DNA of 64,000 nt from Sinomonas cyclohexanicum (GTDB taxonomy: Bacteria > Actinomycetota > Actinomycetes > Actinomycetales > Micrococcaceae). Each line of letters begins with the position of its first letter. Within the stretch, counting starts at the first letter, position 1. A model generated the notes under the pieces. It saw nothing but the letters and a program-made list of their open reading frames with translations, was not told the DNA's origin and searched no databases. The stretch covers positions 3,162,001 to 3,226,000 of the forward strand of contig NZ_AP024525.1 in the NCBI RefSeq assembly GCF_020886775.1, written 5' to 3'. The position numbers and the translations under genes are program-made. Below, in pieces: positions 1-64,000 of this stretch.

Positions 1-341
1 AAGTCCTCCGCGGCCTTCGCCGCAGCCTCGGCCGGGTCGATCGCCTCGGCGGGCTCGGCCACCTCCTCAGCACCGGCCTCGGCGGGCGCACCCTCGTCTG
101 CGCCGAGGTCCTCATCGCCAAGGTCCTCATCGGCGACGTCCGCACCCACGGAGGGCTCGTCGTCGTGCGCCGCCTCGTCCTCGGGCTCCGCCTCTGCGGA
201 ATCGGCGATTGCCTGATCGACGTCTTCCTTGTCGAGGGGAACGGCAGGCGCAGCGGGGGCAGCGGCGACGTCGGAGAAGGCAGGCTCGAACGCCGACTCC
301 TCGTGCTCGTTCCCGCGATCCTCGAGCTCGTGCTCAGACAC
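1..341 (-). CDS. nusG: Transcription termination/antitermination protein NusG (5' part; gene runs off the window)
   Basis: The minus-strand frame starts with GTG at 341-339, six bases after an AGGAG ribosome site, and runs to the window edge, so only about 113 N-terminal residues are present. They are a long acidic, Ala/Glu/Asp-rich extension (contains VSEHELEDRGNEHEE), the usual disordered N-terminus of actinobacterial NusG. The conserved NGN and KOW domains would lie outside the window. NusG binds RNA polymerase and couples it to Rho or ribosomes. Identity rests on this extension plus position directly downstream of secE, the near-universal secE-nusG order. The NGN domain itself is not seen. 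Confidence 0.85.
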   Translation of the reverse strand, partial: MSEHELEDRGNEHEESAFEPAFSDVAAAPAAPAVPLDKEDVDQAIADSAEAEPEDEAAHDDEPSVGADVADEDLGDEDLGADEGAPAEAGAEEVAEPAEAIDPAEAAAKAAED

Positions 342-454
342 TTAGTCTCCTGCTTTCCTCGTACGTCTTACTCGCTTGCGTTCTTAAATGGCTTATCCGC
401 ACACCCTGTCCCGGCCCCGGTCTCCCGGCGCGGGCCACGGTCTGCGGACCAGTC

Positions 455-715
455 CTAGTTCGACGTGGACGTCCCGCCGAAGACCCAGCCAACGCCGGTC
501 CCGAAGAGGAAGTCGAGGACGAACACGACCGCCATCATGACGACGACGAACCCCAGCACCACGAGCGTGTAGTTCAGGAGCTCCTGCCGGGTCGGCGTGA
601 CGACCTTGCGGAGCTCGCCGATCACCTGCCGGACGAAGAGTGCGATCCGGCCGAAGAAGCCAAGCTTCCTGGCCTGCTTGGGGCGGCCCGAACTGCTTGA
701 AGCCGTCTCGGTCAA
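455..715 (-). CDS. secE: Preprotein translocase subunit SecE
   Basis: 86 residues. The start is TTG (715-713), preceded by GAGG; an upstream GTG is out of frame. After a short Ser-rich cytoplasmic N-terminus comes the conserved amphipathic stretch (FVRQVIGELRKVVTPTRQE, about residues 27-45) and a single membrane helix (about 48-72), the minimal SecE architecture. SecE clamps the SecY channel in the SecYEG translocase. It is followed 113 nt downstream by nusG on the same strand, and is separated from the upstream tRNA-Trp by a hairpin terminator at 785-806. Confidence 0.95.
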   Translation of the reverse strand: MTETASSSSGRPKQARKLGFFGRIALFVRQVIGELRKVVTPTRQELLNYTLVVLGFVVVMMAVVFVLDFLFGTGVGWVFGGTSTSN

Positions 716-784
716 CCGATTCCTCGCTCACTCGCTACTTCCCGCAGGACTTCCCCGCCGGATCCGTTCTGTGGGTGCTGGAAA

Positions 785-806
785 AGCCCGGAACGCGTTC
801 CGGGCT
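785..806 (-). terminator. Hairpin terminator after tRNA-Trp
   Basis: A perfect 22-bp palindrome: a 10-bp stem AGCCCGGAAC/GTTCCGGGCT around GC. Read on the minus strand it is followed by TTTTCC, so it looks like an intrinsic terminator for the tRNA-Trp transcript, placed 11 nt beyond the tRNA and about 70 nt before secE. Confidence 0.75.
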
Positions 807-816
807 GGTTCCTGCG

Positions 817-889
817 CAGGGCAGACAGGACTCGAACCTGCAACCTGCGGTTTTGGAGACCGCTGCGCTACCAATTGCGCCACTGCCCT
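817..889 (-). tRNA. tRNA-Trp (anticodon CCA)
   Basis: A 73-nt cloverleaf read on the minus strand: 7-bp acceptor AGGGCAG/CTGCCCT, D arm, anticodon loop with CCA between 5-bp arms, T arm with GGTTCGAGTCC, discriminator G. CCA is not encoded. A tRNA-Trp next to secE-nusG is a common actinobacterial arrangement. A possible -10 element (TAAGGT) sits at 935-930. Confidence 0.96.
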
Positions 890-1139
890 TCGGTGGCAAA
901 CCACCTGACACGCCGATTCACCGTGGACTACCTTACCAAGGATCCACAGCGGCTTGTGCCATCGGGACCCGGCAGGACAGAACCACTCGCGGGATCCGGC
1001 GCCGAGGATCAAGTTTACGCATATTCCGCGCGGACGTCGAACCGACGCCCCGCGGGCCGGGTCCGGGGGGCCTCGAGCGCCTAGAGTAGGTAGCACGAGT
1101 CAGGCCCACGCTCGAAGACCACAACGAAGGGAATGCCCC

Positions 1140-2345
1140 ATGACCTCCGCCCGCGTGTCCCAGCGCATCGGATCCATCGCAGAGTCCGCCACCCTGGCCG
1201 TCGACGCGAAGGCGAAGGCGCTCAAGGCCGCGGGCCGGCCCGTGATCGGCTTCGGCGCCGGCGAGCCGGACTTCCCGACCCCGGACTACATCGTGGAGGC
1301 GGCCATCGCAGCCGCCCGCCAGCCGCGCTTCCACCGGTACTCCCCCGCCGGCGGCCTCCCGGAGCTCAAGGAGGCGATCGCCGCGAAGACCAAGCGCGAC
1401 TCCGGCTACGAGGCCGCGGCGTCCCAGGTCCTCGTGACGAACGGCGGCAAGCAGGCCGTCTACAACACCTTCGCCACACTCCTGGACCCGGGCGACGAGG
1501 TCCTCCTCCCGACCCCCTACTGGACCACGTACCCCGAGGCGATCCGCCTCGCGGGCGGCGTCCCGGTCGAGGTCTTCGCGGGCCCGGAGCAGGGCTACCT
1601 CGTCACGGTCGACCAGCTCGAGGCCGCACTCACCGAGCGCACCAAGATCCTCCTGTTCGTCTCGCCGTCCAACCCCACCGGCGCCGTGTACTCGCCCGAG
1701 CAGACCAAGGAGATCGGCCAGTGGGCCGCGTCCAAGGGCCTGTGGGTCGTGACCGACGAGATCTACGAGCACCTCACGTACGACGGCGTGCCCTTCACCT
1801 CGATCGCGACCGCCGCCCCGGAGCTCGGAGACAGGGTCGTGATCCTCAACGGCGTGGCCAAGACGTACGCGATGACCGGCTGGCGGGTGGGCTGGATGAT
1901 CGGTCCCGCGGACGTCATCAAGGCCGCCACGAACCTCCAGTCCCACGCGACGTCCAACGTTGCCAACGTCTCTCAGATGGCCGCCCTCGCCGCGGTCTCC
2001 GGCCCGCTCGACGCGGTGGAGGAGATGAAGGTCGCGTTCGACCGCCGCCGCCAGACCATGGTGAAGATGCTCTCCGAGATCGAGGGAGTCAACTGCCCCA
2101 CGCCCAAGGGCGCGTTCTACGTCTACCCGGACGTGCGCGGGATCCTCGGCAAGGAGGTCGCCGGGGTCCGCCCGGCCACCTCGGCCGAACTCGCCGCGCT
2201 CATCCTGGACAAGGTCGAGGTGGCGATCGTCCCGGGCGAGGCGTTCGGCCCGAGCGGGTACGTGCGGCTCTCCTACGCGCTCGGCGACGACGACCTCGCC
2301 GAGGGCGTCGGCCGCATCCAGGAGCTCCTCGCGGCCGCGAAGTAG
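1140..2345 (+). CDS. aspC: Pyridoxal-phosphate class I/II aminotransferase (aspartate aminotransferase type)
   Basis: 401 residues, the usual length for subgroup-I aspartate aminotransferases. ATG at 1140 follows GAAGGG; an upstream in-frame extension is not supported. Fold-type I landmarks are visible: [10 protein letters not shown] near residue 40, SPSNPTGA with N178, D206 and Y209 in TDEIYE, and the Schiff-base lysine K241 in [13 protein letters not shown]. The protein should transfer the amino group between aspartate (or a related amino acid) and 2-oxoglutarate in the cytosol. Substrate range cannot be fixed from sequence, and prephenate or aromatic substrates are possible. A likely -10 (TAGAGT, 1082-1087) gives a leader of about 46 nt. 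Confidence 0.92.
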
Positions 2346-2362
2346 GGCACCCGAGCTCCTGT

Positions 2363-2420
2363 GGCGCACGACGGCGAAGGCTCGCCTCCCGCGGGAGGTG
2401 AGCCTTCGCCGTCGTGCGCC
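2363..2420. terminator. Very strong hairpin (28-bp stem, 2-nt loop), probable terminator
   Basis: Arms 2363-2390 and 2393-2420 pair over 28 bp with a single G-T mismatch around GC. It begins 18 nt after the aminotransferase stop. No T tract follows, which is common in high-GC actinobacteria. The base of each arm is the decamer GCACGACGGC (2366-2375) or its complement (2408-2417), a motif that recurs throughout this window. Confidence 0.75.
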
Positions 2421-2424
2421 AAGA

Positions 2425-2463
2425 GCGACCCGCAGAAGGTGACCTCCAGAAGCTGCCCCCCAG
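2425..2463. repeat. 14-bp tandem repeat array, left part (interrupted by IS110 element)
   Basis: Phased 14-bp units: GCGACCCGCAGAAG (2425-2438), GTGACCTCCAGAAG (2439-2452), and a third unit that breaks off after CTGCCCCCCAG (2453-2463). The missing AAG and the next unit resume at 4011 on the far side of the insertion element. The same unit type makes up the arrays at 28161-28249 and 40524-40659. Confidence 0.8.
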
Positions 2464-2735
2464 CATGGGGGCGCCGCCTGCGGGGCGCACCGTGGTGCGC
2501 GAAGGTTCGTGCGTGGCCGGTGGTTGCGCCGTGTGTGTGCGGGATGGATGCTGGGGGTGTCCGTCGCGGTCGACCCCGAACCTTCTGTGGTGCCGGTGAG
2601 CCTGTCCTCCAGCATGGTGGCGGAGGGCCTCCGCGGGAACCGTGGATTGGTGCCTTTGAGCCCGAGCGTCAGACTTCCGAATCTCTCCTGCCCTCCCCGC
2701 GGCGGACGCCATTCCGATCGGAAAGGAGCCAGGCG
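2464..2735 (+). ncRNA. Candidate bridge-RNA region in the left end of the IS110 element
   Basis: This is a 272-nt non-coding left end upstream of the recombinase, the place where IS110-subgroup elements encode their bridge RNA. Three short matches fit guide segments. CGCGAAGGTT (2498-2507) is the exact complement of AACCTTCGCG at the right end (3997-4006). CAGCATGGTGGCG (2610-2622) matches 12 of 13 bases of the left end (2461-2473). ACCTTCTG (2580-2587) is the complement of the target CAGAAGGT. Palindromes at 2620-2634 and 2712-2723 could form stems. Order and fold of the guides do not obviously copy IS621, so this is a hypothesis. Confidence 0.35.
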
Positions 2736-3974
2736 ATGGAACTCCTCCATCCCCGGTGCGCGGGAATCGACATCTCCAAGCGGGACGCGAAGGTCTGCGT
2801 CCGCATCGCCGGGACGGGCCGCGCCAAGGCCGTCGAGACGGTCACGACATGGTCCTCCATGACCGGTCAGATCCTGGCCCTGCGCGAACACCTCGCCCAG
2901 CAGCAGGTCACGTGCGTGGTCATGGAGGCCACCAGCGACTACTGGAAGCCGTTCTACTACCTCCTCGAGGACCTGCCCGGGGTCGAGGTCATGCTGGTCA
3001 ACGCCCGGCAGGTGAAGAACGTCCCGGGAAGGAAGACCGACGTCGCCGACGCGACCTGGCTGGCCCAGCTCGGCGCGCACGGGCTCGTGCGGGCCTCGCT
3101 CGTCCCCCCGGCCCCGATCCGCCAGCTGCGCGACCTGACCCGGACCCGCACCGCGATCACCCGCGACCGGGCCCGGGAGGCCCAGCGACTGGAGAAGCTC
3201 CTGGAGGACGCCGGGATCAAGCTCTCCTCCGTCGCCACGGACATCCTCGGGGTCTCCGGGCGGGCCATGCTCGAGGCCCTGATCACCGGAAACACCGACC
3301 CCGGGGCCATGGCGGAGCTGGCCAGGACCAGCCTCAGGCCCAAGATCCCAGCCCTGACCGAGGCCCTGACCGGCCGGTTCACCGCCCACCACGCCTTCCT
3401 GGCCCGGATCCACCTGGACCTGATCGACCAGCACACCGCCGCGATCGAGACCCTCACCGCACAGATCGAGGCGCTCATGGAGCCCTTTCGCGGCTTCCAC
3501 GACCTGATCACCACCATCCCGGGGATCAGCACCACGATCGCCGACGTCATCGTCGCCGAGACCGGCGCGGACATGTCCCGCTTCCCCACCGCCGAGCACC
3601 TGGCCTCCTGGGCCGGCACCGCCCCGGGGAACAACGAATCCGCCGGCAGGGTCAAGTCCTCCCGCACCCGCCCCGGCAACCCCTACCTCCTGGGAGCCCT
3701 GGGCATCTTCGCCATGGTCTGCGCGAACCACCCCGGCACCTACCTCCACGCCAAATACCGCCGCATCGCCGCCCGCCGCGGCCCGATGAGGGCCATCGTC
3801 GCACTCGAGCACACGCTCCTGGTCACAATCTGGCACATGGGCACCACCGGCACCCTCTACCAGGACCCCGGCCCCGACTACTACACCCGCAACCACCCCG
3901 ACCGCGCCAAGAACCGCGCCATCCACCAGCTACAGGCCCTCGGATACAACGTCACCCTCGACCACGCCTCATAA
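2736..3974 (+). CDS. IS110-family transposase (DEDD serine bridge recombinase)
   Basis: 412 residues; ATG at 2736 follows AAAGGAG. The N-terminal RuvC-like DEDD domain shows GIDISKRDAKV (D10), VMEATSDYW and the KTDVADATWLAQL block. The C-terminal transposase_20 domain has the helix-hairpin IPGISTTIADVIVAETG, then SWAGTAPGNNESAGR with the serine nucleophile region. The length is normal and no frameshift is seen, so the copy may be active. Family knowledge: such recombinases move the element by RNA-guided recombination without staggered target duplication. Codon use is as GC-rich as the neighbours, so the donor was probably related. Confidence 0.95.
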   Translation: MELLHPRCAGIDISKRDAKVCVRIAGTGRAKAVETVTTWSSMTGQILALREHLAQQQVTCVVMEATSDYWKPFYYLLEDLPGVEVMLVNARQVKNVPGRKTDVADATWLAQLGAHGLVRASLVPPAPIRQLRDLTRTRTAITRDRAREAQRLEKLLEDAGIKLSSVATDILGVSGRAMLEALITGNTDPGAMAELARTSLRPKIPALTEALTGRFTAHHAFLARIHLDLIDQHTAAIETLTAQIEALMEPFRGFHDLITTIPGISTTIADVIVAETGADMSRFPTAEHLASWAGTAPGNNESAGRVKSSRTRPGNPYLLGALGIFAMVCANHPGTYLHAKYRRIAARRGPMRAIVALEHTLLVTIWHMGTTGTLYQDPGPDYYTRNHPDRAKNRAIHQLQALGYNVTLDHAS

Positions 3975-4007
3975 CCCAACGAGCACACCCCACCGGAACC
4001 TTCGCGT

Positions 4008-4047
4008 CAGAAGGTGACCCCCAGATCTAGAGGTCAGGTCCTGCGGG
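4008..4047. repeat. 14-bp repeat array, right part
   Basis: The array resumes after the insertion: AAG (4011-4013) completes unit 3, and GTGACCCCCAGATC (4014-4027) is unit 4. Downstream, GGGTCACC (4044-4051) is the inverted partner of GGTGACCC (4013-4020), so the array could fold. The stop codon of the minus-strand regulator (4050-4048) lies inside this inverted arm. Confidence 0.7.
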
Positions 4048-4722
4048 TCACCAGATGCGGCGGTCCGCTGCCCAGCGGGAGAGCTCGTGGCGGTTGGTCA
4101 GCTGGAGCTTGCGCAGCACGGCCGAGACGTGGGTCTCCACCGTCTTGACCGAGATGAACAGCTCCTTCGCGGTCTCCTTGTACGAGTACCCGCGGGCGAT
4201 CAGCCGCATGACGTCGAGCTCCCGGGCGGAGAGCTTGTCCAGCTCGTCGTCGGCCACGGACTGGGTGCCGAATGCGTCGAGCACGAACCCTGCGAGGCGG
4301 GGCGAGAACACGGCGTCGCCCTCGGCGACGCGGAGCACGGCGTCGGTGATCTCACGCCCCGAGGCCGTCTTGGTGACGTAGCCGCGGGCCCCGGCACGGA
4401 TCGTGGAGACCACGTCCTCGGCGGCGTCCGAGACGCTCAGGGCGAGGAACCGGACCTCGGGCAGGAGCGCGGCGCAGCGGGTCAGGACCTCGCGGCCGCC
4501 CCCGCCGAGCCCGCCGGGCAGGTGGACGTCGAGCAGCACAACCCGCGGGCGGAGCTCCTCGACCGCCTCGACCGCCCCTTCCACCGTGCCGGCCTCGCCG
4601 ACGACCCGGACACGCTCGTCGAGATCGGCTTTGAGGCCGGAGCGGAAGATCGTGTGGTCATCCACGATCACCACGGTCACGGGGTCTGCGCCCCCGCGTG
4701 CAGCATCGGTGTCCTCGCTCAT
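4048..4722 (-). CDS. LuxR/NarL-family response regulator
   Basis: 224 residues. The receiver domain (about 15-135) has the acid pair D21-D22, phospho-acceptor D65 in VVLLDVHLPG, a conserved Ser (LALSVSD) and Lys (YVTKT). The C-terminal GerE helix-turn-helix (about 158-220) carries LSARELDVMRLIARG and ISVKTVETHVS. It overlaps the upstream histidine kinase by 4 nt (ATGA), so the two form a two-component pair. The partner kinase bears a PspC domain, which points to envelope stress. The likely targets are the PspC/toastrack genes just beyond the kinase, by inference only. Confidence 0.93.
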   Translation of the reverse strand: MSEDTDAARGGADPVTVVIVDDHTIFRSGLKADLDERVRVVGEAGTVEGAVEAVEELRPRVVLLDVHLPGGLGGGGREVLTRCAALLPEVRFLALSVSDAAEDVVSTIRAGARGYVTKTASGREITDAVLRVAEGDAVFSPRLAGFVLDAFGTQSVADDELDKLSARELDVMRLIARGYSYKETAKELFISVKTVETHVSAVLRKLQLTNRHELSRWAADRRIW

Positions 4723-6013
4723 GGCTCCTCCGTTCTGGGCAGCCTCAGCCGCACCTCTGTGCCCTGAGGGCCGCTCACTATCGTTGCCTCGCCGCCGTGG
4801 CGGCGCATGCGCCCCACGATCGACTCCCGCACCCCGAGACGGTCCTCGGGGACGGAGTCGGGGTCGAAGCCCTCGCCCCGGTCCTTGATGAAGACCTCGG
4901 TGGCGTCCTTGCCGGACTCCGCGTACACGGACACGGGCCCCGCGCCATGGCGGACCGCGTTGAGCATGGCCTCCCGCGAGGCCTGGAGGAGCGCGTCCTG
5001 GGCCTCGGCGGCACGCGTCTCGTCCGAGGCGTCACCGGGCTCGGTGCCCCCCACGGTCACGACGTCGATCGGCACCCCGTGCAGGTCCTCGACCTGCCCG
5101 GCGAGCTCCGCGATCCGGTCCGCGAACGTGCCGTGGCCGCTGCGCGCGTCGCGGTAGAGCCACTCGCGCAGCTCGCGCTCCTGCGCCCGGGCGAGCCGCG
5201 TGACGTCCGCCTCGTTGCCCGCCCGCCGCTGGATGAGGGCGAGGGTCTGCAGGACTGAGTCGTGGAGGTGCGCCGCGATCTCGGCCCGCTCCTCCTCGCG
5301 GACCCGCGCCGCGCGCTCGGCTCCGAATTCCCGCCAGAACTTGACCCCCCACGGCAGCAGCACGAGCGCCACTCCCGCGAGCACCGCGAACGAGGCGAGC
5401 AACGCCATGCCGAGCACGTTCCACTCGCTGCCGGAGACGGCGAGGGTCACGCCCGCGACCACGAGCGCGAGCCCTGCTCCCAGACGTAGCCAGCCCGTCC
5501 AGCGCTCGGCGCCCGCCCCACGGACGAGCCTCTCCCGCCGCACCTCGTCCAGCTGCATCCATGCCAGCGCCGCGCCGCCGAGTATCGCCGCGATCGGCAC
5601 GATCGTGTCCAGCGGCACCTGCACGCCGATGAGCGGCCCCCGAGCGCCACGGCTCCGAGGAGGAGCACGACGCCGAGCAGCACCTCGCGCGCGTAGCGCG
5701 GCACGTGCGGCGCCTCGCGCGGGCTCGATGCTGCCAGCCCGGAAGCCGGCTTCGCGGGCTCGCTCACCGCGGGCGCGATGGGCGACGCGGGCGTGCGGGC
5801 CCGCCGCTTCTGTGCCTCGGCCGCCGTGGGGACCATGATCCACAGCCAGCCGTACAGGACGATGCCTGCCCCACCCAGGAAGGCGGCGACGGCCATGATC
5901 CACCGCACCACGTCGGTGCGCATCCCCAGGTGGCGCGCGAGCCCGGAGCACACGCCTGCGATGAGGCGGTCCTCTCCCCGCACGAGCGGCGGCCGGGCCA
6001 TCGCGGTGTTCAT
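4719..6013 (-). pseudogene. PspC-domain sensor histidine kinase, broken by a 1-nt frameshift
   Basis: Two overlapping frames make one protein of about 431 residues. The first, from ATG 6013, holds a PspC domain (VRGEDRLIAGVCSGLARHLG) with its membrane helix, then a linker and a further helix. Near 5637-5641, a run of five C, the frame slips. Adding one C would join it to the second frame, which holds two or three membrane helices, a HisKA_3 box (AAHLHDSVLQTLALI) and an HATPase domain (NAVRHG, DRGEGFDP). This is the NarL-type kinase for the regulator at 4048-4722. The homopolymer site means a sequencing error is as likely as a real mutation. As written, the kinase is not made. Confidence 0.85.
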
Positions 6014-6137
6014 GCTTCCATCCAAGCACCATTGACCGGGCCCAGGGCCGGTCCGAGGCGGATCCCGGGGTCCATTCAGGGTTCGTTCAGGGTGTCCCCC
6101 CATGGGGGCGCGCGGCGCCGGGCGGAAGGATGGAGGC

Positions 6138-7682
6138 ATGAGCACCGAACAGAGCCCTGGCGACCAGCCAGCATCCCAGCCCCAGGACGAACCCCACCCT
6201 CAGCCCGGCGGCGCGGCAGCAGCCGACGCGGCAGCAGCCGGCGCGAGCCCGCCCGGCCCGGCCCAGGCCGGCTCAGCGCCCCACACGGGACCATCCCACC
6301 CGGTAACGGCTGGGCCGACCCCGCCCCGCGGCGGTGACTTCTTCAGCTGGATCCGCAGCCTCGGCATCACCCGCGGCGGCGACCGCTGGATGGGCGGCGT
6401 CGCGAGCGGCCTCGCCCACCGTTGGGGCGTGGACCCCGTCCTCATCCGCGGCCTCTTCCTCGTCGCGGCCATCTTCCTCGGGGTCGGGGTGCTCGCCTAC
6501 GGCATCCTGTGGCTCCTCCTCCCCGAGGCCGACGGCCGCATCCACGCCCAGGAGGCCGCCCACGGCCGGTGGACGGCGGGCATGACCGGCGGCCTCATCG
6601 TCACGATCCTCGGCCTGGGCGGCGCCCGCGCCGGCTTCTGGTTCGGCGAGGGCGGGATCGGGGGCGCCTTCTGGGGTCTCTTCTGGGTGGCCGTCGTCGC
6701 CTTCGGCATCTACAGCATCGTCCGTGGCAGCCGCCGGCGCGCAGCCTACCGCGCCGGGTGGCACGCCTCACAGCCCGTGGACCCCGGCGCCGGCAGCAGC
6801 GCCGGCGCCAGCTCCGGAGGCGCGGACACCGTGGGTTCGGCCGCGCCGTTCTCCGGTGGCGTGCCCGCCTCCGGCGACGCCTACTACGCGAAGCCGGGCG
6901 CGGCGCCGTCGTACTCCTCCTCCGCCGGGTACTACGCGAGCGGGCAGTCCGCGAGCGTGCCGTACTACGGCGGGCACGGCCAGCAGAGCGCTCCCCCGTA
7001 CTACGGTGGCTCCCTCCCGCCGGTCCCTGCGCCGGTCCGCGCTCCGCAGCCGCGCGTGCCCCGACGGCGCGGGCCCTCGGCTCCGTTCGTCCTCGTCGTC
7101 CTCGGCGTGGCAGCGCTCGTGGCAGGCTCGCTCGGCGTCCTCGTCGCCACGGGCACCATCCCGCTCGCTGCCGGGGCGATCTGGACCTCGGTCGCGATCG
7201 TGCTCGGCCTCGGCATCCTCGTTGCGGGCCTGCGCGGCCGCACCGCCGGGATCCTGACCCTGTTCGCGGTCGTGGCCCTCGTGGGCGGCGCGGTCAGCCA
7301 GAGCGTGGACCGGTTCTCGACCTTTCAGGCCCACACGGCCTCCTATGCCCCCGCCACGGTCGCCCAGGCCACCGCGGGGTACGACATCACCGCGGCGAAG
7401 GGCACCCTCGACCTCAGCGCCCTCGACGCCACGCCGCTCGCGGGCGAGGCCATCATCCCCGTCAAGGTCACGATGAGCGACCTGACCATCACCGTCCCGA
7501 AGGACGTGCCCGTCGAGGTCCGCAGCTCGGCGACTCTGGCCGACGTGAAGGCCAACGGCCACACGACCGCGGGCATCACCCAGCGGGACACCGCCACCTA
7601 CAACTCGGGCAAGCCCGGGGCCACCCTCGTGGTGAACCTCGACGCGACCCTGAGCAACGTCACGATCACCGAGGAGCGCTGA
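6138..7682 (+). CDS. PspC-domain and toastrack (LiaF-like) membrane protein, copy 1
   Basis: 514 residues; ATG follows GGAGG. A Pro/Ala/Gln-rich N-terminus (1-65) precedes a PspC domain (GGDRWMGGVASGLAHRWGVD, ending near residue 140). Several membrane helices follow, then a long Gly/Ser/Tyr-rich linker, three more helices (about 315-400), and a C-terminal beta-rich toastrack domain (about 425-514) ending LVVNLDATLSNVTITEE. The toastrack fold is shared with LiaF/YvqF envelope-stress proteins. The gene is divergent from the PspC-kinase (125 bp between starts), suggesting a shared stress circuit. A close paralogue is at 8595-9959. Confidence 0.88.
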   Translation: MSTEQSPGDQPASQPQDEPHPQPGGAAAADAAAAGASPPGPAQAGSAPHTGPSHPVTAGPTPPRGGDFFSWIRSLGITRGGDRWMGGVASGLAHRWGVDPVLIRGLFLVAAIFLGVGVLAYGILWLLLPEADGRIHAQEAAHGRWTAGMTGGLIVTILGLGGARAGFWFGEGGIGGAFWGLFWVAVVAFGIYSIVRGSRRRAAYRAGWHASQPVDPGAGSSAGASSGGADTVGSAAPFSGGVPASGDAYYAKPGAAPSYSSSAGYYASGQSASVPYYGGHGQQSAPPYYGGSLPPVPAPVRAPQPRVPRRRGPSAPFVLVVLGVAALVAGSLGVLVATGTIPLAAGAIWTSVAIVLGLGILVAGLRGRTAGILTLFAVVALVGGAVSQSVDRFSTFQAHTASYAPATVAQATAGYDITAAKGTLDLSALDATPLAGEAIIPVKVTMSDLTITVPKDVPVEVRSSATLADVKANGHTTAGITQRDTATYNSGKPGATLVVNLDATLSNVTITEER

Positions 7683-7683
7683 G

Positions 7684-8055
7684 ATGAGCACGCAGCAGGA
7701 CTTCCGGCCCGAGACTTCCGGGCCGTCCATTGGAACGATGGTGTGGGGAGCAGTGGTCATCGTGGTCGGAGCGCTCATGCTCGCCAACCGCCTCGGATGG
7801 TTCAGCATCGACCCCGGGTACGCGGCCGCCGGCATCCTCCTCCTCGCGGGGCTCGGCCTCGTGATCGGCGGCATCGCGGCCTCGCGCCGCCGCCGGACGG
7901 TGACGGACGACGGCGAGCCGGTCGCCTCGGTCGGGGATGGCATCGATGCGGCGCCCACCGCGACCACGGCTCCGGCCACCGCCACGAAGCCGAACCCGTA
8001 CGCTCCCGGGCCGCGCACCGCCGGCCCCACCACCAGCCCATCCACCAACGACTGA
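7684..8055 (+). CDS. Small two-helix membrane protein, copy 1
   Basis: 123 residues starting one base after the previous stop (TGA G ATG). Two membrane helices (about 17-36 and 43-63) are joined by a short turn containing NRLGWFSIDPG, followed by RRRR and a Thr/Pro/Ala-rich cytoplasmic tail. The topology resembles LiaI-type partners of LiaF proteins. No catalytic residues are visible. Coupled to the PspC/toastrack gene, it probably serves the same complex. The copy at 9961-10194 has the same motif (GRLGWLSVDPG) but lacks the long tail. Confidence 0.75.
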   Translation: MSTQQDFRPETSGPSIGTMVWGAVVIVVGALMLANRLGWFSIDPGYAAAGILLLAGLGLVIGGIAASRRRRTVTDDGEPVASVGDGIDAAPTATTAPATATKPNPYAPGPRTAGPTTSPSTND

Positions 8056-8086
8056 CCGCAAACCGATCACCTCCAGGAGAGACACC

Positions 8087-8377
8087 ATGGACTCGTTCTT
8101 CAACGCCCTCCGCTCGGCGGGCCTCAAGCGCGGACCGCGCCGGATCGTGGGCGGCGTGCTCGGCGGCATCGCCGACCGGCTCAACGTCGACCCCGTGTTC
8201 GTACGCATCGCATTCCTCGTCCTCTGCCTGCTGCCCGGTCCCGCGGTCCTCGCGTACATCGTCGCGTGGGTCCTCATCCCCGACCAGACCGGCCGGATCA
8301 TCCTCGAGGACTGGGTCCGCCCCAAGGGCGTCGGCCCCGGCGGCCCGGGCGCTGGGTCCGTGGGCCCCGGCGCCTGA
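8087..8377 (+). CDS. Short PspC-domain protein
   Basis: 96 residues; ATG at 8087 follows CCAGGAGAG. Almost the whole protein is a PspC domain (RRIVGGVLGGIADRLNVDP, a membrane helix at about 40-62, then WVLIPDQTGRI) with a Gly/Pro-rich tail. PspC domains sense or transmit membrane stress. It is the third PspC-bearing gene in this cluster (a fourth, in the kinase, faces the other way) and ends the first transcription block, being followed by a hairpin terminator. Confidence 0.85.
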   Translation: MDSFFNALRSAGLKRGPRRIVGGVLGGIADRLNVDPVFVRIAFLVLCLLPGPAVLAYIVAWVLIPDQTGRIILEDWVRPKGVGPGGPGAGSVGPGA

Positions 8378-8414
8378 TCCCGGAACCCGACCATGCCGCC
8401 GGTGTGCGGCGCCC

Positions 8415-8443
8415 AGGCCCGGCCCTCCCGAGGGGCCGGGCCT
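8415..8443 (+). terminator. Hairpin terminator after the first PspC block
   Basis: An 11-bp stem AGGCCCGGCCC/GGGCCGGGCCT with a 7-nt loop, followed by TTCC, 38 nt after the stop of the short PspC gene. Confidence 0.7.
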
Positions 8444-8594
8444 TTCCGGTCCCTCGGCGGGCCGCGCCGGAACAAGGGGCCGCAGGGCCCAATGCCTCTA
8501 CAGGGCCCGGGCGGCAGATCCCACACTGAAGGCAGCGGCCCGGCCCCCGGGTTGGCTCTGCCGGGCGGCCGTGGTCCTTCGGGAAGGACGAGTC

Positions 8595-9959
8595 ATGAGC
8601 AACGGACAGACCCACGGCGCCCCTGCAGGCCCGGCAGGTCAGCCTTCTGGCCATACCGGCAGCGACTTCTTCACCTGGATACGCAGCTTCGGCACGACCC
8701 GGGGACCGGACCGGTGGGCTGGCGGCGTCGCATGCGGCCTCGCCCACCGCTGGGGCGTCGACCCGATCCTGGTCCGCGGCCTCTTCGTGGTCGCCTCGAT
8801 CTTCCTCGGCGTCGGCCTGCTGGTCTACGGTATCCTGTGGCTCCTCCTGCCGGAGCCGGACGGCCGCATTCACGTGGAGGAGGCCCTGCGCGGCCGGTGG
8901 ACGGCCGGCATGACGGGCGGCCTCGTGGCCTCGATCCTCGGCCTCGGCGGGGCGCGGACGGGCCTCGTCTTCGAGAGCGGCGCCAACGGTCCCCTGTGGG
9001 GTGCGATCTGGGCAGTCTTCTGGTTGGCCGTCGCAGCGCTCATCGTGGGCAGCATCGTGCGCTCCCGACAGCTCCACCGTGGGCGGGCCGGCGTCGCGGG
9101 CGTCCCGGGTGCCGGCCCGGCAACCGGCCAGGCGGCACCCGGCCCGGCGCCCGGCCAGCAGGCGCCCGGCGGCGCCTACGCGGCGTCGGCCGCCTCCGGG
9201 CCGCCCTCCGCGCCTCGCCCGGGGCAGGTGCCTTACCCAGAGGCGCCGGTCACGGGCGGATCGGTCGGAGACCCGTCGTTCGGTCGCGGCCCTGCAGGGA
9301 CGCCCTACGGCGCGTCTGCCTCAGCCCGTGAGTACCGCCGCGGTCCGGGCGGCCCCTTCACGACCGTCGTCGTGGGTGTCGCGGTGATTGTCGCGGGCAC
9401 GCTGCTGGCCTTCCAGCTCGCCGGGAAGGCGATCGTCGATCCTGCATCCGGCGCCATCTGGGCGGTCGCCGCCGCCGTCATCGGCCTCGGGATCATCGTG
9501 GCCGGCCTGCGCGGACGCTCGGCGGGAATCCTGTCATTCTTCGCCGTCGTGGCCCTCGCGGGCGCTGCGCTCACCCAGCCCGTCTACCAGCTGAGCCGCC
9601 CGCAAGGCTCGGTCGACATGTCACCGACGACGATCTCCGAGGCGCAGTCGGGCTACTCGATCACCGGCGCCTCGGGACAGCTGGACCTCCGGGGCCTCGA
9701 CTCTGCAGGGCCGCTGGCCTCCGAGGCGGTCGTCCCGGTGGAGAGCACCGTCAGCCAGGTGAAGATCACCGTCCCGAAGAACGTCCCGGTGCGCGTGGAC
9801 GCGGACGGCACCCTGAGCAACATCCACTTCGGATCGAAGTCGATCGCGGGCATCACCGCCAAGGACTCCGAGACGTACAACGCGGACCGTCCCGGCGCCA
9901 CGCTCGTGGTCAATGTCCACGCGACCCTCAGCAACATCGAGATCCAGCAGGAGCAGTGA
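8595..9959 (+). CDS. PspC-domain and toastrack membrane protein, copy 2
   Basis: 454 residues; ATG follows GGGAAGGACGAGTC. Same architecture as the protein at 6138-7682: short N-terminus, PspC domain (GPDRWAGGVACGLAHRWGVD), membrane helices, Ala/Pro/Gly-rich linker, further helices, and a C-terminal toastrack ending with VHATLSNIEIQQEQ. Core segments are near-identical (RWGVDPILVRGLF, YGILWLLLPEPDGRIH) while the linkers differ, so this is an older tandem duplication. It has its own intergenic region of about 215 bp and can be expressed separately. Confidence 0.87.
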   Translation: MSNGQTHGAPAGPAGQPSGHTGSDFFTWIRSFGTTRGPDRWAGGVACGLAHRWGVDPILVRGLFVVASIFLGVGLLVYGILWLLLPEPDGRIHVEEALRGRWTAGMTGGLVASILGLGGARTGLVFESGANGPLWGAIWAVFWLAVAALIVGSIVRSRQLHRGRAGVAGVPGAGPATGQAAPGPAPGQQAPGGAYAASAASGPPSAPRPGQVPYPEAPVTGGSVGDPSFGRGPAGTPYGASASAREYRRGPGGPFTTVVVGVAVIVAGTLLAFQLAGKAIVDPASGAIWAVAAAVIGLGIIVAGLRGRSAGILSFFAVVALAGAALTQPVYQLSRPQGSVDMSPTTISEAQSGYSITGASGQLDLRGLDSAGPLASEAVVPVESTVSQVKITVPKNVPVRVDADGTLSNIHFGSKSIAGITAKDSETYNADRPGATLVVNVHATLSNIEIQQEQ

Positions 9960-9960
9960 G

Positions 9961-10194
9961 ATGAGCACCAACGCCAGCCCCCAACGGCATGGAGGGGACG
10001 CCCCGAGCGTGGGCACGATCATCTGGGGCGGCGTCGTCATTGCCGTCGCCGCGCTGATCGCCGCCGGCCGGCTCGGATGGCTGTCCGTCGATCCGGGCCT
10101 CGTCGCCGTCGTCCTGCTCCTCGTCGCTGGAGTGGGGCTCGTGGTGGGAGGCACTCTCGCCGCCACCCGCGGGCGCCGCCGAGACGGGGCGTGA
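9961..10194 (+). CDS. Small two-helix membrane protein, copy 2
   Basis: 77 residues starting one base after the toastrack stop, exactly as in copy 1. Two membrane helices flank GRLGWLSVDPG, ending in a basic tail (RGRRRDGA). It lacks the Thr/Pro-rich tail of the first copy. The repeated pairing of this protein with a PspC/toastrack protein supports a functional complex. Confidence 0.75.
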   Translation: MSTNASPQRHGGDAPSVGTIIWGGVVIAVAALIAAGRLGWLSVDPGLVAVVLLLVAGVGLVVGGTLAATRGRRRDGA

Positions 10195-10367
10195 GCCGAC
10201 GCGCCCACCACGTGGGCCGGCCACGCGCCGTCGTGCACCGAGGTTCCTGTCATGTGGCGTACGCCACGCGGGCCGCGGCTAGAATGGGCGCGGGCTCAAC
10301 GGGGCGCCTCGTTCACTCAATGCGCGGCCCGCCCATCGCTGGCCTCGCCCGATGGGAAGGGCCCTGA

Positions 10368-11393
10368 ATGAAGATCGGCATCCTCACCTCCGGTGGCGAC
10401 TGCCCCGGCCTCAACGCCGTGATCCGCGGCGCGGTGCTCAAGGGCATCGCCGTGCACGGGCAGGAGTTCGTCGGGTACAAGGACGGCTGGCGCGGCGTCG
10501 TCGAGGGCGACATCATCGACCTCCCCCGCACCATGGTCCGCGGCATCGCCAAGCAGGGCGGCACGATCCTGGGCACCTCGCGCACCAACCCGTTCGAGCA
10601 CGGCGGCGGCCCGGAGGTCATCAAAGGCCACATGGACCGGCTCGGGATCGACGCCATCATCGCGATCGGCGGCGAGGGCACGCTCGCGGCGGCCCGCCGC
10701 CTCACCGACGCGGGCCTGAGGATCGTGGGGGTCCCCAAGACCGTGGACAACGACCTCGACGCCACGGACTACACGTTCGGCTTCGACACCGCCGTGGAGA
10801 TCGCCACCGAGGCCATCGACCGACTCCGCACCACCGGGGAGTCCCATCACCGCTGCATGATCGCCGAGGTCATGGGTCGGCACGTCGGCTGGATCGCGCT
10901 GCACTCCGGCATGGCCTCCGGCGCCCACGCCATCCTCATCCCCGAGCAGAAGGTCACCATGGACCAAGTTGCCCACTGGGTCCAGCTGGCCCACGACCGC
11001 GGCCGCGCGCCGCTGGTCGTCGTGGCCGAGGGATTCGTGCTCGAGGGCATGGCCGCGCCCCACTCCGAGCGCGGCCTCGACACCTTCGGCCGGCCCCGCC
11101 TCGGCGGCATCGCCGAGCAGCTCGCCCCCGAGATCGAGGCGCGCACCGGCATCGAGACCCGCGCCACCATCCTGGGCCACATCCAGCGCGGCGGCGTTCC
11201 CACCGCGTTCGACCGGGTGCTCGCCACCCGCCTCGGCATGGCCGCCATCGACTCCGTGGTCGAGGGCCGCTGGGGCACCATGGTCTCGCTGCACGGCACC
11301 GAGATCGCGCACGTAGGCTTCGAGGAGGCCCTCGGACGGCTCAAGACCGTCCCGCAGCACCGCTACGACGAGGCCGCCGTCCTCTTCGGGTGA
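10368..11393 (+). CDS. pfkA: 6-phosphofructokinase (ATP-type, actinobacterial group III)
   Basis: 341 residues. ATG follows GGGAAGGGCCCTGA. It phosphorylates fructose 6-phosphate, the committing step of glycolysis. Motifs: GILTSGGDCPGLNA at the start, GGEGTLAAA (the Gly after GGE matches ATP-using enzymes), PKTVDNDL (Lys as in PPi enzymes; Gly plus Lys is the pattern of actinobacterial ATP-PFKs), catalytic Asp in VDNDLDATD, and LGHIQRGG. Phosphoryl donor is inferred from these residues. A possible -10 (TAGAAT, 10280-10285) lies about 80 nt upstream. Confidence 0.95.
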   Translation: MKIGILTSGGDCPGLNAVIRGAVLKGIAVHGQEFVGYKDGWRGVVEGDIIDLPRTMVRGIAKQGGTILGTSRTNPFEHGGGPEVIKGHMDRLGIDAIIAIGGEGTLAAARRLTDAGLRIVGVPKTVDNDLDATDYTFGFDTAVEIATEAIDRLRTTGESHHRCMIAEVMGRHVGWIALHSGMASGAHAILIPEQKVTMDQVAHWVQLAHDRGRAPLVVVAEGFVLEGMAAPHSERGLDTFGRPRLGGIAEQLAPEIEARTGIETRATILGHIQRGGVPTAFDRVLATRLGMAAIDSVVEGRWGTMVSLHGTEIAHVGFEEALGRLKTVPQHRYDEAAVLFG

Positions 11394-11424
11394 GCGTGCT
11401 GATAGGCCGTCAGGTGAGGATCCG

Positions 11425-12135
11425 GTGAGCGTGTACGGGACGTTCCATGCCAGCAGCCGCGGGATTGTGCGGCTCGCCTGGGCGCGTCGGCTCGGGCTGC
11501 CGGACCTGAGCTTCGCGGACGACGGCGGCCGCCTCGTCGGGCGCCTCGACAGCGCGCGCGAGCTGGTCGCCGTCGTGCTGTTCGGCCAGCTCGCGGTGAC
11601 CGGGCCCCCCCAGCTCGTGGAGGCCGCCGCCGATCTTGGCCTGGACGAGGTCGTGGACGGCGGCGGGCTCCTGCGCCTCGCGGGACCGGGAGCGCATGGC
11701 CTGCGCACCGCCGTGCTCGGCTTCGCCGACGATCTGCCGATCGCCCAGCCCGACACCGAGCCCCAGGTCTCCCGCGGCGCGCCGGAGGCAATCGAGCTCG
11801 AGATGCGGTGCCCGCCCGACGACGTCTCCTCCGCCGGGCTGACAGAGCGCGAGCACCGGTTCACCCTCATGCTGCCGGACGGGCCCGCTGCGTGCGCCGC
11901 CTACTCCGTCCAGGAGGGCCTGCTGGCGGACCTGAGCGTGCTCGTGGCACCGGGGCTCCGCCAGAGGGGGCTCGGGCGGCTCGCGGCCTTGATCGCGGCG
12001 CACGAGGCGCTCGCGGACGGGCTGATCGTCCAGATCGCGGTCCCGCCCCACGCGACCGCCGGGCTCCGCCTCGCCGACTCCCTCGGCATCAAGGCGCAGG
12101 GGCATCTGGCCGCCATCCGGCTCCCCCGGCCCTGA
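11425..12135 (+). CDS. GNAT-fold acetyltransferase-like protein
   Basis: 236 residues from a GTG start 31 nt after pfkA. The C-terminal half reads as a GNAT domain: a beta strand (LSVLVAPGL), the acyl-CoA pyrophosphate loop RQRGLGRLA (about residue 180), then helix and strand. The N-terminal half is unlike a second GNAT motif and may bind substrate. Substrate unknown. It is convergent with the MFS gene (15 bp between ends). Confidence 0.6.
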   Translation: MSVYGTFHASSRGIVRLAWARRLGLPDLSFADDGGRLVGRLDSARELVAVVLFGQLAVTGPPQLVEAAADLGLDEVVDGGGLLRLAGPGAHGLRTAVLGFADDLPIAQPDTEPQVSRGAPEAIELEMRCPPDDVSSAGLTEREHRFTLMLPDGPAACAAYSVQEGLLADLSVLVAPGLRQRGLGRLAALIAAHEALADGLIVQIAVPPHATAGLRLADSLGIKAQGHLAAIRLPRP

Positions 12136-12150
12136 CGGCGCCGAGGGGGG

Positions 12151-13647
12151 TCAGCGGAGGGACTCGGGCACCTTGCCGGGCTCGGGGGCGGGGCGCTGGA
12201 GGTCTGCGGGCACCTTGACGAAGAACAGTGCGATCGCGAACCCGACTACCGTGAACGCGGCCGGAAGGAGCACCGACTGGGCCATCGCGGACGCGAAGCC
12301 CGCCTGCAGGAACTCCGGCAGGTGGCCCGAGGCCAGCTCTCCCGCGGGCGCGGCGTGGCCGCCTGCCGGGAGCTCCACGGCGAGCCGGGCCTCCATGAGG
12401 GCCGCGATCGCGGCGGAACCCAGGACGGCGCCGATCTGGCGCGTTGTGTTGTAGATGCCCGAGCCGGCTCCAGCCAGCTGCGGGGGCAGGCTGCGGGTCG
12501 CGAGGGTGGCGAGCGGGCCCCAGATGCCGGCGTTCGCGATGCCGATCACGGCGCTCGGAATGAGGAGCAGCCAGATCGGCATGTCCGGGGTCATGAGCAC
12601 GGCGTACAGGACGAGTCCGGCCGCGAACACGAGCATTCCGGCGATATTCATGATCTTCCCGTGCCCGCGGTCCACGAGCTTCCCGGCGACCGGCGCGAGC
12701 GCGCCCGAGAGGACAGCGAGCGGGATGCTCATGAGGGCGGACTGGGTCGGGGTCATCCCCCGCACGAGCTGGTAGTAGAAGATGGTCGGCAGGCCGAACG
12801 AGGTGACCACGAGGCCCACGGCCGAGATCCCGGCGTTCGCGAGCGAGAAGTTCCGGTCTCGGAACAGGCTCAGGGGGACGAGCGGTTCGGCACGGTTGAA
12901 CCGCTGCCACACGACGAACAGCACCATGACGACGATCCCCGTGATGATCAGGCTCCACACCGTGATCGGCCCGGTGATCGTGCCCCACGAGTAGGTCTGG
13001 CCCTCCTGGATGCCGAACACGAGGAGGAACATGCCGGCGGCGCTCAGCGCGACACCGAGCCAGTCGAACCGGTGCGAGTGCGTGGGCAGGGTCGGGACGA
13101 GCCGGGCCGCAAGGACGAACCCGATGATGCCGACCGGCACGTTGATGTAGAACACCCACTCCCAGCCGAAGCCATCCACGAGCAGGCCACCGAGGATCGG
13201 CCCGACGAGCATGGCCACGCCGGCCGTCGAGCCCCAGATGCTCATCGCCGCGCCCCGCCGCTCAGGCGGGAAGATTCGGGTGATCACCGCCATGGTCTGC
13301 GGGGTCATGAACGCGGCCCCGAGGCCCTGGACCACACGCGCCGCGATGAGGGAGGCGATGGTGCCGGAGAGGCCGCACCACAGCGACGAGAGCGTGAACA
13401 CCACGAGGCCGAACAGGTACATCCGCTTCGGGCCGAACCTGTCGCCGAGCCGTCCGGTGATGAGCAGCGGCACGGCATACGAGAGCAGGTAGGCGCTCGT
13501 GACCCAGATGACGGAGTTGATGTCTGCGCCGAGAGCCCGCATGATCGCGGGGTTGGCCACGGACACGATCGTCGTGTCGATCAGGATCATGAAGAAGCCG
13601 ATGACGAGCGCCCACAGCGCTGCCCACGGTCGCTGGATGTTTTCCAC
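12151..13647 (-). CDS. MFS drug transporter, DHA2 family (EmrB/QacA type, 14 helices)
   Basis: 498 residues from a GTG start. Fourteen predicted membrane helices. Motif C-like segment (GPILGGLLVD), motif A (GRLGDRFGPKRMY), and an early LIDTTIVSVANPAI typical of DHA2 proton-drug antiporters. It sits in the cytoplasmic membrane. Substrate cannot be told. No regulator adjoins it; the upstream 83 bp separate it from the ankyrin gene. Confidence 0.9.
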   Translation of the reverse strand: MENIQRPWAALWALVIGFFMILIDTTIVSVANPAIMRALGADINSVIWVTSAYLLSYAVPLLITGRLGDRFGPKRMYLFGLVVFTLSSLWCGLSGTIASLIAARVVQGLGAAFMTPQTMAVITRIFPPERRGAAMSIWGSTAGVAMLVGPILGGLLVDGFGWEWVFYINVPVGIIGFVLAARLVPTLPTHSHRFDWLGVALSAAGMFLLVFGIQEGQTYSWGTITGPITVWSLIITGIVVMVLFVVWQRFNRAEPLVPLSLFRDRNFSLANAGISAVGLVVTSFGLPTIFYYQLVRGMTPTQSALMSIPLAVLSGALAPVAGKLVDRGHGKIMNIAGMLVFAAGLVLYAVLMTPDMPIWLLLIPSAVIGIANAGIWGPLATLATRSLPPQLAGAGSGIYNTTRQIGAVLGSAAIAALMEARLAVELPAGGHAAPAGELASGHLPEFLQAGFASAMAQSVLLPAAFTVVGFAIALFFVKVPADLQRPAPEPGKVPESLR

Positions 13648-13730
13648 CGATCTAGAGTCTCACTTCCTGAGGACCGCGGCTGTCCGCAGGTGTTCGCCCG
13701 TGGCGAGAATCACCAGGTTTTGTTGCCGGA

Positions 13731-14132
13731 CTAGCCTGCCGTGCCGAACCTGTCCACGATCTCGGTCCGCCCGAACATGTGCGCGGCCTGGCGGGCCGTC
13801 GGAGACCCGGCGTCGGGATTGGCCCCGAGGTCGAGCAGCGCGTCCACGACGTCGTCGTGGCCCTTGAACACGGCACCGGCCAGCGGCGTCTGGCCGCGGT
13901 CGTTGGCCGCCTCGACGTCCGCTCCGTGCTGGCCGAGGAGCCGCACGGTCCCGGCGTGGCCGTGGTACGCGGCGAGCATCAGGAGCGTGTCGCCCGACTC
14001 GTTGGTGAGCGTCGCCGGGGCGCCTGCCTCGAGGTACGAGCGCAGGACGGGCTCATCGCCCACTCGCGCCGCATCGAAGAGCTTGCCCGCGAGCGCGATG
14101 ACATCGTCGGGAATTGCGGGATTCTCGTTCAT
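13731..14132 (-). CDS. Ankyrin-repeat protein
   Basis: 133 residues; ATG overlaps the ygfZ stop by 4 nt and follows AGGAGAAACGC, which is itself ygfZ coding. Three to four ankyrin repeats are readable: AGKLFDAARVGDEPVLRSYL, GDTLLMLAAYHGHAGTVRLL and GQTPLAGAVFKGHDDVVDAL, each about 33 residues. No signal peptide. A protein-binding role is likely; the partner is unknown. Coupling to ygfZ suggests joint expression. Confidence 0.85.
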   Translation of the reverse strand: MNENPAIPDDVIALAGKLFDAARVGDEPVLRSYLEAGAPATLTNESGDTLLMLAAYHGHAGTVRLLGQHGADVEAANDRGQTPLAGAVFKGHDDVVDALLDLGANPDAGSPTARQAAHMFGRTEIVDRFGTAG

Positions 14133-15265
14133 GCGTTTCTCCTGAGCAGTCCGGTGGGACGCCCGACGACCTGGCCGGCCTCGGGTGCAACGATGATTTC
14201 CTGTGCCGCCGCGTACTCCTCGCCCTCGGCCTCGCCGCGGACCACGAGGGCGGCGTCCGGGTCCACCGAGCGCTTGAGCACGGCGAGCGCGATGGGGCCC
14301 ATCTCGTAGTGGAGGGCCGCCGAGGTGACGCGTCCGAGCGGCTTGGCGCCATCCGCGCCGTCCCGCGCGACCACGGGGCTGCCCGGCGCGGGGAGGGTGT
14401 GGGCCGAGCCGTCGAGCTGCAGGAGCGTCAGACGGCGTGGCGGATGTCCGAGGTTGTGGACGCGCGCGATGGTCTCCTGCCCCTTGTAGCAGCCCTTGGA
14501 GAGGTGCACCGCGGTCCGCAGGAGATCGAGCTCGTGCGGGATGGTCCGCTCGTCCGTCTCGGCGCCCCATCGCGGGCGCCACGCGGCGATGCGCAGCGCC
14601 TCCGACGCCATGGTGCCTGCCAGCCCCACGCCGCTGCCCTCGAGGGCGGCCGCGGCCTCGGCGAGCCGGCCCCGCTCCACGACGTGCTCGAACCACGGCC
14701 GCTCGAGGCCGGGGTGGTGCGCGTCGTCGACGGCCGCATAGCTGTATCCCCCGGGCGCCACATGGGGCCAGGGGTCCTCCCAGACGACCGGTCGCCCGCC
14801 GGGGCCGAACGCGTCGAGCGCTGCGAGGCGGCGCGTGGAGGCGAGGACCCCCCACAGGCCGGATTCGTCGGCGATCTCGACCCGCAGCATGAACTTCATG
14901 GACGTCAGCCACGCCGCGAGCCCCTGGGCCTCGCTGGCCTCGACGAGCAGCCAGGCCTTCTCCCCGTCATCCGTGATGCGCGCGTCGAACTCGACCCGGC
15001 CCTGCAGGCTCAGCAGGAGCAGCTCGCTGGACTCCCCCGCGCCGAGGCCCGAGACCTGCTGCGACGAGAGGGTGGTGAGCCACGTGAGCCTGTCGGGCCC
15101 CGCGACGGTCACGACGCCGCGGTAGGAGAGGTCGACGGCGGCACGCCCCGCTGCGAGTTCGCGCTGCTCCCGCACGGGGTCGCCGTAGTGGGCGGCCACG
15201 CCCTCGTCGGGACCATGTGCGGCGACCGCGCCGCGGCGCGAGAGAAGGGGCGAAGCGAGTGTCAT
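14129..15265 (-). CDS. ygfZ: Folate-binding YgfZ/GcvT-like protein (iron-sulfur cluster repair)
   Basis: 378 residues. The GcvT-like fold carries the diagnostic YgfZ signature KGCYKGQE (about residue 278), whose Cys is needed for function, followed by ARVHNLGHPPRR. YgfZ uses tetrahydrofolate in maintaining a subset of Fe-S proteins. It is longer than E. coli YgfZ (326), as usual in actinobacteria. The divergent gap to the FABP-type gene is absent: that gene is upstream on the same strand, 48 bp away. Confidence 0.92.
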   Translation of the reverse strand: MTLASPLLSRRGAVAAHGPDEGVAAHYGDPVREQRELAAGRAAVDLSYRGVVTVAGPDRLTWLTTLSSQQVSGLGAGESSELLLLSLQGRVEFDARITDDGEKAWLLVEASEAQGLAAWLTSMKFMLRVEIADESGLWGVLASTRRLAALDAFGPGGRPVVWEDPWPHVAPGGYSYAAVDDAHHPGLERPWFEHVVERGRLAEAAAALEGSGVGLAGTMASEALRIAAWRPRWGAETDERTIPHELDLLRTAVHLSKGCYKGQETIARVHNLGHPPRRLTLLQLDGSAHTLPAPGSPVVARDGADGAKPLGRVTSAALHYEMGPIALAVLKRSVDPDAALVVRGEAEGEEYAAAQEIIVAPEAGQVVGRPTGLLRRNA

Positions 15266-15313
15266 GTCCGTTCCAACGCGCGGTGGGCCGATTTCACTCC
15301 CGACGGCGGCGCG

Positions 15314-15943
15314 TCACTCCGTGGGCGCTTGCCCGGATGCGGGTGCGCTGACCCGCTTGAGGATGGCCGAGGCATGGGGAGCAAGCGGCTCGCCGCCGGC
15401 CGCGACGTCCCAGCGCCAGAAGAGGTCGGAGTTGACGAGCCCGAAGATACGGGTCGCGGCCTTGTAGTCGCGTGCGTGGGCGCCCCGGAGCACCGCGTCC
15501 GTGCTCAGCTCGATCTGGGGGCCCTTGATCTGCCCGTAGTACAGCTCGGCGATGCTGCCCGGGTGGACGATCGTGACGGTGATGTCGAAGCCGTCCTGGC
15601 CGTTGCGCAGCGACTCGACCTCCTCGGCCGAGGTGAAGGCCGGGACGATGTCCGGCGGCGCGAGCCCGGGGCCGCCGTCGGCGTCCTGGAGCGGACGGTC
15701 GATCTGCCAGTAGCCGGACTCGGTCGAGAGCGGCCGGATGCGCTTCCCGTCCTCGTCCGCCAGCCAGCTCTCGGCGCTGTACTTCAGATACGGGAAGCCG
15801 TTGTTCGCGAAGACCACGTGCTGGACGAAGTGCGGGTCGTCGCCCTCCCCCGCCCCGAGACGGCCCCGCCCTTCCCACTCCCCGATGAGCCACGACAGCG
15901 GGACGAGCTCGGGGGTCAGGCCAGACGGGATCTCGATGGGCAC
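15314..15943 (-). CDS. FABP-family nitrobindin-like heme protein
   Basis: 209 residues from GTG after GGAG. The N-terminal GxWxGxG motif (GEWEGRG, 21-27), alternating beta strands and a C-terminal His in APHASAIL match bacterial nitrobindins, ten-stranded barrels that bind ferric heme through that His. A role in nitrogen-oxide or peroxynitrite chemistry is known for the family but not shown here. A 37-residue membrane peptide lies 44 bp upstream on the same strand. Confidence 0.85.
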   Translation of the reverse strand: MPIEIPSGLTPELVPLSWLIGEWEGRGRLGAGEGDDPHFVQHVVFANNGFPYLKYSAESWLADEDGKRIRPLSTESGYWQIDRPLQDADGGPGLAPPDIVPAFTSAEEVESLRNGQDGFDITVTIVHPGSIAELYYGQIKGPQIELSTDAVLRGAHARDYKAATRIFGLVNSDLFWRWDVAAGGEPLAPHASAILKRVSAPASGQAPTE

Positions 15944-15987
15944 GTGCGGCTCCTAGGCACGGGGGACGGTGCGGGGTCTGCCGAGGG

Positions 15988-16101
15988 TCAGCGCTGACCC
16001 TTGTACAGCTTCCAGATGACGAGGGCGGCGAACCATGCCATGGCGACGGACGTAACGGCAAGGAGGACGATGAAGAAGATCTCGAAGGCAGCAACGCTCA
16101 T
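15988..16101 (-). CDS. 37-residue single-helix membrane peptide
   Basis: A short ORF, ATG 16101 to TGA 15988. The translation begins MSVAAFEIFF, has one hydrophobic helix (about 5-31) and ends KLYKGQR. A TACGAT element (16114-16109) lies exactly 7 nt before the ATG with no ribosome site, which suggests a leaderless transcript. It is followed by the FABP-type gene. Function unknown. The clean helix with a basic end and the promoter spacing support a real gene. Confidence 0.6.
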   Translation of the reverse strand: MSVAAFEIFFIVLLAVTSVAMAWFAALVIWKLYKGQR

Positions 16102-16146
16102 ACGGCCCATCGTAGCGTGTGCCGCCCCGCTCGCTGACCATCCCGG

Positions 16147-16893
16147 TCACACCACGAGCATGCGGTCCAGAAGGTACGCGATGGTGCCCACGGCGAACGC
16201 CGGAGCGAGGCCGAGGGCCACGAAGCCTGCGGTCGCGACCTTGTCCCGCCTCGTGCTGTTGAGCGCGCGGAAGGCGGCGAGCACGGCGCCGATCACGACG
16301 CCGGCGAGAGTGGCCGGGAGCACCGCGACGTCGGCGAGGACGAGGCCGGCGAGCGGCGCCGCGAGCCCCGCGAACACGATGGTCAGGGGCGCGATGATCG
16401 TATCGGGCCAGCGGATCATGCCGAGGAGCAGCGCCACGACGGTGCTGATCGCGGCGACGAGGAGCATCGAACCGGCTCCGGTGAGGCGCGCCGTCGCGAT
16501 CCATCCGGCACCGAGGCAGCACAGGAGGACGCCTGCGCTCGCGCCGAACGCGGACTCGAGGCGGTGGCTCTGCCCTGTGCCGCGGATGAGCTGGACCACC
16601 ACGACCGCCATGACGCCCACGGCGATCGCGAGCGGGGTCCACGCGAGGTACTCGGGCCCGCGGACGAACGCGGCCGACGCGACCGAAGCGATCCCCGCGA
16701 GCGAGATCACGGCGCCGTTCGTCTTCTTCGCGGGGATGCCGAGGAAGTGCGGCCAGCCGAGCCCGACGGCGATGGCCACGACGGCGGCGCCGACAGACTG
16801 CGCGATCGGGCCACCGAGACTGGAGCCGACGGCGACCGCGATCCCCACGATGGCCACCGCCCCGCCGGCCACTGAGCGGGTCCCGGCCTTCAC
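16147..16893 (-). CDS. Polytopic membrane protein of unknown function
   Basis: 248 residues from a GTG start with GAGGGGG upstream. About eight hydrophobic helices rich in Ala, Gly and Val alternate with short loops; no charged transport motif, metal site or enzyme motif is visible. A permease or scaffold is possible. It is divergent from glnR with 184 bp between. Confidence 0.7.
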   Translation of the reverse strand: MKAGTRSVAGGAVAIVGIAVAVGSSLGGPIAQSVGAAVVAIAVGLGWPHFLGIPAKKTNGAVISLAGIASVASAAFVRGPEYLAWTPLAIAVGVMAVVVVQLIRGTGQSHRLESAFGASAGVLLCCLGAGWIATARLTGAGSMLLVAAISTVVALLLGMIRWPDTIIAPLTIVFAGLAAPLAGLVLADVAVLPATLAGVVIGAVLAAFRALNSTRRDKVATAGFVALGLAPAFAVGTIAYLLDRMLVV

Positions 16894-17013
16894 CGCGTGA
16901 TCCCCCTCTGGACGCCGTGCGCCGTACCCAGATCAGTGTTAGTCACCCTGCCATCCTGCCTCACTCGACCCGCCAATGTGACGCGCGCCCCGGACTGCGG
17001 GCCAGACTCGTTC

Positions 17014-17019
17014 TATAAT
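17014..17019 (+). promoter_or_regulatory. Probable -10 element of glnR
   Basis: A perfect TATAAT, 58 nt before the glnR ATG, in an otherwise GC-rich stretch. No good -35 hexamer is seen at 16-18 bp, so the promoter may need an activator. Confidence 0.5.
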
Positions 17020-17077
17020 CGACCGTCAAAGGCACCCCCTGCCCGACGCCGTGCAGACAGATCCTGACGGAGGAACC

Positions 17078-17773
17078 ATGTCGCACATCCTGCTCCTGAC
17101 GAACGCCACCGGCTCGTCGGTTGACATCCTCCCCGCGCTCGAGCTCCTCAACCATCGCATCCACGTCCTGCCCGCCGAACCCACGGCGCTACTGGACGCC
17201 GACCCCTCGGACGTGATCTTCGTGGACGCGCGCAAGGACCTCGTCGGCTCGCGCTCGCTCACGCAGCTCCTGCGGGCCACCGGGCTCAGCGCCCCGCTCA
17301 TCCTCATCCTCACCGAGGGCGGCATGGCCGCCGTGTCCTCGGCATGGAGCGTCGACGACATCGTCCTCGACTCCGCAGGGCCCGCAGAAGTCGAGGCCAG
17401 GATCCGCCTCGCGGTGTCCCGCGCGGCCACCGCGGAGGAGCCGGAGACGGAGATCCGCGCGGCCGGCGTCGTGATCGACGAGTCGAGCTACACGGCCAAG
17501 GTCAACGGCGAGGCGCTCAACCTGACCTTCAAGGAGTTCGAGCTCCTCAAGTACCTCGCGCAGCACCCGGGCCGCGTCTTCACCCGCCAGCAGCTGCTCA
17601 CCGAGGTGTGGGGCTACGACTACTACGGCGGCACCCGCACCGTGGACGTCCACGTGCGGCGCCTGCGGGCCAAGCTCGGAACCGACCACGAGGGGCTCAT
17701 CGGGACCGTCCGGAACGTGGGCTACCGGCTCACCCTGACCAGGGTCGCGGAGGACGAGCTCAGCGACGCCTGA
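17078..17773 (+). CDS. glnR: GlnR-type orphan winged-helix response regulator
   Basis: 231 residues; ATG follows GGAGG. The receiver-like half starts [20 protein letters not shown], the GlnR pattern, and lacks the normal acidic pocket, so it is probably not switched by phosphorylation. The C-terminal OmpR-type DNA-binding domain (about 130-225) has [20 protein letters not shown] and [18 protein letters not shown]. GlnR controls nitrogen assimilation genes in actinobacteria. No kinase adjoins it. The downstream order mshD-ppk1-mutT1 resembles that of other actinobacteria. Confidence 0.88.
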
Positions 17774-17804
17774 GCGGACCAGGCGCGAGCCGGCGGGGAC
17801 CGAA

Positions 17805-17838
17805 CAAGGCAGGAACACAGCCAAGGCAGGAACACAGC
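17805..17838. repeat. Perfect 17-bp tandem duplication
   Basis: CAAGGCAGGAACACAGC occurs twice head to tail (17805-17821 and 17822-17838) between the glnR stop and its terminator. The second copy runs into the first bases of the hairpin stem. No function is evident. Confidence 0.85.
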
Positions 17839-17872
17839 GAGGCCCCGCATCCTCAGGGATGCGGGGCCTCGC
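17837..17872 (+). terminator. Hairpin terminator after glnR
   Basis: A perfect 16-bp stem (17837-17852 with 17857-17872) around TCAG, 64 nt after the glnR stop. There is no T tract, but stem length and position make a terminator likely. Confidence 0.8.
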
Positions 17873-18051
17873 GGCTTGCCGTGGAGGACATACGGGTCGA
17901 ACGTATCAAGGCCACCCCACTGGTGGATCCCCCCTGCCCGCCGGGCTCCCGGCGGCAGAGAGAGACTCTACCCGAGCAGAGCGGCGGCGGCAACCGAGGA
18001 CAAACCAGGCCAAAGACTGCCTGTTCGCGCCGGGTTCGCTAGCCTGTCCCC

Positions 18052-19020
18052 ATGACCAGCGCATACCCGCAGGATTGGCCAGTCACCGTCGTCGAAGGGC
18101 GCGTCCCGCAGGCCCTGTGGGCGGAGGTGCACGCCCTGCTCGAGGCGGCGGAGGAGTCCGACGGCAATCCGTCCCTGTCCGAGCAGACCACCGTGCTCAT
18201 GCGCTCCCCCGATACCCGCGCGGAGGAGATCCTCACGGTGGCCGTCCACGCGCTGGACGACACCTCCGGCTCCTCGGCGCCGGAGGACCTCGCGGGCGTC
18301 GCTGCGATCGCCTTCGGGCCCGACGGCGCCGGGGTGGCCGAGCTCGCCGTGCACCCGAACTACCGCAACCAGGGCGTGGGGGTCCGCCTCGTCGAGGCCA
18401 TCCGGGACCTCCGGGGAAGCGCCGGGCTCGCCGGGCTGCGGGCCTGGTCGCACGGCAACCACGAGGCCGCCGCCGAGCTGGCCGCCCACTACGGGTTCGT
18501 GCCCGAGCGCGAACTCTGGAAGATGGTCCTCATGCGCCGGCCCCATGCCGAGATGCCGCCCCTCGCCGAGGGCCTGAGCATCCGCACGTTCGAGGCCGGC
18601 CGCGACGAGGAGGCGTGGCTGGAAGCCAACCGGGCCGCGTTCGCACACCACCCAGAGCAGGGCCAGCTGCGCCGCAGCGACCTCGAGGCGCGCAAGGGCG
18701 AGGACTGGTTCGACCCCAAGGGCTTCTTCCTCGCGGTGGACGACTCCGACCGGATCCTCGGCTTCCACTGGACCAAGGTGCATCCCGCGCACGGGGAGCA
18801 CCGTGCACTGGGCGAGGTGTATGCGGTCGGCGTGGTCCCGGAGGCCCAGGGGAAGGGACTCGGCCGCGCGCTCACGCTGCGCGGCATCGACTACCTCCAT
18901 TCCCTCGGTCTGGGCACGGTCATGCTCTACACCGACGCGGACAATCTGCCCGCCGTGGCGATGTACCGCAGGCTGGGCTTCACGCTGTGGGACAAGGACG
19001 TCCTGTACGCCGCGCACTAG
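18052..19020 (+). CDS. mshD: Mycothiol synthase MshD (tandem GNAT acetyltransferase)
   Basis: 322 residues made of two GNAT domains. The N-terminal one has [16 protein letters not shown]; the C-terminal one has [20 protein letters not shown] and [19 protein letters not shown]. MshD acetylates Cys-GlcN-Ins with acetyl-CoA, the last step of mycothiol synthesis. The preceding [10 protein letters not shown] segment is MshD-typical. The ATG stands 7 nt after TAGCCT (18040-18045) without a ribosome site, so the mRNA may be leaderless. Mycothiol itself confirms an actinobacterium. Confidence 0.93.
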
Positions 19021-19069
19021 TAGGGTTGAACCAGCATCCAGCCAAGCCACACGGCGTTCGGGAGGAACC

Positions 19070-21442
19070 ATGACTGAAGCCGCCCGGGACCAGGGCGCCA
19101 CCGCCTCTGCCTCCCACTCGCCCGCGGCCGGCACGCACGACGGCGCCGCTGCCGCCGCCGTGGGGACTGCCGCCCCACCCTCGGCAGCGGGCACCGCGGC
19201 ACCCAGCCCGGCGCCGTCGTCCGATGCGCCCCGCTCCAAGCAGGCCAGGACAGCGCCGGTGTTCGGCTCCTCCGAGGTCCCCGCCGCGCGGGCCACCGAG
19301 GACCGCTTCTACATCCCCGCGACCGCGCCGAGCGTTGAGCCGGAGGGCGAGCATGGCCCGGACCGCTTCCTGGACCGCGAGCTGAGCTGGCTCGCATTCA
19401 ACCAGCGGGTCCTCGAACTCGCCGAGGATCCCGACCTGTTCCTGCTCGAGCGGGTCAGCTTCCTCTCGATCTTCGCCTCCAATCTGGACGAGTTCTTCAT
19501 GGTCCGCGTGGCGGGGCTCAAGCGCCGCATCGCCACGGGCCTCGCCGTCCCCTCCCCCGCCGGCCTGAGCCCGCACGAGGTGCTCGACCAGATCTCCGAG
19601 GCCGCCCACGTCCTCCAGGAGCGGCACATCCGCGTGTTCACGGAGCAGATCCGCCCCGCCCTCGAGGAGGCCGGTATCCGGCTCGTCTCGTGGGAGGACC
19701 TCGCCGAGGCCGAGCACGAGCAGCTGAGCACCATGTTCCGCGAACAGGTGTTCCCCATCCTGACCCCGCTCGCCGTGGACCCGGCCCACCCGTTCCCGTA
19801 CATCTCGGGCCTGTCGCTGAACCTCGCGGTCATCGTGCGGAACCCCGTGAGCGAGAAGGAGCTGTTCGCGAGGCTCAAGGTCCCGGATCAGCTCCCCCGG
19901 CTCATCTCGGTGGACGGCCCGCGGGCCGGCAGCCGCCGCGGTGCCCGGTTCATCCCGCTCGAGGACCTCATCGCGGTCCACCTCGACCAGCTGTTCCCCG
20001 GGATGGAGGTGCTCGAGCACCACACGTTCCGGGTGACCCGCAACGAGGACCTCGAGGTCGAGGAGGACGACGCCGAGAACCTCCTGCAGGCGCTCGAGAA
20101 GGAGCTCCTGCGCCGGCGGTTCGGCCCGCCCGTGCGCCTCGAGGTCACCACGGACATCAGCCCGAACGTCCTGGCGCTGCTCGTTCGCGAGCTCGGGGTG
20201 GACCAGCCGGAGGTGTACTCGCTCCCTGCGCCGCTGGACCTGCGCGGGCTCTCCGTCATCGCCGGGGTGGACCGGCCGGAGCTGCACTACCCGAAGCAGC
20301 TCGCCCACACCTCGCGCTTCCTCAACGAGTCCGAGACGGCCAAGGCGGCGAACGTGTTCGCCGCGATGCGCCGCCGCGACATCCTCCTGCACCACCCATA
20401 CGACTCGTTCTCGACGTCCGTCCAGGCCTTTCTCGAGCAGGCGGCCTCGGACCCGAAGGTCCAGGCGATCAAGCAGACCCTGTACCGCACCTCCGGCGAT
20501 TCCCCGATCGTGGACGCGCTCATCGACGCAGCCGAGGCCGGCAAGCAGGTCCTCGCGCTCGTGGAGATCAAGGCCCGCTTCGACGAACAGGCCAACATCT
20601 CGTGGGCGCGCAAGCTCGAGCAGGCCGGCGTGCACGTCGTGTACGGGATCGTGGGCCTCAAGACGCACTGCAAGCTCTCGCTCGTGGTGCGCCAGGAGAA
20701 TGACGGACTCCGCCGCTACTGCCACATCGGCACCGGAAACTACCACCCGCGCACCGCCCGCTACTACGAGGACCTCGGTCTCCTGACCTGCGACGAGCAA
20801 GTGGGCGACGACCTCTCCAAGCTCTTCAACCAGCTCTCCGGCTACGCGCCCAAGTCCACGTTCAAGCGCCTCCTCGTAGCGCCCCGCTCGGTCCGCTCGG
20901 GCCTGATCGACCGGATCGAGACCGAGATCCGCAACGCGCGGGCGGGCCTGCGGGCGCGCGTTGTCATCAAGGTGAACTCGATGGTGGACGAGGCGATCAT
21001 CGACTCGCTCTACCGCGCCTCGCAGGCCGGAGTGCGGGTCGACGTGATCGTACGCGGCATCTGCGCGCTGCGTCCCGGCGTGCCGGGGCTCAGCGAGAAC
21101 ATCACGGTCCGCTCCATCCTGGGCCGGTTCCTCGAGCACTCCCGCGTGTTCGGCTTCGCCAACGGCGGCAACCCCGTGGTGTACATCGGCTCGGCGGACA
21201 TGATGCACCGCAACCTGGACCGCCGCGTCGAGGCCCTCGTGCAGCTGCGCAACCGCGAGGACATCGCGGACCTCGTGTCCCTCCTCGACCGCTACATTGC
21301 CCCCTCCACGTCCTCATGGCACCTCGACGCCGAGGGCGACTGGACGCGGCACCACGTCGACGAGGACGGCCGGCCGCTCGAGGACATCCAGTCCTGGCTG
21401 CTCGCCTCCCGGACGCGCCAGCGCGCCGCGAGCCTGCGCTGA
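19070..21442 (+). CDS. ppk1: Polyphosphate kinase 1
   Basis: 790 residues; ATG follows GGAGG. PPK1 makes polyphosphate reversibly from ATP. Residues 1-85 are a low-complexity Ala/Pro/Thr extension not found in most PPK1s; the conserved N-terminal domain begins at [21 protein letters not shown] (about 100). The autophosphorylated His is H533 in [11 protein letters not shown], followed by [20 protein letters not shown]. The second active-site block [17 protein letters not shown] is near the C-terminus. A stop-start overlap (TGATG) links it to mutT1. Confidence 0.96.
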
Positions 21443-22416
21443 TGGCGGACGCGCCCGTCGAGGACCAGGCGGAGCATCCCGGCGAGCAGATCGCCGTCCA
21501 GGCCGCAGGCGCCATCCCGTGGCGCGTGGCCGGCGACAGGCTCGAGGTGCTGCTCATCCACCGGCCGCGCTACGACGACTGGTCCTGGCCCAAGGGGAAG
21601 CTCGATCCCGGGGAGACGCTCCCCGAGTGCGCCGCGCGGGAGGTCCGCGAGGAGATCGGCATCGACGCGCGGCTCGGCATCCCCCTGCCCACCACCCACT
21701 ACAGGGTGTCGGCCGGGCTCAAGGCGGTCCACTACTGGGCGATGCAGCTCGAGCGCTCTACCCCCGTGCGCCCCGACGGCGAGGAGGTGGACCAGTTCCA
21801 CTGGTGCGGCCCCGAGGAGGCCGAGCTCCTGCTGAGCAACCAGACGGACGTCGTGCCCCTCGAGGCGCTTGTCGACGCCCACCGGAGGGACGCCCTCGCA
21901 ACGAGGCCCCTGATCCTCCTGCGGCACGCCAAGGCCAAGCCGCGCAGCTCGTGGACCAAGGCGGAGGGGGACCGGACGCTGGCCGCGACCGGCGTCCGCC
22001 AGGCGGAGGCCGTGGGCCGGCTGCTGACAGTCTGGAAGCCCGTGCGGGTGGTCACGAGCCCCTGGCGGCGCTGCCTCGACACGGTGCTGCCGTATGTGCG
22101 CGCCTCCCGGGACAAGGTCAAGATCCGCCTCGTGGAGGACCTGACCGAGCACCGCGCGGCGAGGAAGCCGCGCAAGGCCGCGGCCGCCGTCGTGCGTCTG
22201 TTCGACAAGCGGCAGCCGGCCGTCCTGTGCACGCACCGCCCGGTCCTGCCGACCATCCTGGACGAGTTCCGCACGTTCCTGACACCCGAGCTCGCGGCCC
22301 AGCTGCCGGCCTCGGACCCGTACCTGACACCCGGGGAGCTCATCGTGTTCCACGTGCCCGTGGAGGGGCCGGAGCGGGCCGTGGCGATCGAGCAGGTCAA
22401 GCCCTATGACGACTGA
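21442..22416 (+). CDS. mutT1: MutT1-type Nudix hydrolase fused to a histidine phosphatase domain
   Basis: 324 residues. The N-terminal Nudix domain carries the full box (G52, E58, R66-E67, E70-E71, G73, in GKLDPGETLPECAAREVREE). The C-terminal half is a SixA-like phosphatase with LILLRHAKAKPRSSW (R161, H162) and a second His in VLCTHRPVLPT. This fusion matches mycobacterial MutT1, which degrades 8-oxo-GTP species and dinucleoside polyphosphates. It overlaps ppk1 by one base, so both are probably co-translated. Confidence 0.92.
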   Translation: MADAPVEDQAEHPGEQIAVQAAGAIPWRVAGDRLEVLLIHRPRYDDWSWPKGKLDPGETLPECAAREVREEIGIDARLGIPLPTTHYRVSAGLKAVHYWAMQLERSTPVRPDGEEVDQFHWCGPEEAELLLSNQTDVVPLEALVDAHRRDALATRPLILLRHAKAKPRSSWTKAEGDRTLAATGVRQAEAVGRLLTVWKPVRVVTSPWRRCLDTVLPYVRASRDKVKIRLVEDLTEHRAARKPRKAAAAVVRLFDKRQPAVLCTHRPVLPTILDEFRTFLTPELAAQLPASDPYLTPGELIVFHVPVEGPERAVAIEQVKPYDD

Positions 22417-22472
22417 GACACGGCTAAAATGGCGCGCCGATAGGGCGGGCGGTTTGCGACTAATCTAGTGGC

Positions 22473-23306
22473 ATGCCCACCCTGACCCGCGTCACCACTC
22501 CCTACGAGGATCTGCTGCGCGACGTGCTCGAGAACGGCGCCCACAAGGGCGACCGCACCGGCACGGGCACCCGCAGCGTGTTCGGCCGCCAGATCCGGTT
22601 CGACCTGGCCGAGGGCTTCCCGCTGGTCACAACCAAGCGCGTGCACTTCAAGTCGATCGCGCTCGAGCTGCTGTGGTTCCTGCGGGGCGAGTCGAACGTG
22701 CGGTGGCTGCAGGAGCAGGGCGTCACCATCTGGGACGAGTGGGCGGACGACGCCGGCGAGCTCGGTCCCGTCTACGGTGTCCAGTGGCGCTCGTGGCCCA
22801 CGCCGGACGGCGCGCACATCGACCAGATCGCGGCGGTGATGGAGTCGCTGCGCACCAGCCCCGATTCTCGTCGGCACATGGTCTCGGCATGGAACGTCGC
22901 CGAGATCTCGAAGATGGCGCTGCCCCCGTGCCACACGCTGTTCCAGTTCTACGTGGCGCCGGGCATCGAGGGATCACCGGCAAAGCTCTCATGCCAGCTC
23001 TACCAGCGCAGCGCAGACATGTTCCTCGGCGTGCCGTTCAACATCGCCTCCTACGCGCTCCTGACGCACATGGTGGCCCAGCAGCTCGGGCTCGCCGTGG
23101 GCGAGTTCGTGTGGACCGGCGGCGACTGCCACATCTACGACAACCACATCGAGCAGGTCCGCGAGCAGCTCTCGCGCGCGCCGTACCCCGCGCCGCAGCT
23201 CAAGATCGCCCGGACGCCGGAGAGCATCTTCGACTACCGGTACGAGGACTTCGAGGTGCTCGGCTACCAGCACCACCCGGCGATCAAGGGACGCGTAGCG
23301 GTATGA
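22473..23306 (+). CDS. thyA: Thymidylate synthase
   Basis: 277 residues, standard length. The dUMP nucleophile is C153 in [13 protein letters not shown]; also [45 protein letters not shown] and the C-terminal region ending KGRVAV. It methylates dUMP with methylene-tetrahydrofolate. TAATCT (22461-22466) lies 6 nt before the ATG and no ribosome site is seen: leaderless start likely. It overlaps dfrA by 4 nt, coupling it to the enzyme that regenerates its folate. Confidence 0.97.
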
Positions 23307-23872
23307 CCAGCCGTGTGGGCACCGAGGACCGCGCGGCGGGGAGCAGCATCGGGCTCATCTGGGCGCAGACCCAGCAGGGCGGCGTGATCGGGCGGGCCGG
23401 ATCCATGCCATGGCATGTGCCCGAGGACATGAAGCACTTCGCCGCGACCACCACCGGGCATCCCGTGGTCATGGGCCGGCGGACGTGGGACTCCATCCCG
23501 GAGCGCTTCCGGCCGTTCTCGGACCGGACGAACATCGTCATCACCCGCCAGCCGGGCTGGGAGGCGAGCGGCGCCGTCGTCGTGCACTCCCTCGGCGAGG
23601 CCCTCGAAGCGGCGGCCGCGGCCGAGGGCGGCGAGCGCGTGTGGGTGATCGGCGGCGGCGAGGTGTTCTCGGAGACGATGCCCCACGCGGACCTCGCGAT
23701 GGTGACCATCCTGGACCTCGACGTGGACGGCGACACCTTCGCGCCGCAGCTCGGCGCGGACTGGCGGCTCGCGGCGGTGGAGCCGGACGACGGCGGGTGG
23801 CTCACCTCCCGCACGGGCGTCCCCTACCGCATCGTGGAGTTCCGTCGCACGCCCCGCGACGGGGCCGCATGA
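23303..23872 (+). CDS. folA: Dihydrofolate reductase
   Basis: 189 residues from the ATG inside the thyA stop (ATGA). DHFR motifs: [31 protein letters not shown] cannot be quoted whole, but its key parts are [13 protein letters not shown], with the catalytic Asp replaced in position by E-D, then [13 protein letters not shown] and [12 protein letters not shown]. It reduces dihydrofolate with NADPH. The first 15 residues are an unconserved extension. Overlap with thyA and the next gene makes a three-gene coupled unit. Confidence 0.95.
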
Positions 23873-24507
23873 CCGCCACGCCCGAGGTCCCCGAGCAGAT
23901 CGGCCTGGGCTTCGCCGAGGTCCTTGCCCTCATCGCGTTCCACGGCGGCGAGGCGGCGCCCGAGACGGCCGAGCTGCTCGGTGTGGACCGGTACGCGGCC
24001 GTTCCCGAGATGGTTTCCTCCGGGGTGTCCTCCCTCGTGGCGCGGGGCTACGCACACGTCGACGCCCACGGGGAGCTGAGCGTGGAGGGGGCCGTCGCGG
24101 GCATTGCCACCGCGCTCGGCATCGCCGAGCGGCGCATGCTCCTGATCCTCGAGGCGCCCGAGTGGACCGATCGGATCGTGCTCCTCGAGGCTCCCGGCGT
24201 CTCGATCCTCGCCCGACCTAGGGCGTACGGTACCTGGTGGGTCCTCCCCCAGCCCGCTGATGTTCCCGGCGCGGAGGCCACGCTCGCCCTCGTCCGGGGC
24301 CACCTGCGTGAGCACCCGACGGGGCGCGTCCTCGTCGAGAGGCATGGGGAAGGGCAGGGTGTGGCCCTCAGCGTGCGCCGGACGGACGACGGCGCGTGGC
24401 TCCTCGCGCAGACAGGTGCCGGCAACGAGGAGCCCCCCGAATTCCCCGCCGACGACGACGCCCTGCTCGTCACGCTGCGCGCCGTGCGAGGCGATGATGT
24501 CCTGTGA
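23869..24507 (+). CDS. Conserved-context hypothetical protein
   Basis: 212 residues, starting in the dfrA stop (ATGA). I do not recognise the family. The N-terminal 75 residues are helical and look like a degenerate winged helix (LALIAFHGGEAAPETAELLG, then LVARGYAHVDAHGELSVEG). The C-terminal half is mixed alpha/beta with no signal peptide, membrane helix or enzyme motif. Its coupling to thyA-dfrA is the only clue; a regulator or adaptor is possible. Confidence 0.6.
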   Translation: MTATPEVPEQIGLGFAEVLALIAFHGGEAAPETAELLGVDRYAAVPEMVSSGVSSLVARGYAHVDAHGELSVEGAVAGIATALGIAERRMLLILEAPEWTDRIVLLEAPGVSILARPRAYGTWWVLPQPADVPGAEATLALVRGHLREHPTGRVLVERHGEGQGVALSVRRTDDGAWLLAQTGAGNEEPPEFPADDDALLVTLRAVRGDDVL

Positions 24508-24555
24508 GACGGACACAACAGGCGCCGGCCCGATGCCTTCCGTAGAATAGAGGGC

Positions 24556-25683
24556 ATGACTTCTTCCGTTGGATTCGTCGGCTGGCGCGGGATGGTGGGC
24601 TCCGTCCTCATGGAGCGCATGCAGGACGAGGGCGATTTCGCCTCGATTGACCCGGTGTTCTTCTCGACGTCCAACGCGGGCGGCGCCGCCCCGGCGTTCG
24701 CCGAGGGTGCCGGCCCGCTTCAGGACGCGTACGACATCGACGCGCTGAAGAAGCTGCCGATCATCGTCACCGCGCAGGGCGGCGACTACACCAAGCAGGT
24801 CCACCCCCAGCTGCGCGCTGCCGGGTGGGACGGCCTCTGGATCGACGCGGCGTCGACCCTGCGCATGAACGACGACTCGATCATCGTGCTCGACCCCGTG
24901 AACCGCAGCGTCATCGATGAGGGGCTCGCCTCTGGCGTGAAGGACTTCATCGGCGGCAACTGCACCGTCTCGTGCATGCTCATGGGGCTCGGCGGCCTGT
25001 TCCGCAACAATCTCGTCGAGTGGGGCACGTCCATGACGTACCAGGCCGCCTCGGGCGGCGGCGCGCGCCACATGCGCGAGCTCCTCACCCAGTTCGGCAC
25101 GCTCAACGGTGCCGTGGCCGCGGAGCTGTCGGACCCGGCGTCGGCCATCCTCGAGATCGACCGCAAGGTGCTCGCGGCCCAGCGTGGCGGCGTCGACGCG
25201 ACGCAGTTCGGCGTGCCGCTCGCGGGTTCGCTCATCCCGTGGATCGACGCGGACCTCGGCAACGGCCAGTCCAAGGAGGAGTGGAAGGCCGGCGTCGAGA
25301 CCAACAAGATCCTCGGCACCGCCGCGGGCACGACGATTCAGCCGGTGATCATGGACGGGCTCTGCGTGCGCATCGGCGCCATGCGCTCCCACTCGCAGGC
25401 GCTCACGCTCAAGCTGCGCGAGGACCTCTCCGTGGCCGAGATCGAGAGGCTCATCGACGAGGACAACGAGTGGGCGCACGTGGTGCCCAACGAGAAGCAG
25501 GCCTCGATGGACCAGCTGACCCCGGTCGCGGCGTCCGGCACCCTCGACATCCCCGTGGGCCGCATCCGCAAGCTCGAGATGGGGCCGGAGTACATCTCCG
25601 CCTTCACCGTGGGCGACCAGCTTCTGTGGGGCGCCGCCGAGCCGCTGCGCCGCATGCTCAAGATCGCCGTCGGGACGCTCTGA
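24556..25683 (+). CDS. asd: Aspartate-semialdehyde dehydrogenase
   Basis: 375 residues, the length of the E. coli-type enzymes. NADP site [14 protein letters not shown] at the start, catalytic C136 in [13 protein letters not shown], and [10 protein letters not shown]. It reduces aspartyl phosphate to the semialdehyde for lysine, methionine, threonine and diaminopimelate. TAGAAT (24543-24548) lies 7 nt before the ATG; the intervening AGAGGG may be a weak ribosome site, but a leaderless start is equally possible. Confidence 0.96.
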
Positions 25684-25725
25684 GGCGGGTTCCCGTTCGC
25701 GCGAGCCCATCCGCGGGCTCGCATC

Positions 25726-25785
25726 TGCTGCCTTGGGTCGGATCTGCTGGGTGAATCCACTCAGGAGAAGCGGACCAGGGCAGCA
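25726..25785. repeat. 60-bp palindromic repeat, copy 1
   Basis: A 24-12-24 inverted structure: ends TGCTGCC and GGCAGCA, loop GGTGAATCCACT, right arm beginning CAGGAGAAGCGG. Eighteen of 24 arm positions pair. The same layout, with a 21-of-24 identical right arm, recurs at 26891-26950. The two copies bracket the AbiEi/Vsr-like gene; this one is 26 bp beyond its stop. Confidence 0.7.
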
Positions 25786-25811
25786 CGTGTGTGGGGTGAT
25801 GACAAACACCG

Positions 25812-26771
25812 TCAGGCCGAGCGACGTGCCGCACGCGCGATAGCGGACGCGATGCGCCGCCGAACCTCGTCGGGGCGGTCCAGGTCCGGCCACCGAAGCC
25901 TCACGAAGATCCAGCCCTCTTCCATGAGAAGGGTCTCCCGTCGGCGCTCGGCAAGCAGCACCTCAGCCGTCGGGGCATAATCCAGGTACTTCCCCTCGCC
26001 GTCGAACTCGATGATGATCTTCAGCTCCGGCCACGCGAAGTCGGCCCTATACGGGCCTTCGGCGGTCGGTATCCAGAGCTGGACCACTGGCTTCTCGAAC
26101 CCCAGCCGCGCCAGCAGGATCCGCGTCCTCGACTCCCCCGGCGACTCCGTGAGAGGCTCGAGCGCCGCCACTGCCGAGGCTGCGCGCCGACGGCCCCTCG
26201 GGGACCCCGCGTCGAGGACATCCCGTACTGACCGGACGTTGACGAGGCCTTGATGTGTTGCGCTGTCACCTATGACCACGGCTTGCTCGTAGGGCAGGAA
26301 GCGGAGGCAGTCGGCGAGCGTCCGGACAGCCGAAGTCACCCTGACCTGCGTTCCGCGCCATTCGATCGTCACGGTGTCCGCATCCGTGAGCGAGAGCTGA
26401 TGGGTCAAGGTGTCCGTCGATCGGCTTGACTGAGCTCCTGCATTCTGCGTCGCGACATGGACAGCGGGCCCGACAGCCCAGACCGACATCCCGTGGAGGA
26501 TCGCGGCACTGCTGAGACAGTAGACGGGAGTGCCACGCGCGCTGCGCACATGCGCTTCGATCCGGGCCGCGTCGCGCTCCCACGGCCTGAGCGAGGACCA
26601 CCGGTGCGCTGGCATGTACGCACCCTGACGGAGGCGGACGACAACACCGAGCCTGACCCCGTGGGCAAGGAGCCGATCCGAGATGCCGGCCTCGCGCAGT
26701 GCAGCCGTCGTGGCGATCTCGTGCTGGGGCCACTTGCTGCGAAGGAGCGAGTCAGCAGTCTTCCTGTCCAT
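25812..26771 (-). CDS. AbiEi-like antitoxin domain fused to a Vsr/DUF559-type nuclease domain
   Basis: 319 residues from ATG 26771. The N-terminus (about 20-90) resembles the AbiEi winged helix (LREAGISDRLLAHGVRLG, VVRLRQGAYMP). The middle has the LHGMSVWAVGP segment common in this family. The C-terminus is a Vsr-like PD-(D/E)xK fold: YRADFAWPELKIIIEFDGEG, then ERRRETLLMEEGWIFVRLRW. Such proteins are widespread and solitary in Micrococcaceae; no toxin partner (AbiEii) adjoins it. Its base composition is slightly lower in GC than the neighbours. Nuclease activity is inference. Confidence 0.75.
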   Translation of the reverse strand: MDRKTADSLLRSKWPQHEIATTAALREAGISDRLLAHGVRLGVVVRLRQGAYMPAHRWSSLRPWERDAARIEAHVRSARGTPVYCLSSAAILHGMSVWAVGPAVHVATQNAGAQSSRSTDTLTHQLSLTDADTVTIEWRGTQVRVTSAVRTLADCLRFLPYEQAVVIGDSATHQGLVNVRSVRDVLDAGSPRGRRRAASAVAALEPLTESPGESRTRILLARLGFEKPVVQLWIPTAEGPYRADFAWPELKIIIEFDGEGKYLDYAPTAEVLLAERRRETLLMEEGWIFVRLRWPDLDRPDEVRRRIASAIARAARRSA

Positions 26772-26890
26772 GCTGACGATCCTTGCCGCCTGCCTGCGGT
26801 GCCGCAAACGACCTCCGGCCCCCTGTGGATAACTGGCCGCGACCACCTCATCCGGATGTGCTCCCCCTCGCCCCTGAGGGCTGCCACATG

Positions 26891-26950
26891 TGCTGCCGCC
26901 GCCCGCTTCTCCTGTGTGAATTGACGCAGGAGAAGCGGCTCGGGGCAGCA
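26891..26950. repeat. 60-bp palindromic repeat, copy 2
   Basis: Same 24-12-24 plan as at 25726-25785: ends TGCTGCC/GGCAGCA, loop TGTGAATTGACG, right arm CAGGAGAAGCGG onward. Twenty of 24 arm positions pair. Lies 119 bp upstream of the AbiEi/Vsr-like start and 45 bp from the stop of the AlkZ-like gene. Confidence 0.7.
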
Positions 26951-26995
26951 GATGGGAGGGGCCATCCACGTCGGCGACCGCGGCACGGCGGGTCC

Positions 26996-28108
26996 TCAGC
27001 CAGTCCAGTAGGCCTCGATGCGCGCCAGGGCCTTCACCATACCCGCCGACGCCGCCGGCCCGAGGTCCTCGAACAGCTCCGGCACCACTCGCGGCGCCGC
27101 GGGTGCGCCGCCCTTGGTCCACGTGCCGACGGCCCGCCCACCCACGGTCACCATGGCCTTGAACACCCCATTCAGCCCCGGGATGATGCGCTGGAGGTGC
27201 ACGTCGGGGACCGCGACCGACCGGTCCGGATACCCGATGGCCAGCTCGTCGAACGCCGGCACCGCCACGACGGCACGGGCCCCGGCTCGCCCGCCCGCGA
27301 GCGCGGCGACCTCGGGTGCGCACCACAGCGCCCGCCCGTCCCACTCGACGGAGGGTACCAACCGGGCAGCCGCTGCGAACGGCCCGCGCACCCGCCCGAT
27401 CGGCTGACCGAGCCACCACGCAAAGTCGCGCTCGTCCACCGGCCCGTGGGAGGCGATGTACCTGCCGGCGAGGTGCTCGAGCGCGTCGTCGCCGCTCAGG
27501 CCTGCACCGGCGGGCAGCCACTCTTCGGCGAGCCGGAACTCCTGCTGCCGCCCGCGGAGCGGCCCCTGCACGAGGACGAGGCGGTGGCTCAGGATCGAGA
27601 TGAGGTGGATCCCGCGCTGGGCGGCCGAAGGCTGCCCCGCCGCCTCAAATGCCTCGAACAGCTCGGCACGGGTCATCCCCGCGCCGGCGAGCCGGTCCTC
27701 CACGACCTTGCGCACCACCGCGACGTCCTCCTGTGCGATCCCGAGGTCGCGGTGCCGCGCCGAGGCCGTCCGCATCACGCGGTCCGACGCGAGGCCCACG
27801 AACGTCCGCACGTCCGCAGCAGCGACGGTGAAGAGCGTCCCGCGCATGGTCCACGTGCGCACGACGGCGCCGCTCGCCAGCGCGGCCGCGACCCGGGACG
27901 CCGTGCCCGCCTCAGTCCGCAGGCCGACGGCGAGCAGTCCGGACTGGAGGTCCTGGCTCTGCAGGGCCGTCATCCGGCGGACGGCCGCCGCGGGATTTGC
28001 CGCGGGCCCGAGCGCCGGCCCTACTGAGGCGGCTGGGAGCAGGGCCTGCGCCGCGAGCCTGAGGCGGGCGAGCGCCGTCGTGCGTACGGGCACCGCGGAA
28101 GGTTCCAT
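26996..28108 (-). CDS. Winged-helix DNA-binding protein of the AlkZ (HTH_42) family
   Basis: 370 residues from ATG 28108. The N-terminal half has RMTALQSQDLQSGL: the QxQ pair is the catalytic motif of AlkZ glycosylases, which unhook DNA interstrand crosslinks. TWTMRGTLF and the three winged-helix subdomains are also in keeping, ending KALARIEAYW. AlkZ in Streptomyces protects against azinomycin; related solitary genes such as this may repair other alkylation. Substrate unknown. Confidence 0.8.
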   Translation of the reverse strand: MEPSAVPVRTTALARLRLAAQALLPAASVGPALGPAANPAAAVRRMTALQSQDLQSGLLAVGLRTEAGTASRVAAALASGAVVRTWTMRGTLFTVAAADVRTFVGLASDRVMRTASARHRDLGIAQEDVAVVRKVVEDRLAGAGMTRAELFEAFEAAGQPSAAQRGIHLISILSHRLVLVQGPLRGRQQEFRLAEEWLPAGAGLSGDDALEHLAGRYIASHGPVDERDFAWWLGQPIGRVRGPFAAAARLVPSVEWDGRALWCAPEVAALAGGRAGARAVVAVPAFDELAIGYPDRSVAVPDVHLQRIIPGLNGVFKAMVTVGGRAVGTWTKGGAPAAPRVVPELFEDLGPAASAGMVKALARIEAYWTG

Positions 28109-28160
28109 GCCCCCATCATCGCGCGGGATGCGGACGGATCCGGTCCGCACACGTCCGCAG

Positions 28161-28249
28161 ATTCTGGGAGTCACGTTCTGGGGGCCACATCACGTGCCCC
28201 CCAGAAGATGACACCCAGAAGATGCCACTCAGAAGGCGACCCCCAGACG
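28161..28249. repeat. 14-bp repeat array: two inverted plus four direct units
   Basis: Left units ATTCTGGGAGTCAC (28161-28174) and GTTCTGGGGGCCAC (28175-28188), a 5-bp centre ATCAC, then four units in the opposite sense: GTGCCCCCCAGAAG, ATGACACCCAGAAG, ATGCCACTCAGAAG, GCGACCCCCAGACG (28194-28249). The whole can fold as an imperfect hairpin and lies at the 3' end of the thiolase gene, whose stop codon (28231-28229) and last codons are built from the units. A terminator or attenuator role is plausible. Confidence 0.8.
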
Positions 28250-29497
28250 GGGGGCGGGCCAGCGCTCGAGGAGGAGCGCGTCGCCCTGGCCGCCTCCGCC
28301 GCACAGCGCCACGGCGGCCCTGCCGGAGCCCCGGCGCAGCAGCTCGTGCACAGCCGTGACGACCACGCGCGCGCCCGAGGACCCGATCGGGTGGCCGATC
28401 GCGATCGCCCCGCCGTTGACGTTGACGCGCTCCATCGGCACGCCCAGCAGGTCCGCGGAGTGCGCCGCCACGGTCGCGAACGCCTCGTTGACCTCGACGA
28501 AGTCGAGCTCCCCGGCGGACCAGCCCTCGCGCGCAAGCGCCGCGGCGATGGCCTTCGCGGGCTTGTCCGGCAGCGTCGTATCCGGCCCGGCGATCTGCCC
28601 GTGGGCGCGCACGACGGCGAGCACCTCCAGCCCGCGACGCTCGGCTTCCGCTCGGGTCGTCAGCACCACGGCGGAGGCCCCGTCGGAGATGGGCGAGGCG
28701 TTGCCGGCGGTGACGGTGCCGTCCGCGGAGAAGGCCGGGCGGAGCCGGGCGAGGGTCTCGGGCGTGGAGTCGGGGCGGATGCCCTCGTCCTCGGTGACCT
28801 CGAGCACGGCGCCCTTGCGCTGAGGGACCTTCACCGGCACGATCTCGGAGGCCCACACCCCGGCCGCAAGTGCGGCGCCAGCGCGGACGTGCGAGGCCGC
28901 GGCGACGGCGTCGGCGGCCTCGCGGGTGAGCCCGAGGGCGGCATTGGCCTTGTCTGTCGCCAGGCCCATGGCCTCGTGGTCGAATGCGTCGGTGAGGCCG
29001 TCGTGTGCGGTGGAGTCGACGAGCTCCATCGACCCGTACGCGGACCCTGCGCGCGTCCCGGCGAGCAGCCGCGGCGCCTGGCTCATGGACTCCTGGCCGC
29101 CGGCCACCACCACGGACGCTTCCCCGAGGCGCAGCATCCGCGCGGCCTCGATGACCGCGGAGAGGCCCGAGAGGCAGACCTTGTTGACGGTGATCGCCGG
29201 CGCGGTGAGCGGGATCCCGGCCGCGACGGCGGACTGGCGTGCCGGGTTCTGGCCGGCGCCCCCCTGCAGGACGTGGCCCATGATCACGGCGTCGACGTCC
29301 TCGGCCGCCACACCGGCGCGGCCGAGCGCACCGGAGATCGCGGTCCCGCCGAGCTCGACGGCGGTCAGCGACGCAAGCTGGCCGAGGAGCCTGCCCTGCG
29401 GCGTGCGGGCGGCGCCGATGATGACGACGTCCTGAGGGGACGCGATGTCCTGAGGGGCTGCGCTGGGGCGGGAGGGCTGGGTCTCCGGGTTGCTCAC
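28229..29497 (-). CDS. Acetyl-CoA acyltransferase (thiolase)
   Basis: 422 residues from GTG 29497 with AAGGAG upstream; the first 20 residues are an unconserved extension. Thiolase residues: nucleophile C108 in NKVCLSGLSAV, GGQESMS, the C-terminal NVNGGAIAIGHPIGSSGAR with the catalytic His, and ALCGGGGQGDA with the second Cys. It cleaves 3-ketoacyl-CoA (or joins two acetyl-CoA). It is the last gene of the operon and overlaps the ligase by 4 nt. The C-terminus ends inside the 14-bp repeat array. Confidence 0.93.
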   Translation of the reverse strand: MSNPETQPSRPSAAPQDIASPQDVVIIGAARTPQGRLLGQLASLTAVELGGTAISGALGRAGVAAEDVDAVIMGHVLQGGAGQNPARQSAVAAGIPLTAPAITVNKVCLSGLSAVIEAARMLRLGEASVVVAGGQESMSQAPRLLAGTRAGSAYGSMELVDSTAHDGLTDAFDHEAMGLATDKANAALGLTREAADAVAAASHVRAGAALAAGVWASEIVPVKVPQRKGAVLEVTEDEGIRPDSTPETLARLRPAFSADGTVTAGNASPISDGASAVVLTTRAEAERRGLEVLAVVRAHGQIAGPDTTLPDKPAKAIAAALAREGWSAGELDFVEVNEAFATVAAHSADLLGVPMERVNVNGGAIAIGHPIGSSGARVVVTAVHELLRRGSGRAAVALCGGGGQGDALLLERWPAPRLGVAF

Positions 29498-31176
29498 TGT
29501 GCTCCTTCCGCCGCGATCGCCGCGAGGGCGCGCAGCTCGTGCTTGAGGGTCTTGCCCGTGGAGGTCTTGGGCAGCTGGTCGGTGAAGTGGATCTCGCGCG
29601 GGACCTTGAACCCGGCGAGGAGCCCGCGGACGTGCGCGGACAGGACCTCGGCGGTGAGCTCCGAGGCCCCGCCCCGGACCACGAAGGCCACGGGCCGCTC
29701 GCCCCAGCGCTCGTCCGGCATGCCGATCACGGCGACATCGAGCACGTCCGGGTGGGAGACGATGGCCTGCTCCACCTCGATCGTCGAGATGTTCTCGCCG
29801 CCGGAGATGACGATGTCCTTGGCCCGGTCCTTGAGTTGGATGTACCCGTCCGGGTGCATGACGCCGAGGTCGCCGGTGTGGAACCAGCCTCCGGCGAAAG
29901 CGCGCTCGGTCGCCTCGGGGTCCTTGTAGTAGCCGAGCATGACGTTGTTGCCGCGCAGCACGATCTCGCCGATCGTCCCTCCGTCGGCCGGGACGTCCCG
30001 CAGCTCGGCGCCCGTGCCGACCTCCACGACCCGCGCCGTCTCGGCCTGGACCATCCCCACGCCCTGGCGCGAAAGCTTCGCGGCCCGCTCGTCCGGGGAG
30101 AGCGAGTCCCATGCGGTCTGGTACTCGCACACCGTGTACGGCCCGTACACCTCCGTGAGCCCGTACACGTGCACCACGGTCGCGCCGAGGTCGCCGAGGC
30201 GGCGGATGATCGTCGGCGACGGCGGCGCTCCCGCCGTCGTGATCTTCAGCGAAACCGAGCCCGCCGCGCCGAGCTCGTGCGCCCGCTCGGCGTCGGCGAT
30301 GATCGAGCACACGGTGGGCGCCCCGCAGAGGTGGGTCACGCCGCCGTCGAGCGCGTCCCAGACCGCGTCGGCGCGGACCGCGCGCAGGCACACGTGCGTG
30401 CCGGCGGCCGCGGTGACTGCCCACGGCGTGCACCAGCCGTTGCAGTGGAACATCGGAAGGGTCCACAGGTAGCGGGTGGAGCCGTCGAAGCCCTGGTGGT
30501 GCGCCTCGCCCAGCGCGTTGAGGTACGCGCCGCGGTGCGAGTACAGCACGCCCTTGGGCTTGCCCGTCGTGCCGGAGGTGTAGTTGAGGGTGATCGGCGT
30601 CTGCTCGTCGTCGACGCCCCACGGCAGGTCCGGCCCGTCCGGCGCGCCCGCGAGGAGGTCGGCGTAGAGCTCGCGGCCCTCCCCCTCGCCGCTGGAGCGC
30701 ACGACGGCGGCGGCCGCCTCGTGCGCGCCCGGAACCTCCCCATCGGGCACCACGACGACTGGCACCCCGGCGGCCGGGCCGCCCAGGCGCGCGACGCCGT
30801 CGACCGTCTCGAGCAGTTCCGTGTCCGCGAACAGGAGCGCGGCCTCGGAGTGCTCGAGGATGTACGCGACCTCGTGCGCCGCGAGGCGCGTGTTGAGCGC
30901 CACGAGGACCCCGCCGGCGAGGGGCACAGCGAAGTGGGCGATGAGCAGCTCGGGCACGTTGGGGGCGAGGAACGCGACCCGGTCGCCGGGGGCGATGCGG
31001 GCGGCGAGGGCCTTGGCGAGCCGCTGGGCCGCGGCGCCGAACTCGGCGTACGTGTAGCGGCGGGCGCCGTGCTCGATGGCGACGCGGTCCGGGAAGACGG
31101 CGGCGGAGCGCTCGAGGAAGCGCAGTGGGCTCAGAGCGGAGTAGTTGGCCCGTGGCGTGTTGTTGGCGGCGTGCAC
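29494..31176 (-). CDS. Acyl-CoA ligase (AMP-forming fatty-acid/carboxylic-acid CoA ligase)
   Basis: 560 residues from GTG 31176 after AGGGG. ANL-family motifs: P-loop YTSGTTGKPKGVLYSH (about residue 195), LPMFHCNGW, VYGLTEVYGP, GWFHTGDLGVMHPDGYIQLKDR, and the C-terminal lysine in LPKTSTGKTLKHE. It activates a carboxylic acid with ATP and CoA to feed the adjacent beta-oxidation enzymes. HCNGW is typical of medium- and long-chain ligases, but chain length cannot be fixed. Confidence 0.93.
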   Translation of the reverse strand: MHAANNTPRANYSALSPLRFLERSAAVFPDRVAIEHGARRYTYAEFGAAAQRLAKALAARIAPGDRVAFLAPNVPELLIAHFAVPLAGGVLVALNTRLAAHEVAYILEHSEAALLFADTELLETVDGVARLGGPAAGVPVVVVPDGEVPGAHEAAAAVVRSSGEGEGRELYADLLAGAPDGPDLPWGVDDEQTPITLNYTSGTTGKPKGVLYSHRGAYLNALGEAHHQGFDGSTRYLWTLPMFHCNGWCTPWAVTAAAGTHVCLRAVRADAVWDALDGGVTHLCGAPTVCSIIADAERAHELGAAGSVSLKITTAGAPPSPTIIRRLGDLGATVVHVYGLTEVYGPYTVCEYQTAWDSLSPDERAAKLSRQGVGMVQAETARVVEVGTGAELRDVPADGGTIGEIVLRGNNVMLGYYKDPEATERAFAGGWFHTGDLGVMHPDGYIQLKDRAKDIVISGGENISTIEVEQAIVSHPDVLDVAVIGMPDERWGERPVAFVVRGGASELTAEVLSAHVRGLLAGFKVPREIHFTDQLPKTSTGKTLKHELRALAAIAAEGAQ

Positions 31177-31184
31177 GCGGGCCC

Positions 31185-32375
31185 CTACGCGAACGCGCCG
31201 ACGCCGGTGACGTCGCGCCCGATCAGGAGGGCCTGGACGCTCTCGGTGCCCTCGTACGTGTGGATCGACTCGATGTCCATCATGTGGCGGACCACGTGGT
31301 TCTCCAGCAGGATGCCGTTGCCGCCGAGCAGGTCCCGGGCCGTGGAGGCGATGAGCCGGGCCTTGCGGGTGTTGTGGTACTTGGCCATGGACGCCTGCGT
31401 GGGGCGCATCTCGCCGCGCGCGTCGAGGGCGGCGAGGTGGACGCAGTGCAGCTGCATGCTCGTGAGCTCGGCGAGCATCTGGGACAGGCGGTCCTGGACG
31501 AGCTGGAACGTGGCCAGCGGCCTGCCGAACTGGACGCGCTGGTTGGCGTAGTTCACGGCGGCCTCGTAGCACGCCGTGGCGTGGCCGAGCGCGGACCAGG
31601 CAACGCCGAGGCGGGTCGCGACGAGCACCTTCGAGGTGTCCTTGAACGTCTTGGTGCCCGGGAGCACGTTCTCGGCGGGGATCCGCGCGTCGGTGAGGCG
31701 GATGCGGGCCTGGTGGATGGCACGGAGCGAGCCCTTGCCGGTGATGACCTCGGCGTCGTAGCCCTCGGTGTCCTGCTCGATGAGGAAGCCGCGGACGTTG
31801 CCCTCGTCGTCGCGCGCCCACACGACCGTCACGCCGCCCGAGGCGCCGTTGCCGATCCACTTCTTCTCGCCGTTGAGGACCCAGTGGTCGCCCTCGCGGT
31901 GGGCGGTGGTCTCGAGGCTCACGGAGTCGGAGCCGTGGTCCGGCTCGGTGAGGGCGAACGAGCCGAGCTCCTCGCCGCGGGCCAGCGGGCCGAGCCAGCG
32001 CTCCTTCTGCGCCTCGGAGCCGTGGAAGGCGATCGAGCGGAGCGCGAGGCCGCCCTGGACCGCGACGATCGTGCCGAGGGACCCGTCCCCGCGGGAGATC
32101 TCCATGTTCACGAGGCCCGCCGCGAGGGGGCTCATGGGCTCGAGGCCGGGGACCTCGATCCCGTCCGCGAGGAGGTTGAGCTCGCCCATGCGCTTGGCGA
32201 GGTGGAGCGGGTACTCGGCGCGGTCCCAGTACTCGTTCATCTGCGGCAGGGCCTCGTCGATGAACGCGCGGGCGCGCCCCCAGTGGGCGCGGTCCTGGTC
32301 AGTGATGCTGCCGGACGCGGAGAACACCGCGTAGTAGTCGGTGTCGAGGGCTTCGGAGACGTCGTAGTCGGGCAC
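31185..32375 (-). CDS. Acyl-CoA dehydrogenase (glutaryl-CoA-dehydrogenase-like)
   Basis: 396 residues from GTG 32375 after GAAAGGA. FAD-binding and substrate blocks: GSFALTEPDHGSDS, WVLNGEKKWIGNG, QRVQFGRPLATFQLVQ, and the catalytic Glu in HTYEGTESVQALLIGRDVTG. The YEGT context resembles glutaryl-CoA dehydrogenase as well as short-chain enzymes. Electrons would go to ETF. Eight bp upstream of the ligase in the same operon. Confidence 0.92.
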   Translation of the reverse strand: MPDYDVSEALDTDYYAVFSASGSITDQDRAHWGRARAFIDEALPQMNEYWDRAEYPLHLAKRMGELNLLADGIEVPGLEPMSPLAAGLVNMEISRGDGSLGTIVAVQGGLALRSIAFHGSEAQKERWLGPLARGEELGSFALTEPDHGSDSVSLETTAHREGDHWVLNGEKKWIGNGASGGVTVVWARDDEGNVRGFLIEQDTEGYDAEVITGKGSLRAIHQARIRLTDARIPAENVLPGTKTFKDTSKVLVATRLGVAWSALGHATACYEAAVNYANQRVQFGRPLATFQLVQDRLSQMLAELTSMQLHCVHLAALDARGEMRPTQASMAKYHNTRKARLIASTARDLLGGNGILLENHVVRHMMDIESIHTYEGTESVQALLIGRDVTGVGAFA

Positions 32376-32385
32376 GGGATTCCTT

Positions 32386-33507
32386 TCAGCGGGCCAGGAG
32401 CGGGGTGAGCCCGCCGGCAGGGTAGTTGGCGCCGAGCACCATGCAGCGGTCGATGTCCTCCTCCGAGGCGACGACGCCCTCCGCGAGCATGATCTCGACC
32501 TCCTCGGCGAGGGCCACGCGGACGCGCTCGAGGACCCTGGCGGGGTCGACGGGCCCGGTCCCGGGCCCCTGCGCCAGGAGGGCGGCCGCCTCGGGTGAGA
32601 GGCCGCCGTCGTCCGCGAGGAGCCGGCGCACGCCGGATTCCGCGGCGGCGGCGAGCCACGGCGAGAGCGGGAACCGCTCGGGGAAGGCGCGGTGCATCGT
32701 GGCACAGATGTGCTGCTGGACGGCGGTGCCGATGTAGTCGATGAGTGTCAGCGGCGTCATCGGCAGGTTCCAGGGTGCGAGGGCCCGGTCGACGGCGAGC
32801 GGGTCACCGCCCGCGGCGGCGGTCGCCTCGGTCTCGGCGAGGACCTCCGCGAAGAGGCGCGTGAGGAGGCGGTTGACCACGAAGCCGGGCGCGTCCGCGA
32901 CCGGGACCGCCGTCTTGCCGAGCGCGGCGGCGAGGTCCGCGGCGGCGGCCATCGCTGCGTCCGAGGCGACCGGGGTTCGCACGAGCTCGAGGAGCGGCAG
33001 GACCGCGACCGGGTTGAAGAAGTGGAAGCCGACCACGCGCTCGGGGTGCTTCAGGGCCTCGGCCATCGCCTCGACCGAGAGGGAGGACGTGTTGGTCAGC
33101 AGGAGCGCGTCCGGGCCAATCGCGGCCTCGGCGGCGGCGAACACCTGGCGCTTGACCGACAGCTCTTCGAACACGGCCTCGATCACGGCGTCGCAGCCGG
33201 CGAAGTCCGCGGGGTCCGTCGTGCCGGTGATGAGCGCGGCGATCTCCTCTGCCTCGCCGGCCTGGAGGCGGCCCTTGGACTCGGCCCGCCCGAGGCGGGA
33301 CCGGATGCCGGCGAGCGCGGCGTCGACCCGCTCGGCGGAGAGGTCGCTCATCGTCACGGGGACGCGGAGCTGCTGTGCGAAGAGCGTGGCGAGCTGGCTG
33401 GCCATGAGGCCTGCGCCGATCACGCCCACGGCGGTCACGGGGCTCTGGGCGGACGACGGCGCGGGGCTGGCTGCCGCTGTCGGGGCGGCCGAGATGAGGT
33501 GGGGCAC
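32386..33507 (-). CDS. 3-hydroxyacyl-CoA dehydrogenase
   Basis: 373 residues from GTG 33507. The Rossmann site reads VGVIGAGLMASQLATLFAQ (about 27-45), with LTNTSSLSVEAMAE and the active-site His in GFHFFNPVAVLPLLE. A C-terminal 3HCDH domain and an extra tail follow. It oxidises 3-hydroxyacyl-CoA with NAD. This is the first gene of the four-gene operon; two palindromic operators flank its -35 region. Confidence 0.93.
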   Translation of the reverse strand: MPHLISAAPTAAASPAPSSAQSPVTAVGVIGAGLMASQLATLFAQQLRVPVTMSDLSAERVDAALAGIRSRLGRAESKGRLQAGEAEEIAALITGTTDPADFAGCDAVIEAVFEELSVKRQVFAAAEAAIGPDALLLTNTSSLSVEAMAEALKHPERVVGFHFFNPVAVLPLLELVRTPVASDAAMAAAADLAAALGKTAVPVADAPGFVVNRLLTRLFAEVLAETEATAAAGGDPLAVDRALAPWNLPMTPLTLIDYIGTAVQQHICATMHRAFPERFPLSPWLAAAAESGVRRLLADDGGLSPEAAALLAQGPGTGPVDPARVLERVRVALAEEVEIMLAEGVVASEEDIDRCMVLGANYPAGGLTPLLAR

Positions 33508-33522
33508 ACCCCCATGAAATCG

Positions 33523-33559
33523 TGAAACTCAGTCTCAGGTCAAGTGAAACGCCGTATCA
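33523..33559. promoter_or_regulatory. Twin TetR-type operators around the promoter of the fatty-acid operon
   Basis: Two 15-bp palindromes, TGAAACTCAGTCTCA (33523-33537) and TGAAACGCCGTATCA (33545-33559), share the pattern TGAAAC-N3-GTNTCA and are 22 bp apart centre to centre, about two helix turns. A minus-strand -35 candidate TTGACC (33543-33538) lies exactly between them. The second site contains the tetR stop codon. Binding by the adjacent TetR protein would block transcription of the operon. Confidence 0.75.
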
Positions 33560-34339
33560 CTTCTGGGCTGGGCGGCGTCCGAGGGCCTCCCTGACCTTCC
33601 GGGCGATGTCCTCCGGGGCCGCGGACCGCGGGAAGACGGCCACGACGATGTCGTCGGGGCGAGGTGCCTCGTCAGCACCCCCACTCTGGGTGAGCCTGCC
33701 GCGCGCGGCGGCAGGGCCGGCGTCGTGCGCGCCTGCGCCTCCGTCCTCGCCGGCGCTCTCCACCGGGGCCACGCCGAAGAGCCGGCGGACGGTGTCCAGC
33801 TCGGCGGTGAGGCGTCGGGCGTCGAAGCCGGGCTCGCCGCGCATGAGACCTCGGAGGCAGTAGTTCTGGGTCGAGACGACCGTGGCGGCGAAACGCACGG
33901 CGTCGAGCGGGTCGAGGCCGGGAAGCGCCGCGAGCAGGTAGCCGCGGAACAGCCTCTCGTAGCGGAAGGTCGTCACGAGTTCCTTGTCGCGCAGGCCGGG
34001 CTCGCGCCGCACGACCTCATAGCGCAGGTGTGCCAGATCCCCGAGTGCGGCGAAGTGCGCGAAGACGAGCTCCGCGGCCCGGCACACCGCCTCCCACGGG
34101 TCCGGGTGCGGCTCGGCGAGGAAGGCGCCGGCCTGTTCGAGGAGCGTGTCGTGGTCGGCGAAGACCACGTCCTCCTTCGAGCGGAACTGGCGGAAGAAGG
34201 TGCTCCGGGAGAGTCCGGCGGCCGCCGCGATCTGGTCGGCGCTCGTGGCCTCGTATCCGTGCTCGGCGTAGAGCCGCACGGCCACGGCAGCGACGTCGAG
34301 ACGGCGCCGGGCCGGATCGGGAACCCTGCGGTCGCTCAT
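33557..34339 (-). CDS. TetR-family transcriptional regulator
   Basis: 260 residues from ATG 34339. N-terminal helix-turn-helix (about 10-55) with LYAEHGYEATSADQIAAAAG and LSRSTFFRQFRSKEDVVFADHD. The ligand domain follows, then an unusual 60-residue Gly/Ala-rich tail containing AHDAGPAAARG and ending in a helical segment. It sits upstream of the fatty-acid operon on the same strand with twin palindromes between, so it most likely represses that operon until an acyl-CoA binds. Confidence 0.9.
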   Translation of the reverse strand: MSDRRVPDPARRRLDVAAVAVRLYAEHGYEATSADQIAAAAGLSRSTFFRQFRSKEDVVFADHDTLLEQAGAFLAEPHPDPWEAVCRAAELVFAHFAALGDLAHLRYEVVRREPGLRDKELVTTFRYERLFRGYLLAALPGLDPLDAVRFAATVVSTQNYCLRGLMRGEPGFDARRLTAELDTVRRLFGVAPVESAGEDGGAGAHDAGPAAARGRLTQSGGADEAPRPDDIVVAVFPRSAAPEDIARKVREALGRRPAQK

Positions 34340-34365
34340 GGCTGCTCCCTCCGCACTGTGCGCGC

Positions 34366-35430
34366 TCACAGCTCGAGCCCGATGAGCAGCGGCTCGTTGT
34401 GCAGCTCGATCCCGAAGCGGGCGCGGACGCCGTCGCGCACTTCGCGGGCGAGCGCCAGGAGGTCCTTGGCCGTCGCCTCGCCGCGGTTGGTCAGAGCGAG
34501 CGTGTGCTTCGTGGACAGGGACGCCCGGCCGCCCGAGACGCTGTCCGGCGCGAGGCCGTGGCCCTTCGGGAAGCCCGCGTGGTCGATGAGCCACGCGGCG
34601 GACGTCTTGACGAGCCCCTCGCCAGCCGGGTAGCGCGGGGCGCCCTCCGGGAGCGCCGCGGCCTCTGCCTCGGTCAGCACCGGATTCGTGAAGAACGAGC
34701 CGGTCGAATACGTGTCCCGGTCGGCCGGGTCGAGGACCATGCCCTTGGACGCGCGCAGCCGCAGGACCTCGCGGCGCACGTCCGTCGCGTAGGCGCGCTG
34801 GCCCTGCTCGACTCCGAGCGCGCGGGCGAGCTCCGCGTACCGGACCGGCGCGCCCATGCGGCCCAGCGCGAGCTGGAATTCGACGGTCAGCACCACGTAG
34901 CGCGGCGAGCCGTTCACGGTGGTCCGCTTGAGGATCGAGTCGCGGTAGCCGAACTTCAGCTCGGAGGGGACGAAGGTGCGGACCGCGCCCGCCTCCCGGT
35001 CCCACGTGCGGACCTGCCAGACGGTCTGCGAGACGTCCTGCCCGTACGCGCCGACGTTCTGCACGGGCGTGGCGCCTGCCGAGCCGGGGATGCCCGAGAG
35101 GGCCTCGACTCCACTGAACGCGTGGTGCACGGCGTGCTCGACGAACGCGTCCCACGGGTGTCCCGCCTGGACCTGGACGGAGACGCCCCCGCACGAGTCG
35201 GCCGAGTTGACGGCGAGCCCCTCGGAGGCGATCTTCAGCACCGTGCCGGGGTAGCCATCGTCGGACACGACGAGGTTCGAGCCGCCCGCGATGATCAGCA
35301 GCGGCTCGCCGGCGGCGTCCGCCGTGCGGACGGCATCGATGATCTCGGCCTCGGTGCGCGCCTCCTCGAAGCGCGCCGCCGGGCCGCCCACGGCGGAGGT
35401 GGTCAGGGAGGACAGGAGGGTCTGGCTCAC
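34366..35430 (-). CDS. murB: UDP-N-acetylenolpyruvoylglucosamine reductase
   Basis: 354 residues from GTG 35430. FAD-binding signature LLIIAGGSNLVVSD and ALSGIPGSAGATPVQNVGAYGQ, catalytic Ser in DTYSTGSFFTNPV and the C-terminal Glu in ELHNEPLLIG. MurB reduces the enolpyruvyl group to make UDP-MurNAc, a peptidoglycan precursor. TAAGCT (35442-35437), part of which is the stop codon of the MFS gene, lies 6 nt before the start: leaderless start likely. Confidence 0.95.
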   Translation of the reverse strand: MSQTLLSSLTTSAVGGPAARFEEARTEAEIIDAVRTADAAGEPLLIIAGGSNLVVSDDGYPGTVLKIASEGLAVNSADSCGGVSVQVQAGHPWDAFVEHAVHHAFSGVEALSGIPGSAGATPVQNVGAYGQDVSQTVWQVRTWDREAGAVRTFVPSELKFGYRDSILKRTTVNGSPRYVVLTVEFQLALGRMGAPVRYAELARALGVEQGQRAYATDVRREVLRLRASKGMVLDPADRDTYSTGSFFTNPVLTEAEAAALPEGAPRYPAGEGLVKTSAAWLIDHAGFPKGHGLAPDSVSGGRASLSTKHTLALTNRGEATAKDLLALAREVRDGVRARFGIELHNEPLLIGLEL

Positions 35431-35439
35431 CCGTCAAGC

Positions 35440-36801
35440 TTAGGCGGTGACGGGGGCGACGGTCCGCCGCGCAGCCTGGCCGGCCAGGGCCACGGAGATC
35501 ACGACAAACAGCAGCACAGTCAGGAGCGAGTACCGCACGCCCGTGAACTCGGCGACGAACCCGAGCAGCGGCGGCCCGCAGAGGAACGCGCCGTAGCCGA
35601 TCGTCGAGACGACCGAGACGCGGGCCGCGGCGTGGACGGGGTCGTCCGCGGCGGCGGACATGCCGACGGGGAAGCCGAGCGATGCGCCCAGCCCCCACAC
35701 CACGAGGCCCGCGAACGCGAGCCACAGCGCGGGCGCGAGCACGAACAGCGCGAGCCCCACGAGCGCGAGGATGCCGCACACGCGCAGGGCCGTGACCCGG
35801 CCGTGCCGGTTCAGGACGGGGGTGCCGAGGAACCGGCCGGCGGCCATCGCGCAGACGAACACGCTGTACCCGGCCGCGCCGGCGGCCTGGGAGACCCCGT
35901 ACCCGTCCGCGAGCGCGAGCGCCACCCAGTCCCCCGCCGCACCCTCCGCGAGCGCGAGGCCCAGGACCATGACACCGAGCAGGACCGTGCGGCGGTCCCT
36001 CCACGCCGCCGCGACCTGGGCGCGGCCGCCCGGGGAGTCCGCCGCCGCAGGGGCCGCGGCCTCTGCCGCTGCCGACTCCCCTTCCGCGGCGGCGAGCACG
36101 GACGACGGCGCGCGCTGCCCGGCGGCGACCGGGCCGCCGTCGTGCGTCCGCGCCCCACCGGCGGCAGCGCCTGCCTCGCGCTCGCGGCGCGCGACGTCGG
36201 CCCGGAGGAACGTCCCGGCCGTGACCACGGCGCCGGCCACGACCACGCCGGCGATCCCGAGGTGCCACGCGAGCGGTACCCCAACGGCGGCGGCCCACGC
36301 GCCCAGGATGGCACCGGCCACGGTGCCGAGGCTGAACGAGCCGTGCAGCCGGGGCATGATGAAGCGCTTCAGGGCTCGCTCCACCGCGGCGCCCTCGACG
36401 TTCGAGGCTGTGTTCCAGCTCGCCGTCCCGAGACCGATCACGGCGAAGCCCACGGCGGCGGCCACGGTTGACTGGAACACGCTCGCTCCGAGGCCGAGCA
36501 GCACCAGCCCGGCCCCCACGAGGACCGATCCGGCCTGGATGGTCCGGGCGGAGCCCAGCCGGATCACGATGAGCCCAGACGCCGAGACGGACGCGAACGA
36601 GGCCAGCGTCATGCACAGCAGGAGCAGGCCGACGCCGGCGGGCGTGAGGTCAAGGTCGGTCCTCAGCGCGGGGACGCGTGAGACCCAGCTCGAGAACGCG
36701 AGCCCGCTCGCCGCGTACGCGGCCACGACAGCAAGGTGCCACCGCCGGACGTCCACCGGGACGGCCGGCGCGGAGGCTGCCGGCGCGGGGGCGCGGGTCA
36801 T
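35440..36801 (-). CDS. MFS transporter (12 helices, long central loop)
   Basis: 453 residues. Twelve predicted helices. The central loop between helices 6 and 7 is unusually long (about 210-270), low-complexity and Ala/Gly-rich, and holds RTHDGGPVAAG. No substrate motif is recognised; the overall pattern resembles fucose-permease-like or Bcr-type MFS. The gene ends 9 bp before murB and follows hadB by 10 bp, so it may be co-transcribed. Confidence 0.85.
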   Translation of the reverse strand: MTRAPAPAASAPAVPVDVRRWHLAVVAAYAASGLAFSSWVSRVPALRTDLDLTPAGVGLLLLCMTLASFASVSASGLIVIRLGSARTIQAGSVLVGAGLVLLGLGASVFQSTVAAAVGFAVIGLGTASWNTASNVEGAAVERALKRFIMPRLHGSFSLGTVAGAILGAWAAAVGVPLAWHLGIAGVVVAGAVVTAGTFLRADVARREREAGAAAGGARTHDGGPVAAGQRAPSSVLAAAEGESAAAEAAAPAAADSPGGRAQVAAAWRDRRTVLLGVMVLGLALAEGAAGDWVALALADGYGVSQAAGAAGYSVFVCAMAAGRFLGTPVLNRHGRVTALRVCGILALVGLALFVLAPALWLAFAGLVVWGLGASLGFPVGMSAAADDPVHAAARVSVVSTIGYGAFLCGPPLLGFVAEFTGVRYSLLTVLLFVVISVALAGQAARRTVAPVTA

Positions 36802-36811
36802 TCCGGTCGGC

Positions 36812-37255
36812 TCAGCCGAGCCGGACCACGGCCTGGGCCTTGGTCAGCACCCGCTGGCCGGCGCTGGTGACCGTGAGGTCGATGCGCGCTGTCCGCGCCT
36901 CGGGGTCGAGGGCTCCGACCGTCCCCACGATCTCGAGGACCGCTCCCGGCTCGTCCGTGCCGGTCGTGTCCGCGACGGGGACCGGCTTCGTGAAGCGCGT
37001 CTGGTAGTCGACGACGGCGCCCGGGTCGCCCGCCCAGTCGGTGACGAGCTGGACGGCCGCACCCATCGTGAACATCCCGTGCGCGATCACCCCGGGCAGC
37101 TCGACGGCGGCGGCGAAGTCGTTGTTCCAGTGGATCGGGTTGAAGTCCCCGGACGCCCCGGCGTACTTCACGAGGTCGGAGCGTGTCACGGGGACCTCGC
37201 GCCTGCCGATCTCGGCGCCCTTCTCGAGGCTTTCGAAGGCCGGCGTCCGGCTCAC
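36812..37255 (-). CDS. MaoC-type dehydratase HadB-like
   Basis: 147 residues from GTG 37255 within the hadA stop (GTGA overlap). Hotdog fold with the hydratase-2 motif YAGASGDFNPIHWNNDFA (catalytic Asp and His) and GVIAHGMFTMG. In mycobacteria HadB pairs with HadA as the 3-hydroxyacyl-ACP dehydratase; here membership in fatty-acid or related lipid synthesis is likely. murB nearby is a common arrangement in actinobacteria. Confidence 0.88.
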   Translation of the reverse strand: MSRTPAFESLEKGAEIGRREVPVTRSDLVKYAGASGDFNPIHWNNDFAAAVELPGVIAHGMFTMGAAVQLVTDWAGDPGAVVDYQTRFTKPVPVADTTGTDEPGAVLEIVGTVGALDPEARTARIDLTVTSAGQRVLTKAQAVVRLG

Positions 37256-37713
37256 TGGCCCTCCCCCCTCACAAGGATCGACGAGACGGTCGTGGCGACC
37301 TTGCCGCCGCCGTTCCCCTCGCCGACCGCGGTGATCTCAGCGCGCGTGGTGATCATCGCCCCGCCGCCCATCGCGCGGACGGTGTCCACGTGCAGCTCTG
37401 CGCTCAGGCGGTCTCCCGCGACGATGGGCCGGTGGTGCGTGAAGCGCTGCTCGGCGTGCACCACGCGGGAGAAGTCGATGCCGGACTCGGGGTCCGCGAT
37501 GAGCTGCGCGTCCGCGCGCTGGGCCACGATGATCGCGAACGTCGGCGGCGCGACGAGGTCTGCGTGTCCGAGGGCGTGCGCGGCCTCGACATCGTAGTGT
37601 GCGGGATGCTCTGCCTTGACGGCGCGGGCGAACTCACGGATCTTCTCGCGGCCGACGTCGTACACCTCGGCGGGCGGGTAGACGCGACCGGCGAGGTCGG
37701 GGTTGATGGCCAT
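37252..37713 (-). CDS. FAS1-like dehydratase HadA-like
   Basis: 153 residues. Hotdog domain with the N-terminal VYPPAEVYDVGREKIREFA and AHALGHADLVAPPTFAIIV, typical of HadA/C (MaoC_dehydratase N-type), which lack their own catalytic dyad and need HadB. TAGGCT (37725-37720) lies 6 nt before the ATG, suggesting a leaderless start. Coupled to hadB. Confidence 0.88.
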   Translation of the reverse strand: MAINPDLAGRVYPPAEVYDVGREKIREFARAVKAEHPAHYDVEAAHALGHADLVAPPTFAIIVAQRADAQLIADPESGIDFSRVVHAEQRFTHHRPIVAGDRLSAELHVDTVRAMGGGAMITTRAEITAVGEGNGGGKVATTVSSILVRGEGQ

Positions 37714-37808
37714 GGTGAAAGCCTATCGGGTGGCACCGGCTCTCTGGGGGCTGGCCCACGGACGTGCCCACGCGTACCGTGCACCGTGAGCCCCGAGGGA
37801 GGTGCCAC

Positions 37809-38318
37809 ATGCCGGATCCTGGACTGCTACTCCAGCTGGCGGAGATCGCCGGGATCTTCGTGGGCTTCGGGGCACTCATCAGCGTGAGGAGTGCTGATTC
37901 AAGCGACCCGTTCGTCGTCTCGACAATACGGTATGTCACGTGGGTGGGGGTCTGGGTCCTGATGTCTTCACTCACCCCGGCGGCTCTCAGCCGATTCGGC
38001 TTGGCCGGACGCACTCTCTGGCTCCCGTCCGCTGTGCTCGCACTCGTCCTCTTCGTCGTCCTGTGGTTGACGGACACCTTCTCTCCCGAATCGAAGTCAT
38101 TCGGGAAGATGGACTCTCGGCCGCTGCTGAGGCTCAGGGCACTCTACCTGGGCGTCGGAGGGCCCCTCGTTCTGGGGCTTATCGGCTCGCTCGTCGTTGT
38201 GGCCCTGGACATCTGGCCCGAGGCTGCGCAGGGCCTCTACTTCGCGGCCGTCTCCCTGGGGATGGCGCTTGCCGGACTGACTCTGCTGACGGTGGTCTTC
38301 ATCGCACCGCACCGGTGA
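37809..38318 (+). CDS. Four-helix membrane protein of unknown function
   Basis: 169 residues; ATG after GAGGGAGGTGCCAC. Helices at about 6-25, 40-60, 72-95 and 115-165. No motif recognised. Its codon choice is slightly less GC-biased (third positions with more T and A), which may mean recent arrival. It stands alone, divergent from hadA. Confidence 0.6.
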   Translation: MPDPGLLLQLAEIAGIFVGFGALISVRSADSSDPFVVSTIRYVTWVGVWVLMSSLTPAALSRFGLAGRTLWLPSAVLALVLFVVLWLTDTFSPESKSFGKMDSRPLLRLRALYLGVGGPLVLGLIGSLVVVALDIWPEAAQGLYFAAVSLGMALAGLTLLTVVFIAPHR

Positions 38319-38333
38319 GAGGGGATTGACGGT

Positions 38334-38357
38334 ATGATGGATTCATCAATCCATCAT
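38334..38357. promoter_or_regulatory. ArsR-type operator before arsR-sulP
   Basis: A near-perfect palindrome with 10-bp arms, ATGATGGATT and AATCCATCAT, around CATC, 23 nt upstream of the arsR start. A-T rich against a GC-rich background. It overlaps a TATGAT hexamer (38333-38338). This is the expected position for autoregulation by the downstream ArsR protein. Confidence 0.7.
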
Positions 38358-38380
38358 CTGGATGCCAGGAGGGCCTGCCC

Positions 38381-38788
38381 ATGTTCAGCGACCGCGAGGC
38401 GCCGCTCTACGAGATCAAGGCGAACCTGTTCAAGGGCCTCGCCCACCCCGCGCGCATCCGGATCCTCGAGATCCTCGCCGACTCCCCCGGCCAGTCCCGC
38501 CCGGTGAGCGAGCTCCTCGAGGGCACGGGCCTCGAGGCCTCCCACCTGTCCCAGCACCTCGCGACGCTGCGCCGCCACCGCGTCGTCACGAGCGTCCGCA
38601 CCGCCAACAGCGTCACCTACTCGCTCGCCCACCCGAAGATCGCCGAGCTCCTCGCGATCGCCCGCACCTTCCTGCTCGACACCCTCACCGACACCCGTGA
38701 GCAGCTCGAGGCGGCCTCGGCCCTGCCCGCGGTGGGCGCCGGACCCGTGCTCAGCACCGCCTCGACGCACGACGGCGCAGCGCGGTGA
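38381..38788 (+). CDS. ArsR-family regulator
   Basis: 135 residues; ATG follows AGGAGGG. Winged helix: KGLAHPARIRILEILADSPG, then SELLEGTGLEASHLSQHLATL (recognition helix). It lacks the ELCVCD metal site, so it is not an arsenic-type sensor. Overlap of 4 nt with sulP (GTGA) shows it controls the transporter. The C-terminal tail is low-complexity and contains THDGAAR. Confidence 0.9.
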   Translation: MFSDREAPLYEIKANLFKGLAHPARIRILEILADSPGQSRPVSELLEGTGLEASHLSQHLATLRRHRVVTSVRTANSVTYSLAHPKIAELLAIARTFLLDTLTDTREQLEAASALPAVGAGPVLSTASTHDGAAR

Positions 38789-40530
38789 GCGCCGCCGACT
38801 CGCCCCGCGCAGGGCTCGTCCCTCGCGGCACCGCTGGCCGACTGCTCGGCGGCGCGGTGGCCCTGCTTCCCCACGCGTCCGACTACGCCTCGCTGCGGCG
38901 GACCTGGCGCGGCGACCTCCTCGCGGGCCTCACCGTCGGCATCGTCGCGCTCCCCCTCGCGCTCGCGTTCGGCGTCAGCTCCGGCGTGGGCGCCGAGGCC
39001 GGGATCGTGACGGCGATCGTCGCTGGCCTCGTCGCGGCCGTCTTCGGCGGCTCACACGTGCAGGTCTCGGGGCCCACGGGCGCCATGGTCGTGGTCCTCG
39101 CCCCGATCGTCGCCTCGCACGGGGTCGGCGCGGTCGCCCTGCTCTCGGTCATGGCGGGGATCCTCATCGTGCTGCTCGGCGCATCGCGGCTCGGCCGGGC
39201 GGTCGCGTACATCCCGTGGCCCGTCGTGGAGGGATTCACGCTCGGGATCGGGGTCATCATCTTCCTGCAGCAGGTGCCGCCCGCGGTGTCCGCGCATGTC
39301 GCGCCGGGGCAGAACACAGCGGTCACCGCGGCAGAGGCGATCGGCGCGGCGCCGTGGCCGCGCGCGGTGGCGAGCATCGGCGTCGTCGTGCTCGTCGCGG
39401 CGGTGACGCTCCTGGTCCCGCGGATCCACCGGGCACTGCCGGGGAGCCTCATCGCGATCCTCGTCGCGACGCTCGGAGTGGGCCTCCTGGGGCTCGACGT
39501 CGAGCGGATCGGCGCGCTGCCCACGTCGCTCCCGGCGCCGTCGCTGCCTGGCGTGACCCTCTCGGACCTCCCGGAGCTCGCCGGGCCGGCCCTCGCGATC
39601 GCGGCGCTCGCGGCCATCGAGTCACTGCTCTCGGCGCGGGTGGCCTCCGGGCTCACCGGCCCCGACGGCCGGACGACTGGCCCCTACAACCCGGACCGCG
39701 AGCTCGTCGGCCAGGGCCTTGCCTCGCTCGCCGGCGGCCTGTTCGGCGGGATGCCGGCCACCGGGGCGATCGCCAGGACCGCCGTCAACGTCCGCTCGGG
39801 CGGGCGCTCGCGTGTGGCAGCGATCGTGCACGCGTTGGTGCTCGTGGGCGTCGTCTACCTCGCCGCGCCGCTCGTGGCGCAGATCCCCCTTGCCGCGCTC
39901 GCGGGCGTGCTCATGGTCACGGCCGCCCGGATGGTCTCGGTGCGGACGGCGCGCCGGATCCTCGGCTCCACGCGGCACGACGCCCTCGCGTTCGTGCTCA
40001 CCGCCGTCATCACCGTCTCGTTCGACCTCATCGTGGCGATCCAGATCGGACTCGTCGCCGCAGCCCTGCTCACGCTGCGCCAGTTCGCGAAGCTCGGCGG
40101 AGTCCGGCGCGAGCCGATCGCCGGCCCGGCGCACGACGGCGACGAGCACATCGCCGTCTTCCGGCTCGACGGCCTCATGTTCTTCGGGGCGGCGGAGAGG
40201 ATCCTCGAAGAGATCGCCGGCCTCGCCGCGGTCCAGGGCGTCGAGGTCGTCGTGCTGAGGCTGTCCCAGCTCAGGTATCTCGATGCGACGGGGGCACAGG
40301 CCCTCGTCGAGGTCATCCGGACCCTCGAGGCGCGGGGCATCACGGTGCTGCTCAAGGGCGTTCAGGACCAGCACCTCGAGCTCGTCCGCAGTGTCGGGGT
40401 CATCGCGGAGCTGCGGCACCACCGGCATCTCTTCGACTCCCTCGCGGACGCCGTGGAACACGCCCGGAGCCACGTGCGCCGCGCCCGGGCCCACACCGCG
40501 AGCGCTGCGGGCCCCACCCCCTCCGCCTGA
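38785..40530 (+). CDS. SulP-family anion transporter with STAS domain
   Basis: 581 residues from GTG. About ten to twelve membrane helices, SulP signature around GDLLAGLTVGIVALPLALAFG and the conserved FGGSHVQVSGPTGAM and GLFGGMPATGAIARTAVN. A cytoplasmic STAS domain (about 445-555) has LDATGAQALVEVI. A linker with PAHDGDEH joins the two. The family moves sulfate, bicarbonate or other anions; substrate cannot be set. The stop codon lies in the first unit of the 14-bp array that follows. Confidence 0.93.
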   Translation: MSAADSPRAGLVPRGTAGRLLGGAVALLPHASDYASLRRTWRGDLLAGLTVGIVALPLALAFGVSSGVGAEAGIVTAIVAGLVAAVFGGSHVQVSGPTGAMVVVLAPIVASHGVGAVALLSVMAGILIVLLGASRLGRAVAYIPWPVVEGFTLGIGVIIFLQQVPPAVSAHVAPGQNTAVTAAEAIGAAPWPRAVASIGVVVLVAAVTLLVPRIHRALPGSLIAILVATLGVGLLGLDVERIGALPTSLPAPSLPGVTLSDLPELAGPALAIAALAAIESLLSARVASGLTGPDGRTTGPYNPDRELVGQGLASLAGGLFGGMPATGAIARTAVNVRSGGRSRVAAIVHALVLVGVVYLAAPLVAQIPLAALAGVLMVTAARMVSVRTARRILGSTRHDALAFVLTAVITVSFDLIVAIQIGLVAAALLTLRQFAKLGGVRREPIAGPAHDGDEHIAVFRLDGLMFFGAAERILEEIAGLAAVQGVEVVVLRLSQLRYLDATGAQALVEVIRTLEARGITVLLKGVQDQHLELVRSVGVIAELRHHRHLFDSLADAVEHARSHVRRARAHTASAAGPTPSA

Positions 40531-40659
40531 GAGTCGGCTCCTGAAGGTCAGCTCCTGAGAGTCAGCTCCTGAAGGGCGCCTTCTGCGGGTCAAGGCGCTG
40601 GACGTGACTGTCAGGAGGTGACCTTCAGAGGGTGACTCCCAGGAGGTGACTCTTAGACG
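40524..40659. repeat. 14-bp repeat array: five direct and four inverted units
   Basis: Left, from 40524: CGCCTGAGAGTCGG, CTCCTGAAGGTCAG, CTCCTGAGAGTCAG, CTCCTGAAGGGCGC, CTTCTGCGGGTCAA (to 40593). Right, inverted, from 40604: GTGACTGTCAGGAG, GTGACCTTCAGAGG, GTGACTCCCAGGAG, GTGACTCTTAGACG (to 40659). It lies between the convergent sulP and a membrane gene. The sulP stop (TGA 40528-40530) is part of unit 1. The two halves can pair as a long hairpin, so a bidirectional terminator role is plausible. Confidence 0.85.
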
Positions 40660-40678
40660 CAAGTGGGTGGGGCAGGCG

Positions 40679-40903
40679 TCAGCGGCCGGCGCGGCGCTTC
40701 GCGTCCCGGACCCTGATCCCGAGGCCCACGAGGTGCACCACGAGGCCGATGCCGATGATCGCGATCGAGGCATAGGTGAGCCACAGGATGTGGCCGAAGT
40801 TGCCGATGATGCTCAGCACGATCCCGACGCCGAGGAAGGCCATGCCGGTGAGCACGGTCTTCTTGTACAGGGGGGAGGCAGCCTCCCAGAAGTCGTTCGT
40901 CAC
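40679..40903 (-). CDS. Small two-helix membrane protein
   Basis: 74 residues from GTG 40903. Hydrophobic segments at about 16-34 and 40-60, then a basic tail (RVRDAKRRAGR). No family recognised. It follows the CitE-like gene by 6 bp on the same strand and is probably co-transcribed. Confidence 0.65.
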   Translation of the reverse strand: MTNDFWEAASPLYKKTVLTGMAFLGVGIVLSIIGNFGHILWLTYASIAIIGIGLVVHLVGLGIRVRDAKRRAGR

Positions 40904-40909
40904 GTCGGG

Positions 40910-41800
40910 CTAGAGCGCTGGACGCACGCCGAAGGCGTTCGCGAGCTTCATGATCTTCTCGGCCCGGCCCAGACGCGGGAGGTCCGAGCCGTCCCTGATC
41001 ACGCGGCCGTTCGCCTCGAAGTCGCTCATGAAGTCCGAGGCCCACGCGACGTCGCTCGGCGTCGGGGAGATGACCTCGTTGATCACCGTGGTCTGGTCGA
41101 TCGCGAGGCACAGCTTGCCGGTCATGCCCATCATGACCGTGATCGCGCTCTGCTCCCGCAGGATCGGGTGGTTGGTCCCGACGGTCGGCCCGTCGATCGG
41201 GCCCGGGAGATTGCCCACGCGCGAGGCGACAACGAGCTTGGCCCGTGGATAGGCCATCGCCTCCGGGGTCGCGGCCATGCCGGTGTCGCGGCGGAAGTCG
41301 CCCGAGCCGAACGCGAGCCGGAAGGCGCCCTGGGCCTTCGCGATGTGGTTGGCCTCCTCGATGCCCACCGCCGACTCGACGAGCGGGATCACCGGGGTCT
41401 TGCCGTCCATGCGGTGGAAGCTCTCGGTCACCTGGTCGGCGGATTCGGTCTTGGCGAGCACCACACCGAGCAGGCCAGGGTTGCCGCGGAGCCCGGCGAG
41501 GTCGTCGGCCCAGAACGGGCTCGTGGCGTCATTGACCCGCACCCACGCGCGGCCGCCGTCGGCGAGCCACCGCGAGACGTTCTCACGGGCCTCGTCCTTG
41601 TGCGAGGGATCGACCGCGTCCTCGATGTCGAGGATGACCGCGTCAGCGCGCGAGGCCGCCGATTCGCCGAACAATTCCGTCTTCATCGCGTTGACCAGAA
41701 GCCATGAGCGGGCGATCTCGGGGCTGATCGCCCGGGCCGGGGCGGAGGGCCGCTCGGCGGTGGCCGGTTGGGTCGAATCGGCGGAGGCAGTTGACGTCAT
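40910..41800 (-). CDS. HpcH/HpaI aldolase family (CitE-like) lyase
   Basis: 296 residues. TIM-barrel features: VILDIEDAVDPSHKDEAR with the Mg-binding Glu, GGRAWVRVND, PLVESAVGIEEA and GSGDFRRDTG. CitE-like proteins cleave or form CoA-linked hydroxyacids such as malyl- or citramalyl-CoA. No citrate lyase partners (CitD, CitF) adjoin it, so a stand-alone lyase is likely. TACGGT (41812-41807) is 6 nt before the ATG: probable leaderless start. Confidence 0.85.
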   Translation of the reverse strand: MTSTASADSTQPATAERPSAPARAISPEIARSWLLVNAMKTELFGESAASRADAVILDIEDAVDPSHKDEARENVSRWLADGGRAWVRVNDATSPFWADDLAGLRGNPGLLGVVLAKTESADQVTESFHRMDGKTPVIPLVESAVGIEEANHIAKAQGAFRLAFGSGDFRRDTGMAATPEAMAYPRAKLVVASRVGNLPGPIDGPTVGTNHPILREQSAITVMMGMTGKLCLAIDQTTVINEVISPTPSDVAWASDFMSDFEANGRVIRDGSDLPRLGRAEKIMKLANAFGVRPAL

Positions 41801-41876
41801 GGATCAACCGTATCGCCGCGCATGCCGCACGCGCACATCGAAAGGCGACACCGCCGAACCGGCGCGACGCGCAGCC

Positions 41877-42047
41877 TCAGAATGTCCCGAGCGAGTACCG
41901 GGCGCTCCATCCCCCGCAGGCCTCCCACCAGCGGATGCCCGCGGGCAGGCCGGGAACGGCGATGGCCTTGACGACCGGCAGGCGGGCCTCGCCCGGTGCC
42001 GGATCGTCCGTCACAGTGGCAGTGGGGGCCGTTTCCTGCTCGGGCAT
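41877..42047 (-). CDS. 56-residue hypothetical protein
   Basis: A short ORF with a strong ribosome site: AGGAGAG, then ATG 42047. The translation starts MPEQETAPTATVTDDPAPG, is acidic and Pro-rich to residue 22, then has a conserved-looking block ending WWEACGGWSARYSLGTF. Only one Cys. No signal peptide or helix. An AT-rich stretch (42118-42158) with TTGACA (42137-42132) may hold its promoter. Confidence 0.6.
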   Translation of the reverse strand: MPEQETAPTATVTDDPAPGEARLPVVKAIAVPGLPAGIRWWEACGGWSARYSLGTF

Positions 42048-42173
42048 GGGACTCTCCTGACTAGCGTTCTGTCGAAGAATCGGGCTCCCCAGCCAACTCG
42101 ATGCCTTCAGTTCACGGCGGCATCATTTTTATGTCAAGCGATTTTATAAACCCTTAACGGTGTCCCAGCCCCG

Positions 42174-42617
42174 CTACGCGAGGTAGACGCGGCGCCCCGT
42201 GAGCTCCTCGGGCCGGATGTGCACGAACAGGTCCCGCACACCCCCCGCCCAGGGCTCGTCTGTCATCTGGCCGAACAGCGCCGTCAGCTCGGCGGAGTCC
42301 TCGACAGCCTCCGCACGGCCGCTCACCATCACCGACCAGCCCGACTTCTGCGCGGGCTGGGTCGCGTCGATCTGGAGCGCCACGCCGTCCTGCGGCAGGC
42401 TCTGGGACACGGTCCCCTTCGGAGAGGTCCGGAAGTACACGGCGCCCCCGTAGACGAGGTAGCCGACGGGGTACACCGCAATCCGGCCCTCGTGCGCGAA
42501 CGCGAATCTCCCTATGCCCGAGGAGCCGAGCAGTGACCAGCACTGCTCGGCGTCCAACTCGTAGTTCTCGTGCCGGGCTCCCTGCCCGTACAGGAAACTT
42601 GCGTTGACCTCAGACAT
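42174..42617 (-). CDS. Pyridoxamine 5'-phosphate oxidase-like split-barrel flavin protein
   Basis: 147 residues. Split-barrel pattern: ELDAEQCWSLLGSSGIGRFAF, RIAVYPVGYLVYGGAVYFRT and a repeated strand SGWSVMVSGRAEAV. This group binds FMN or F420 and often acts in redox defence; the true partner is not identifiable. No cysteine ligands for heme. Stands between unrelated genes. Confidence 0.8.
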   Translation of the reverse strand: MSEVNASFLYGQGARHENYELDAEQCWSLLGSSGIGRFAFAHEGRIAVYPVGYLVYGGAVYFRTSPKGTVSQSLPQDGVALQIDATQPAQKSGWSVMVSGRAEAVEDSAELTALFGQMTDEPWAGGVRDLFVHIRPEELTGRRVYLA

Positions 42618-42713
42618 GGCGGCCCCTCCTGGAATGGTCTCACCCCACGTTATCCGGGCCGCACGCGGCGCGGAAGTGACATCCGGCCCGTGGCACCTCC
42701 GTGCCGCGTCGTG

Positions 42714-44417
42714 TCAGGCCACGCGCACCCAGGCTGTAGCGGCGCCGGGAAGCTTGCCACCCTCGACCTCGGCCGTGGCGAGGAGGACCTCGCCGTCGGG
42801 CAGCGGCGTCGGGACCTCGCCGAAGTTGGCCACGACGTGCCAGGCGCCGGCGTCGCTCGGCCGCACGAAGTGCAGCACGTCGCGGTCCGCCGCCTCGACC
42901 CACTCGAGCCGCTCCGGCCCCTCGAGCTCGCGCCGCAGGGCGAGCGCCCGCCGGTAGAAGGCGAGGGTCGAGCCCGGGTCCTTCTCCTCCACGCTCACGG
43001 CATAGTCCTTGAACCACGCCGGCTGCGGCAGGTGGGCAGTGCCGGCTCCGAAGCCGAAGGACGAGCCCTCGGCCGGCGTAGCGTCCCAGGGCAACGGGAC
43101 GCGGCAGCCGTCGCGTCCCACCTCGACGCCGCGGTTGCGGAAGAAGGTGGGGTCCTGACGGTCCCTGTCCAGGATGCGCCCCACTTCCTGGAGCCCGAGC
43201 TCCTCGCCCTGGTAGAGGTAGGCGGAGCCGGGGAGCGCGAGCATGAGGGCCGTCGCCGCCTTGGCCCGGCGCAGCCCGAGCGCGGCGTCGACGTCGGCCG
43301 GGTCGCCGCCGTCGAGCAGCCAGTCCTTGCCGTCCGCGCCCGCGCCACCGCGACCCGATCCCTTGGGCAGGCCGTAGCGCGTGGCGTGCCGCACGACGTC
43401 GTGGTTCGAGAAGACCCACGTCGAGGACGCGCCCGTGGCGGCCGCCTCGGCGAGGTTCTTCGTGATGATCTCCCGGAACTGTGCGGCGTCGAAGTCCGCC
43501 TGGAGGAGGTCGAAGTTGAACGCCTGGCCGAGGCCCTCCGGCGACGCGTACTTGGCGCGCCGGTCGGCATGCACCCAGGCCTCCGCGACGGCGGTGCGCG
43601 GCGGGGTGTACCCGTTGAGGACCTTGCGCCACTCGGCGTAGACCGAGTGGACCTCGTCGCGGTCCCACAGGGGGTGCTCGCCGGAGTCGAACAGGTCGGC
43701 GCGGTGGATGGTCTCGAGGTCGTCGTGGGCCGCGTCCATGTCCTTCTTGAGCCCGTGCGCCACGTCGACGCGGAAGCCGTCGACGCCGCGGTCGGACCAG
43801 AAGCGCAGCGTGGTCAGGAAGTCCTCGTGGACCTCGGGGTTGTCCCAGTTGAGGTCCGGCTGCTCCTTGGCGAACAGGTGGAAGTACCACTGGCCCGGCG
43901 TCCCGTCGGCCTCGGTGACGCGCTCCCACGCCCCGCCGCCGAAGATCGAGGTCCACCCGTTGGGCGGGAGCTCGCCGTGCTCGCCCCGGCCGTCGCGGAA
44001 GATGTAGCGGTTGCGCGCGGCGGAGCCGGGGGCAGAGGCGAGGGCCTCCTTGAACCACGCGTGGCGGTCGGACGTGTGGTTCGGGACGATGTCCACGATG
44101 ACCTTGATGCCGGCGGCGTGCAGGGCCCCCACCATCTCGTCGAAGTCCTCGAGCGTGCCGAGGCGCGGGTCCACGTCGCGGTAGTCGTCGACGTCGTACC
44201 CGCCGTCCGCGAGCGCGGACGGGTAGAAGGGGCTGAGCCACACGGCGTCGATCCCGAGCGTGGCCAAGTAGGGCACGCGGGAGGTGATGCCCTGGAGGTC
44301 GCCGACGCCGTCCCCATTCGAGTCGGCGAAGCTGCGCGGGTAGATCTGGTAGACGGCGGCCTGGCGCCACCAGTCGGCGGAGGGGTTCGTGCGGTCTGGC
44401 TGAACGGTGGCGGGCAC
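42714..44417 (-). CDS. Glycoside hydrolase family 13 alpha-glucosidase
   Basis: 567 residues. GH13 regions: DIVPNHTSDRHAW, nucleophile D218 in GVDGFRVDVAHG, acid/base E279 in AVAEAWVHAD, and D340 in SNHDVVRHATRYG. The overall form matches alpha-glucosidase or oligo-1,6-glucosidase that act on maltose-type sugars inside the cell; no signal peptide. A perfect 15-bp palindrome lies in the intergenic region, shared with the divergent ROK repressor. Confidence 0.93.
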   Translation of the reverse strand: MPATVQPDRTNPSADWWRQAAVYQIYPRSFADSNGDGVGDLQGITSRVPYLATLGIDAVWLSPFYPSALADGGYDVDDYRDVDPRLGTLEDFDEMVGALHAAGIKVIVDIVPNHTSDRHAWFKEALASAPGSAARNRYIFRDGRGEHGELPPNGWTSIFGGGAWERVTEADGTPGQWYFHLFAKEQPDLNWDNPEVHEDFLTTLRFWSDRGVDGFRVDVAHGLKKDMDAAHDDLETIHRADLFDSGEHPLWDRDEVHSVYAEWRKVLNGYTPPRTAVAEAWVHADRRAKYASPEGLGQAFNFDLLQADFDAAQFREIITKNLAEAAATGASSTWVFSNHDVVRHATRYGLPKGSGRGGAGADGKDWLLDGGDPADVDAALGLRRAKAATALMLALPGSAYLYQGEELGLQEVGRILDRDRQDPTFFRNRGVEVGRDGCRVPLPWDATPAEGSSFGFGAGTAHLPQPAWFKDYAVSVEEKDPGSTLAFYRRALALRRELEGPERLEWVEAADRDVLHFVRPSDAGAWHVVANFGEVPTPLPDGEVLLATAEVEGGKLPGAATAWVRVA

Positions 44418-44456
44418 CGGTCCTCCTGTTCGATGGGGTTAGGAGTGGGGAGTTAT

Positions 44457-44471
44457 ATTTAGACTCTAAAT
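44457..44471. promoter_or_regulatory. Operator candidate between glucosidase and ROK regulator
   Basis: ATTTAGACTCTAAAT, a perfect 15-bp palindrome (arms ATTTAGA/TCTAAAT), 40 nt before the glucosidase start and 49 nt before the ROK start. It is A-T rich in a GC-rich gap and fits a repressor controlling both genes. Confidence 0.7.
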
Positions 44472-44519
44472 CAAAGCCGACCACTATTATTCTGCCGAGG
44501 CGACGGGGAGGTCAAGGGG

Positions 44520-45776
44520 ATGCGCACGGGACCGGCCGCAGGGCCGCACGTCGTCAGGCTCGCCAACGCCGATGCTGTGCTGCGCCGCCTCCGCGAAGCG
44601 GGACAAGAGGCGGGACAAGAAGCGGGACAGGGCGCCGAGAACCGCGGGCTCACTGCCGGAGCGCTCGTGGACTCCACGGGCCTGACCCGGGCCACCGTCA
44701 TCGCGGTCTGCGACGACCTCGTGGCCCGAGGATGGGCCACGGAGCTCGACCCGGCGCAGGGCGCTCAGGCAGACGCGGGCCGGGGCCGGGCCGCGACCCG
44801 GGGCCGGCCGCCGCGGACCTTCGCCTTCCGCGCGGACGCGGGCGTCGTCGTCGGGATCGACATGGGTGCGGCCAAGACGACCGCTCTCGTCGCGGACCTC
44901 CTCGGGAGGCCCCTCGCCACGGCAACCGGCGCCTTCCCCGCCGGCTCCGCGGGTCCCGAGCGGGTCGGCATCGTGAGCACGACGGCGCTCGCGGCCCTGG
45001 CCTCGGCGGGCACCGGGGCCTCTCCCGCGCGTGTCCTCGCCGTGGGGGCAGGGGTGGCGGCCCCGGTGGACCGGGACGGGCAGATCGCGACGCCGCGGGA
45101 CTTCTGGGAGCAGTTCGACGTGGGACTCGCCGCCGGCCTGTCCGAGCGCCACGGCTGGCGTGTGATCCTTGAGAACGACGCGAACCTCGCGGCCCTCGCC
45201 GAGCAGTGGCGCGGCACGGCGCGCGGCGTGGACGACGTCGCCGTCGTGCTCGCCGGGGAGCGGCTCGGCGCCGGGCTGCTCGAATCGGGCCGGCTGCTCC
45301 GCGGCCGTCACGGCGGCGCGGGCGAGCTTTCCTTCCTGCGGCTCGTGGAGGGCTCGCCGGGCCCGCACGGGATCGGGCAGCTCGCGCGGCTCTGGGGCGC
45401 CGAGGAGGCGGCGCGCGGCGGGCTCGCCGGCCTCGCACCGGAGGACATCACGGCGGAGGCGGTCTTCGACGCAGCGCACGACGGCGATCCGGGCGCCTCG
45501 CGCGTCCTGGCCCGCGTCGCCGGGCACATGGCACGGGCAGTGGCCGTCCTCGGCACGGTGTTCAATCCGGAGCTCGTGGTGCTCGGCGGCGCCGTGGCGG
45601 GAGCGGCGTCGGCGCTCCTTCCCTGGATCCGGGCGGAGCTCCCGGCCCTGACAGACACTCCCCCGCGGGTCGAGGTGTCGGCGCTGGGCGGGGACGCGGT
45701 CGCCCTCGGAGCCGTGCGCCGCGCCCTCGATGATGTCGCCGAACGCGCGCTCGAGATCGATCTCCCCAGGCCCTGA
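44520..45776 (+). CDS. ROK-family transcriptional regulator
   Basis: 418 residues. N-terminal helix-turn-helix (LTAGALVDSTGLTRATVIAV, about 43-62), then the ROK fold with VVVGIDMGAAKTTALVADLLG. The usual ROK signature that reads GExGH appears as GGAGELSFLRLV, so the Gly-His that serves sugar kinases is replaced, and the zinc cysteines are also missing. It probably binds sugar but does not phosphorylate it. Divergent from the glucosidase, which it is expected to control. Confidence 0.9.
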   Translation: MRTGPAAGPHVVRLANADAVLRRLREAGQEAGQEAGQGAENRGLTAGALVDSTGLTRATVIAVCDDLVARGWATELDPAQGAQADAGRGRAATRGRPPRTFAFRADAGVVVGIDMGAAKTTALVADLLGRPLATATGAFPAGSAGPERVGIVSTTALAALASAGTGASPARVLAVGAGVAAPVDRDGQIATPRDFWEQFDVGLAAGLSERHGWRVILENDANLAALAEQWRGTARGVDDVAVVLAGERLGAGLLESGRLLRGRHGGAGELSFLRLVEGSPGPHGIGQLARLWGAEEAARGGLAGLAPEDITAEAVFDAAHDGDPGASRVLARVAGHMARAVAVLGTVFNPELVVLGGAVAGAASALLPWIRAELPALTDTPPRVEVSALGGDAVALGAVRRALDDVAERALEIDLPRP

Positions 45777-45824
45777 GGCCGAAGCTCGGGCTCTCCATGA
45801 TCCCGATTGGCACCCGGGATGGGC

Positions 45825-46814
45825 TCAGGGGACGGGGCGCCCGCGCGCGGCGATGTAGAGGGCGTACCACTCGGGCCGCGTCATCGACGCAGCAACCGCC
45901 TCGGCGCCCGCGCACGCCCGGATGCGTGCGGGAGTGGCGGAGCCGATGACGGGTGCGATCCGCGCCGGGTGCCGCATGAGCCAGCCGAGCACGACGGCCT
46001 CGACCGTGGTCCCCCGATCGCGGGCCATCGAGGCGACGAGCTCCGTGGTGGCGCGCTGTGCCGCCCACTGTGCAGCCGCAGGCCCCGCCCCGGTGGGCTC
46101 GTCCGCGGAGCCGCCGGACGGCGTCGTGCGCCCGGTGAACCGTCCGCCGGCGAGCGGCGACCAGGCCTGCACCTCGGCGCCCGCGCGGGCGCAGTGCTCT
46201 AGGGTGCCGTGGGGGAAGCTGACGGACGCGCCCTCGGGGTGGTTGACCAGGATGCCGCTGTCGACGAAGTCGGGCCGGCCGAGGCTCAGCTCGAGCTGGT
46301 TCGCCGCGAGCGGCACCGGCAGGTGGTCCTGGAGGGCCGCCATCTGGGCCGCCGAGAAGTTCGAGACGCCGATCGCCTTGATGAGTCCCTCCTCGAGGAG
46401 TCGCACGACGGCGTCGCCGGCCTCCGCGGGATCGGCGAGCGGGTCGGGGCGGTGCAGGAGGAGCTGGTCGAGGTGGTCGGTCCGCAGTCGCTCGAGGCTG
46501 GCCTCGACGCGGACGCGGATCGCATCGCCGCTGAGGTCGTAGTAGCCGTCGAGGCCGTCCTCGCCGAGCCGGATCCCGACCTTTCCTTGGATCCAGATCC
46601 TGTCCCGCAGGCCTGCGGTGCCGTCCAAGACCTCCCCGAAGACGGCCTCGGAGGTGCCGCCGCGGTAGATGTCGGCGTGGTCGAACCGGGTAATGCCGAT
46701 GTCGAGCGCAGCCTCGACCGCCGCGGCGGCGCGTGCGGCGTCGTCCTCCGTATAGTGCGACGAGCCCCACTCGCCGCCGAGGCCCATGCATCCATAGATC
46801 AGTCGTGACGTCAC
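45825..46814 (-). CDS. Aldo-keto reductase
   Basis: 329 residues from GTG 46814. Barrel features: GITRFDHADIYRGGTSEAVF with catalytic Asp and Tyr, GKVG with the Lys, LLLHRPDPL with the His, and IGVSNFSAAQMAAL. NADPH-dependent carbonyl reduction is the family reaction. The start overlaps the stop of the acyltransferase by 4 nt. Confidence 0.9.
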   Translation of the reverse strand: MTSRLIYGCMGLGGEWGSSHYTEDDAARAAAAVEAALDIGITRFDHADIYRGGTSEAVFGEVLDGTAGLRDRIWIQGKVGIRLGEDGLDGYYDLSGDAIRVRVEASLERLRTDHLDQLLLHRPDPLADPAEAGDAVVRLLEEGLIKAIGVSNFSAAQMAALQDHLPVPLAANQLELSLGRPDFVDSGILVNHPEGASVSFPHGTLEHCARAGAEVQAWSPLAGGRFTGRTTPSGGSADEPTGAGPAAAQWAAQRATTELVASMARDRGTTVEAVVLGWLMRHPARIAPVIGSATPARIRACAGAEAVAASMTRPEWYALYIAARGRPVP

Positions 46815-47878
46815 ACCGGAAGCCTAGACCGCAGCGACTTCACGAGCGGACGGCTCGCGGCGTGCGCCGCGGCGGCCACCGCGAACGCCGCGGGGGCGGC
46901 GATCCAGCCGACGCCGACGAACTCGGTGTGGGCCAGCACTCCGGCCAGGCACAGGAGCGGGTAGTGCCACAGGTAGACCTCGTAGCTGATCCTGCCCACA
47001 TACGTCAGAGGCCGCAGCGAGAGCACGCGGCGGATCGGGCCGTCCGGGCCGCGCAGGATCGCGAAGATCAGCAGGAGCGTCCCGCCCGCGGCAGCGAGGG
47101 TGTCGACTGTGGAGAGCGGGAAGAGGGACGAGCGGACCACGGAGAAGGCGATGAGCGCCAGGCCGGCCGGGCCGTGCCACGGCCGCGCCGTGGCGGACGA
47201 GCGGTGCAGCCACACGGCGAGCGCGCACCCGGCCATGAGGCCGCAGGCACGCAGGATGAATGACATGTGCCCCGTTGCCGTCTCCAGGGCGAGCGCGGCC
47301 GCGGCGAGGGCCCCGGCGGCCGTGCAGGCGACCGCGAAGGTGCGGCGCTTCCGGCGGCCCTGGACCGTCCGGGCCCCGCGCACCAGCAGGACAAGGGCAA
47401 TCGGCCACAGGAAGTAGAACCACTCCTCGAGCCCGAGCGTCCACGTGTGGGCGTAGGCGGAGAGGACGTCACCGCCGGACTCGGCGCCGATCGGCATGAG
47501 GTAGAACAGGGCCATCACGGAGCCCCATGCGGCGTTGCCGAGGCCCATGAGGAGCGCGACCGGGACGAACACGACCGCCAGCATCATCAGGAGCGGGGGG
47601 TAGAGGCGGACGGCGCGGCGGACGTAGAACCGGCGCAGGGAGATGCCGCCGCGCGCATCGTGCTCCTCGAGGAGGAGCGTGGTGATGAGGAAGCCCGAGA
47701 GGGCGAAGAACACGTCGACGCCGCCTGCTCCTCCGAAATGGAGCGGCATGACGGCGTGGTAGGCGACCACGAGGGTGATCGCGAGAGCACGGATCCCGTC
47801 GAGCGCCGGAATGTGGCCCAGACCGTCCGTGCGGGGGCGGGTCGGCGCTGCTGTGCGTACTGTTCCTGTTACCGTCAT
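46811..47878 (-). CDS. Acyltransferase family 3 (OafA/YrhL-like) membrane protein
   Basis: 355 residues; ATG 47878 after AGAGGAAACG. About ten helices. The N-terminal PALDGIRALAITLVVAYHA has the conserved Arg and His of the family; later GGVDVFFALSGFLIT and WTLGLEEWFYFLWP. Such proteins O-acylate cell-surface sugars. No sugar operon adjoins it. TACACT (47909-47904) could be its -10. Confidence 0.9.
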   Translation of the reverse strand: MTVTGTVRTAAPTRPRTDGLGHIPALDGIRALAITLVVAYHAVMPLHFGGAGGVDVFFALSGFLITTLLLEEHDARGGISLRRFYVRRAVRLYPPLLMMLAVVFVPVALLMGLGNAAWGSVMALFYLMPIGAESGGDVLSAYAHTWTLGLEEWFYFLWPIALVLLVRGARTVQGRRKRRTFAVACTAAGALAAAALALETATGHMSFILRACGLMAGCALAVWLHRSSATARPWHGPAGLALIAFSVVRSSLFPLSTVDTLAAAGGTLLLIFAILRGPDGPIRRVLSLRPLTYVGRISYEVYLWHYPLLCLAGVLAHTEFVGVGWIAAPAAFAVAAAAHAASRPLVKSLRSRLPV

Positions 47879-48003
47879 CGTTTCCTCTCGTCGGGTCCGC
47901 GAGAGTGTAGCGGACGGCCCTTGACGCGGCTTTGAGGAAGCAGTACCCGCTTGGCGGGCACACCGAAACACAACGAAAGAACACAACGAACAGCACAAAC
48001 GAA

Positions 48004-48031
48004 AAGGACCCCCGGTCTCCCGAGGGTCCTT
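48004..48031 (-). terminator. Terminator of the tRNA-Thr/tRNA-Met transcript
   Basis: An 8-bp stem AAGGACCC/GGGTCCTT, extended by CGG/CCG inside the loop, just after tRNA-Met; the minus strand continues TTTTCGTTTG, a good T tract. Confidence 0.8.
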
Positions 48032-48035
48032 GCCG

Positions 48036-48109
48036 TAGCGGTGCCGGGACTCGATCCCGGGACCTCACGATTATGAGTCGTGCGCTCTAACCAGCTGAGC
48101 TACACCGCC
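48036..48109 (-). tRNA. tRNA-Met (anticodon CAT)
   Basis: A 74-nt minus-strand cloverleaf: acceptor GGCGGTG/CACCGCT (one G-U at the end), D arm GCTCAGCTGGTTAGAGC, anticodon CAT, variable loop and T arm CCGGG/CCCGG with GATCGAGT. Discriminator A. G1-U72 and the anticodon stem argue for the elongator type; an Ile (lysidine) tRNA cannot be ruled out. Confidence 0.9.
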
Positions 48110-48113
48110 AGAG

Positions 48114-48185
48114 AGCCCCCCACGGGAATCGATCCCGTGACCTCCATCTTACCAAGATGGCGCTCTACCACTGAGCTAGGGGGGC
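48114..48185 (-). tRNA. tRNA-Thr (anticodon GGT)
   Basis: A 72-nt minus-strand cloverleaf: acceptor GCCCCCC/GGGGGGC, D arm, anticodon stem CCATC/GATGG around loop TTGGTAA (GGT), T arm CACGG/CCGTG with GATCGATT. Discriminator T. It lies 4 nt upstream of tRNA-Met and is transcribed with it. Confidence 0.95.
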
Positions 48186-48314
48186 AACAGACAGATACTT
48201 TACCGGACGTTCCGCGACCTCACCAAATCGGCCGGTGCGCCTCGGCCGGCGGCGCGAGGAGGGCGCCCGCGCCCCAGCAACGGGCACCCTCCGCTCGCCT
48301 GGTCCTGGCCTGCC

Positions 48315-48683
48315 CTACGGGAGTCGGAGCACCTGGCCCGGGTAGATCAGGTCGGGGTTCGGGACGGTATCCGCGTTGGCCGCGATCAGTGCGTTGAGGT
48401 CAACGCCGAACTGGGCTGCGATGCCGGAGGGGGTATCGCCGGACTCGACGACGACCTCGCGGGGCGCCTCGGCGACTGGCGCCTCCGGAGCCTCCGCGAC
48501 AGGGACCTCTGCGGCTGGCGCCTCCGCGGGGGCGGCGTCGACCGGCGCGTCGACAGGGGCGGTGTCCACCGAGGCCTCCGCGGGGGCGGCGTCGACGGGC
48601 GCCTCGGCCTGTGCCTGCTGCTGGTCGTGCGGGCGGTGGAGCACGTTCTCGACGTTCTTCTTGATGTCATCCAGGAAACCCAT
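48315..48683 (-). CDS. LysM-domain protein
   Basis: 122 residues; ATG 48683 after GAAAGG. Helical N-terminus MGFLDDIKKNVENVLHRPHD, a linker of Ala/Pro/Val/Glu repeats (VDAAPAEA-type, residues 28-75), and a C-terminal LysM (VVESGDTPSGIAAQFGVD, then ADTVPNPDLIYPGQVLRLP). LysM domains bind peptidoglycan. There is no signal peptide, so the protein acts inside or is exported otherwise. Confidence 0.88.
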   Translation of the reverse strand: MGFLDDIKKNVENVLHRPHDQQQAQAEAPVDAAPAEASVDTAPVDAPVDAAPAEAPAAEVPVAEAPEAPVAEAPREVVVESGDTPSGIAAQFGVDLNALIAANADTVPNPDLIYPGQVLRLP

Positions 48684-48815
48684 GAGAGACCTTTCGTGTC
48701 GGCGAGTCCCCGCGGGGAGGACCCGCTGGATGGGGTGACCCCGGCACAGTATCGTGCGTCCGCCGACCACACGGGCATTGGCGGCGTCTCATCCGGTGAA
48801 CTCTCAGGGACAACA

Positions 48816-48853
48816 CGAGCCCGACCCCCGTGATGCACAGGAGTCGGGCTTCG
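48816..48853 (-). terminator. Probable terminator of the DEAD-box helicase gene
   Basis: AGCCCGAC (48818-48825) pairs with GTCGGGCT (48843-48850), with further partial pairing inside; 25 nt beyond the helicase stop on the minus strand, followed by TGTTGT. Confidence 0.55.
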
Positions 48854-48877
48854 TGAAAGGTTCAGGCGGTGCCTAGA

Positions 48878-51031
48878 TCACCACTTGTGGCTGCGGCCGC
48901 CCTCTTTGCCGTGGCGCGGCTTGCGATCGCCGAATCCGCCGCGGTCGAAGGAACCGCGCCCACCGCGGTCGTCGCGGTCACGCCCGCCGAATCCGCCGCG
49001 GTCGAAGGAACCGCGCCCTGCACGGTCGGACGAGCGTGCGCCGAATCCGCCATCGCCACCGCGGTCTGAACGGCCGCCGAACCCGCCGTCGCCGTTACGG
49101 CGGAAGCCACGGTCGCTGCGGCCTCCGCGGTCGGAGGAGCGCCCGCCGAAGCGGTCGTCGTCGCCGCGCTCGCGATTGGGGCGGCGGCCCGTGTCGAGCT
49201 CGAGCTTGATGAGCTCGCCGCCGATCCGGGTCTTGGACAGGGACTTCCACTGGTCCGCGCTCAGCTCTGCAGGGAGCTCGACGAGGGAATGGTCGGAGCG
49301 GATGTCGATCCCGCCGATCTGGCTCGAGTGGAAGCCGCCCTCGTTGGCGAGGGCGCCCACGATCGACCCCGGCATGACCCGCTGGCGGCGGCCGACGGCG
49401 ATCCGGTACGTCGCGTTGCCCTCCGTGAGCGAGCGGGACGGGCCGCGCGTGCCGAAGCCGTCCTTGCCGCGCTCCCGCTTCTGGAACGCGGGCGCGGAGG
49501 GCAGCTCCTGGACGAAGAACGGCGTGTCGCCCTGGACCATCACGGCCAGCGCGGCGGCGATCTCTGCGGCGGGGACCTCGTGCTCGTTCTCGTAGGAGGA
49601 GATGAGGTCGCGGAACATCGCGACGTCCTCGGACTCGAGGGTCTCGGTGATCCGGTCTGCGAACTTGCTCATGCGCAGCGAGTTGACCGTCTCCGCCGTC
49701 GGCAGGTGCATGGGCTCGACGGCCTGGCGGGTGGCCTTCTCGATCGCGCGCAGGAGGTACTTCTCGCGCGGGGTCATGAACAGGATCGCGTCGCCCTTGC
49801 GGCCGGCGCGGCCCGTGCGGCCGATCCGGTGCACATAGCCCTCGGTGTCATGCGGGATGTCGTAGTTGATGACGTGGCTGATGCGCTCCACGTCGAGGCC
49901 GCGCGCCGCGACGTCGGTGGCGACGAGGATGTCGATCTTGCCCTCGCGCAGCGCCTCGACCGTGCGCTCACGCTGGGCCTGGGCGATGTCGCCGTTGATC
50001 GCGGCGGCCTGGAAGCCGCGCGCCTTGAGCTTCTCGGCGAGGTCCTCGGTGGCCATCTTGGTGCGGACGAACGCGATGACGCCGTCGAACTCCTCGACCT
50101 CGAGGATCCGGGTCATGGCGTCGAGCTTGTGCGCGCCCATCACCTGGACGTAGCGCTGGCGGATGTTCTTGCCGGTCGTCGTCTGGGACTTGACCGTGAC
50201 CTCTTCGGGCATGTTCAGGTACTGCTTCGACATGCGCCGGATCTGCGACGGCATGGTCGCGGAGAACAGGGCCACCTGACGGCCGTCCGGGGTCTCCTGG
50301 AAGATGCGCTCGACATCCTCCGCGAAGCCCATGCGGAGCATCTCGTCGGCCTCGTCGAGGACCAGGTACTGGAGCTCGGAGAGGTCCAGGGAGCCCTTCT
50401 CGATGTGGTCGATGACGCGGCCGGGCGTGCCGACCACGACCTGCGCGCCGCGGCGCAGGCCAGCCAGCTGGGGGCCGTAGGCGGAGCCGCCGTAGACGGG
50501 CAGGACCGTGAAGTCCTCGAGGTGCTTCGCGTAGGACGTGAACGCCTCGGCGACCTGGAGCGCGAGCTCGCGGGTGGGGGCCAGGACGAGGGCCTGGGTC
50601 GCCCGGGACGGTCCGTTGAGGTCGTGCAGCTCGGCGAGGCGCGAGAGCGCGGGGACGGCGAACGCAGCCGTCTTGCCGGTTCCGGTCTGGGCGAGGCCCA
50701 CGACATCGCGGCCCTCCAGCAGGAGCGGGATCGTCGCCGCCTGGATGGGCGAGGGCTTCTCGTATCCGACGTCAGCGAGCGCGGCCAGGACCCGGCCGTC
50801 GATCCCGAGGTCGGCGAACTTCACGCCGTCGTCCTCGGACGCGGCAGCGTCGGGCTCGGCTGCCTCAGGCTCGGCCGCCTCCGGCTCAGCGGTCGCAGCA
50901 TCAGCGGTTTCGGCCTCGGTGTGCGGCGCCTCGGCAGTGCTCGCGTCGGCCGGCGACTCGGGCGCTTCCACGGCCTCGACGGGCTGGATGGTCTCGGTGA
51001 TCTCGGGCGTCATCTCAGAAATTTCAGACAA
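48878..51031 (-). CDS. deaD: DEAD-box RNA helicase (DeaD/CsdA type)
   Basis: 717 residues from TTG 51031, with GAGGA eight bases upstream; an in-frame ATG at residue 7 is the alternative. An acidic Ala/Glu-rich N-terminus (1-68) precedes the RecA domains: Walker A AQTGTGKT (114-121), DEAD (226-229), SAT (257-259), HRIGRTGRAGRKG. A DbpA-like RNA-binding domain follows, then an RGG/Asp-rich tail with repeated GRGSFDRGGFG. Unwinds RNA in ribosome assembly and mRNA decay, often cold-induced; the 333-bp leader fits that. Confidence 0.95.
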   Translation of the reverse strand: MSEISEMTPEITETIQPVEAVEAPESPADASTAEAPHTEAETADAATAEPEAAEPEAAEPDAAASEDDGVKFADLGIDGRVLAALADVGYEKPSPIQAATIPLLLEGRDVVGLAQTGTGKTAAFAVPALSRLAELHDLNGPSRATQALVLAPTRELALQVAEAFTSYAKHLEDFTVLPVYGGSAYGPQLAGLRRGAQVVVGTPGRVIDHIEKGSLDLSELQYLVLDEADEMLRMGFAEDVERIFQETPDGRQVALFSATMPSQIRRMSKQYLNMPEEVTVKSQTTTGKNIRQRYVQVMGAHKLDAMTRILEVEEFDGVIAFVRTKMATEDLAEKLKARGFQAAAINGDIAQAQRERTVEALREGKIDILVATDVAARGLDVERISHVINYDIPHDTEGYVHRIGRTGRAGRKGDAILFMTPREKYLLRAIEKATRQAVEPMHLPTAETVNSLRMSKFADRITETLESEDVAMFRDLISSYENEHEVPAAEIAAALAVMVQGDTPFFVQELPSAPAFQKRERGKDGFGTRGPSRSLTEGNATYRIAVGRRQRVMPGSIVGALANEGGFHSSQIGGIDIRSDHSLVELPAELSADQWKSLSKTRIGGELIKLELDTGRRPNRERGDDDRFGGRSSDRGGRSDRGFRRNGDGGFGGRSDRGGDGGFGARSSDRAGRGSFDRGGFGGRDRDDRGGRGSFDRGGFGDRKPRHGKEGGRSHKW
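48929..49018. repeat. 33-bp direct repeat inside the helicase tail
   Basis: Identical 33-bp segments at 48929-48961 and 48986-49018, offset by 57 bp (19 codons). They encode the repeated RGG-type segment GRGSFDRGGFG of the helicase C-terminus, so recombination here can alter tail length. Confidence 0.8.
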
Positions 51032-51364
51032 GAGGGTATCCTCGCGCTGGGGAGCCTCGCGGGCTCGTGGTCAGTTACCAAAGCCCAGCGCTCATCACAA
51101 TCCCAGGCAGGGCTTCCTTCGCTGCGTCCGGCACCACATGCACCCATACAGCGTTTGCTTCAGCCGGAGTCCCCTATGCAATTGCCCGCCTTGCGGGCCC
51201 CAACACGCTACCAGTCCTGCCTCAAGAATTGGGCAGAAAAAGGGAAATCCGGAAAGTGGGGGATGCATCCATCATACAGGACGCACGACGCCGCAGGGTC
51301 GCTTGGGCGGTCGGGCGGCGGTGAAGTTCGGCACAGTCGTGCCCGGCGGGTGCCGTCGGGGGCG
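51032..51364 (-). other. Long non-coding leader of deaD (333 bp)
   Basis: No ORF with coding character lies between the MOSC stop and the helicase start. A TATGAT hexamer on the minus strand (51276-51271) would give a 5' leader of about 235 nt. A small hairpin GCCCGC/GCGGGC lies at 51184-51198. The stretch is visibly less GC-rich than the genes. It may be a temperature- or growth-responsive leader; no known riboswitch class is recognised. Confidence 0.5.
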
Positions 51365-52024
51365 CTACTCGCCGCTCGGGAGCCGCTCGGCAGCGGCGAC
51401 GACATACGTCCGCAGCGCCGGGGCGAGCCGGAGATCGCCGTCGGCCTCTGCGTCCAGGAGGGCCTCTGCCTTCTCGCGAGTGGGGTCCGCGAGCCAGGAC
51501 CCCACCCGGACCCCGTGGTCCGGGACATGCTCAACCGTGAGCTGGGTCCCCGCCTCGACGTCGCCGGGCGTCACGACCCGAAGGTAGGCTCCCGAAAGGC
51601 CCGCGCGGGTGAACCAGGAGACCCAGCCGTCCTCCCCCACGTGCCGGGCGAACGTCGCGCAGGGGATGCGCGGCATGGTGACTTCGAGGACCGCGCCGGT
51701 GGAGAACCGCCAGCGCTCGCCGATCACGGCGTTGCTCGCCGTGATCCCGTCGAGTCGGAGGTTCTCCCCGAAGTACCCCGGCGGGATCTCGCGGCCGAGC
51801 TCGCGCGCCCACAGTGCGGCGTCGTCCTCCGAGTAGGCGTAGACGGCCTTGTCCTCGCCGCCGTGGTTGGCGCGGTCCGCCTGCACGTCGCCGTACACTC
51901 CGAGCCGGCGCACCCGCAGGGGCCCCTCGACGGGCCGCTTGTCGATGCCCGTCACGCCGACCGTCCCGGCGTCCGGGAGGAGCTGGTGGACTCGGCACAC
52001 GGCGACGACGCGGGCTGTCTTCAT
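51365..52024 (-). CDS. MOSC-domain protein (YiiM-like)
   Basis: 219 residues from ATG 52024. MOSC features: GVTGIDKRPVEGPLRVRRLG, GGEDKAVYAYSEDDAALWARE, PGYFGENLRLDG and MPRIPCATFA with the conserved Cys. MOSC proteins handle molybdenum cofactor sulfur or detoxify N-hydroxylated bases (YiiM). TACTCT (52037-52032) lies 7 nt before the ATG, so a leaderless start is possible, although GGAGGG between them could also act as a ribosome site. Confidence 0.88.
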   Translation of the reverse strand: MKTARVVAVCRVHQLLPDAGTVGVTGIDKRPVEGPLRVRRLGVYGDVQADRANHGGEDKAVYAYSEDDAALWARELGREIPPGYFGENLRLDGITASNAVIGERWRFSTGAVLEVTMPRIPCATFARHVGEDGWVSWFTRAGLSGAYLRVVTPGDVEAGTQLTVEHVPDHGVRVGSWLADPTREKAEALLDAEADGDLRLAPALRTYVVAAAERLPSGE

Positions 52025-52060
52025 GCCCTCCAGAGTAGGGCTTCGCAGGCCGCGGGGCAT

Positions 52061-52089
52061 CTGGACCGGCAAGGCCCCCTCGATATACT
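52061..52089 (+). promoter_or_regulatory. Promoter candidate of the lipoprotein gene
   Basis: CTGGAC (52061-52066) and TATACT (52084-52089) are separated by 17 bp, about 72 nt before the lipoprotein ATG. The -10 is a strong match, the -35 a partial one. Confidence 0.5.
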
Positions 52090-52161
52090 GGCCGCACGCT
52101 GGGCGTCTGAGGCACGTCATCTGAAGACGAGGCCGTCTGACGTGGGACAAAGGGGGGCACC

Positions 52162-52929
52162 ATGCCTGCGTATGTACGGCCGTACCGTCGCTTGAGCCCG
52201 GCTGCAGGCCTTGCAGCCCTCGCGCTCGCACTCGCTGCCTGCACGCCGTCGGCGCCCTCGGGCGCCCCCGCCTCGGGGGCAGCCTCGGCCACCGCCTCAG
52301 CGACTGAATCGCCGGCCCCAGGCTCGGGCGCCCCGACCACCACCGGCGCGGTGCCCTCGTCCTCGGACACGGCGGCCGGCCAGGATGTGGCGGCCGGCGC
52401 ACCGGGCTCGGACCGGGCGACCTTCTCCGCCGCCCCGCCCGAGCAGCGGGCGGCCTCCGCCCCGGACGCCGGGGCCTGCTCGATGCTCCGCGAGGACGCC
52501 GTACGGGCGGCGCTCGGAAGCACCGCCCCCGCCACGCTGACGCCCTCTGCCGGGGACGACGAGCCCATCTCGGGCTACGCGGGGGCCGTGCAGCGCTCCT
52601 GCACGATGAAGCTCGGACCCGAGCCGCGCCACACCGTCTCGGTGGTCGTCGCGCAGTTCGCCGACGCCGCCTCCGCCCACGCCTACGGGGTCGTGCCCCA
52701 GGGCCTCACCGCCACCCCCGTGGCCGGGGTCGGAGAGTCGGCCGCGTTCGGCCAGACCACCACCCTCGCCCTTGCCTCAACCACCTACTACCTGTACGTC
52801 GGCCGCGGGGCCCAGGTGGTCAGCTACCGCCTGGGCCAGGTCGTCGACAGCTCAGGGAAGGTCCAGGGCCTCGACGCCGCCGCGGCCCGTGAGGCCCTCG
52901 TGCGGCTCGCCGGCGCGGCGGGGCTCTAG
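52162..52929 (+). CDS. Putative secreted lipoprotein (DUF3558-like)
   Basis: 255 residues; ATG after GGGGGG. Signal peptide with basic start (RPYRR) and lipobox ALALAAC (Cys27). A Ser/Ala/Pro/Thr-rich linker (28-100) precedes a folded domain with two Cys (GACSMLREDAVRAALG and RSCTMKLG), the pattern of DUF3558-type lipoproteins. Role unknown. The stop shares CTAG with the convergent kdpE stop. Confidence 0.75.
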   Translation: MPAYVRPYRRLSPAAGLAALALALAACTPSAPSGAPASGAASATASATESPAPGSGAPTTTGAVPSSSDTAAGQDVAAGAPGSDRATFSAAPPEQRAASAPDAGACSMLREDAVRAALGSTAPATLTPSAGDDEPISGYAGAVQRSCTMKLGPEPRHTVSVVVAQFADAASAHAYGVVPQGLTATPVAGVGESAAFGQTTTLALASTTYYLYVGRGAQVVSYRLGQVVDSSGKVQGLDAAAAREALVRLAGAAGL

Positions 52930-53624
52930 GGGTCGAACCGGTAGCCCATCCCCGCCTCCGTGTGGAGGTGGCGCGGATGCGCTGGATCGTCCTCGAGCTT
53001 CCGGCGCAGCTGGGCGAGGTAGACCCGGAGGTACTGCGTCTCCCTCTCGTATGCCGGACCCCACACCTGGGTGAGGATCTCCCGCTGGGTGACGAGCTGT
53101 CCCGCACGCCGCACGAGGAGCGCGAGGATGTTCCACTCCGTCGGCGTGAGCCGCACCTCGCTCCCCTTGACGAGCACGCGTCGTGCCGCGAGGTCCACGC
53201 TCAGGTCTCCCGTCTGGACCCGCGGGGCCTCTCCCACGCGCTGCCCGCGGCGGGCGGCCGCCCGCAGCCGGGCCAGCAGCTCCTCAAGGCCGAACGGCTT
53301 GGTCACATAGTCGTCGGCGCCGGCGTCGAGCGCCTCGACCTTGTCCTCCGAGCCGTGGCGCGCCGAGAGCACAATGATCGGAACATCGGTCCAGGCGCGC
53401 AGCCGGCGGATCACCTCGATGCCGTCGATCCCTGGCAGCCCGAGGTCCAGCACCACGATGTCGACGGGATGCGCGGCGGCGGCCTCGAGCGCGGCCTCGC
53501 CGGTGGGCACCGTGATCGCCTCGTAGCCGTGGACGCGGAGGTTGATCTGCAGGGCCCGCGCGAACCGCGTCTCGTCCTCGACCACGAGGACGGCGGGCGC
53601 CGCGGAATCTGCGGGATGGCTCAT
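52926..53624 (-). CDS. kdpE: KdpE-type response regulator
   Basis: 232 residues. Receiver with D60 in DIVVLDLGLPGIDG, and K109 in DDYVTKPFG; OmpR-type winged helix with LTPTEWNILALLVRRAGQLV and RETQYLRVYLAQLRRKLED, the KdpE pattern. It overlaps the kinase by 4 nt (ATGA). KdpE turns on the high-affinity potassium ATPase kdpFABC, which is not in this window. Confidence 0.9.
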   Translation of the reverse strand: MSHPADSAAPAVLVVEDETRFARALQINLRVHGYEAITVPTGEAALEAAAAHPVDIVVLDLGLPGIDGIEVIRRLRAWTDVPIIVLSARHGSEDKVEALDAGADDYVTKPFGLEELLARLRAAARRGQRVGEAPRVQTGDLSVDLAARRVLVKGSEVRLTPTEWNILALLVRRAGQLVTQREILTQVWGPAYERETQYLRVYLAQLRRKLEDDPAHPRHLHTEAGMGYRFDP

Positions 53625-55198
53625 CCGGCCACCCCGTGGGGCTGGGGGCGCGCCGGCCCGTCGGACAGCGGCAGCGACACCGACATGGTCAGCCCGCCGC
53701 CGGGCGTCTCCTCCGCCTCGATCCGCCCGCCCATGGCCTCGACGAACCCCTTCGCCACGGCCAGGCCGAGGCCCACCCCGCCCTTGGCCGTGTCGTCGCC
53801 GAGCCGCTGGAACGGCCGGAACACCGCAAGGAGATCCTCCGGCGGGATGCCCTCACCGTGGTCCACGACCCGCAGCACCCCGCAGGGCCTCCCTCCCGAG
53901 TCCTCGGTGCCGCTGCGGGCCATGAGCTCGACGGCGCCGCCCGGCGCGTACCGGAGGGCATTCTCCACGAGGTTCGCGATGACCCGTTCGAGGAGCACCG
54001 GGTCCGCCTCGACTGCCGGCGCATTGGCGGGGATGAGGTCGACGACCCGCTCCTGGCCGGCGAGCCCCCGGGGCAGCACGTCCCGCCATGCGACCGCGCG
54101 CAGGAGTGGGCGCACGTTGTCCGCGGAGATCCGGGACATGTCCAACAGGTTCGCCACCACGTGGGTGAGCCGATCGGTGTAGTCCTCGATGGTCCCCAGC
54201 AGCTCCGACTCCTCGTCAGGGGTGAACGCGACGGACGGCTGCCTGAGGCTGCTCACGCTGAGCTTGATGCCTGCAAGAGGCGTGCGGAGGTCATGCGAGA
54301 CGGCCTGCAGGATCGCGGTGCGGATCGAGTTCCCCTCCTCCAGACGCCGATTGGCCTCCCTGCTGTGGGCCAGCTGCGCGCGCTCCCTCATCGCCACGAG
54401 GTACACCCCGAAGGCTGCGAGCGTGCGGCGCTGGCCGTCGTCCAGCGGGTGCCCGCCCGCGAGCAGCGTGTAGTAGCCATCGGGCGCCACGGAGTCGTCC
54501 GCCGCGGCGTACGAGACCGGCGGCGCCTCGCCAGCGGTGCCAACAACGTCCCACTCGGCCACGGCGGATTCGGCGACCACCCGGCCGCGCCGGACTGCAG
54601 CGCCCGAGGTGACCGGGCCGGCGTCGTCCGCTGCAGCGCCGGCACGCCGCGCGAGGAGAGTCACGGCGCGCAGCCCGAGAGTAGCGCGCACCCGTTCCAG
54701 GAACTCGTCGATCCCGCCCGAGGAACCGAGGATCCCGAGGGCGAGCTCGCTCATCGCCGCCGCCTCGGCCTGTGCGCGGGTGGCCTGCTCGTACCGGCGC
54801 GTCGCGGCACCCACCGCGAGCGCGACGGCGCACGCGACGACGACGAACACCCCGAGCTCGAGGAGCGCCTGTGGCCGGGCCACACTGAAGCTGCCCACCG
54901 GCTCCGTGGCGAACCAGTTCAGCGCGAGGCTGGCCACCACGGCCGCGAGCACGGCTGGCAGCAGTCCGCCCACGAGTGCCACGAGGACCACGGCGAGCAG
55001 CTGGACGAGGATCGCGAGGGTAATGCCGCGGCCGGCGCGGTCGGGAGCCACGAGCGGATCGAGGAGGAGCTGGACCAGGGGCGGCACCACGATGGCCAGG
55101 ACGAGTCCGACCACGGTCCGCCTCCGGTCGAGGACCCACAGCTCCGTCAGGCGGAGCCGGTTCCCCGGTGCCGGGAGGAGGGGAATCCGCTGGTTCAT
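53621..55198 (-). CDS. KdpD-like sensor histidine kinase lacking the N-terminal KdpD domain
   Basis: 525 residues, against about 850-900 in classic KdpD. It begins with four membrane helices (about 28-135, DUF4118), then a GAF-like region, H-box with H302 in AVSHDLRTPLAG, N-box ANLVENALRYAPGG and G-boxes DHGEGIPPED and GGVGLGLAVAKGFVEAMGG. The N-terminal Walker-type KdpD and universal-stress domains are absent. Such shortened forms exist in actinobacteria. It probably pairs with KdpE. Confidence 0.85.
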   Translation of the reverse strand: MNQRIPLLPAPGNRLRLTELWVLDRRRTVVGLVLAIVVPPLVQLLLDPLVAPDRAGRGITLAILVQLLAVVLVALVGGLLPAVLAAVVASLALNWFATEPVGSFSVARPQALLELGVFVVVACAVALAVGAATRRYEQATRAQAEAAAMSELALGILGSSGGIDEFLERVRATLGLRAVTLLARRAGAAADDAGPVTSGAAVRRGRVVAESAVAEWDVVGTAGEAPPVSYAAADDSVAPDGYYTLLAGGHPLDDGQRRTLAAFGVYLVAMRERAQLAHSREANRRLEEGNSIRTAILQAVSHDLRTPLAGIKLSVSSLRQPSVAFTPDEESELLGTIEDYTDRLTHVVANLLDMSRISADNVRPLLRAVAWRDVLPRGLAGQERVVDLIPANAPAVEADPVLLERVIANLVENALRYAPGGAVELMARSGTEDSGGRPCGVLRVVDHGEGIPPEDLLAVFRPFQRLGDDTAKGGVGLGLAVAKGFVEAMGGRIEAEETPGGGLTMSVSLPLSDGPARPQPHGVAG

Positions 55199-55313
55199 GC
55201 GGCCATTGTGGCAAACGCACGGGGCGTGTGCGGACCTCGGCGCTGGACTCCGAGAAGCGCGAGGGGCGCTGGTATGTGGCGACCGAGTGGTCGCGCCACC
55301 GGCGCACCGCGAA

Positions 55314-56255
55314 CTAGGTCCGGGTCACGGTCCCCATGAGCGAGGCGACCGGACGCAGGAACAGCGGGCGCGCGAGGAACCACAGCCCCACGATCACGAG
55401 CAGGCCGATGGCGAACAGGATGAACCCGAGCCAGTCCTCGCCGTCGTGCGCGGCGAACATGTGGTTGAGGTTCCGCAGGGCGCCCGTGGTGAGCACGAGG
55501 AAGACGTGCACGATCACGAACAGGACGAAGAACGCCATGGTCGGGAAGTGCAGCGCGCGGGCCCACTCCATGGGGTAGGCCTTGTTGAGCCTCGGCGCCT
55601 TCTGGTTGGTAGGCCACGCCGCGGACATGCGCAGGCCCGTGACGATCGCGAGCGGAGCCGCGATGAAGACGACCAGGAAGTACGTCAGCTGCTGCAGTGC
55701 GTTGTAGTTGACCCACCCGTTCTCGAGCGGCCAGTCGAGGGACGCGTACTGGATCGCGGTCGAGAGGGCGTTCGGGAAGATGCTCCATGTGGTCGGCACG
55801 AGCCTGGTCCAGTGCCCCGTGGCGAACATGAGCACGAGGAACACGAGCCCGTTGAGGACCCACAACGCGTCGAGCGTGAGGTGCAGCCACAGGTTCAGGG
55901 TGATCTTCTTGGGCAGGCCCTTGGTCTTGATCAGCCCCTTGTTGTTGCGCTTCCAGAAGCCCTCCGGCCGGGTCACGAACCTGACCTGCAGGCCCGAGCG
56001 CACGATCAGCACGAGGAACATGACGTTCAGGAAGTGCAGCACGTTCAGCCACGCAGGCAGGCCCTCGGGCGCCCAGTCCGGCAGGGGCGCGTGCCCGGGG
56101 TACGTCGCGATGAAGCTCGAGACCCCCTCGGTGCTGCGCATCCACTTCGCGGCGAGCACGACGAGGGCGAGCACGACGACGGCGCCGACGCCGACCGCCG
56201 TCGGCCGGAACCAGGGCGCTTGGGTGAAGGCAGGCGTCTTGGCGGACTGTGGCAT
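55314..56255 (-). CDS. Cytochrome b/b6-domain membrane protein (oxidoreductase b subunit)
   Basis: 313 residues. Five or so helices with paired His: VLHFLNVMFL, LHLTLDALWVLNG, ALHFPTMAFFVLFVIVHVFL and NHMFAAHDG. The layout is that of cytochrome b561/Ni-Fe-hydrogenase-type or formate-dehydrogenase gamma subunits, which bind heme b. No catalytic partner or molybdo-enzyme adjoins it here. The partner must be elsewhere, or the protein works alone. Confidence 0.8.
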   Translation of the reverse strand: MPQSAKTPAFTQAPWFRPTAVGVGAVVVLALVVLAAKWMRSTEGVSSFIATYPGHAPLPDWAPEGLPAWLNVLHFLNVMFLVLIVRSGLQVRFVTRPEGFWKRNNKGLIKTKGLPKKITLNLWLHLTLDALWVLNGLVFLVLMFATGHWTRLVPTTWSIFPNALSTAIQYASLDWPLENGWVNYNALQQLTYFLVVFIAAPLAIVTGLRMSAAWPTNQKAPRLNKAYPMEWARALHFPTMAFFVLFVIVHVFLVLTTGALRNLNHMFAAHDGEDWLGFILFAIGLLVIVGLWFLARPLFLRPVASLMGTVTRT

Positions 56256-56294
56256 GGATGAGTCCTAGGCGGGTGTAGGGGCGGGTGGGAGGGT

Positions 56295-57458
56295 CTAGAG
56301 CGAGCTCATGGCGGCGTCGAGGTCGGCGATGAGGTCCTCGGCGTCCTCGATGCCCACGGACAGGCGCAGGAGGTTCACCGGAACGGCCAGTTCGGTGCCC
56401 TTGACGGACGCGTGCGTCATCTCCGAGGGGTAGTTCATGAGCGACTCGATGCCGCCGAGGCTCTCGGCGAGCGTGAACAGGCGCGTGGACTCGGCGACCT
56501 TGCGCGCCGCCGCCTCGCCGCCGGAGAACTGGACGGAGATCATGCCGCCGAAGCGCCGCATCTGCTTCGCTGCGAGCCCGTGGCCGGGGTGGTCTGGGAG
56601 GCCCGGGTACAGGACCTTCTCGATGCCCGGACGGCCCACGAGCCACTCGGCGATCTTCTGGGCGTTCTCCGAGTGGCGCTCCATGCGCACACCGAGGGTC
56701 TTGAGGCCACGGGTGGTGAGGAAGGCGTCCATCGGGCCGGACACCGCACCGACCGCGAACTGCACGAATCCGACCTTCTCGGCCAGCTCGTCGTCTCCCG
56801 CACGGTCCCCGATGATGACGGCGCCGCCCACCACGTCGGAATGCCCGCCGATGTACTTGGTCGTCGAGTGGACCACGATGTCCGCGCCGAGGGCGAGCGG
56901 GTTCTGCAAGTAGGGGGACGCAAAGGTGTTGTCCACGACAAGGAGGGCCCCGGCGTCGTGCGCGATGTCGGCGAGCGCCGTGATATCGGTGATCTTCATC
57001 ATCGGGTTGGACGGCGTCTCGACCCACACGAGGCGCGCGCCGGCGTCGACGACCTTGCGCACCCGGTCCAGATCTGACATGTCAACGGGGCTGTTGGCGA
57101 TCCCCCACGGGCCCAGGACCCGGGAAATGAGGCGGTACGTGCCGCCGTAGGCGTCGTTGCCCAGCACGATCCGATCCCCTGGGGAGCATAGCGCGCGGAT
57201 GAGGGCGTCCTCGGCGGCGAGGCCGGAGCTGAACGAGTAGGCGTGGCGCCCGCCCTCGAGCGCGGCGAGCTGCTCCTGGAGCGCGTCGCGGGTCGGGTTG
57301 CCGCCGCGGCCGTACTCGTAGCCCGAGCGCAGGCCGCCGATCCCGTCCTGGGCGTAGGTCGAGGAGAAGTGCAGCGGGGGCACGACGGCGCCCGTGCGGG
57401 GCTCGAACTCCTGGCCGGCGTGGACGGCGCGGGTGTTGAATCCGGTGGTCTCAGGCAT
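56295..57458 (-). CDS. metB: Cystathionine gamma-synthase
   Basis: 387 residues. Cys/Met-metabolism PLP family: YEYGRGGNPTRDALQ, SGLAAEDAL, and the PLP lysine K201 in VVHSTTKYIGGHSDVVG. It is adjacent to cbs on the same strand with 13 bp between, giving a two-gene transsulfuration unit. Cystathionine gamma-lyase activity cannot be excluded by sequence, since these enzymes are close. Confidence 0.92.
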   Translation of the reverse strand: MPETTGFNTRAVHAGQEFEPRTGAVVPPLHFSSTYAQDGIGGLRSGYEYGRGGNPTRDALQEQLAALEGGRHAYSFSSGLAAEDALIRALCSPGDRIVLGNDAYGGTYRLISRVLGPWGIANSPVDMSDLDRVRKVVDAGARLVWVETPSNPMMKITDITALADIAHDAGALLVVDNTFASPYLQNPLALGADIVVHSTTKYIGGHSDVVGGAVIIGDRAGDDELAEKVGFVQFAVGAVSGPMDAFLTTRGLKTLGVRMERHSENAQKIAEWLVGRPGIEKVLYPGLPDHPGHGLAAKQMRRFGGMISVQFSGGEAAARKVAESTRLFTLAESLGGIESLMNYPSEMTHASVKGTELAVPVNLLRLSVGIEDAEDLIADLDAAMSSL

Positions 57459-57471
57459 GGGGGGCGCTCCC

Positions 57472-58857
57472 TTACTTGTTGAGGTTGGCCAGGAGGTCGT
57501 GACGGGTCAGGATGCCGACCGGGGCGCCGACGAAGGTGACCATGACGGCGTCTTCGCGGCTGAGCACGTCCCGTAGGGCGGCCTGGCCCTCGAGCGAGCC
57601 GATCACGGCCAGCCGGGCGCCCATGTGCTCGGAGATCTTGTCGGTGAGCTTGGCCTCGCCGCGGAAGAGCTTGGCGGAGAGCGAGCGCTCGTCTACGGCG
57701 CCGAGGACCTCGCCCATGACCACGGGCGGCTCCGCCGAGAGGACCGGCAGGTGGCTCACCCCGTACTCGGTCATGATGTCGATGACGTCGCGGACCGTCT
57801 CGGTGGGATGCGTGTGGACGAGATCGGGGAGGCGGCCGTCCTTGCCCTCGAGCAGCTCGCCGACGGTCTTCTCATCGTGCCCGGGCAGGAAGCCGTACGA
57901 GCGCATCCAGTCGTCGTTGAAGATCTTCGCGAGGTAGCCGCGGCCGGAATCCGGCAGGATCACGACGACGACAGCCTCCTCCGGCAAGTCCTTCGCCGTG
58001 CGCAGGGCCGCGACCACGGCCATGCCGGAGGATCCGCCGACGAGGAGGCCCTCCTCGCGGGCGAGCCGCCGGGTCATGGCGAACGACTCGGCGTCGGAAA
58101 CGGCGAGGACCTCGTCGGGCACCGACTTGTCGTAGTTCTCGGGCCACATGTCCTCGCCGACACCCTCGACGAAGTACGGGCGGCCCGTCCCGCCGGAGTA
58201 GATGGATCCCTCGGGGTCCGCGCCGATGACCCTGACCTGCCCGCCCTCGGCCTCGGGACGGTCCTTGCTGATGTCCTTGAGGTACCGGCCGGTCCCTGTG
58301 ATCGTGCCACCCGTCCCGGCGCCGATCACCACGTGCGTGACCCTGCCGTCCGTGTCCGCCCAGATCTCGGGGCCCGTGGTCTCGTAATGGCTCCCGGGGG
58401 CGCCGGGGTTGGAGAACTGGTCAGGCTTGAACGCCCCGGGGATCTCGGTCACGAGGCGGTCGGAGACGCCGTAGTAGGACTGCGGGGAATCGGGGGCCAC
58501 GGCCGTGGGGGTCACGACGACCTCGGCGCCGTACGCCTGGAGGACGGCCCGCTTCTCCTCCCCTACCTTGTCCGGGACCACGAAGATGCACTTGTAGCCC
58601 TTCTGCTGCCCCACGAGGGCCAGGCCGACTCCGGTGTTGCCGCTCGTGGGCTCGACGATGGTCCCGCCGGGGGCGAGCTTGCCCTCCTTCTCGGCCTGCT
58701 CGATCATCTTCAGGGCGATGCGGTCCTTGATGGACCCCCCGGGGTTGAGGTACTCGAGTTTGACCAGAACCGTCGCCTTGATGCCCTCAGTGACCTTCTG
58801 GAGCTTGACGAGGGGCGTGTGCCCGATGAGTTCGACGACGGAGTTGGCATACTTCAC
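57472..58857 (-). CDS. cbs: Cystathionine beta-synthase
   Basis: 461 residues from GTG 58857. PLP lysine K44 in LNPGGSIKDRIA, EPTSGNTGVGLALV and GAGTGGTITGTGRYL; two CBS domains at the C-terminus. It joins serine (or O-acetylserine) and homocysteine. TACAGT (58870-58865) lies 7 nt before the GTG without a ribosome site: leaderless start likely. Divergent from the SOS operon with 86 bp between. Confidence 0.95.
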   Translation of the reverse strand: MKYANSVVELIGHTPLVKLQKVTEGIKATVLVKLEYLNPGGSIKDRIALKMIEQAEKEGKLAPGGTIVEPTSGNTGVGLALVGQQKGYKCIFVVPDKVGEEKRAVLQAYGAEVVVTPTAVAPDSPQSYYGVSDRLVTEIPGAFKPDQFSNPGAPGSHYETTGPEIWADTDGRVTHVVIGAGTGGTITGTGRYLKDISKDRPEAEGGQVRVIGADPEGSIYSGGTGRPYFVEGVGEDMWPENYDKSVPDEVLAVSDAESFAMTRRLAREEGLLVGGSSGMAVVAALRTAKDLPEEAVVVVILPDSGRGYLAKIFNDDWMRSYGFLPGHDEKTVGELLEGKDGRLPDLVHTHPTETVRDVIDIMTEYGVSHLPVLSAEPPVVMGEVLGAVDERSLSAKLFRGEAKLTDKISEHMGARLAVIGSLEGQAALRDVLSREDAVMVTFVGAPVGILTRHDLLANLNK

Positions 58858-58917
58858 GCCCACAACTGTAGCCGCTGGCCGGATCCCGCGAACGGCGGGC
58901 GTCTCCGGTTGACTCAT

Positions 58918-58937
58918 TCGAACACAGTTTCGATAAT
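58918..58937 (+). promoter_or_regulatory. LexA (SOS) box overlapping the imuA' promoter
   Basis: TCGAACACAGTTTCGA (58918-58933) matches the actinobacterial box TCGAAC-N4-GTTCGA with one mismatch. It overlaps GATAAT (58932-58937), the likely -10, 6 nt before the imuA' ATG. Repression by LexA until DNA damage is expected. Confidence 0.85.
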
Positions 58938-58943
58938 AGAGAT

Positions 58944-59640
58944 ATGTCTCTCGCACTCAGCTCCGACAGGGCCGTGTCGCCCCCGCGGGTCCACGAGCTG
59001 CAGGAGCAGATCCATACCCTGCAGGGGCGGCGCAACCGGGAGGGATCGCACCCGGTGCTGCCCTGCTTCTCCTCCCTCTTCCCCGCGGGGCTCAAGGGAG
59101 GAGCGGCCTACTCGCTGAACACGCCGCTTTCGGTGGCGATGGCCCTCATGGCCGGCGCCTCCTCGGAGGGGCAGTGGTGCGGGGTCGTGGGAGTCCCCGG
59201 TTTCGGAGCGGAGGCGGCCGCCGGATTCGGCGTGGACCTCGAGAGGCTCGTCCTCGTCCCGGACCCCGGGCCGGACTGGGCCGCCGCCCTCGGGGGACTC
59301 GTGGACGTGCTGCCCCTCGTGCTGGTGAAGCCGCGCCCAGGCGCCCCGCCCGAGCGATGCCTCGAGGCTGGCCGCCCGGCTGCGCGAGAGGGCCGCCGTC
59401 CTGCTCGTCCTGGGCCCCTGGCCCCAGAGCGACGGGATGCTGCGCGTGCGGGAGGCGCGGTGGGAGGGGCTCGGCCAAGGCCACGGGCGCCTCGAAAGCC
59501 ACCGGGTCCGGCTCGAGCTGGATCAGCGGGGGCGTGCCCGGGCCGCCACCCTTGACCTCGGGCGGACCGGCGGCGTGGCGCTCCCCGGCGGCGCCCGGCA
59601 GCGGAACGGCCGGGGCGCCTCCCTCGGTGGCCGGCCATGA
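58944..59640 (+). pseudogene. imuA': ImuA'-like mutasome protein, broken by a 1-nt frameshift
   Basis: The frame starts at ATG 58944 and reads HELQEQIHTLQG, HPVLPCFSSLFPAGLKGG and LVDVLPLVLVKPRPGAPP, then shifts around 59343-59353 in C-rich sequence. Dropping one base there continues as SDASRLAARLRERAAVLLVL, QSDGMLRVREARWEG and LESHRVRLELDQ to the TGA at 59638-59640, inside the imuB start. Together about 230 residues. ImuA' supports translesion synthesis by ImuB and DnaE2. As written the protein is truncated; a sequencing error is possible. Confidence 0.8.
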
Positions 59641-61223
59641 CGGCGGCGGTGCCGAGGGCCCTGGTCGTCTGGTTCCCGGACTGGCCCCTCGTCGCAGCCC
59701 ATCTGGCGGGCGAGGTCCCGGACCGCAGCGCGGCCGCCGTGATCGACAAGGGCCTCGTGGCCGTGTGCTCGGCCGAGGCACGCTCCGCCGGGGTGGTCAG
59801 AGGGCTGCGGGTCCGCGAGGCGCAGGTGCGGTGCCCAGACCTCGTCGCGGTCCCGGCTGATCCGGCGCGCGCCGAGCGCGAGTTCGAGCCCGTGGTGCGG
59901 GCGCTCGAGGGCGCCGTCCCGGGCGTCGACGTGCTCCGGCCAGGCCTGTGCGCGGTGCGGGCCAGGGGCGCCGCCAAGTACTACGGCGGCGAGGAGGCCG
60001 CTGGAGGCGCGGCGCTCGAGGCCGCGTCCGGGCTCGGGCTCGAGGCCCGCGCCGGGATCGCGGATTCGGTCTTCGCGGCGGAGGAGGCGGCCCGGTGCAC
60101 CGGGGAGCTCGCGGCCCTGCGGATCATCGGGGCCGGGGACTCCGCCGCGTTCCTGGCGCCGCTGCCGGTCGCGGCCCTCGGCGACTCGCGGCTGGGATCC
60201 CTGCTGACGCGCCTCGGCCTGCACACCCTCGGCGACTTCGCTGCGCTGCCCTCTCCGGAGGTCCGGTCCCGCTTCGGCCCCGAGGGGCTCGTGGCCCACG
60301 CCAAGGCACGCGGTCAGGATCCCCGCGCCGTGGTGCCCCGGGTCCCGCCCGCTCCGCTCGACCGGGAGGCGGAGTTCGAGCCGGGGCTGGCCCGGGTCGA
60401 CCAGATCGCGTTCGCCCTGCGTCCCGTCGCCGAGGACTTCATCGCGGGCCTCGCGGACGCAGGGCTCGCCTGCACCCAGCTGCGCGTCCAGATCACGGAC
60501 GATTCGGGCGCCAGATCGGAGCGCTCGTGGGGCCATCCCCACCAGTTCTCCCCGGGCGACGCCGTAGAGCGGGTCCGGTGGCAGCTCCAGTCCGCGCCGG
60601 GCCCTTCGCCCCGACACGGCGGCCACTGGCGCACCACCGGGGAGTCGATGTCCGCGCCGGTGGTCCGGGTGCGGCTGGTCCCGGAGAAGGTCGACCTGAT
60701 CGGCCGGCGGACCCAGACCCTGTTCGGAGGCGTCGACGAGCGCCTCGACCACGGCCTGCACCGGCTCCAGACCATGCTCGGCCACGGTTCCGTGCTGCAC
60801 GCGGCACCGGCGGGCGGGAGGCTGCTCGCGGAGCGGTGCCTCCTCGTGCCGTGGGGCGAGGAGGCACCGCCCGGCACGGCCGAGCGGGCCTCACGGCCAT
60901 GGCCCGGTGCCGTCCCGCCGCCGCTGCCGGCCACGGTGTTCCCGGAGCCCATGCCCGTGTCACTGCTCGGCGACGACGCACGGCCCCTCAGGGTTGATGC
61001 CCGCGGTGGCCTGACCGCGGCACCCGCATGGTTCGTGCCCGGCCCCCAGGGCGAGCGGCGGGCGGTCCGCAGCTGGGCCGGCCCCTGGCCCCTGCGCGAG
61101 AGATGGTGGGACGCCGCCGAGGCGCGCCGCGCCGAACGCTTCCAGATCCTCGACGGCGAGGGGGAGGCCTGGCTCCTACTCGGCGAGGACGGCCGCTGGT
61201 GGGCGGAGGCCCGCTATGACTGA
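59637..61223 (+). CDS. imuB: ImuB, inactive Y-family polymerase-like mutasome protein
   Basis: 528 residues; ATG 59637 overlaps the imuA' stop (ATGA). Y-family homology: PRALVVWFPDWPLVAAHLAG, CSAEARSAGVVRGLRVREAQ, RPGLCAVRARGAAKYYGGEE and LGLHTLGDFAALPSPEVRSRFG. The catalytic acids normally found in the first motif and in the SIDE-like motif are missing, as in other ImuB. It links DnaE2 to the beta clamp in SOS mutagenesis. The C-terminal segment ends RFQILDGEGEAWLLLGEDGRWW. Confidence 0.93.
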   Translation: MTAAVPRALVVWFPDWPLVAAHLAGEVPDRSAAAVIDKGLVAVCSAEARSAGVVRGLRVREAQVRCPDLVAVPADPARAEREFEPVVRALEGAVPGVDVLRPGLCAVRARGAAKYYGGEEAAGGAALEAASGLGLEARAGIADSVFAAEEAARCTGELAALRIIGAGDSAAFLAPLPVAALGDSRLGSLLTRLGLHTLGDFAALPSPEVRSRFGPEGLVAHAKARGQDPRAVVPRVPPAPLDREAEFEPGLARVDQIAFALRPVAEDFIAGLADAGLACTQLRVQITDDSGARSERSWGHPHQFSPGDAVERVRWQLQSAPGPSPRHGGHWRTTGESMSAPVVRVRLVPEKVDLIGRRTQTLFGGVDERLDHGLHRLQTMLGHGSVLHAAPAGGRLLAERCLLVPWGEEAPPGTAERASRPWPGAVPPPLPATVFPEPMPVSLLGDDARPLRVDARGGLTAAPAWFVPGPQGERRAVRSWAGPWPLRERWWDAAEARRAERFQILDGEGEAWLLLGEDGRWWAEARYD

Positions 61224-61234
61224 AGGAGGTTGCC

Positions 61235-64000
<2,766 letters not shown>

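Follow-up and report, generated by a model that had tools for sequence, protein, structure and literature searches.

Within a 64,000-nt stretch of Sinomonas cyclohexanicum DNA, here called the window, three sets of 14-bp tandem units stand at the ends of genes, raising the question of what kind of element they represent and what role they may have there. Our analysis identifies them as members of one intergenic repeat of Sinomonas, which is dispersed, quasi-palindromic and modular in build. In full form the repeat runs from a cap (CGTCTG..) through n 14-bp units, a core and n further units to a closing cap (..CAGACG), with arms that are sometimes unequal or absent.

Construction of the arrays in the window

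By direct reading of the sequence the 14-bp unit steps as GTGACYYYCAGRAG, and the two-unit pattern matches the window eight times at up to three mismatches, compared with a maximum of zero across 100 dinucleotide shuffles. A preliminary description had claimed strict 14-bp spacing, a unit-centre-inverted-unit build for two of the arrays, and stop codons lying in or against the arrays. All three points hold: the step is exact inside every arm, arrays 2 and 3 are both mirrored (array 2 has two reverse and then four forward units around a 5-nt centre, array 3 five reverse and then four forward units around a centre of 10 nt), and the thiolase, sulP and LuxR-type response regulator stops all fall inside units (Table 1). 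The gene behind array 3 is a 74-aa ORF with no Pfam match at E 0.001 and not the LuxR-type gene, whose stop belongs to array 1.

Array 1 had been given as a pair at 2425-2463 and 4011-4027. The repeats are real, but the coordinates are better placed at 2425-2466 and 4014-4051, and the two pieces are best read as a single array that an IS110-family insertion, about 1.49 kb long, has split. This insertion lies in the palindrome of a companion element, element B, whose first 37 bp recur at 92-100% identity at ten further loci of the same genome (30 bp only at locus L127). We infer the ends of the insertion from an intact copy of element B at locus L120, with an ambiguous 3-bp core, TTC.

Table 1. 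Coordinates of the window arrays, their flanking stop codons and element B
Feature	Position	Strand	Remarks
Array 1, first piece	2425-2466	+	Three units; the last ends CAGCAT where element B starts
Element B (companion palindromic element), left half	2461-2508	+	Sequence matches at other loci
IS110-family insertion	2509-3995	+	Within the element B palindrome; transposase 2736-3974
Element B, right half	3996-4018	+	Continues beyond the IS110 insertion
Array 1, unit past IS110	4014-4027	+	14-bp unit
Array 1, two weak reverse units	4024-4051	-	First overlaps the preceding unit by 4 bp
Stop of LuxR-type response regulator gene (4048-4722)	4048-4050	-	Inside array 1 unit 4038-4051
Array 2, left arm	28161-28188	-	Two 14-bp units: 28161-28174, 28175-28188
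Array 2, centre ATCAC	28189-28193		5 nt; most frequent loop among the 31 five-nt cores (6 of them)
Array 2, right arm	28194-28249	+	Four units; cap CAGACG closes the last
Stop TGA of thiolase gene (28229-29497)	28229-28231	-	Within unit 28222-28235
Array 3, left arm	40524-40593	-	Five units; begins CGCCTGA
Array 3, centre	40594-40603		10 nt
Array 3, right arm	40604-40659	+	Four units; the final one ends TTAGACG
Stop TGA of sulP gene (38785-40530)	40528-40530	+	Provided by the first array unit

Extent of the family and its address at gene ends

The preliminary description called for a genome-wide search, which might have returned only the three window arrays. The family proved to be large, as the source genome (G000) contains 201 two-unit matches (96 + 105, at up to three mismatches) against none for the reversed-pattern control, and these fall in at least 66 clusters, built from the matches listed plus the window array and missing weaker arrays. 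A fixed unit profile recovers 484 units, with overlapping loci counted twice, and 53 in the reversed-sequence control. Free iteration of the profile was dropped when the profile drifted, because the unit, once shifted in register, nearly matches its reverse complement. Conservation within the unit is position-specific, with GTGAC and CAG almost fixed and YYY freely C or T, and arms comprise one to nine iterated units. At the outer ends CAGACG occurs at 58 of 155 edges and ACG at 72 of 155, the latter compared with 5 of about 390 inner units. Both directions are carried by 57 of 111 arrays and the other 54 are one-armed, a count inflated by the 60-bp grouping, which splits arrays with long centres. 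Unit positions 8 and 12 correlate, a pattern contrary to self-pairing that may merely mark two subfamilies.

A check against the gene calls upheld a 3'-end placement, with convergent gaps enriched, divergent gaps depleted and array edges a few nucleotides from stops. The 111 arrays, all with at least 700 bp of flank in the retrieved locus, comprise 47 in convergent gaps, 55 in tandem gaps, 6 in divergent gaps and 3 within called ORFs. In tandem gaps the upstream stop is closer than the next start in 46 of 55 cases (median 11 nt versus 90), 78 of 102 array edges lie within -10 to +30 nt of a stop, and the first unit frequently provides the TGA of the gene. Among gaps of at least 40 bp in the source genome, those with and without an array number 29 and 9 (convergent), 31 and 74 (tandem) and 3 and 37 (divergent), at loci picked for holding arrays (Fisher, 3e-9 for convergent enrichment and 2e-5 for divergent depletion); the window, which was not array-selected, holds arrays in 2 of 4, 2 of 25 and 0 of 7 such gaps, respectively. 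In genome G150, where 20 stretches were drawn from the 32 clusters among the matches listed and flanks of at least 500 bp were used, 24 arrays divide into 11 convergent, 13 tandem (13/13 closer to the stop) and 0 divergent. One-armed arrays in tandem gaps show no rule in how they face the gene (13 left-type, 17 right-type).

Only 7 of the 66 clusters of the source genome fall in the chromosome third opposite dnaA (p 3e-5). This origin-ward bias would be consistent with DNA-level protein-binding arrays, in which the 14-bp unit is the site of a putative nucleoid-associated or chromosome-organising protein and marks loci towards the origin. The position-specific conservation, the consensus retained in one-armed arrays and a strand-symmetric mismatch pattern point the same way. 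Such binding is nonetheless improbable in our view, as G150 shows no significant bias (6 of 32 clusters, p 0.09), a dissimilar 31-bp unit occupies a like address in sister species, and adjacency to stop codons is left unexplained.

A likeness to the core of the uptake sequence of Neisseria, GCCGTCTGAA, is seen in the cap CGTCTGA; inverted pairs of that sequence form terminators according to the available part of PMC1852404. An IS110 element is present inside the element B palindrome at several loci. These points would fit a DNA-uptake-like signal or an insertion-sequence landing pad that has been taken over at gene ends. Both are very improbable, since 66 array clusters among the matches listed compare with at least 1,000 copies for uptake signals in that same part of the source, and the insertion sequence sits in element B, outside the 14-bp units.

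Folding potential and the predicted role of the arrays

The 57 two-direction arrays have a mean folding z of -7.4 against mononucleotide shuffles, with 53 below -2, and the window arrays range from -5.5 to -7.5, values that none of 200 dinucleotide shuffles reached; the 54 one-armed arrays average -0.85, with 13 below -2. The arms covary in 31 five-nt cores (p = 0.0016) and in 25 second unit pairs (p = 0.0002), the outer core pair being C:G in 13 of 31 and G:C in 13 of 31, and the 31 cores are not wholly independent because five are orthologous, from the thiolase slot. Complementarity beyond the consensus is small across all two-armed arrays (10.49 versus 10.20 of 14, p 0.004) and about 2 s.d. 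in the source genome alone. Read in the transcript sense, tandem arrays hold 50 G.U and 54 A.C mismatches, and this near equality gives no sign of selection for RNA over DNA pairing. For 40520-40663 the predicted fold joins the outer bases to the cap at the other end, and for 28157-28253 it places most of the cap in the loop of a small hairpin formed locally.

At the 155 outer edges no T-tract enrichment was found behind the arrays (T 0.146 at nt 1-8, 0.131 at nt 15-25), and these edges lack the hairpin-then-T-tract form of a classical intrinsic terminator. Within convergent gaps the best hairpins have a median of -34.3 without an array (11 gaps) and -35.2 with one (29 gaps); array-free gaps fold with similar strength, and therefore a hairpin there needs no array. 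When the arrays are masked, the median remainder is 0 nt and 7 of the 29 gaps keep a hairpin of -30 or better, and masking is of limited value because the array fills most of the convergent gap and those 7 retain a hairpin.

We tentatively propose, with the chances about evenly balanced, that the arrays are modular palindromic repeats predicted to serve as two-way 3'-end hairpins, either terminators or RNA-end protectors. A transcript leaving the gene would run into the array and arm would pair with arm to give a long hairpin, one that is possible on both strands because the palindrome is symmetric. The hairpin could terminate transcription without a U-tract or, alternatively, could shield a 3' end left by Rho or RNases, and converging transcripts would thereby be held apart. 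The arrays would win and lose 14-bp units, trade units inside the genome, and arise or disappear at junctions. Of the three possibilities raised in the preliminary description (terminator, mRNA-stabilising hairpin, mobile miniature repeat), we favor a terminator or stabiliser as the first choice because the gene-end address and two-armed hairpin potential are supported, although the absence of a T-tract, the equality of G.U and A.C, the many one-armed arrays and the junctions without an array count against it. Such a role would bear on how transcription ends without U-tracts in GC-rich bacteria. For Streptomyces clavuligerus, also GC-rich, the available part of PMC8269248 reports that a U-tract is missing from 353 of the 535 structured 3' ends; these share with the arrays a stable 3'-end hairpin lacking a U-tract, but nothing there presents them as a sequence family that is repeated, bears caps and is built of units.

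The equal mismatch counts and the one-armed arrays without folding potential would also suit a selfish or neutral miniature repeat, spread by a transposase or by template switching and surviving where it is least harmful, at gene 3' ends, with the hairpin as a by-product of copying (palindromes corrected by strand switching) rather than a use. The scarcity in divergent gaps fits purging from promoters, the common caps (ACG at 72/155 outer ends) and similar core loops suggest common descent, and sister species differ in array presence at equal junctions. The mobile repeat of the preliminary description is partly borne out, by the dispersal of the arrays, their differing presence at one junction and the shared caps and core loops; no transposase was found in a genome-wide search for PF01797 only. 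Placement is also tighter than promoter avoidance would give, as seen in the edges close to stops, and one slot is maintained in five species despite unit turnover. On balance we doubt this reading while considering it a real contender, and the arrays bear in either case on how small palindromic repeats spread without a known transposase.

Described elements and turnover within Sinomonas

A title search of the open-licence PMC literature found nothing on the Sinomonas element itself among the matches listed. The statement that no element of this form was known is nonetheless only partly right, as the gene-end address, the palindrome in pairs or the modular construction recurs in REP, CGTC-REP and BOX elements. 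The closest kinds are REP/BIME, CGTC-REP and BOX, compared here with the available parts of the cited reports, and several defining REP features fail. REP/BIME/REPIN elements are short dispersed palindromes, frequently in inverted pairs, near 3' ends or between convergent genes (PMC3733652, PMC3116915), and the Sinomonas arrays are likewise dispersed, intergenic, palindromic and located at gene 3' ends and in convergent gaps. REPs are single 20-40-bp hairpins, whereas Sinomonas arms are tandem 14-bp runs. GTAG, the REP foot, is absent among the 25 commonest outer hexamers, and the RAYT Y1 transposase (PF01797) was found in 0 of 15 Sinomonas genomes, with 5 of 14 control genomes positive; REP/RAYT membership was rejected on these two absences.

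CGTC-REPs, reported from five phyla among which Actinobacteria are not included, combine a tag that stays unpaired and a CCA tail with an 8-9-bp stem whose first pairs are A-T, and no dedicated transposase is known for them (PMC3733652). The Sinomonas arrays resemble them in this last respect, in the CGTC at many outer ends, in the 5-nt loop of one core class, and in lying near ORF 3' ends in convergent and co-directional gaps. They differ in that iterated 14-bp units replace the short stem and CCA tail. As to the unpaired tag, the two predicted folds point different ways, with the cap paired to the opposite cap in array 3 and mostly in a local loop in array 2.

BOX modules are longer than the 14-bp units of Sinomonas. 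In Streptococcus pneumoniae, BOX elements have composite ends and variable tandem inner modules, are foldable and are over-represented between convergent genes (PMC3049150). Caps distinct from inner units and a variable unit number are found in Sinomonas as well, but the BOX order is A-Bn-C while Sinomonas arms are mirrored, and a comparable tie to stop codons is not described in the available part of that report. The TAACTGA heptamer arrays of Beggiatoaceae likewise recur between genes as numerous tandem runs of one short sequence in a genome; those units are 7 bp, mainly upstream of start codons and nearly all direct repeats, as far as the available part of PMC4679880 describes them.

The 14-bp family is abundant in 4 of 15 Sinomonas species, with units that are species-specific in sequence. 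The dominant unit elsewhere is 21 bp in one species and 31 bp in five of the 15, and in six of the seven species lacking the 14-bp family, a family with a unit of 21 or 31 bp is present with a similar build at a similar address. The 31-bp unit has no visible similarity to the 14-bp unit, yet takes a comparable gene-end position; its counts in G149 come from 20 stretches among the matches listed, and address counts for both families used flanks of at least 300 bp. Orientation strings of the 21-bp family were set aside as unreliable, given its loose near-palindromic pattern. Sister species differ in whether an array is present at one junction. The sulP junction is occupied by a 21-bp array in one species and by a different inverted repeat in another, and G150, G084 and G104 have no array, the genes there being called as an 11-nt overlap; the element is therefore dispensable in those three genomes. 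One slot has persisted in five species through turnover of its units, and unit numbers at one slot differ between species.

Outside Sinomonas only chance matches were found among the matches listed, in a search that may leave out own-genome records. A loose pattern run across 297 genomes of the order matched in 9, with 59 places in the source genome and at most 3 in any other; a wider family within the order was rejected, these being taken as chance. A general mirrored-array detector returned 0 intergenic matches and 1 in-gene match in 300 kb from 15 other genera, which is weak evidence because known arrays were missed: it recovered one of the three window arrays and none in random chunks of 7 of 8 other Sinomonas genomes, a set in which some genomes do carry arrays.

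A broader reading, which we consider rather unlikely, is that a process particular to Sinomonas has each lineage build mirrored gene-end tandem arrays from its own unit, homogenise that unit genome-wide and swap it between lineages. If so, the arrays would form a transposase-less class of iterated gene-end palindromes, with unit sequence free and architecture and address under selection. One genus with three unit families, much shared build and address, and both occupied and empty junctions among close relatives constitutes a natural experiment, in which transcript ends and read-through could be compared directly at one gene pair that has an array of 14-bp or of 21-bp units, a different inverted repeat or no element at all. 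Differences in unit number among near siblings could provide strain markers.

As a separate observation, G156 carries a 19-bp mirrored array that is nearly locus-specific, with three matches in 15 genomes, all in G156.

Build and abundance of the 14-bp arrays

The preliminary description placed three arrays of tandem 14-bp units in the window, each with the stop codon of a flanking gene in or against it, and the sequence confirms both the arrays and the stop codons of the thiolase, sulP and LuxR-type response regulator genes (see table). Eight two-unit matches at ≤3 mismatches occur in the window, against a maximum of 0 in 100 shuffles; Rfam at gathering scores returned three tRNAs there and nothing else. 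The segments at 2425-2466 and 4014-4051 are best read as a single array split by an IS110-family element, whose transposase carries PF01548 and PF02371 and which interrupts the palindrome of a further repeat, element B.

The proposed genome-wide search returned 96 + 105 matches to the 28-mer of two successive units (≤3 mismatches) in the window's own genome, G000 (one contig of 4,413,566 bp, dnaA at 1235), and the 28-mer read backwards as a control gave zero at the same threshold. The matches listed, plus the window array, form at least 66 array clusters, all parsed with a unit profile derived from 354 strict units. In this profile GTGAC and CAG hardly vary, and three free C/T positions are followed by R, a mostly A and a mostly G position. 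As read from the consensus, the unit GTSACYYYCWGRRR is in base classes identical to its reverse complement, the dyads being spaced by 7 bp. ACG stands at 72 of 155 outer array edges (as CAGACG at 58) and in 5 of about 390 inner units, indicating that the arrays have a preferred cap; in another Sinomonas genome, G150, 13 of 34 edges finish in ACG. Of 111 arrays as grouped here, 57 hold units in two directions and 54 have all their units facing the same way. Among 55 centres a 5-nt loop is the most frequent type (21; 31 such cores once further species were added), while longer centres span 7 to 52 nt and several contain a CCCGYGGGT-type core. Among the matches listed, G000 clusters are rare opposite dnaA (the middle third of the contig holds 7 of the 66, p 3e-5), and those of G150 show the same trend, which is not significant (6 of 32).

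Positions of array-associated features (window coordinates, or loci fetched from Sinomonas genomes)
Feature	Position	Remarks
Thiolase stop codon	28229-28231	inside array
sulP stop codon	40528-40530	inside array
LuxR-type response regulator stop codon	4048-4050	inside array
Element B halves	2461-2508 and 3996-4018	left and right half
IS110-family insertion	2509-3995	inside palindrome of element B
Element B elsewhere	L068, L092, L098, L100, L109, L110, L118, L120, L126, L127	92-100% identity, first 37 bp (30 bp at L127)

Address at gene ends

The suggested association with 3' ends was borne out, with convergent gaps strongly enriched and divergent gaps strongly depleted among loci preselected for holding arrays. 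Of 72 arrays in a first tally, 31 lay in convergent, 36 in tandem and 4 in divergent gaps, with 1 unresolved. The 111 arrays with enough flank (80 from G000, the remainder from other Sinomonas loci) divide into 47 in convergent, 55 in tandem and 6 in divergent gaps, plus 3 that fall within called ORFs, the genes being called with a purpose-made codon-usage caller rather than a published tool. In tandem gaps the upstream stop is the closer gene edge for 46 of 55 arrays. Offsets from array edge to nearest stop peak at -7 (14 of 102) and -4 (9 of 102), those at which CGTCTGA or GTGA provides the TGA. Among window gaps of at least 40 bp, which were not preselected, arrays occupy 2 of the 4 between convergent genes, 2 of the 25 between tandem genes and none of the 7 between divergent ones, and the 24 arrays of G150 comprise 11 convergent, 13 tandem (13 of 13 nearer the stop) and 0 divergent. 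The in-ORF arrays (L069:2401-2461, L082:2401-2428, L111:2401-2442) are either gene-calling errors or genuine in-gene arrays.

Folding, conserved junctions and a putative hairpin role

We infer that the array acts as a putative two-way 3'-end hairpin. The best support comes from its address, from the way two-armed arrays fold and their arms covary, and from other inverted repeats occupying the same place in two species. The 57 two-directional arrays fold far better than mononucleotide shuffles (mean z -7.4). Unit-by-unit arm complementarity is marginally above that of swapped arms in G000 alone (10.06 vs 9.79, s.d. 0.14) and slightly above it across four species (10.49 vs 10.20, p 0.004). It is clear in the 5-nt class (31 cores, including five orthologous cores from the thiolase slot, p 0.0016; 25 next pairs, p 0.0002), where C:G and G:C are equally common as the outer core pair (13 of 31 each). 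At the junction of sulP and a 74-aa gene, arrays are found in G000, G121, G153 and G154, those of G153 and G154 differing by one right-arm unit; G006 has a 21-bp repeat there and G037 another visible inverted repeat.

The main rival is that of a selfish or neutral repeat. What speaks most strongly against the hairpin role is that many arrays have one arm, that the sulP junction is empty in some genomes and that an RNA signature is missing. The 54 one-armed arrays show no folding gain over mononucleotide shuffles (mean z -0.85). No array is present at the sulP junction of G084, G104 and G150, where the two gene calls overlap by 11 nt, despite G150 and G084 being array-rich elsewhere. Transcript-sense G.U and A.C mismatches are equal (50 vs 54), giving no RNA signature, and thus arm pairing may be preserved at the level of DNA, e.g., through strand-switch correction, as well as through a function in RNA. 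The median best 60-nt energy is -34.3 in array-free convergent gaps (n=11) vs -35.2 in gaps with arrays (n=29); this fits a view of arrays as one form among several interchangeable hairpins, but it also means that strong hairpins do not depend on them.

Arrays of 5 to 9 units lie behind the thiolase gene in five species. G104 and G037 have no array in this slot, and unit-like sequence extends into their thiolase stop codon as either a seed or a remnant of an array. A third slot holds an array in G121 alone among eight genomes compared, and by eye the gene there finishes in the array cap. Unit composition is species-specific: the free positions read CTT in 31% of G150 units vs 11% in G000, and CCC in 4% vs 21%, and permuting species labels over whole arrays reached a maximum of 97.1 in 2000 trials vs 120.1 observed. 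Together with the conserved junctions, this points to units probably being exchanged or re-spread within each genome.

Distribution, sister families and associated repeats

The 14-bp family is a genuine palindromic repeat specific to Sinomonas, capped and built from units, present in high copy and located where genes end. Exact two-unit matches occur in 34 stretches, all Sinomonas, in a collection of one genome per species (84,980 species); within the bacterial family, 5 of the 149 genomes have a match and all 5 are Sinomonas (1 of 32 genera), and among the matches listed an order-wide search gave only chance-level matches beyond G000. Eight of 15 Sinomonas genomes carry the family, as judged by the core pattern in which the first free position is T. 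Of the seven without a core-pattern match, six have another family, and none of the 14-, 21- and 31-bp families was found in G155.

These sister families are similar in build (caps aside) and address. The 21-bp family (GGTGACCCCGCAACGCAGGGA-like) has 39 matches in G006 and 1 to 3 in five further genomes; its 29 groups are 13 convergent, 8 tandem, 5 divergent and 3 inside called ORFs, a divergent depletion that is not significant (p 0.17). The 31-bp family (TTTCGGGTACAGATAATC) has 176 matches in G149, 115 in G156, 65 in G152, 37 in G135, 26 in G151, 17 in G121 and 8 in G000; G006, G153 and G154 have 2 matches apiece, and five genomes have none. Its 23 arrays in G149 step by 31 bp (70) or 32 bp (11), and 14 are two-directional, 7 of these with at least 2 units each way. 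They comprise 12 convergent, 10 tandem and 1 divergent. Just 7 of the 10 tandem ones are closer to the stop, with medians of 79 and 186 nt, so that the gene-end fit is looser than that of the 14-bp family. Visual comparison shows GGTGACCCC...CAGGGA in both the 14- and the 21-bp unit, and no clear resemblance of the 31-bp unit to either. Mirrored tandem arrays of 31/32-bp and 19-bp units also lie between convergent genes in G156 (L170:14900-15150 and L169:13289-13422), the 31-bp units being the high-copy family and the 19-bp units nearly locus-specific.

In the excerpted text of PMC3733652, GTAG and CGTC REPs are described at a gene-end address identical to that of the 14-bp arrays, and the modular build of BOX, as excerpted from PMC3049150, resembles theirs. 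On the unpaired CGTC tag the predicted folds differ: at window 40520-40663 the outermost bases pair with the opposite cap, and at 28157-28253 the cap falls mainly within the loop of a small hairpin of its own. Membership among REPs fails on the RAYT, the GTAG foot and the short stem with tail, as far as the excerpted sources define them, and the arrays are accordingly filed under the broad kind of dispersed intergenic palindromic repeats, as a variant.

Element B (CAGCATGGGGGCGCCGCC...GGTTCTTCGAACC...) is more uniform and lies within or adjoining many 14-bp arrays. The IS110-family element adjoins it at several loci. L116 has a copy with 99.7% identity across 1501 bp, and shorter matches lie at L092, L100, L118 and L126; the copies at L092 and L100 appear to be themselves interrupted. 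The element looks like an IS targeting a repeat, which fits the specific insertion of some IS into REPs noted in the excerpt of PMC1525189. A third inverted repeat, GCACGACGGCG...CGCCGTCGTGC, occurs repeatedly at gene ends (window 2366-2420, L113, L117) and fills the sulP junction of G037 (L131). A perfect 17-bp tandem duplication (CAAGGCAGGAACACAGC) lies at window 17805-17838, roughly 30 bp past position 17773, where a called gene ends.
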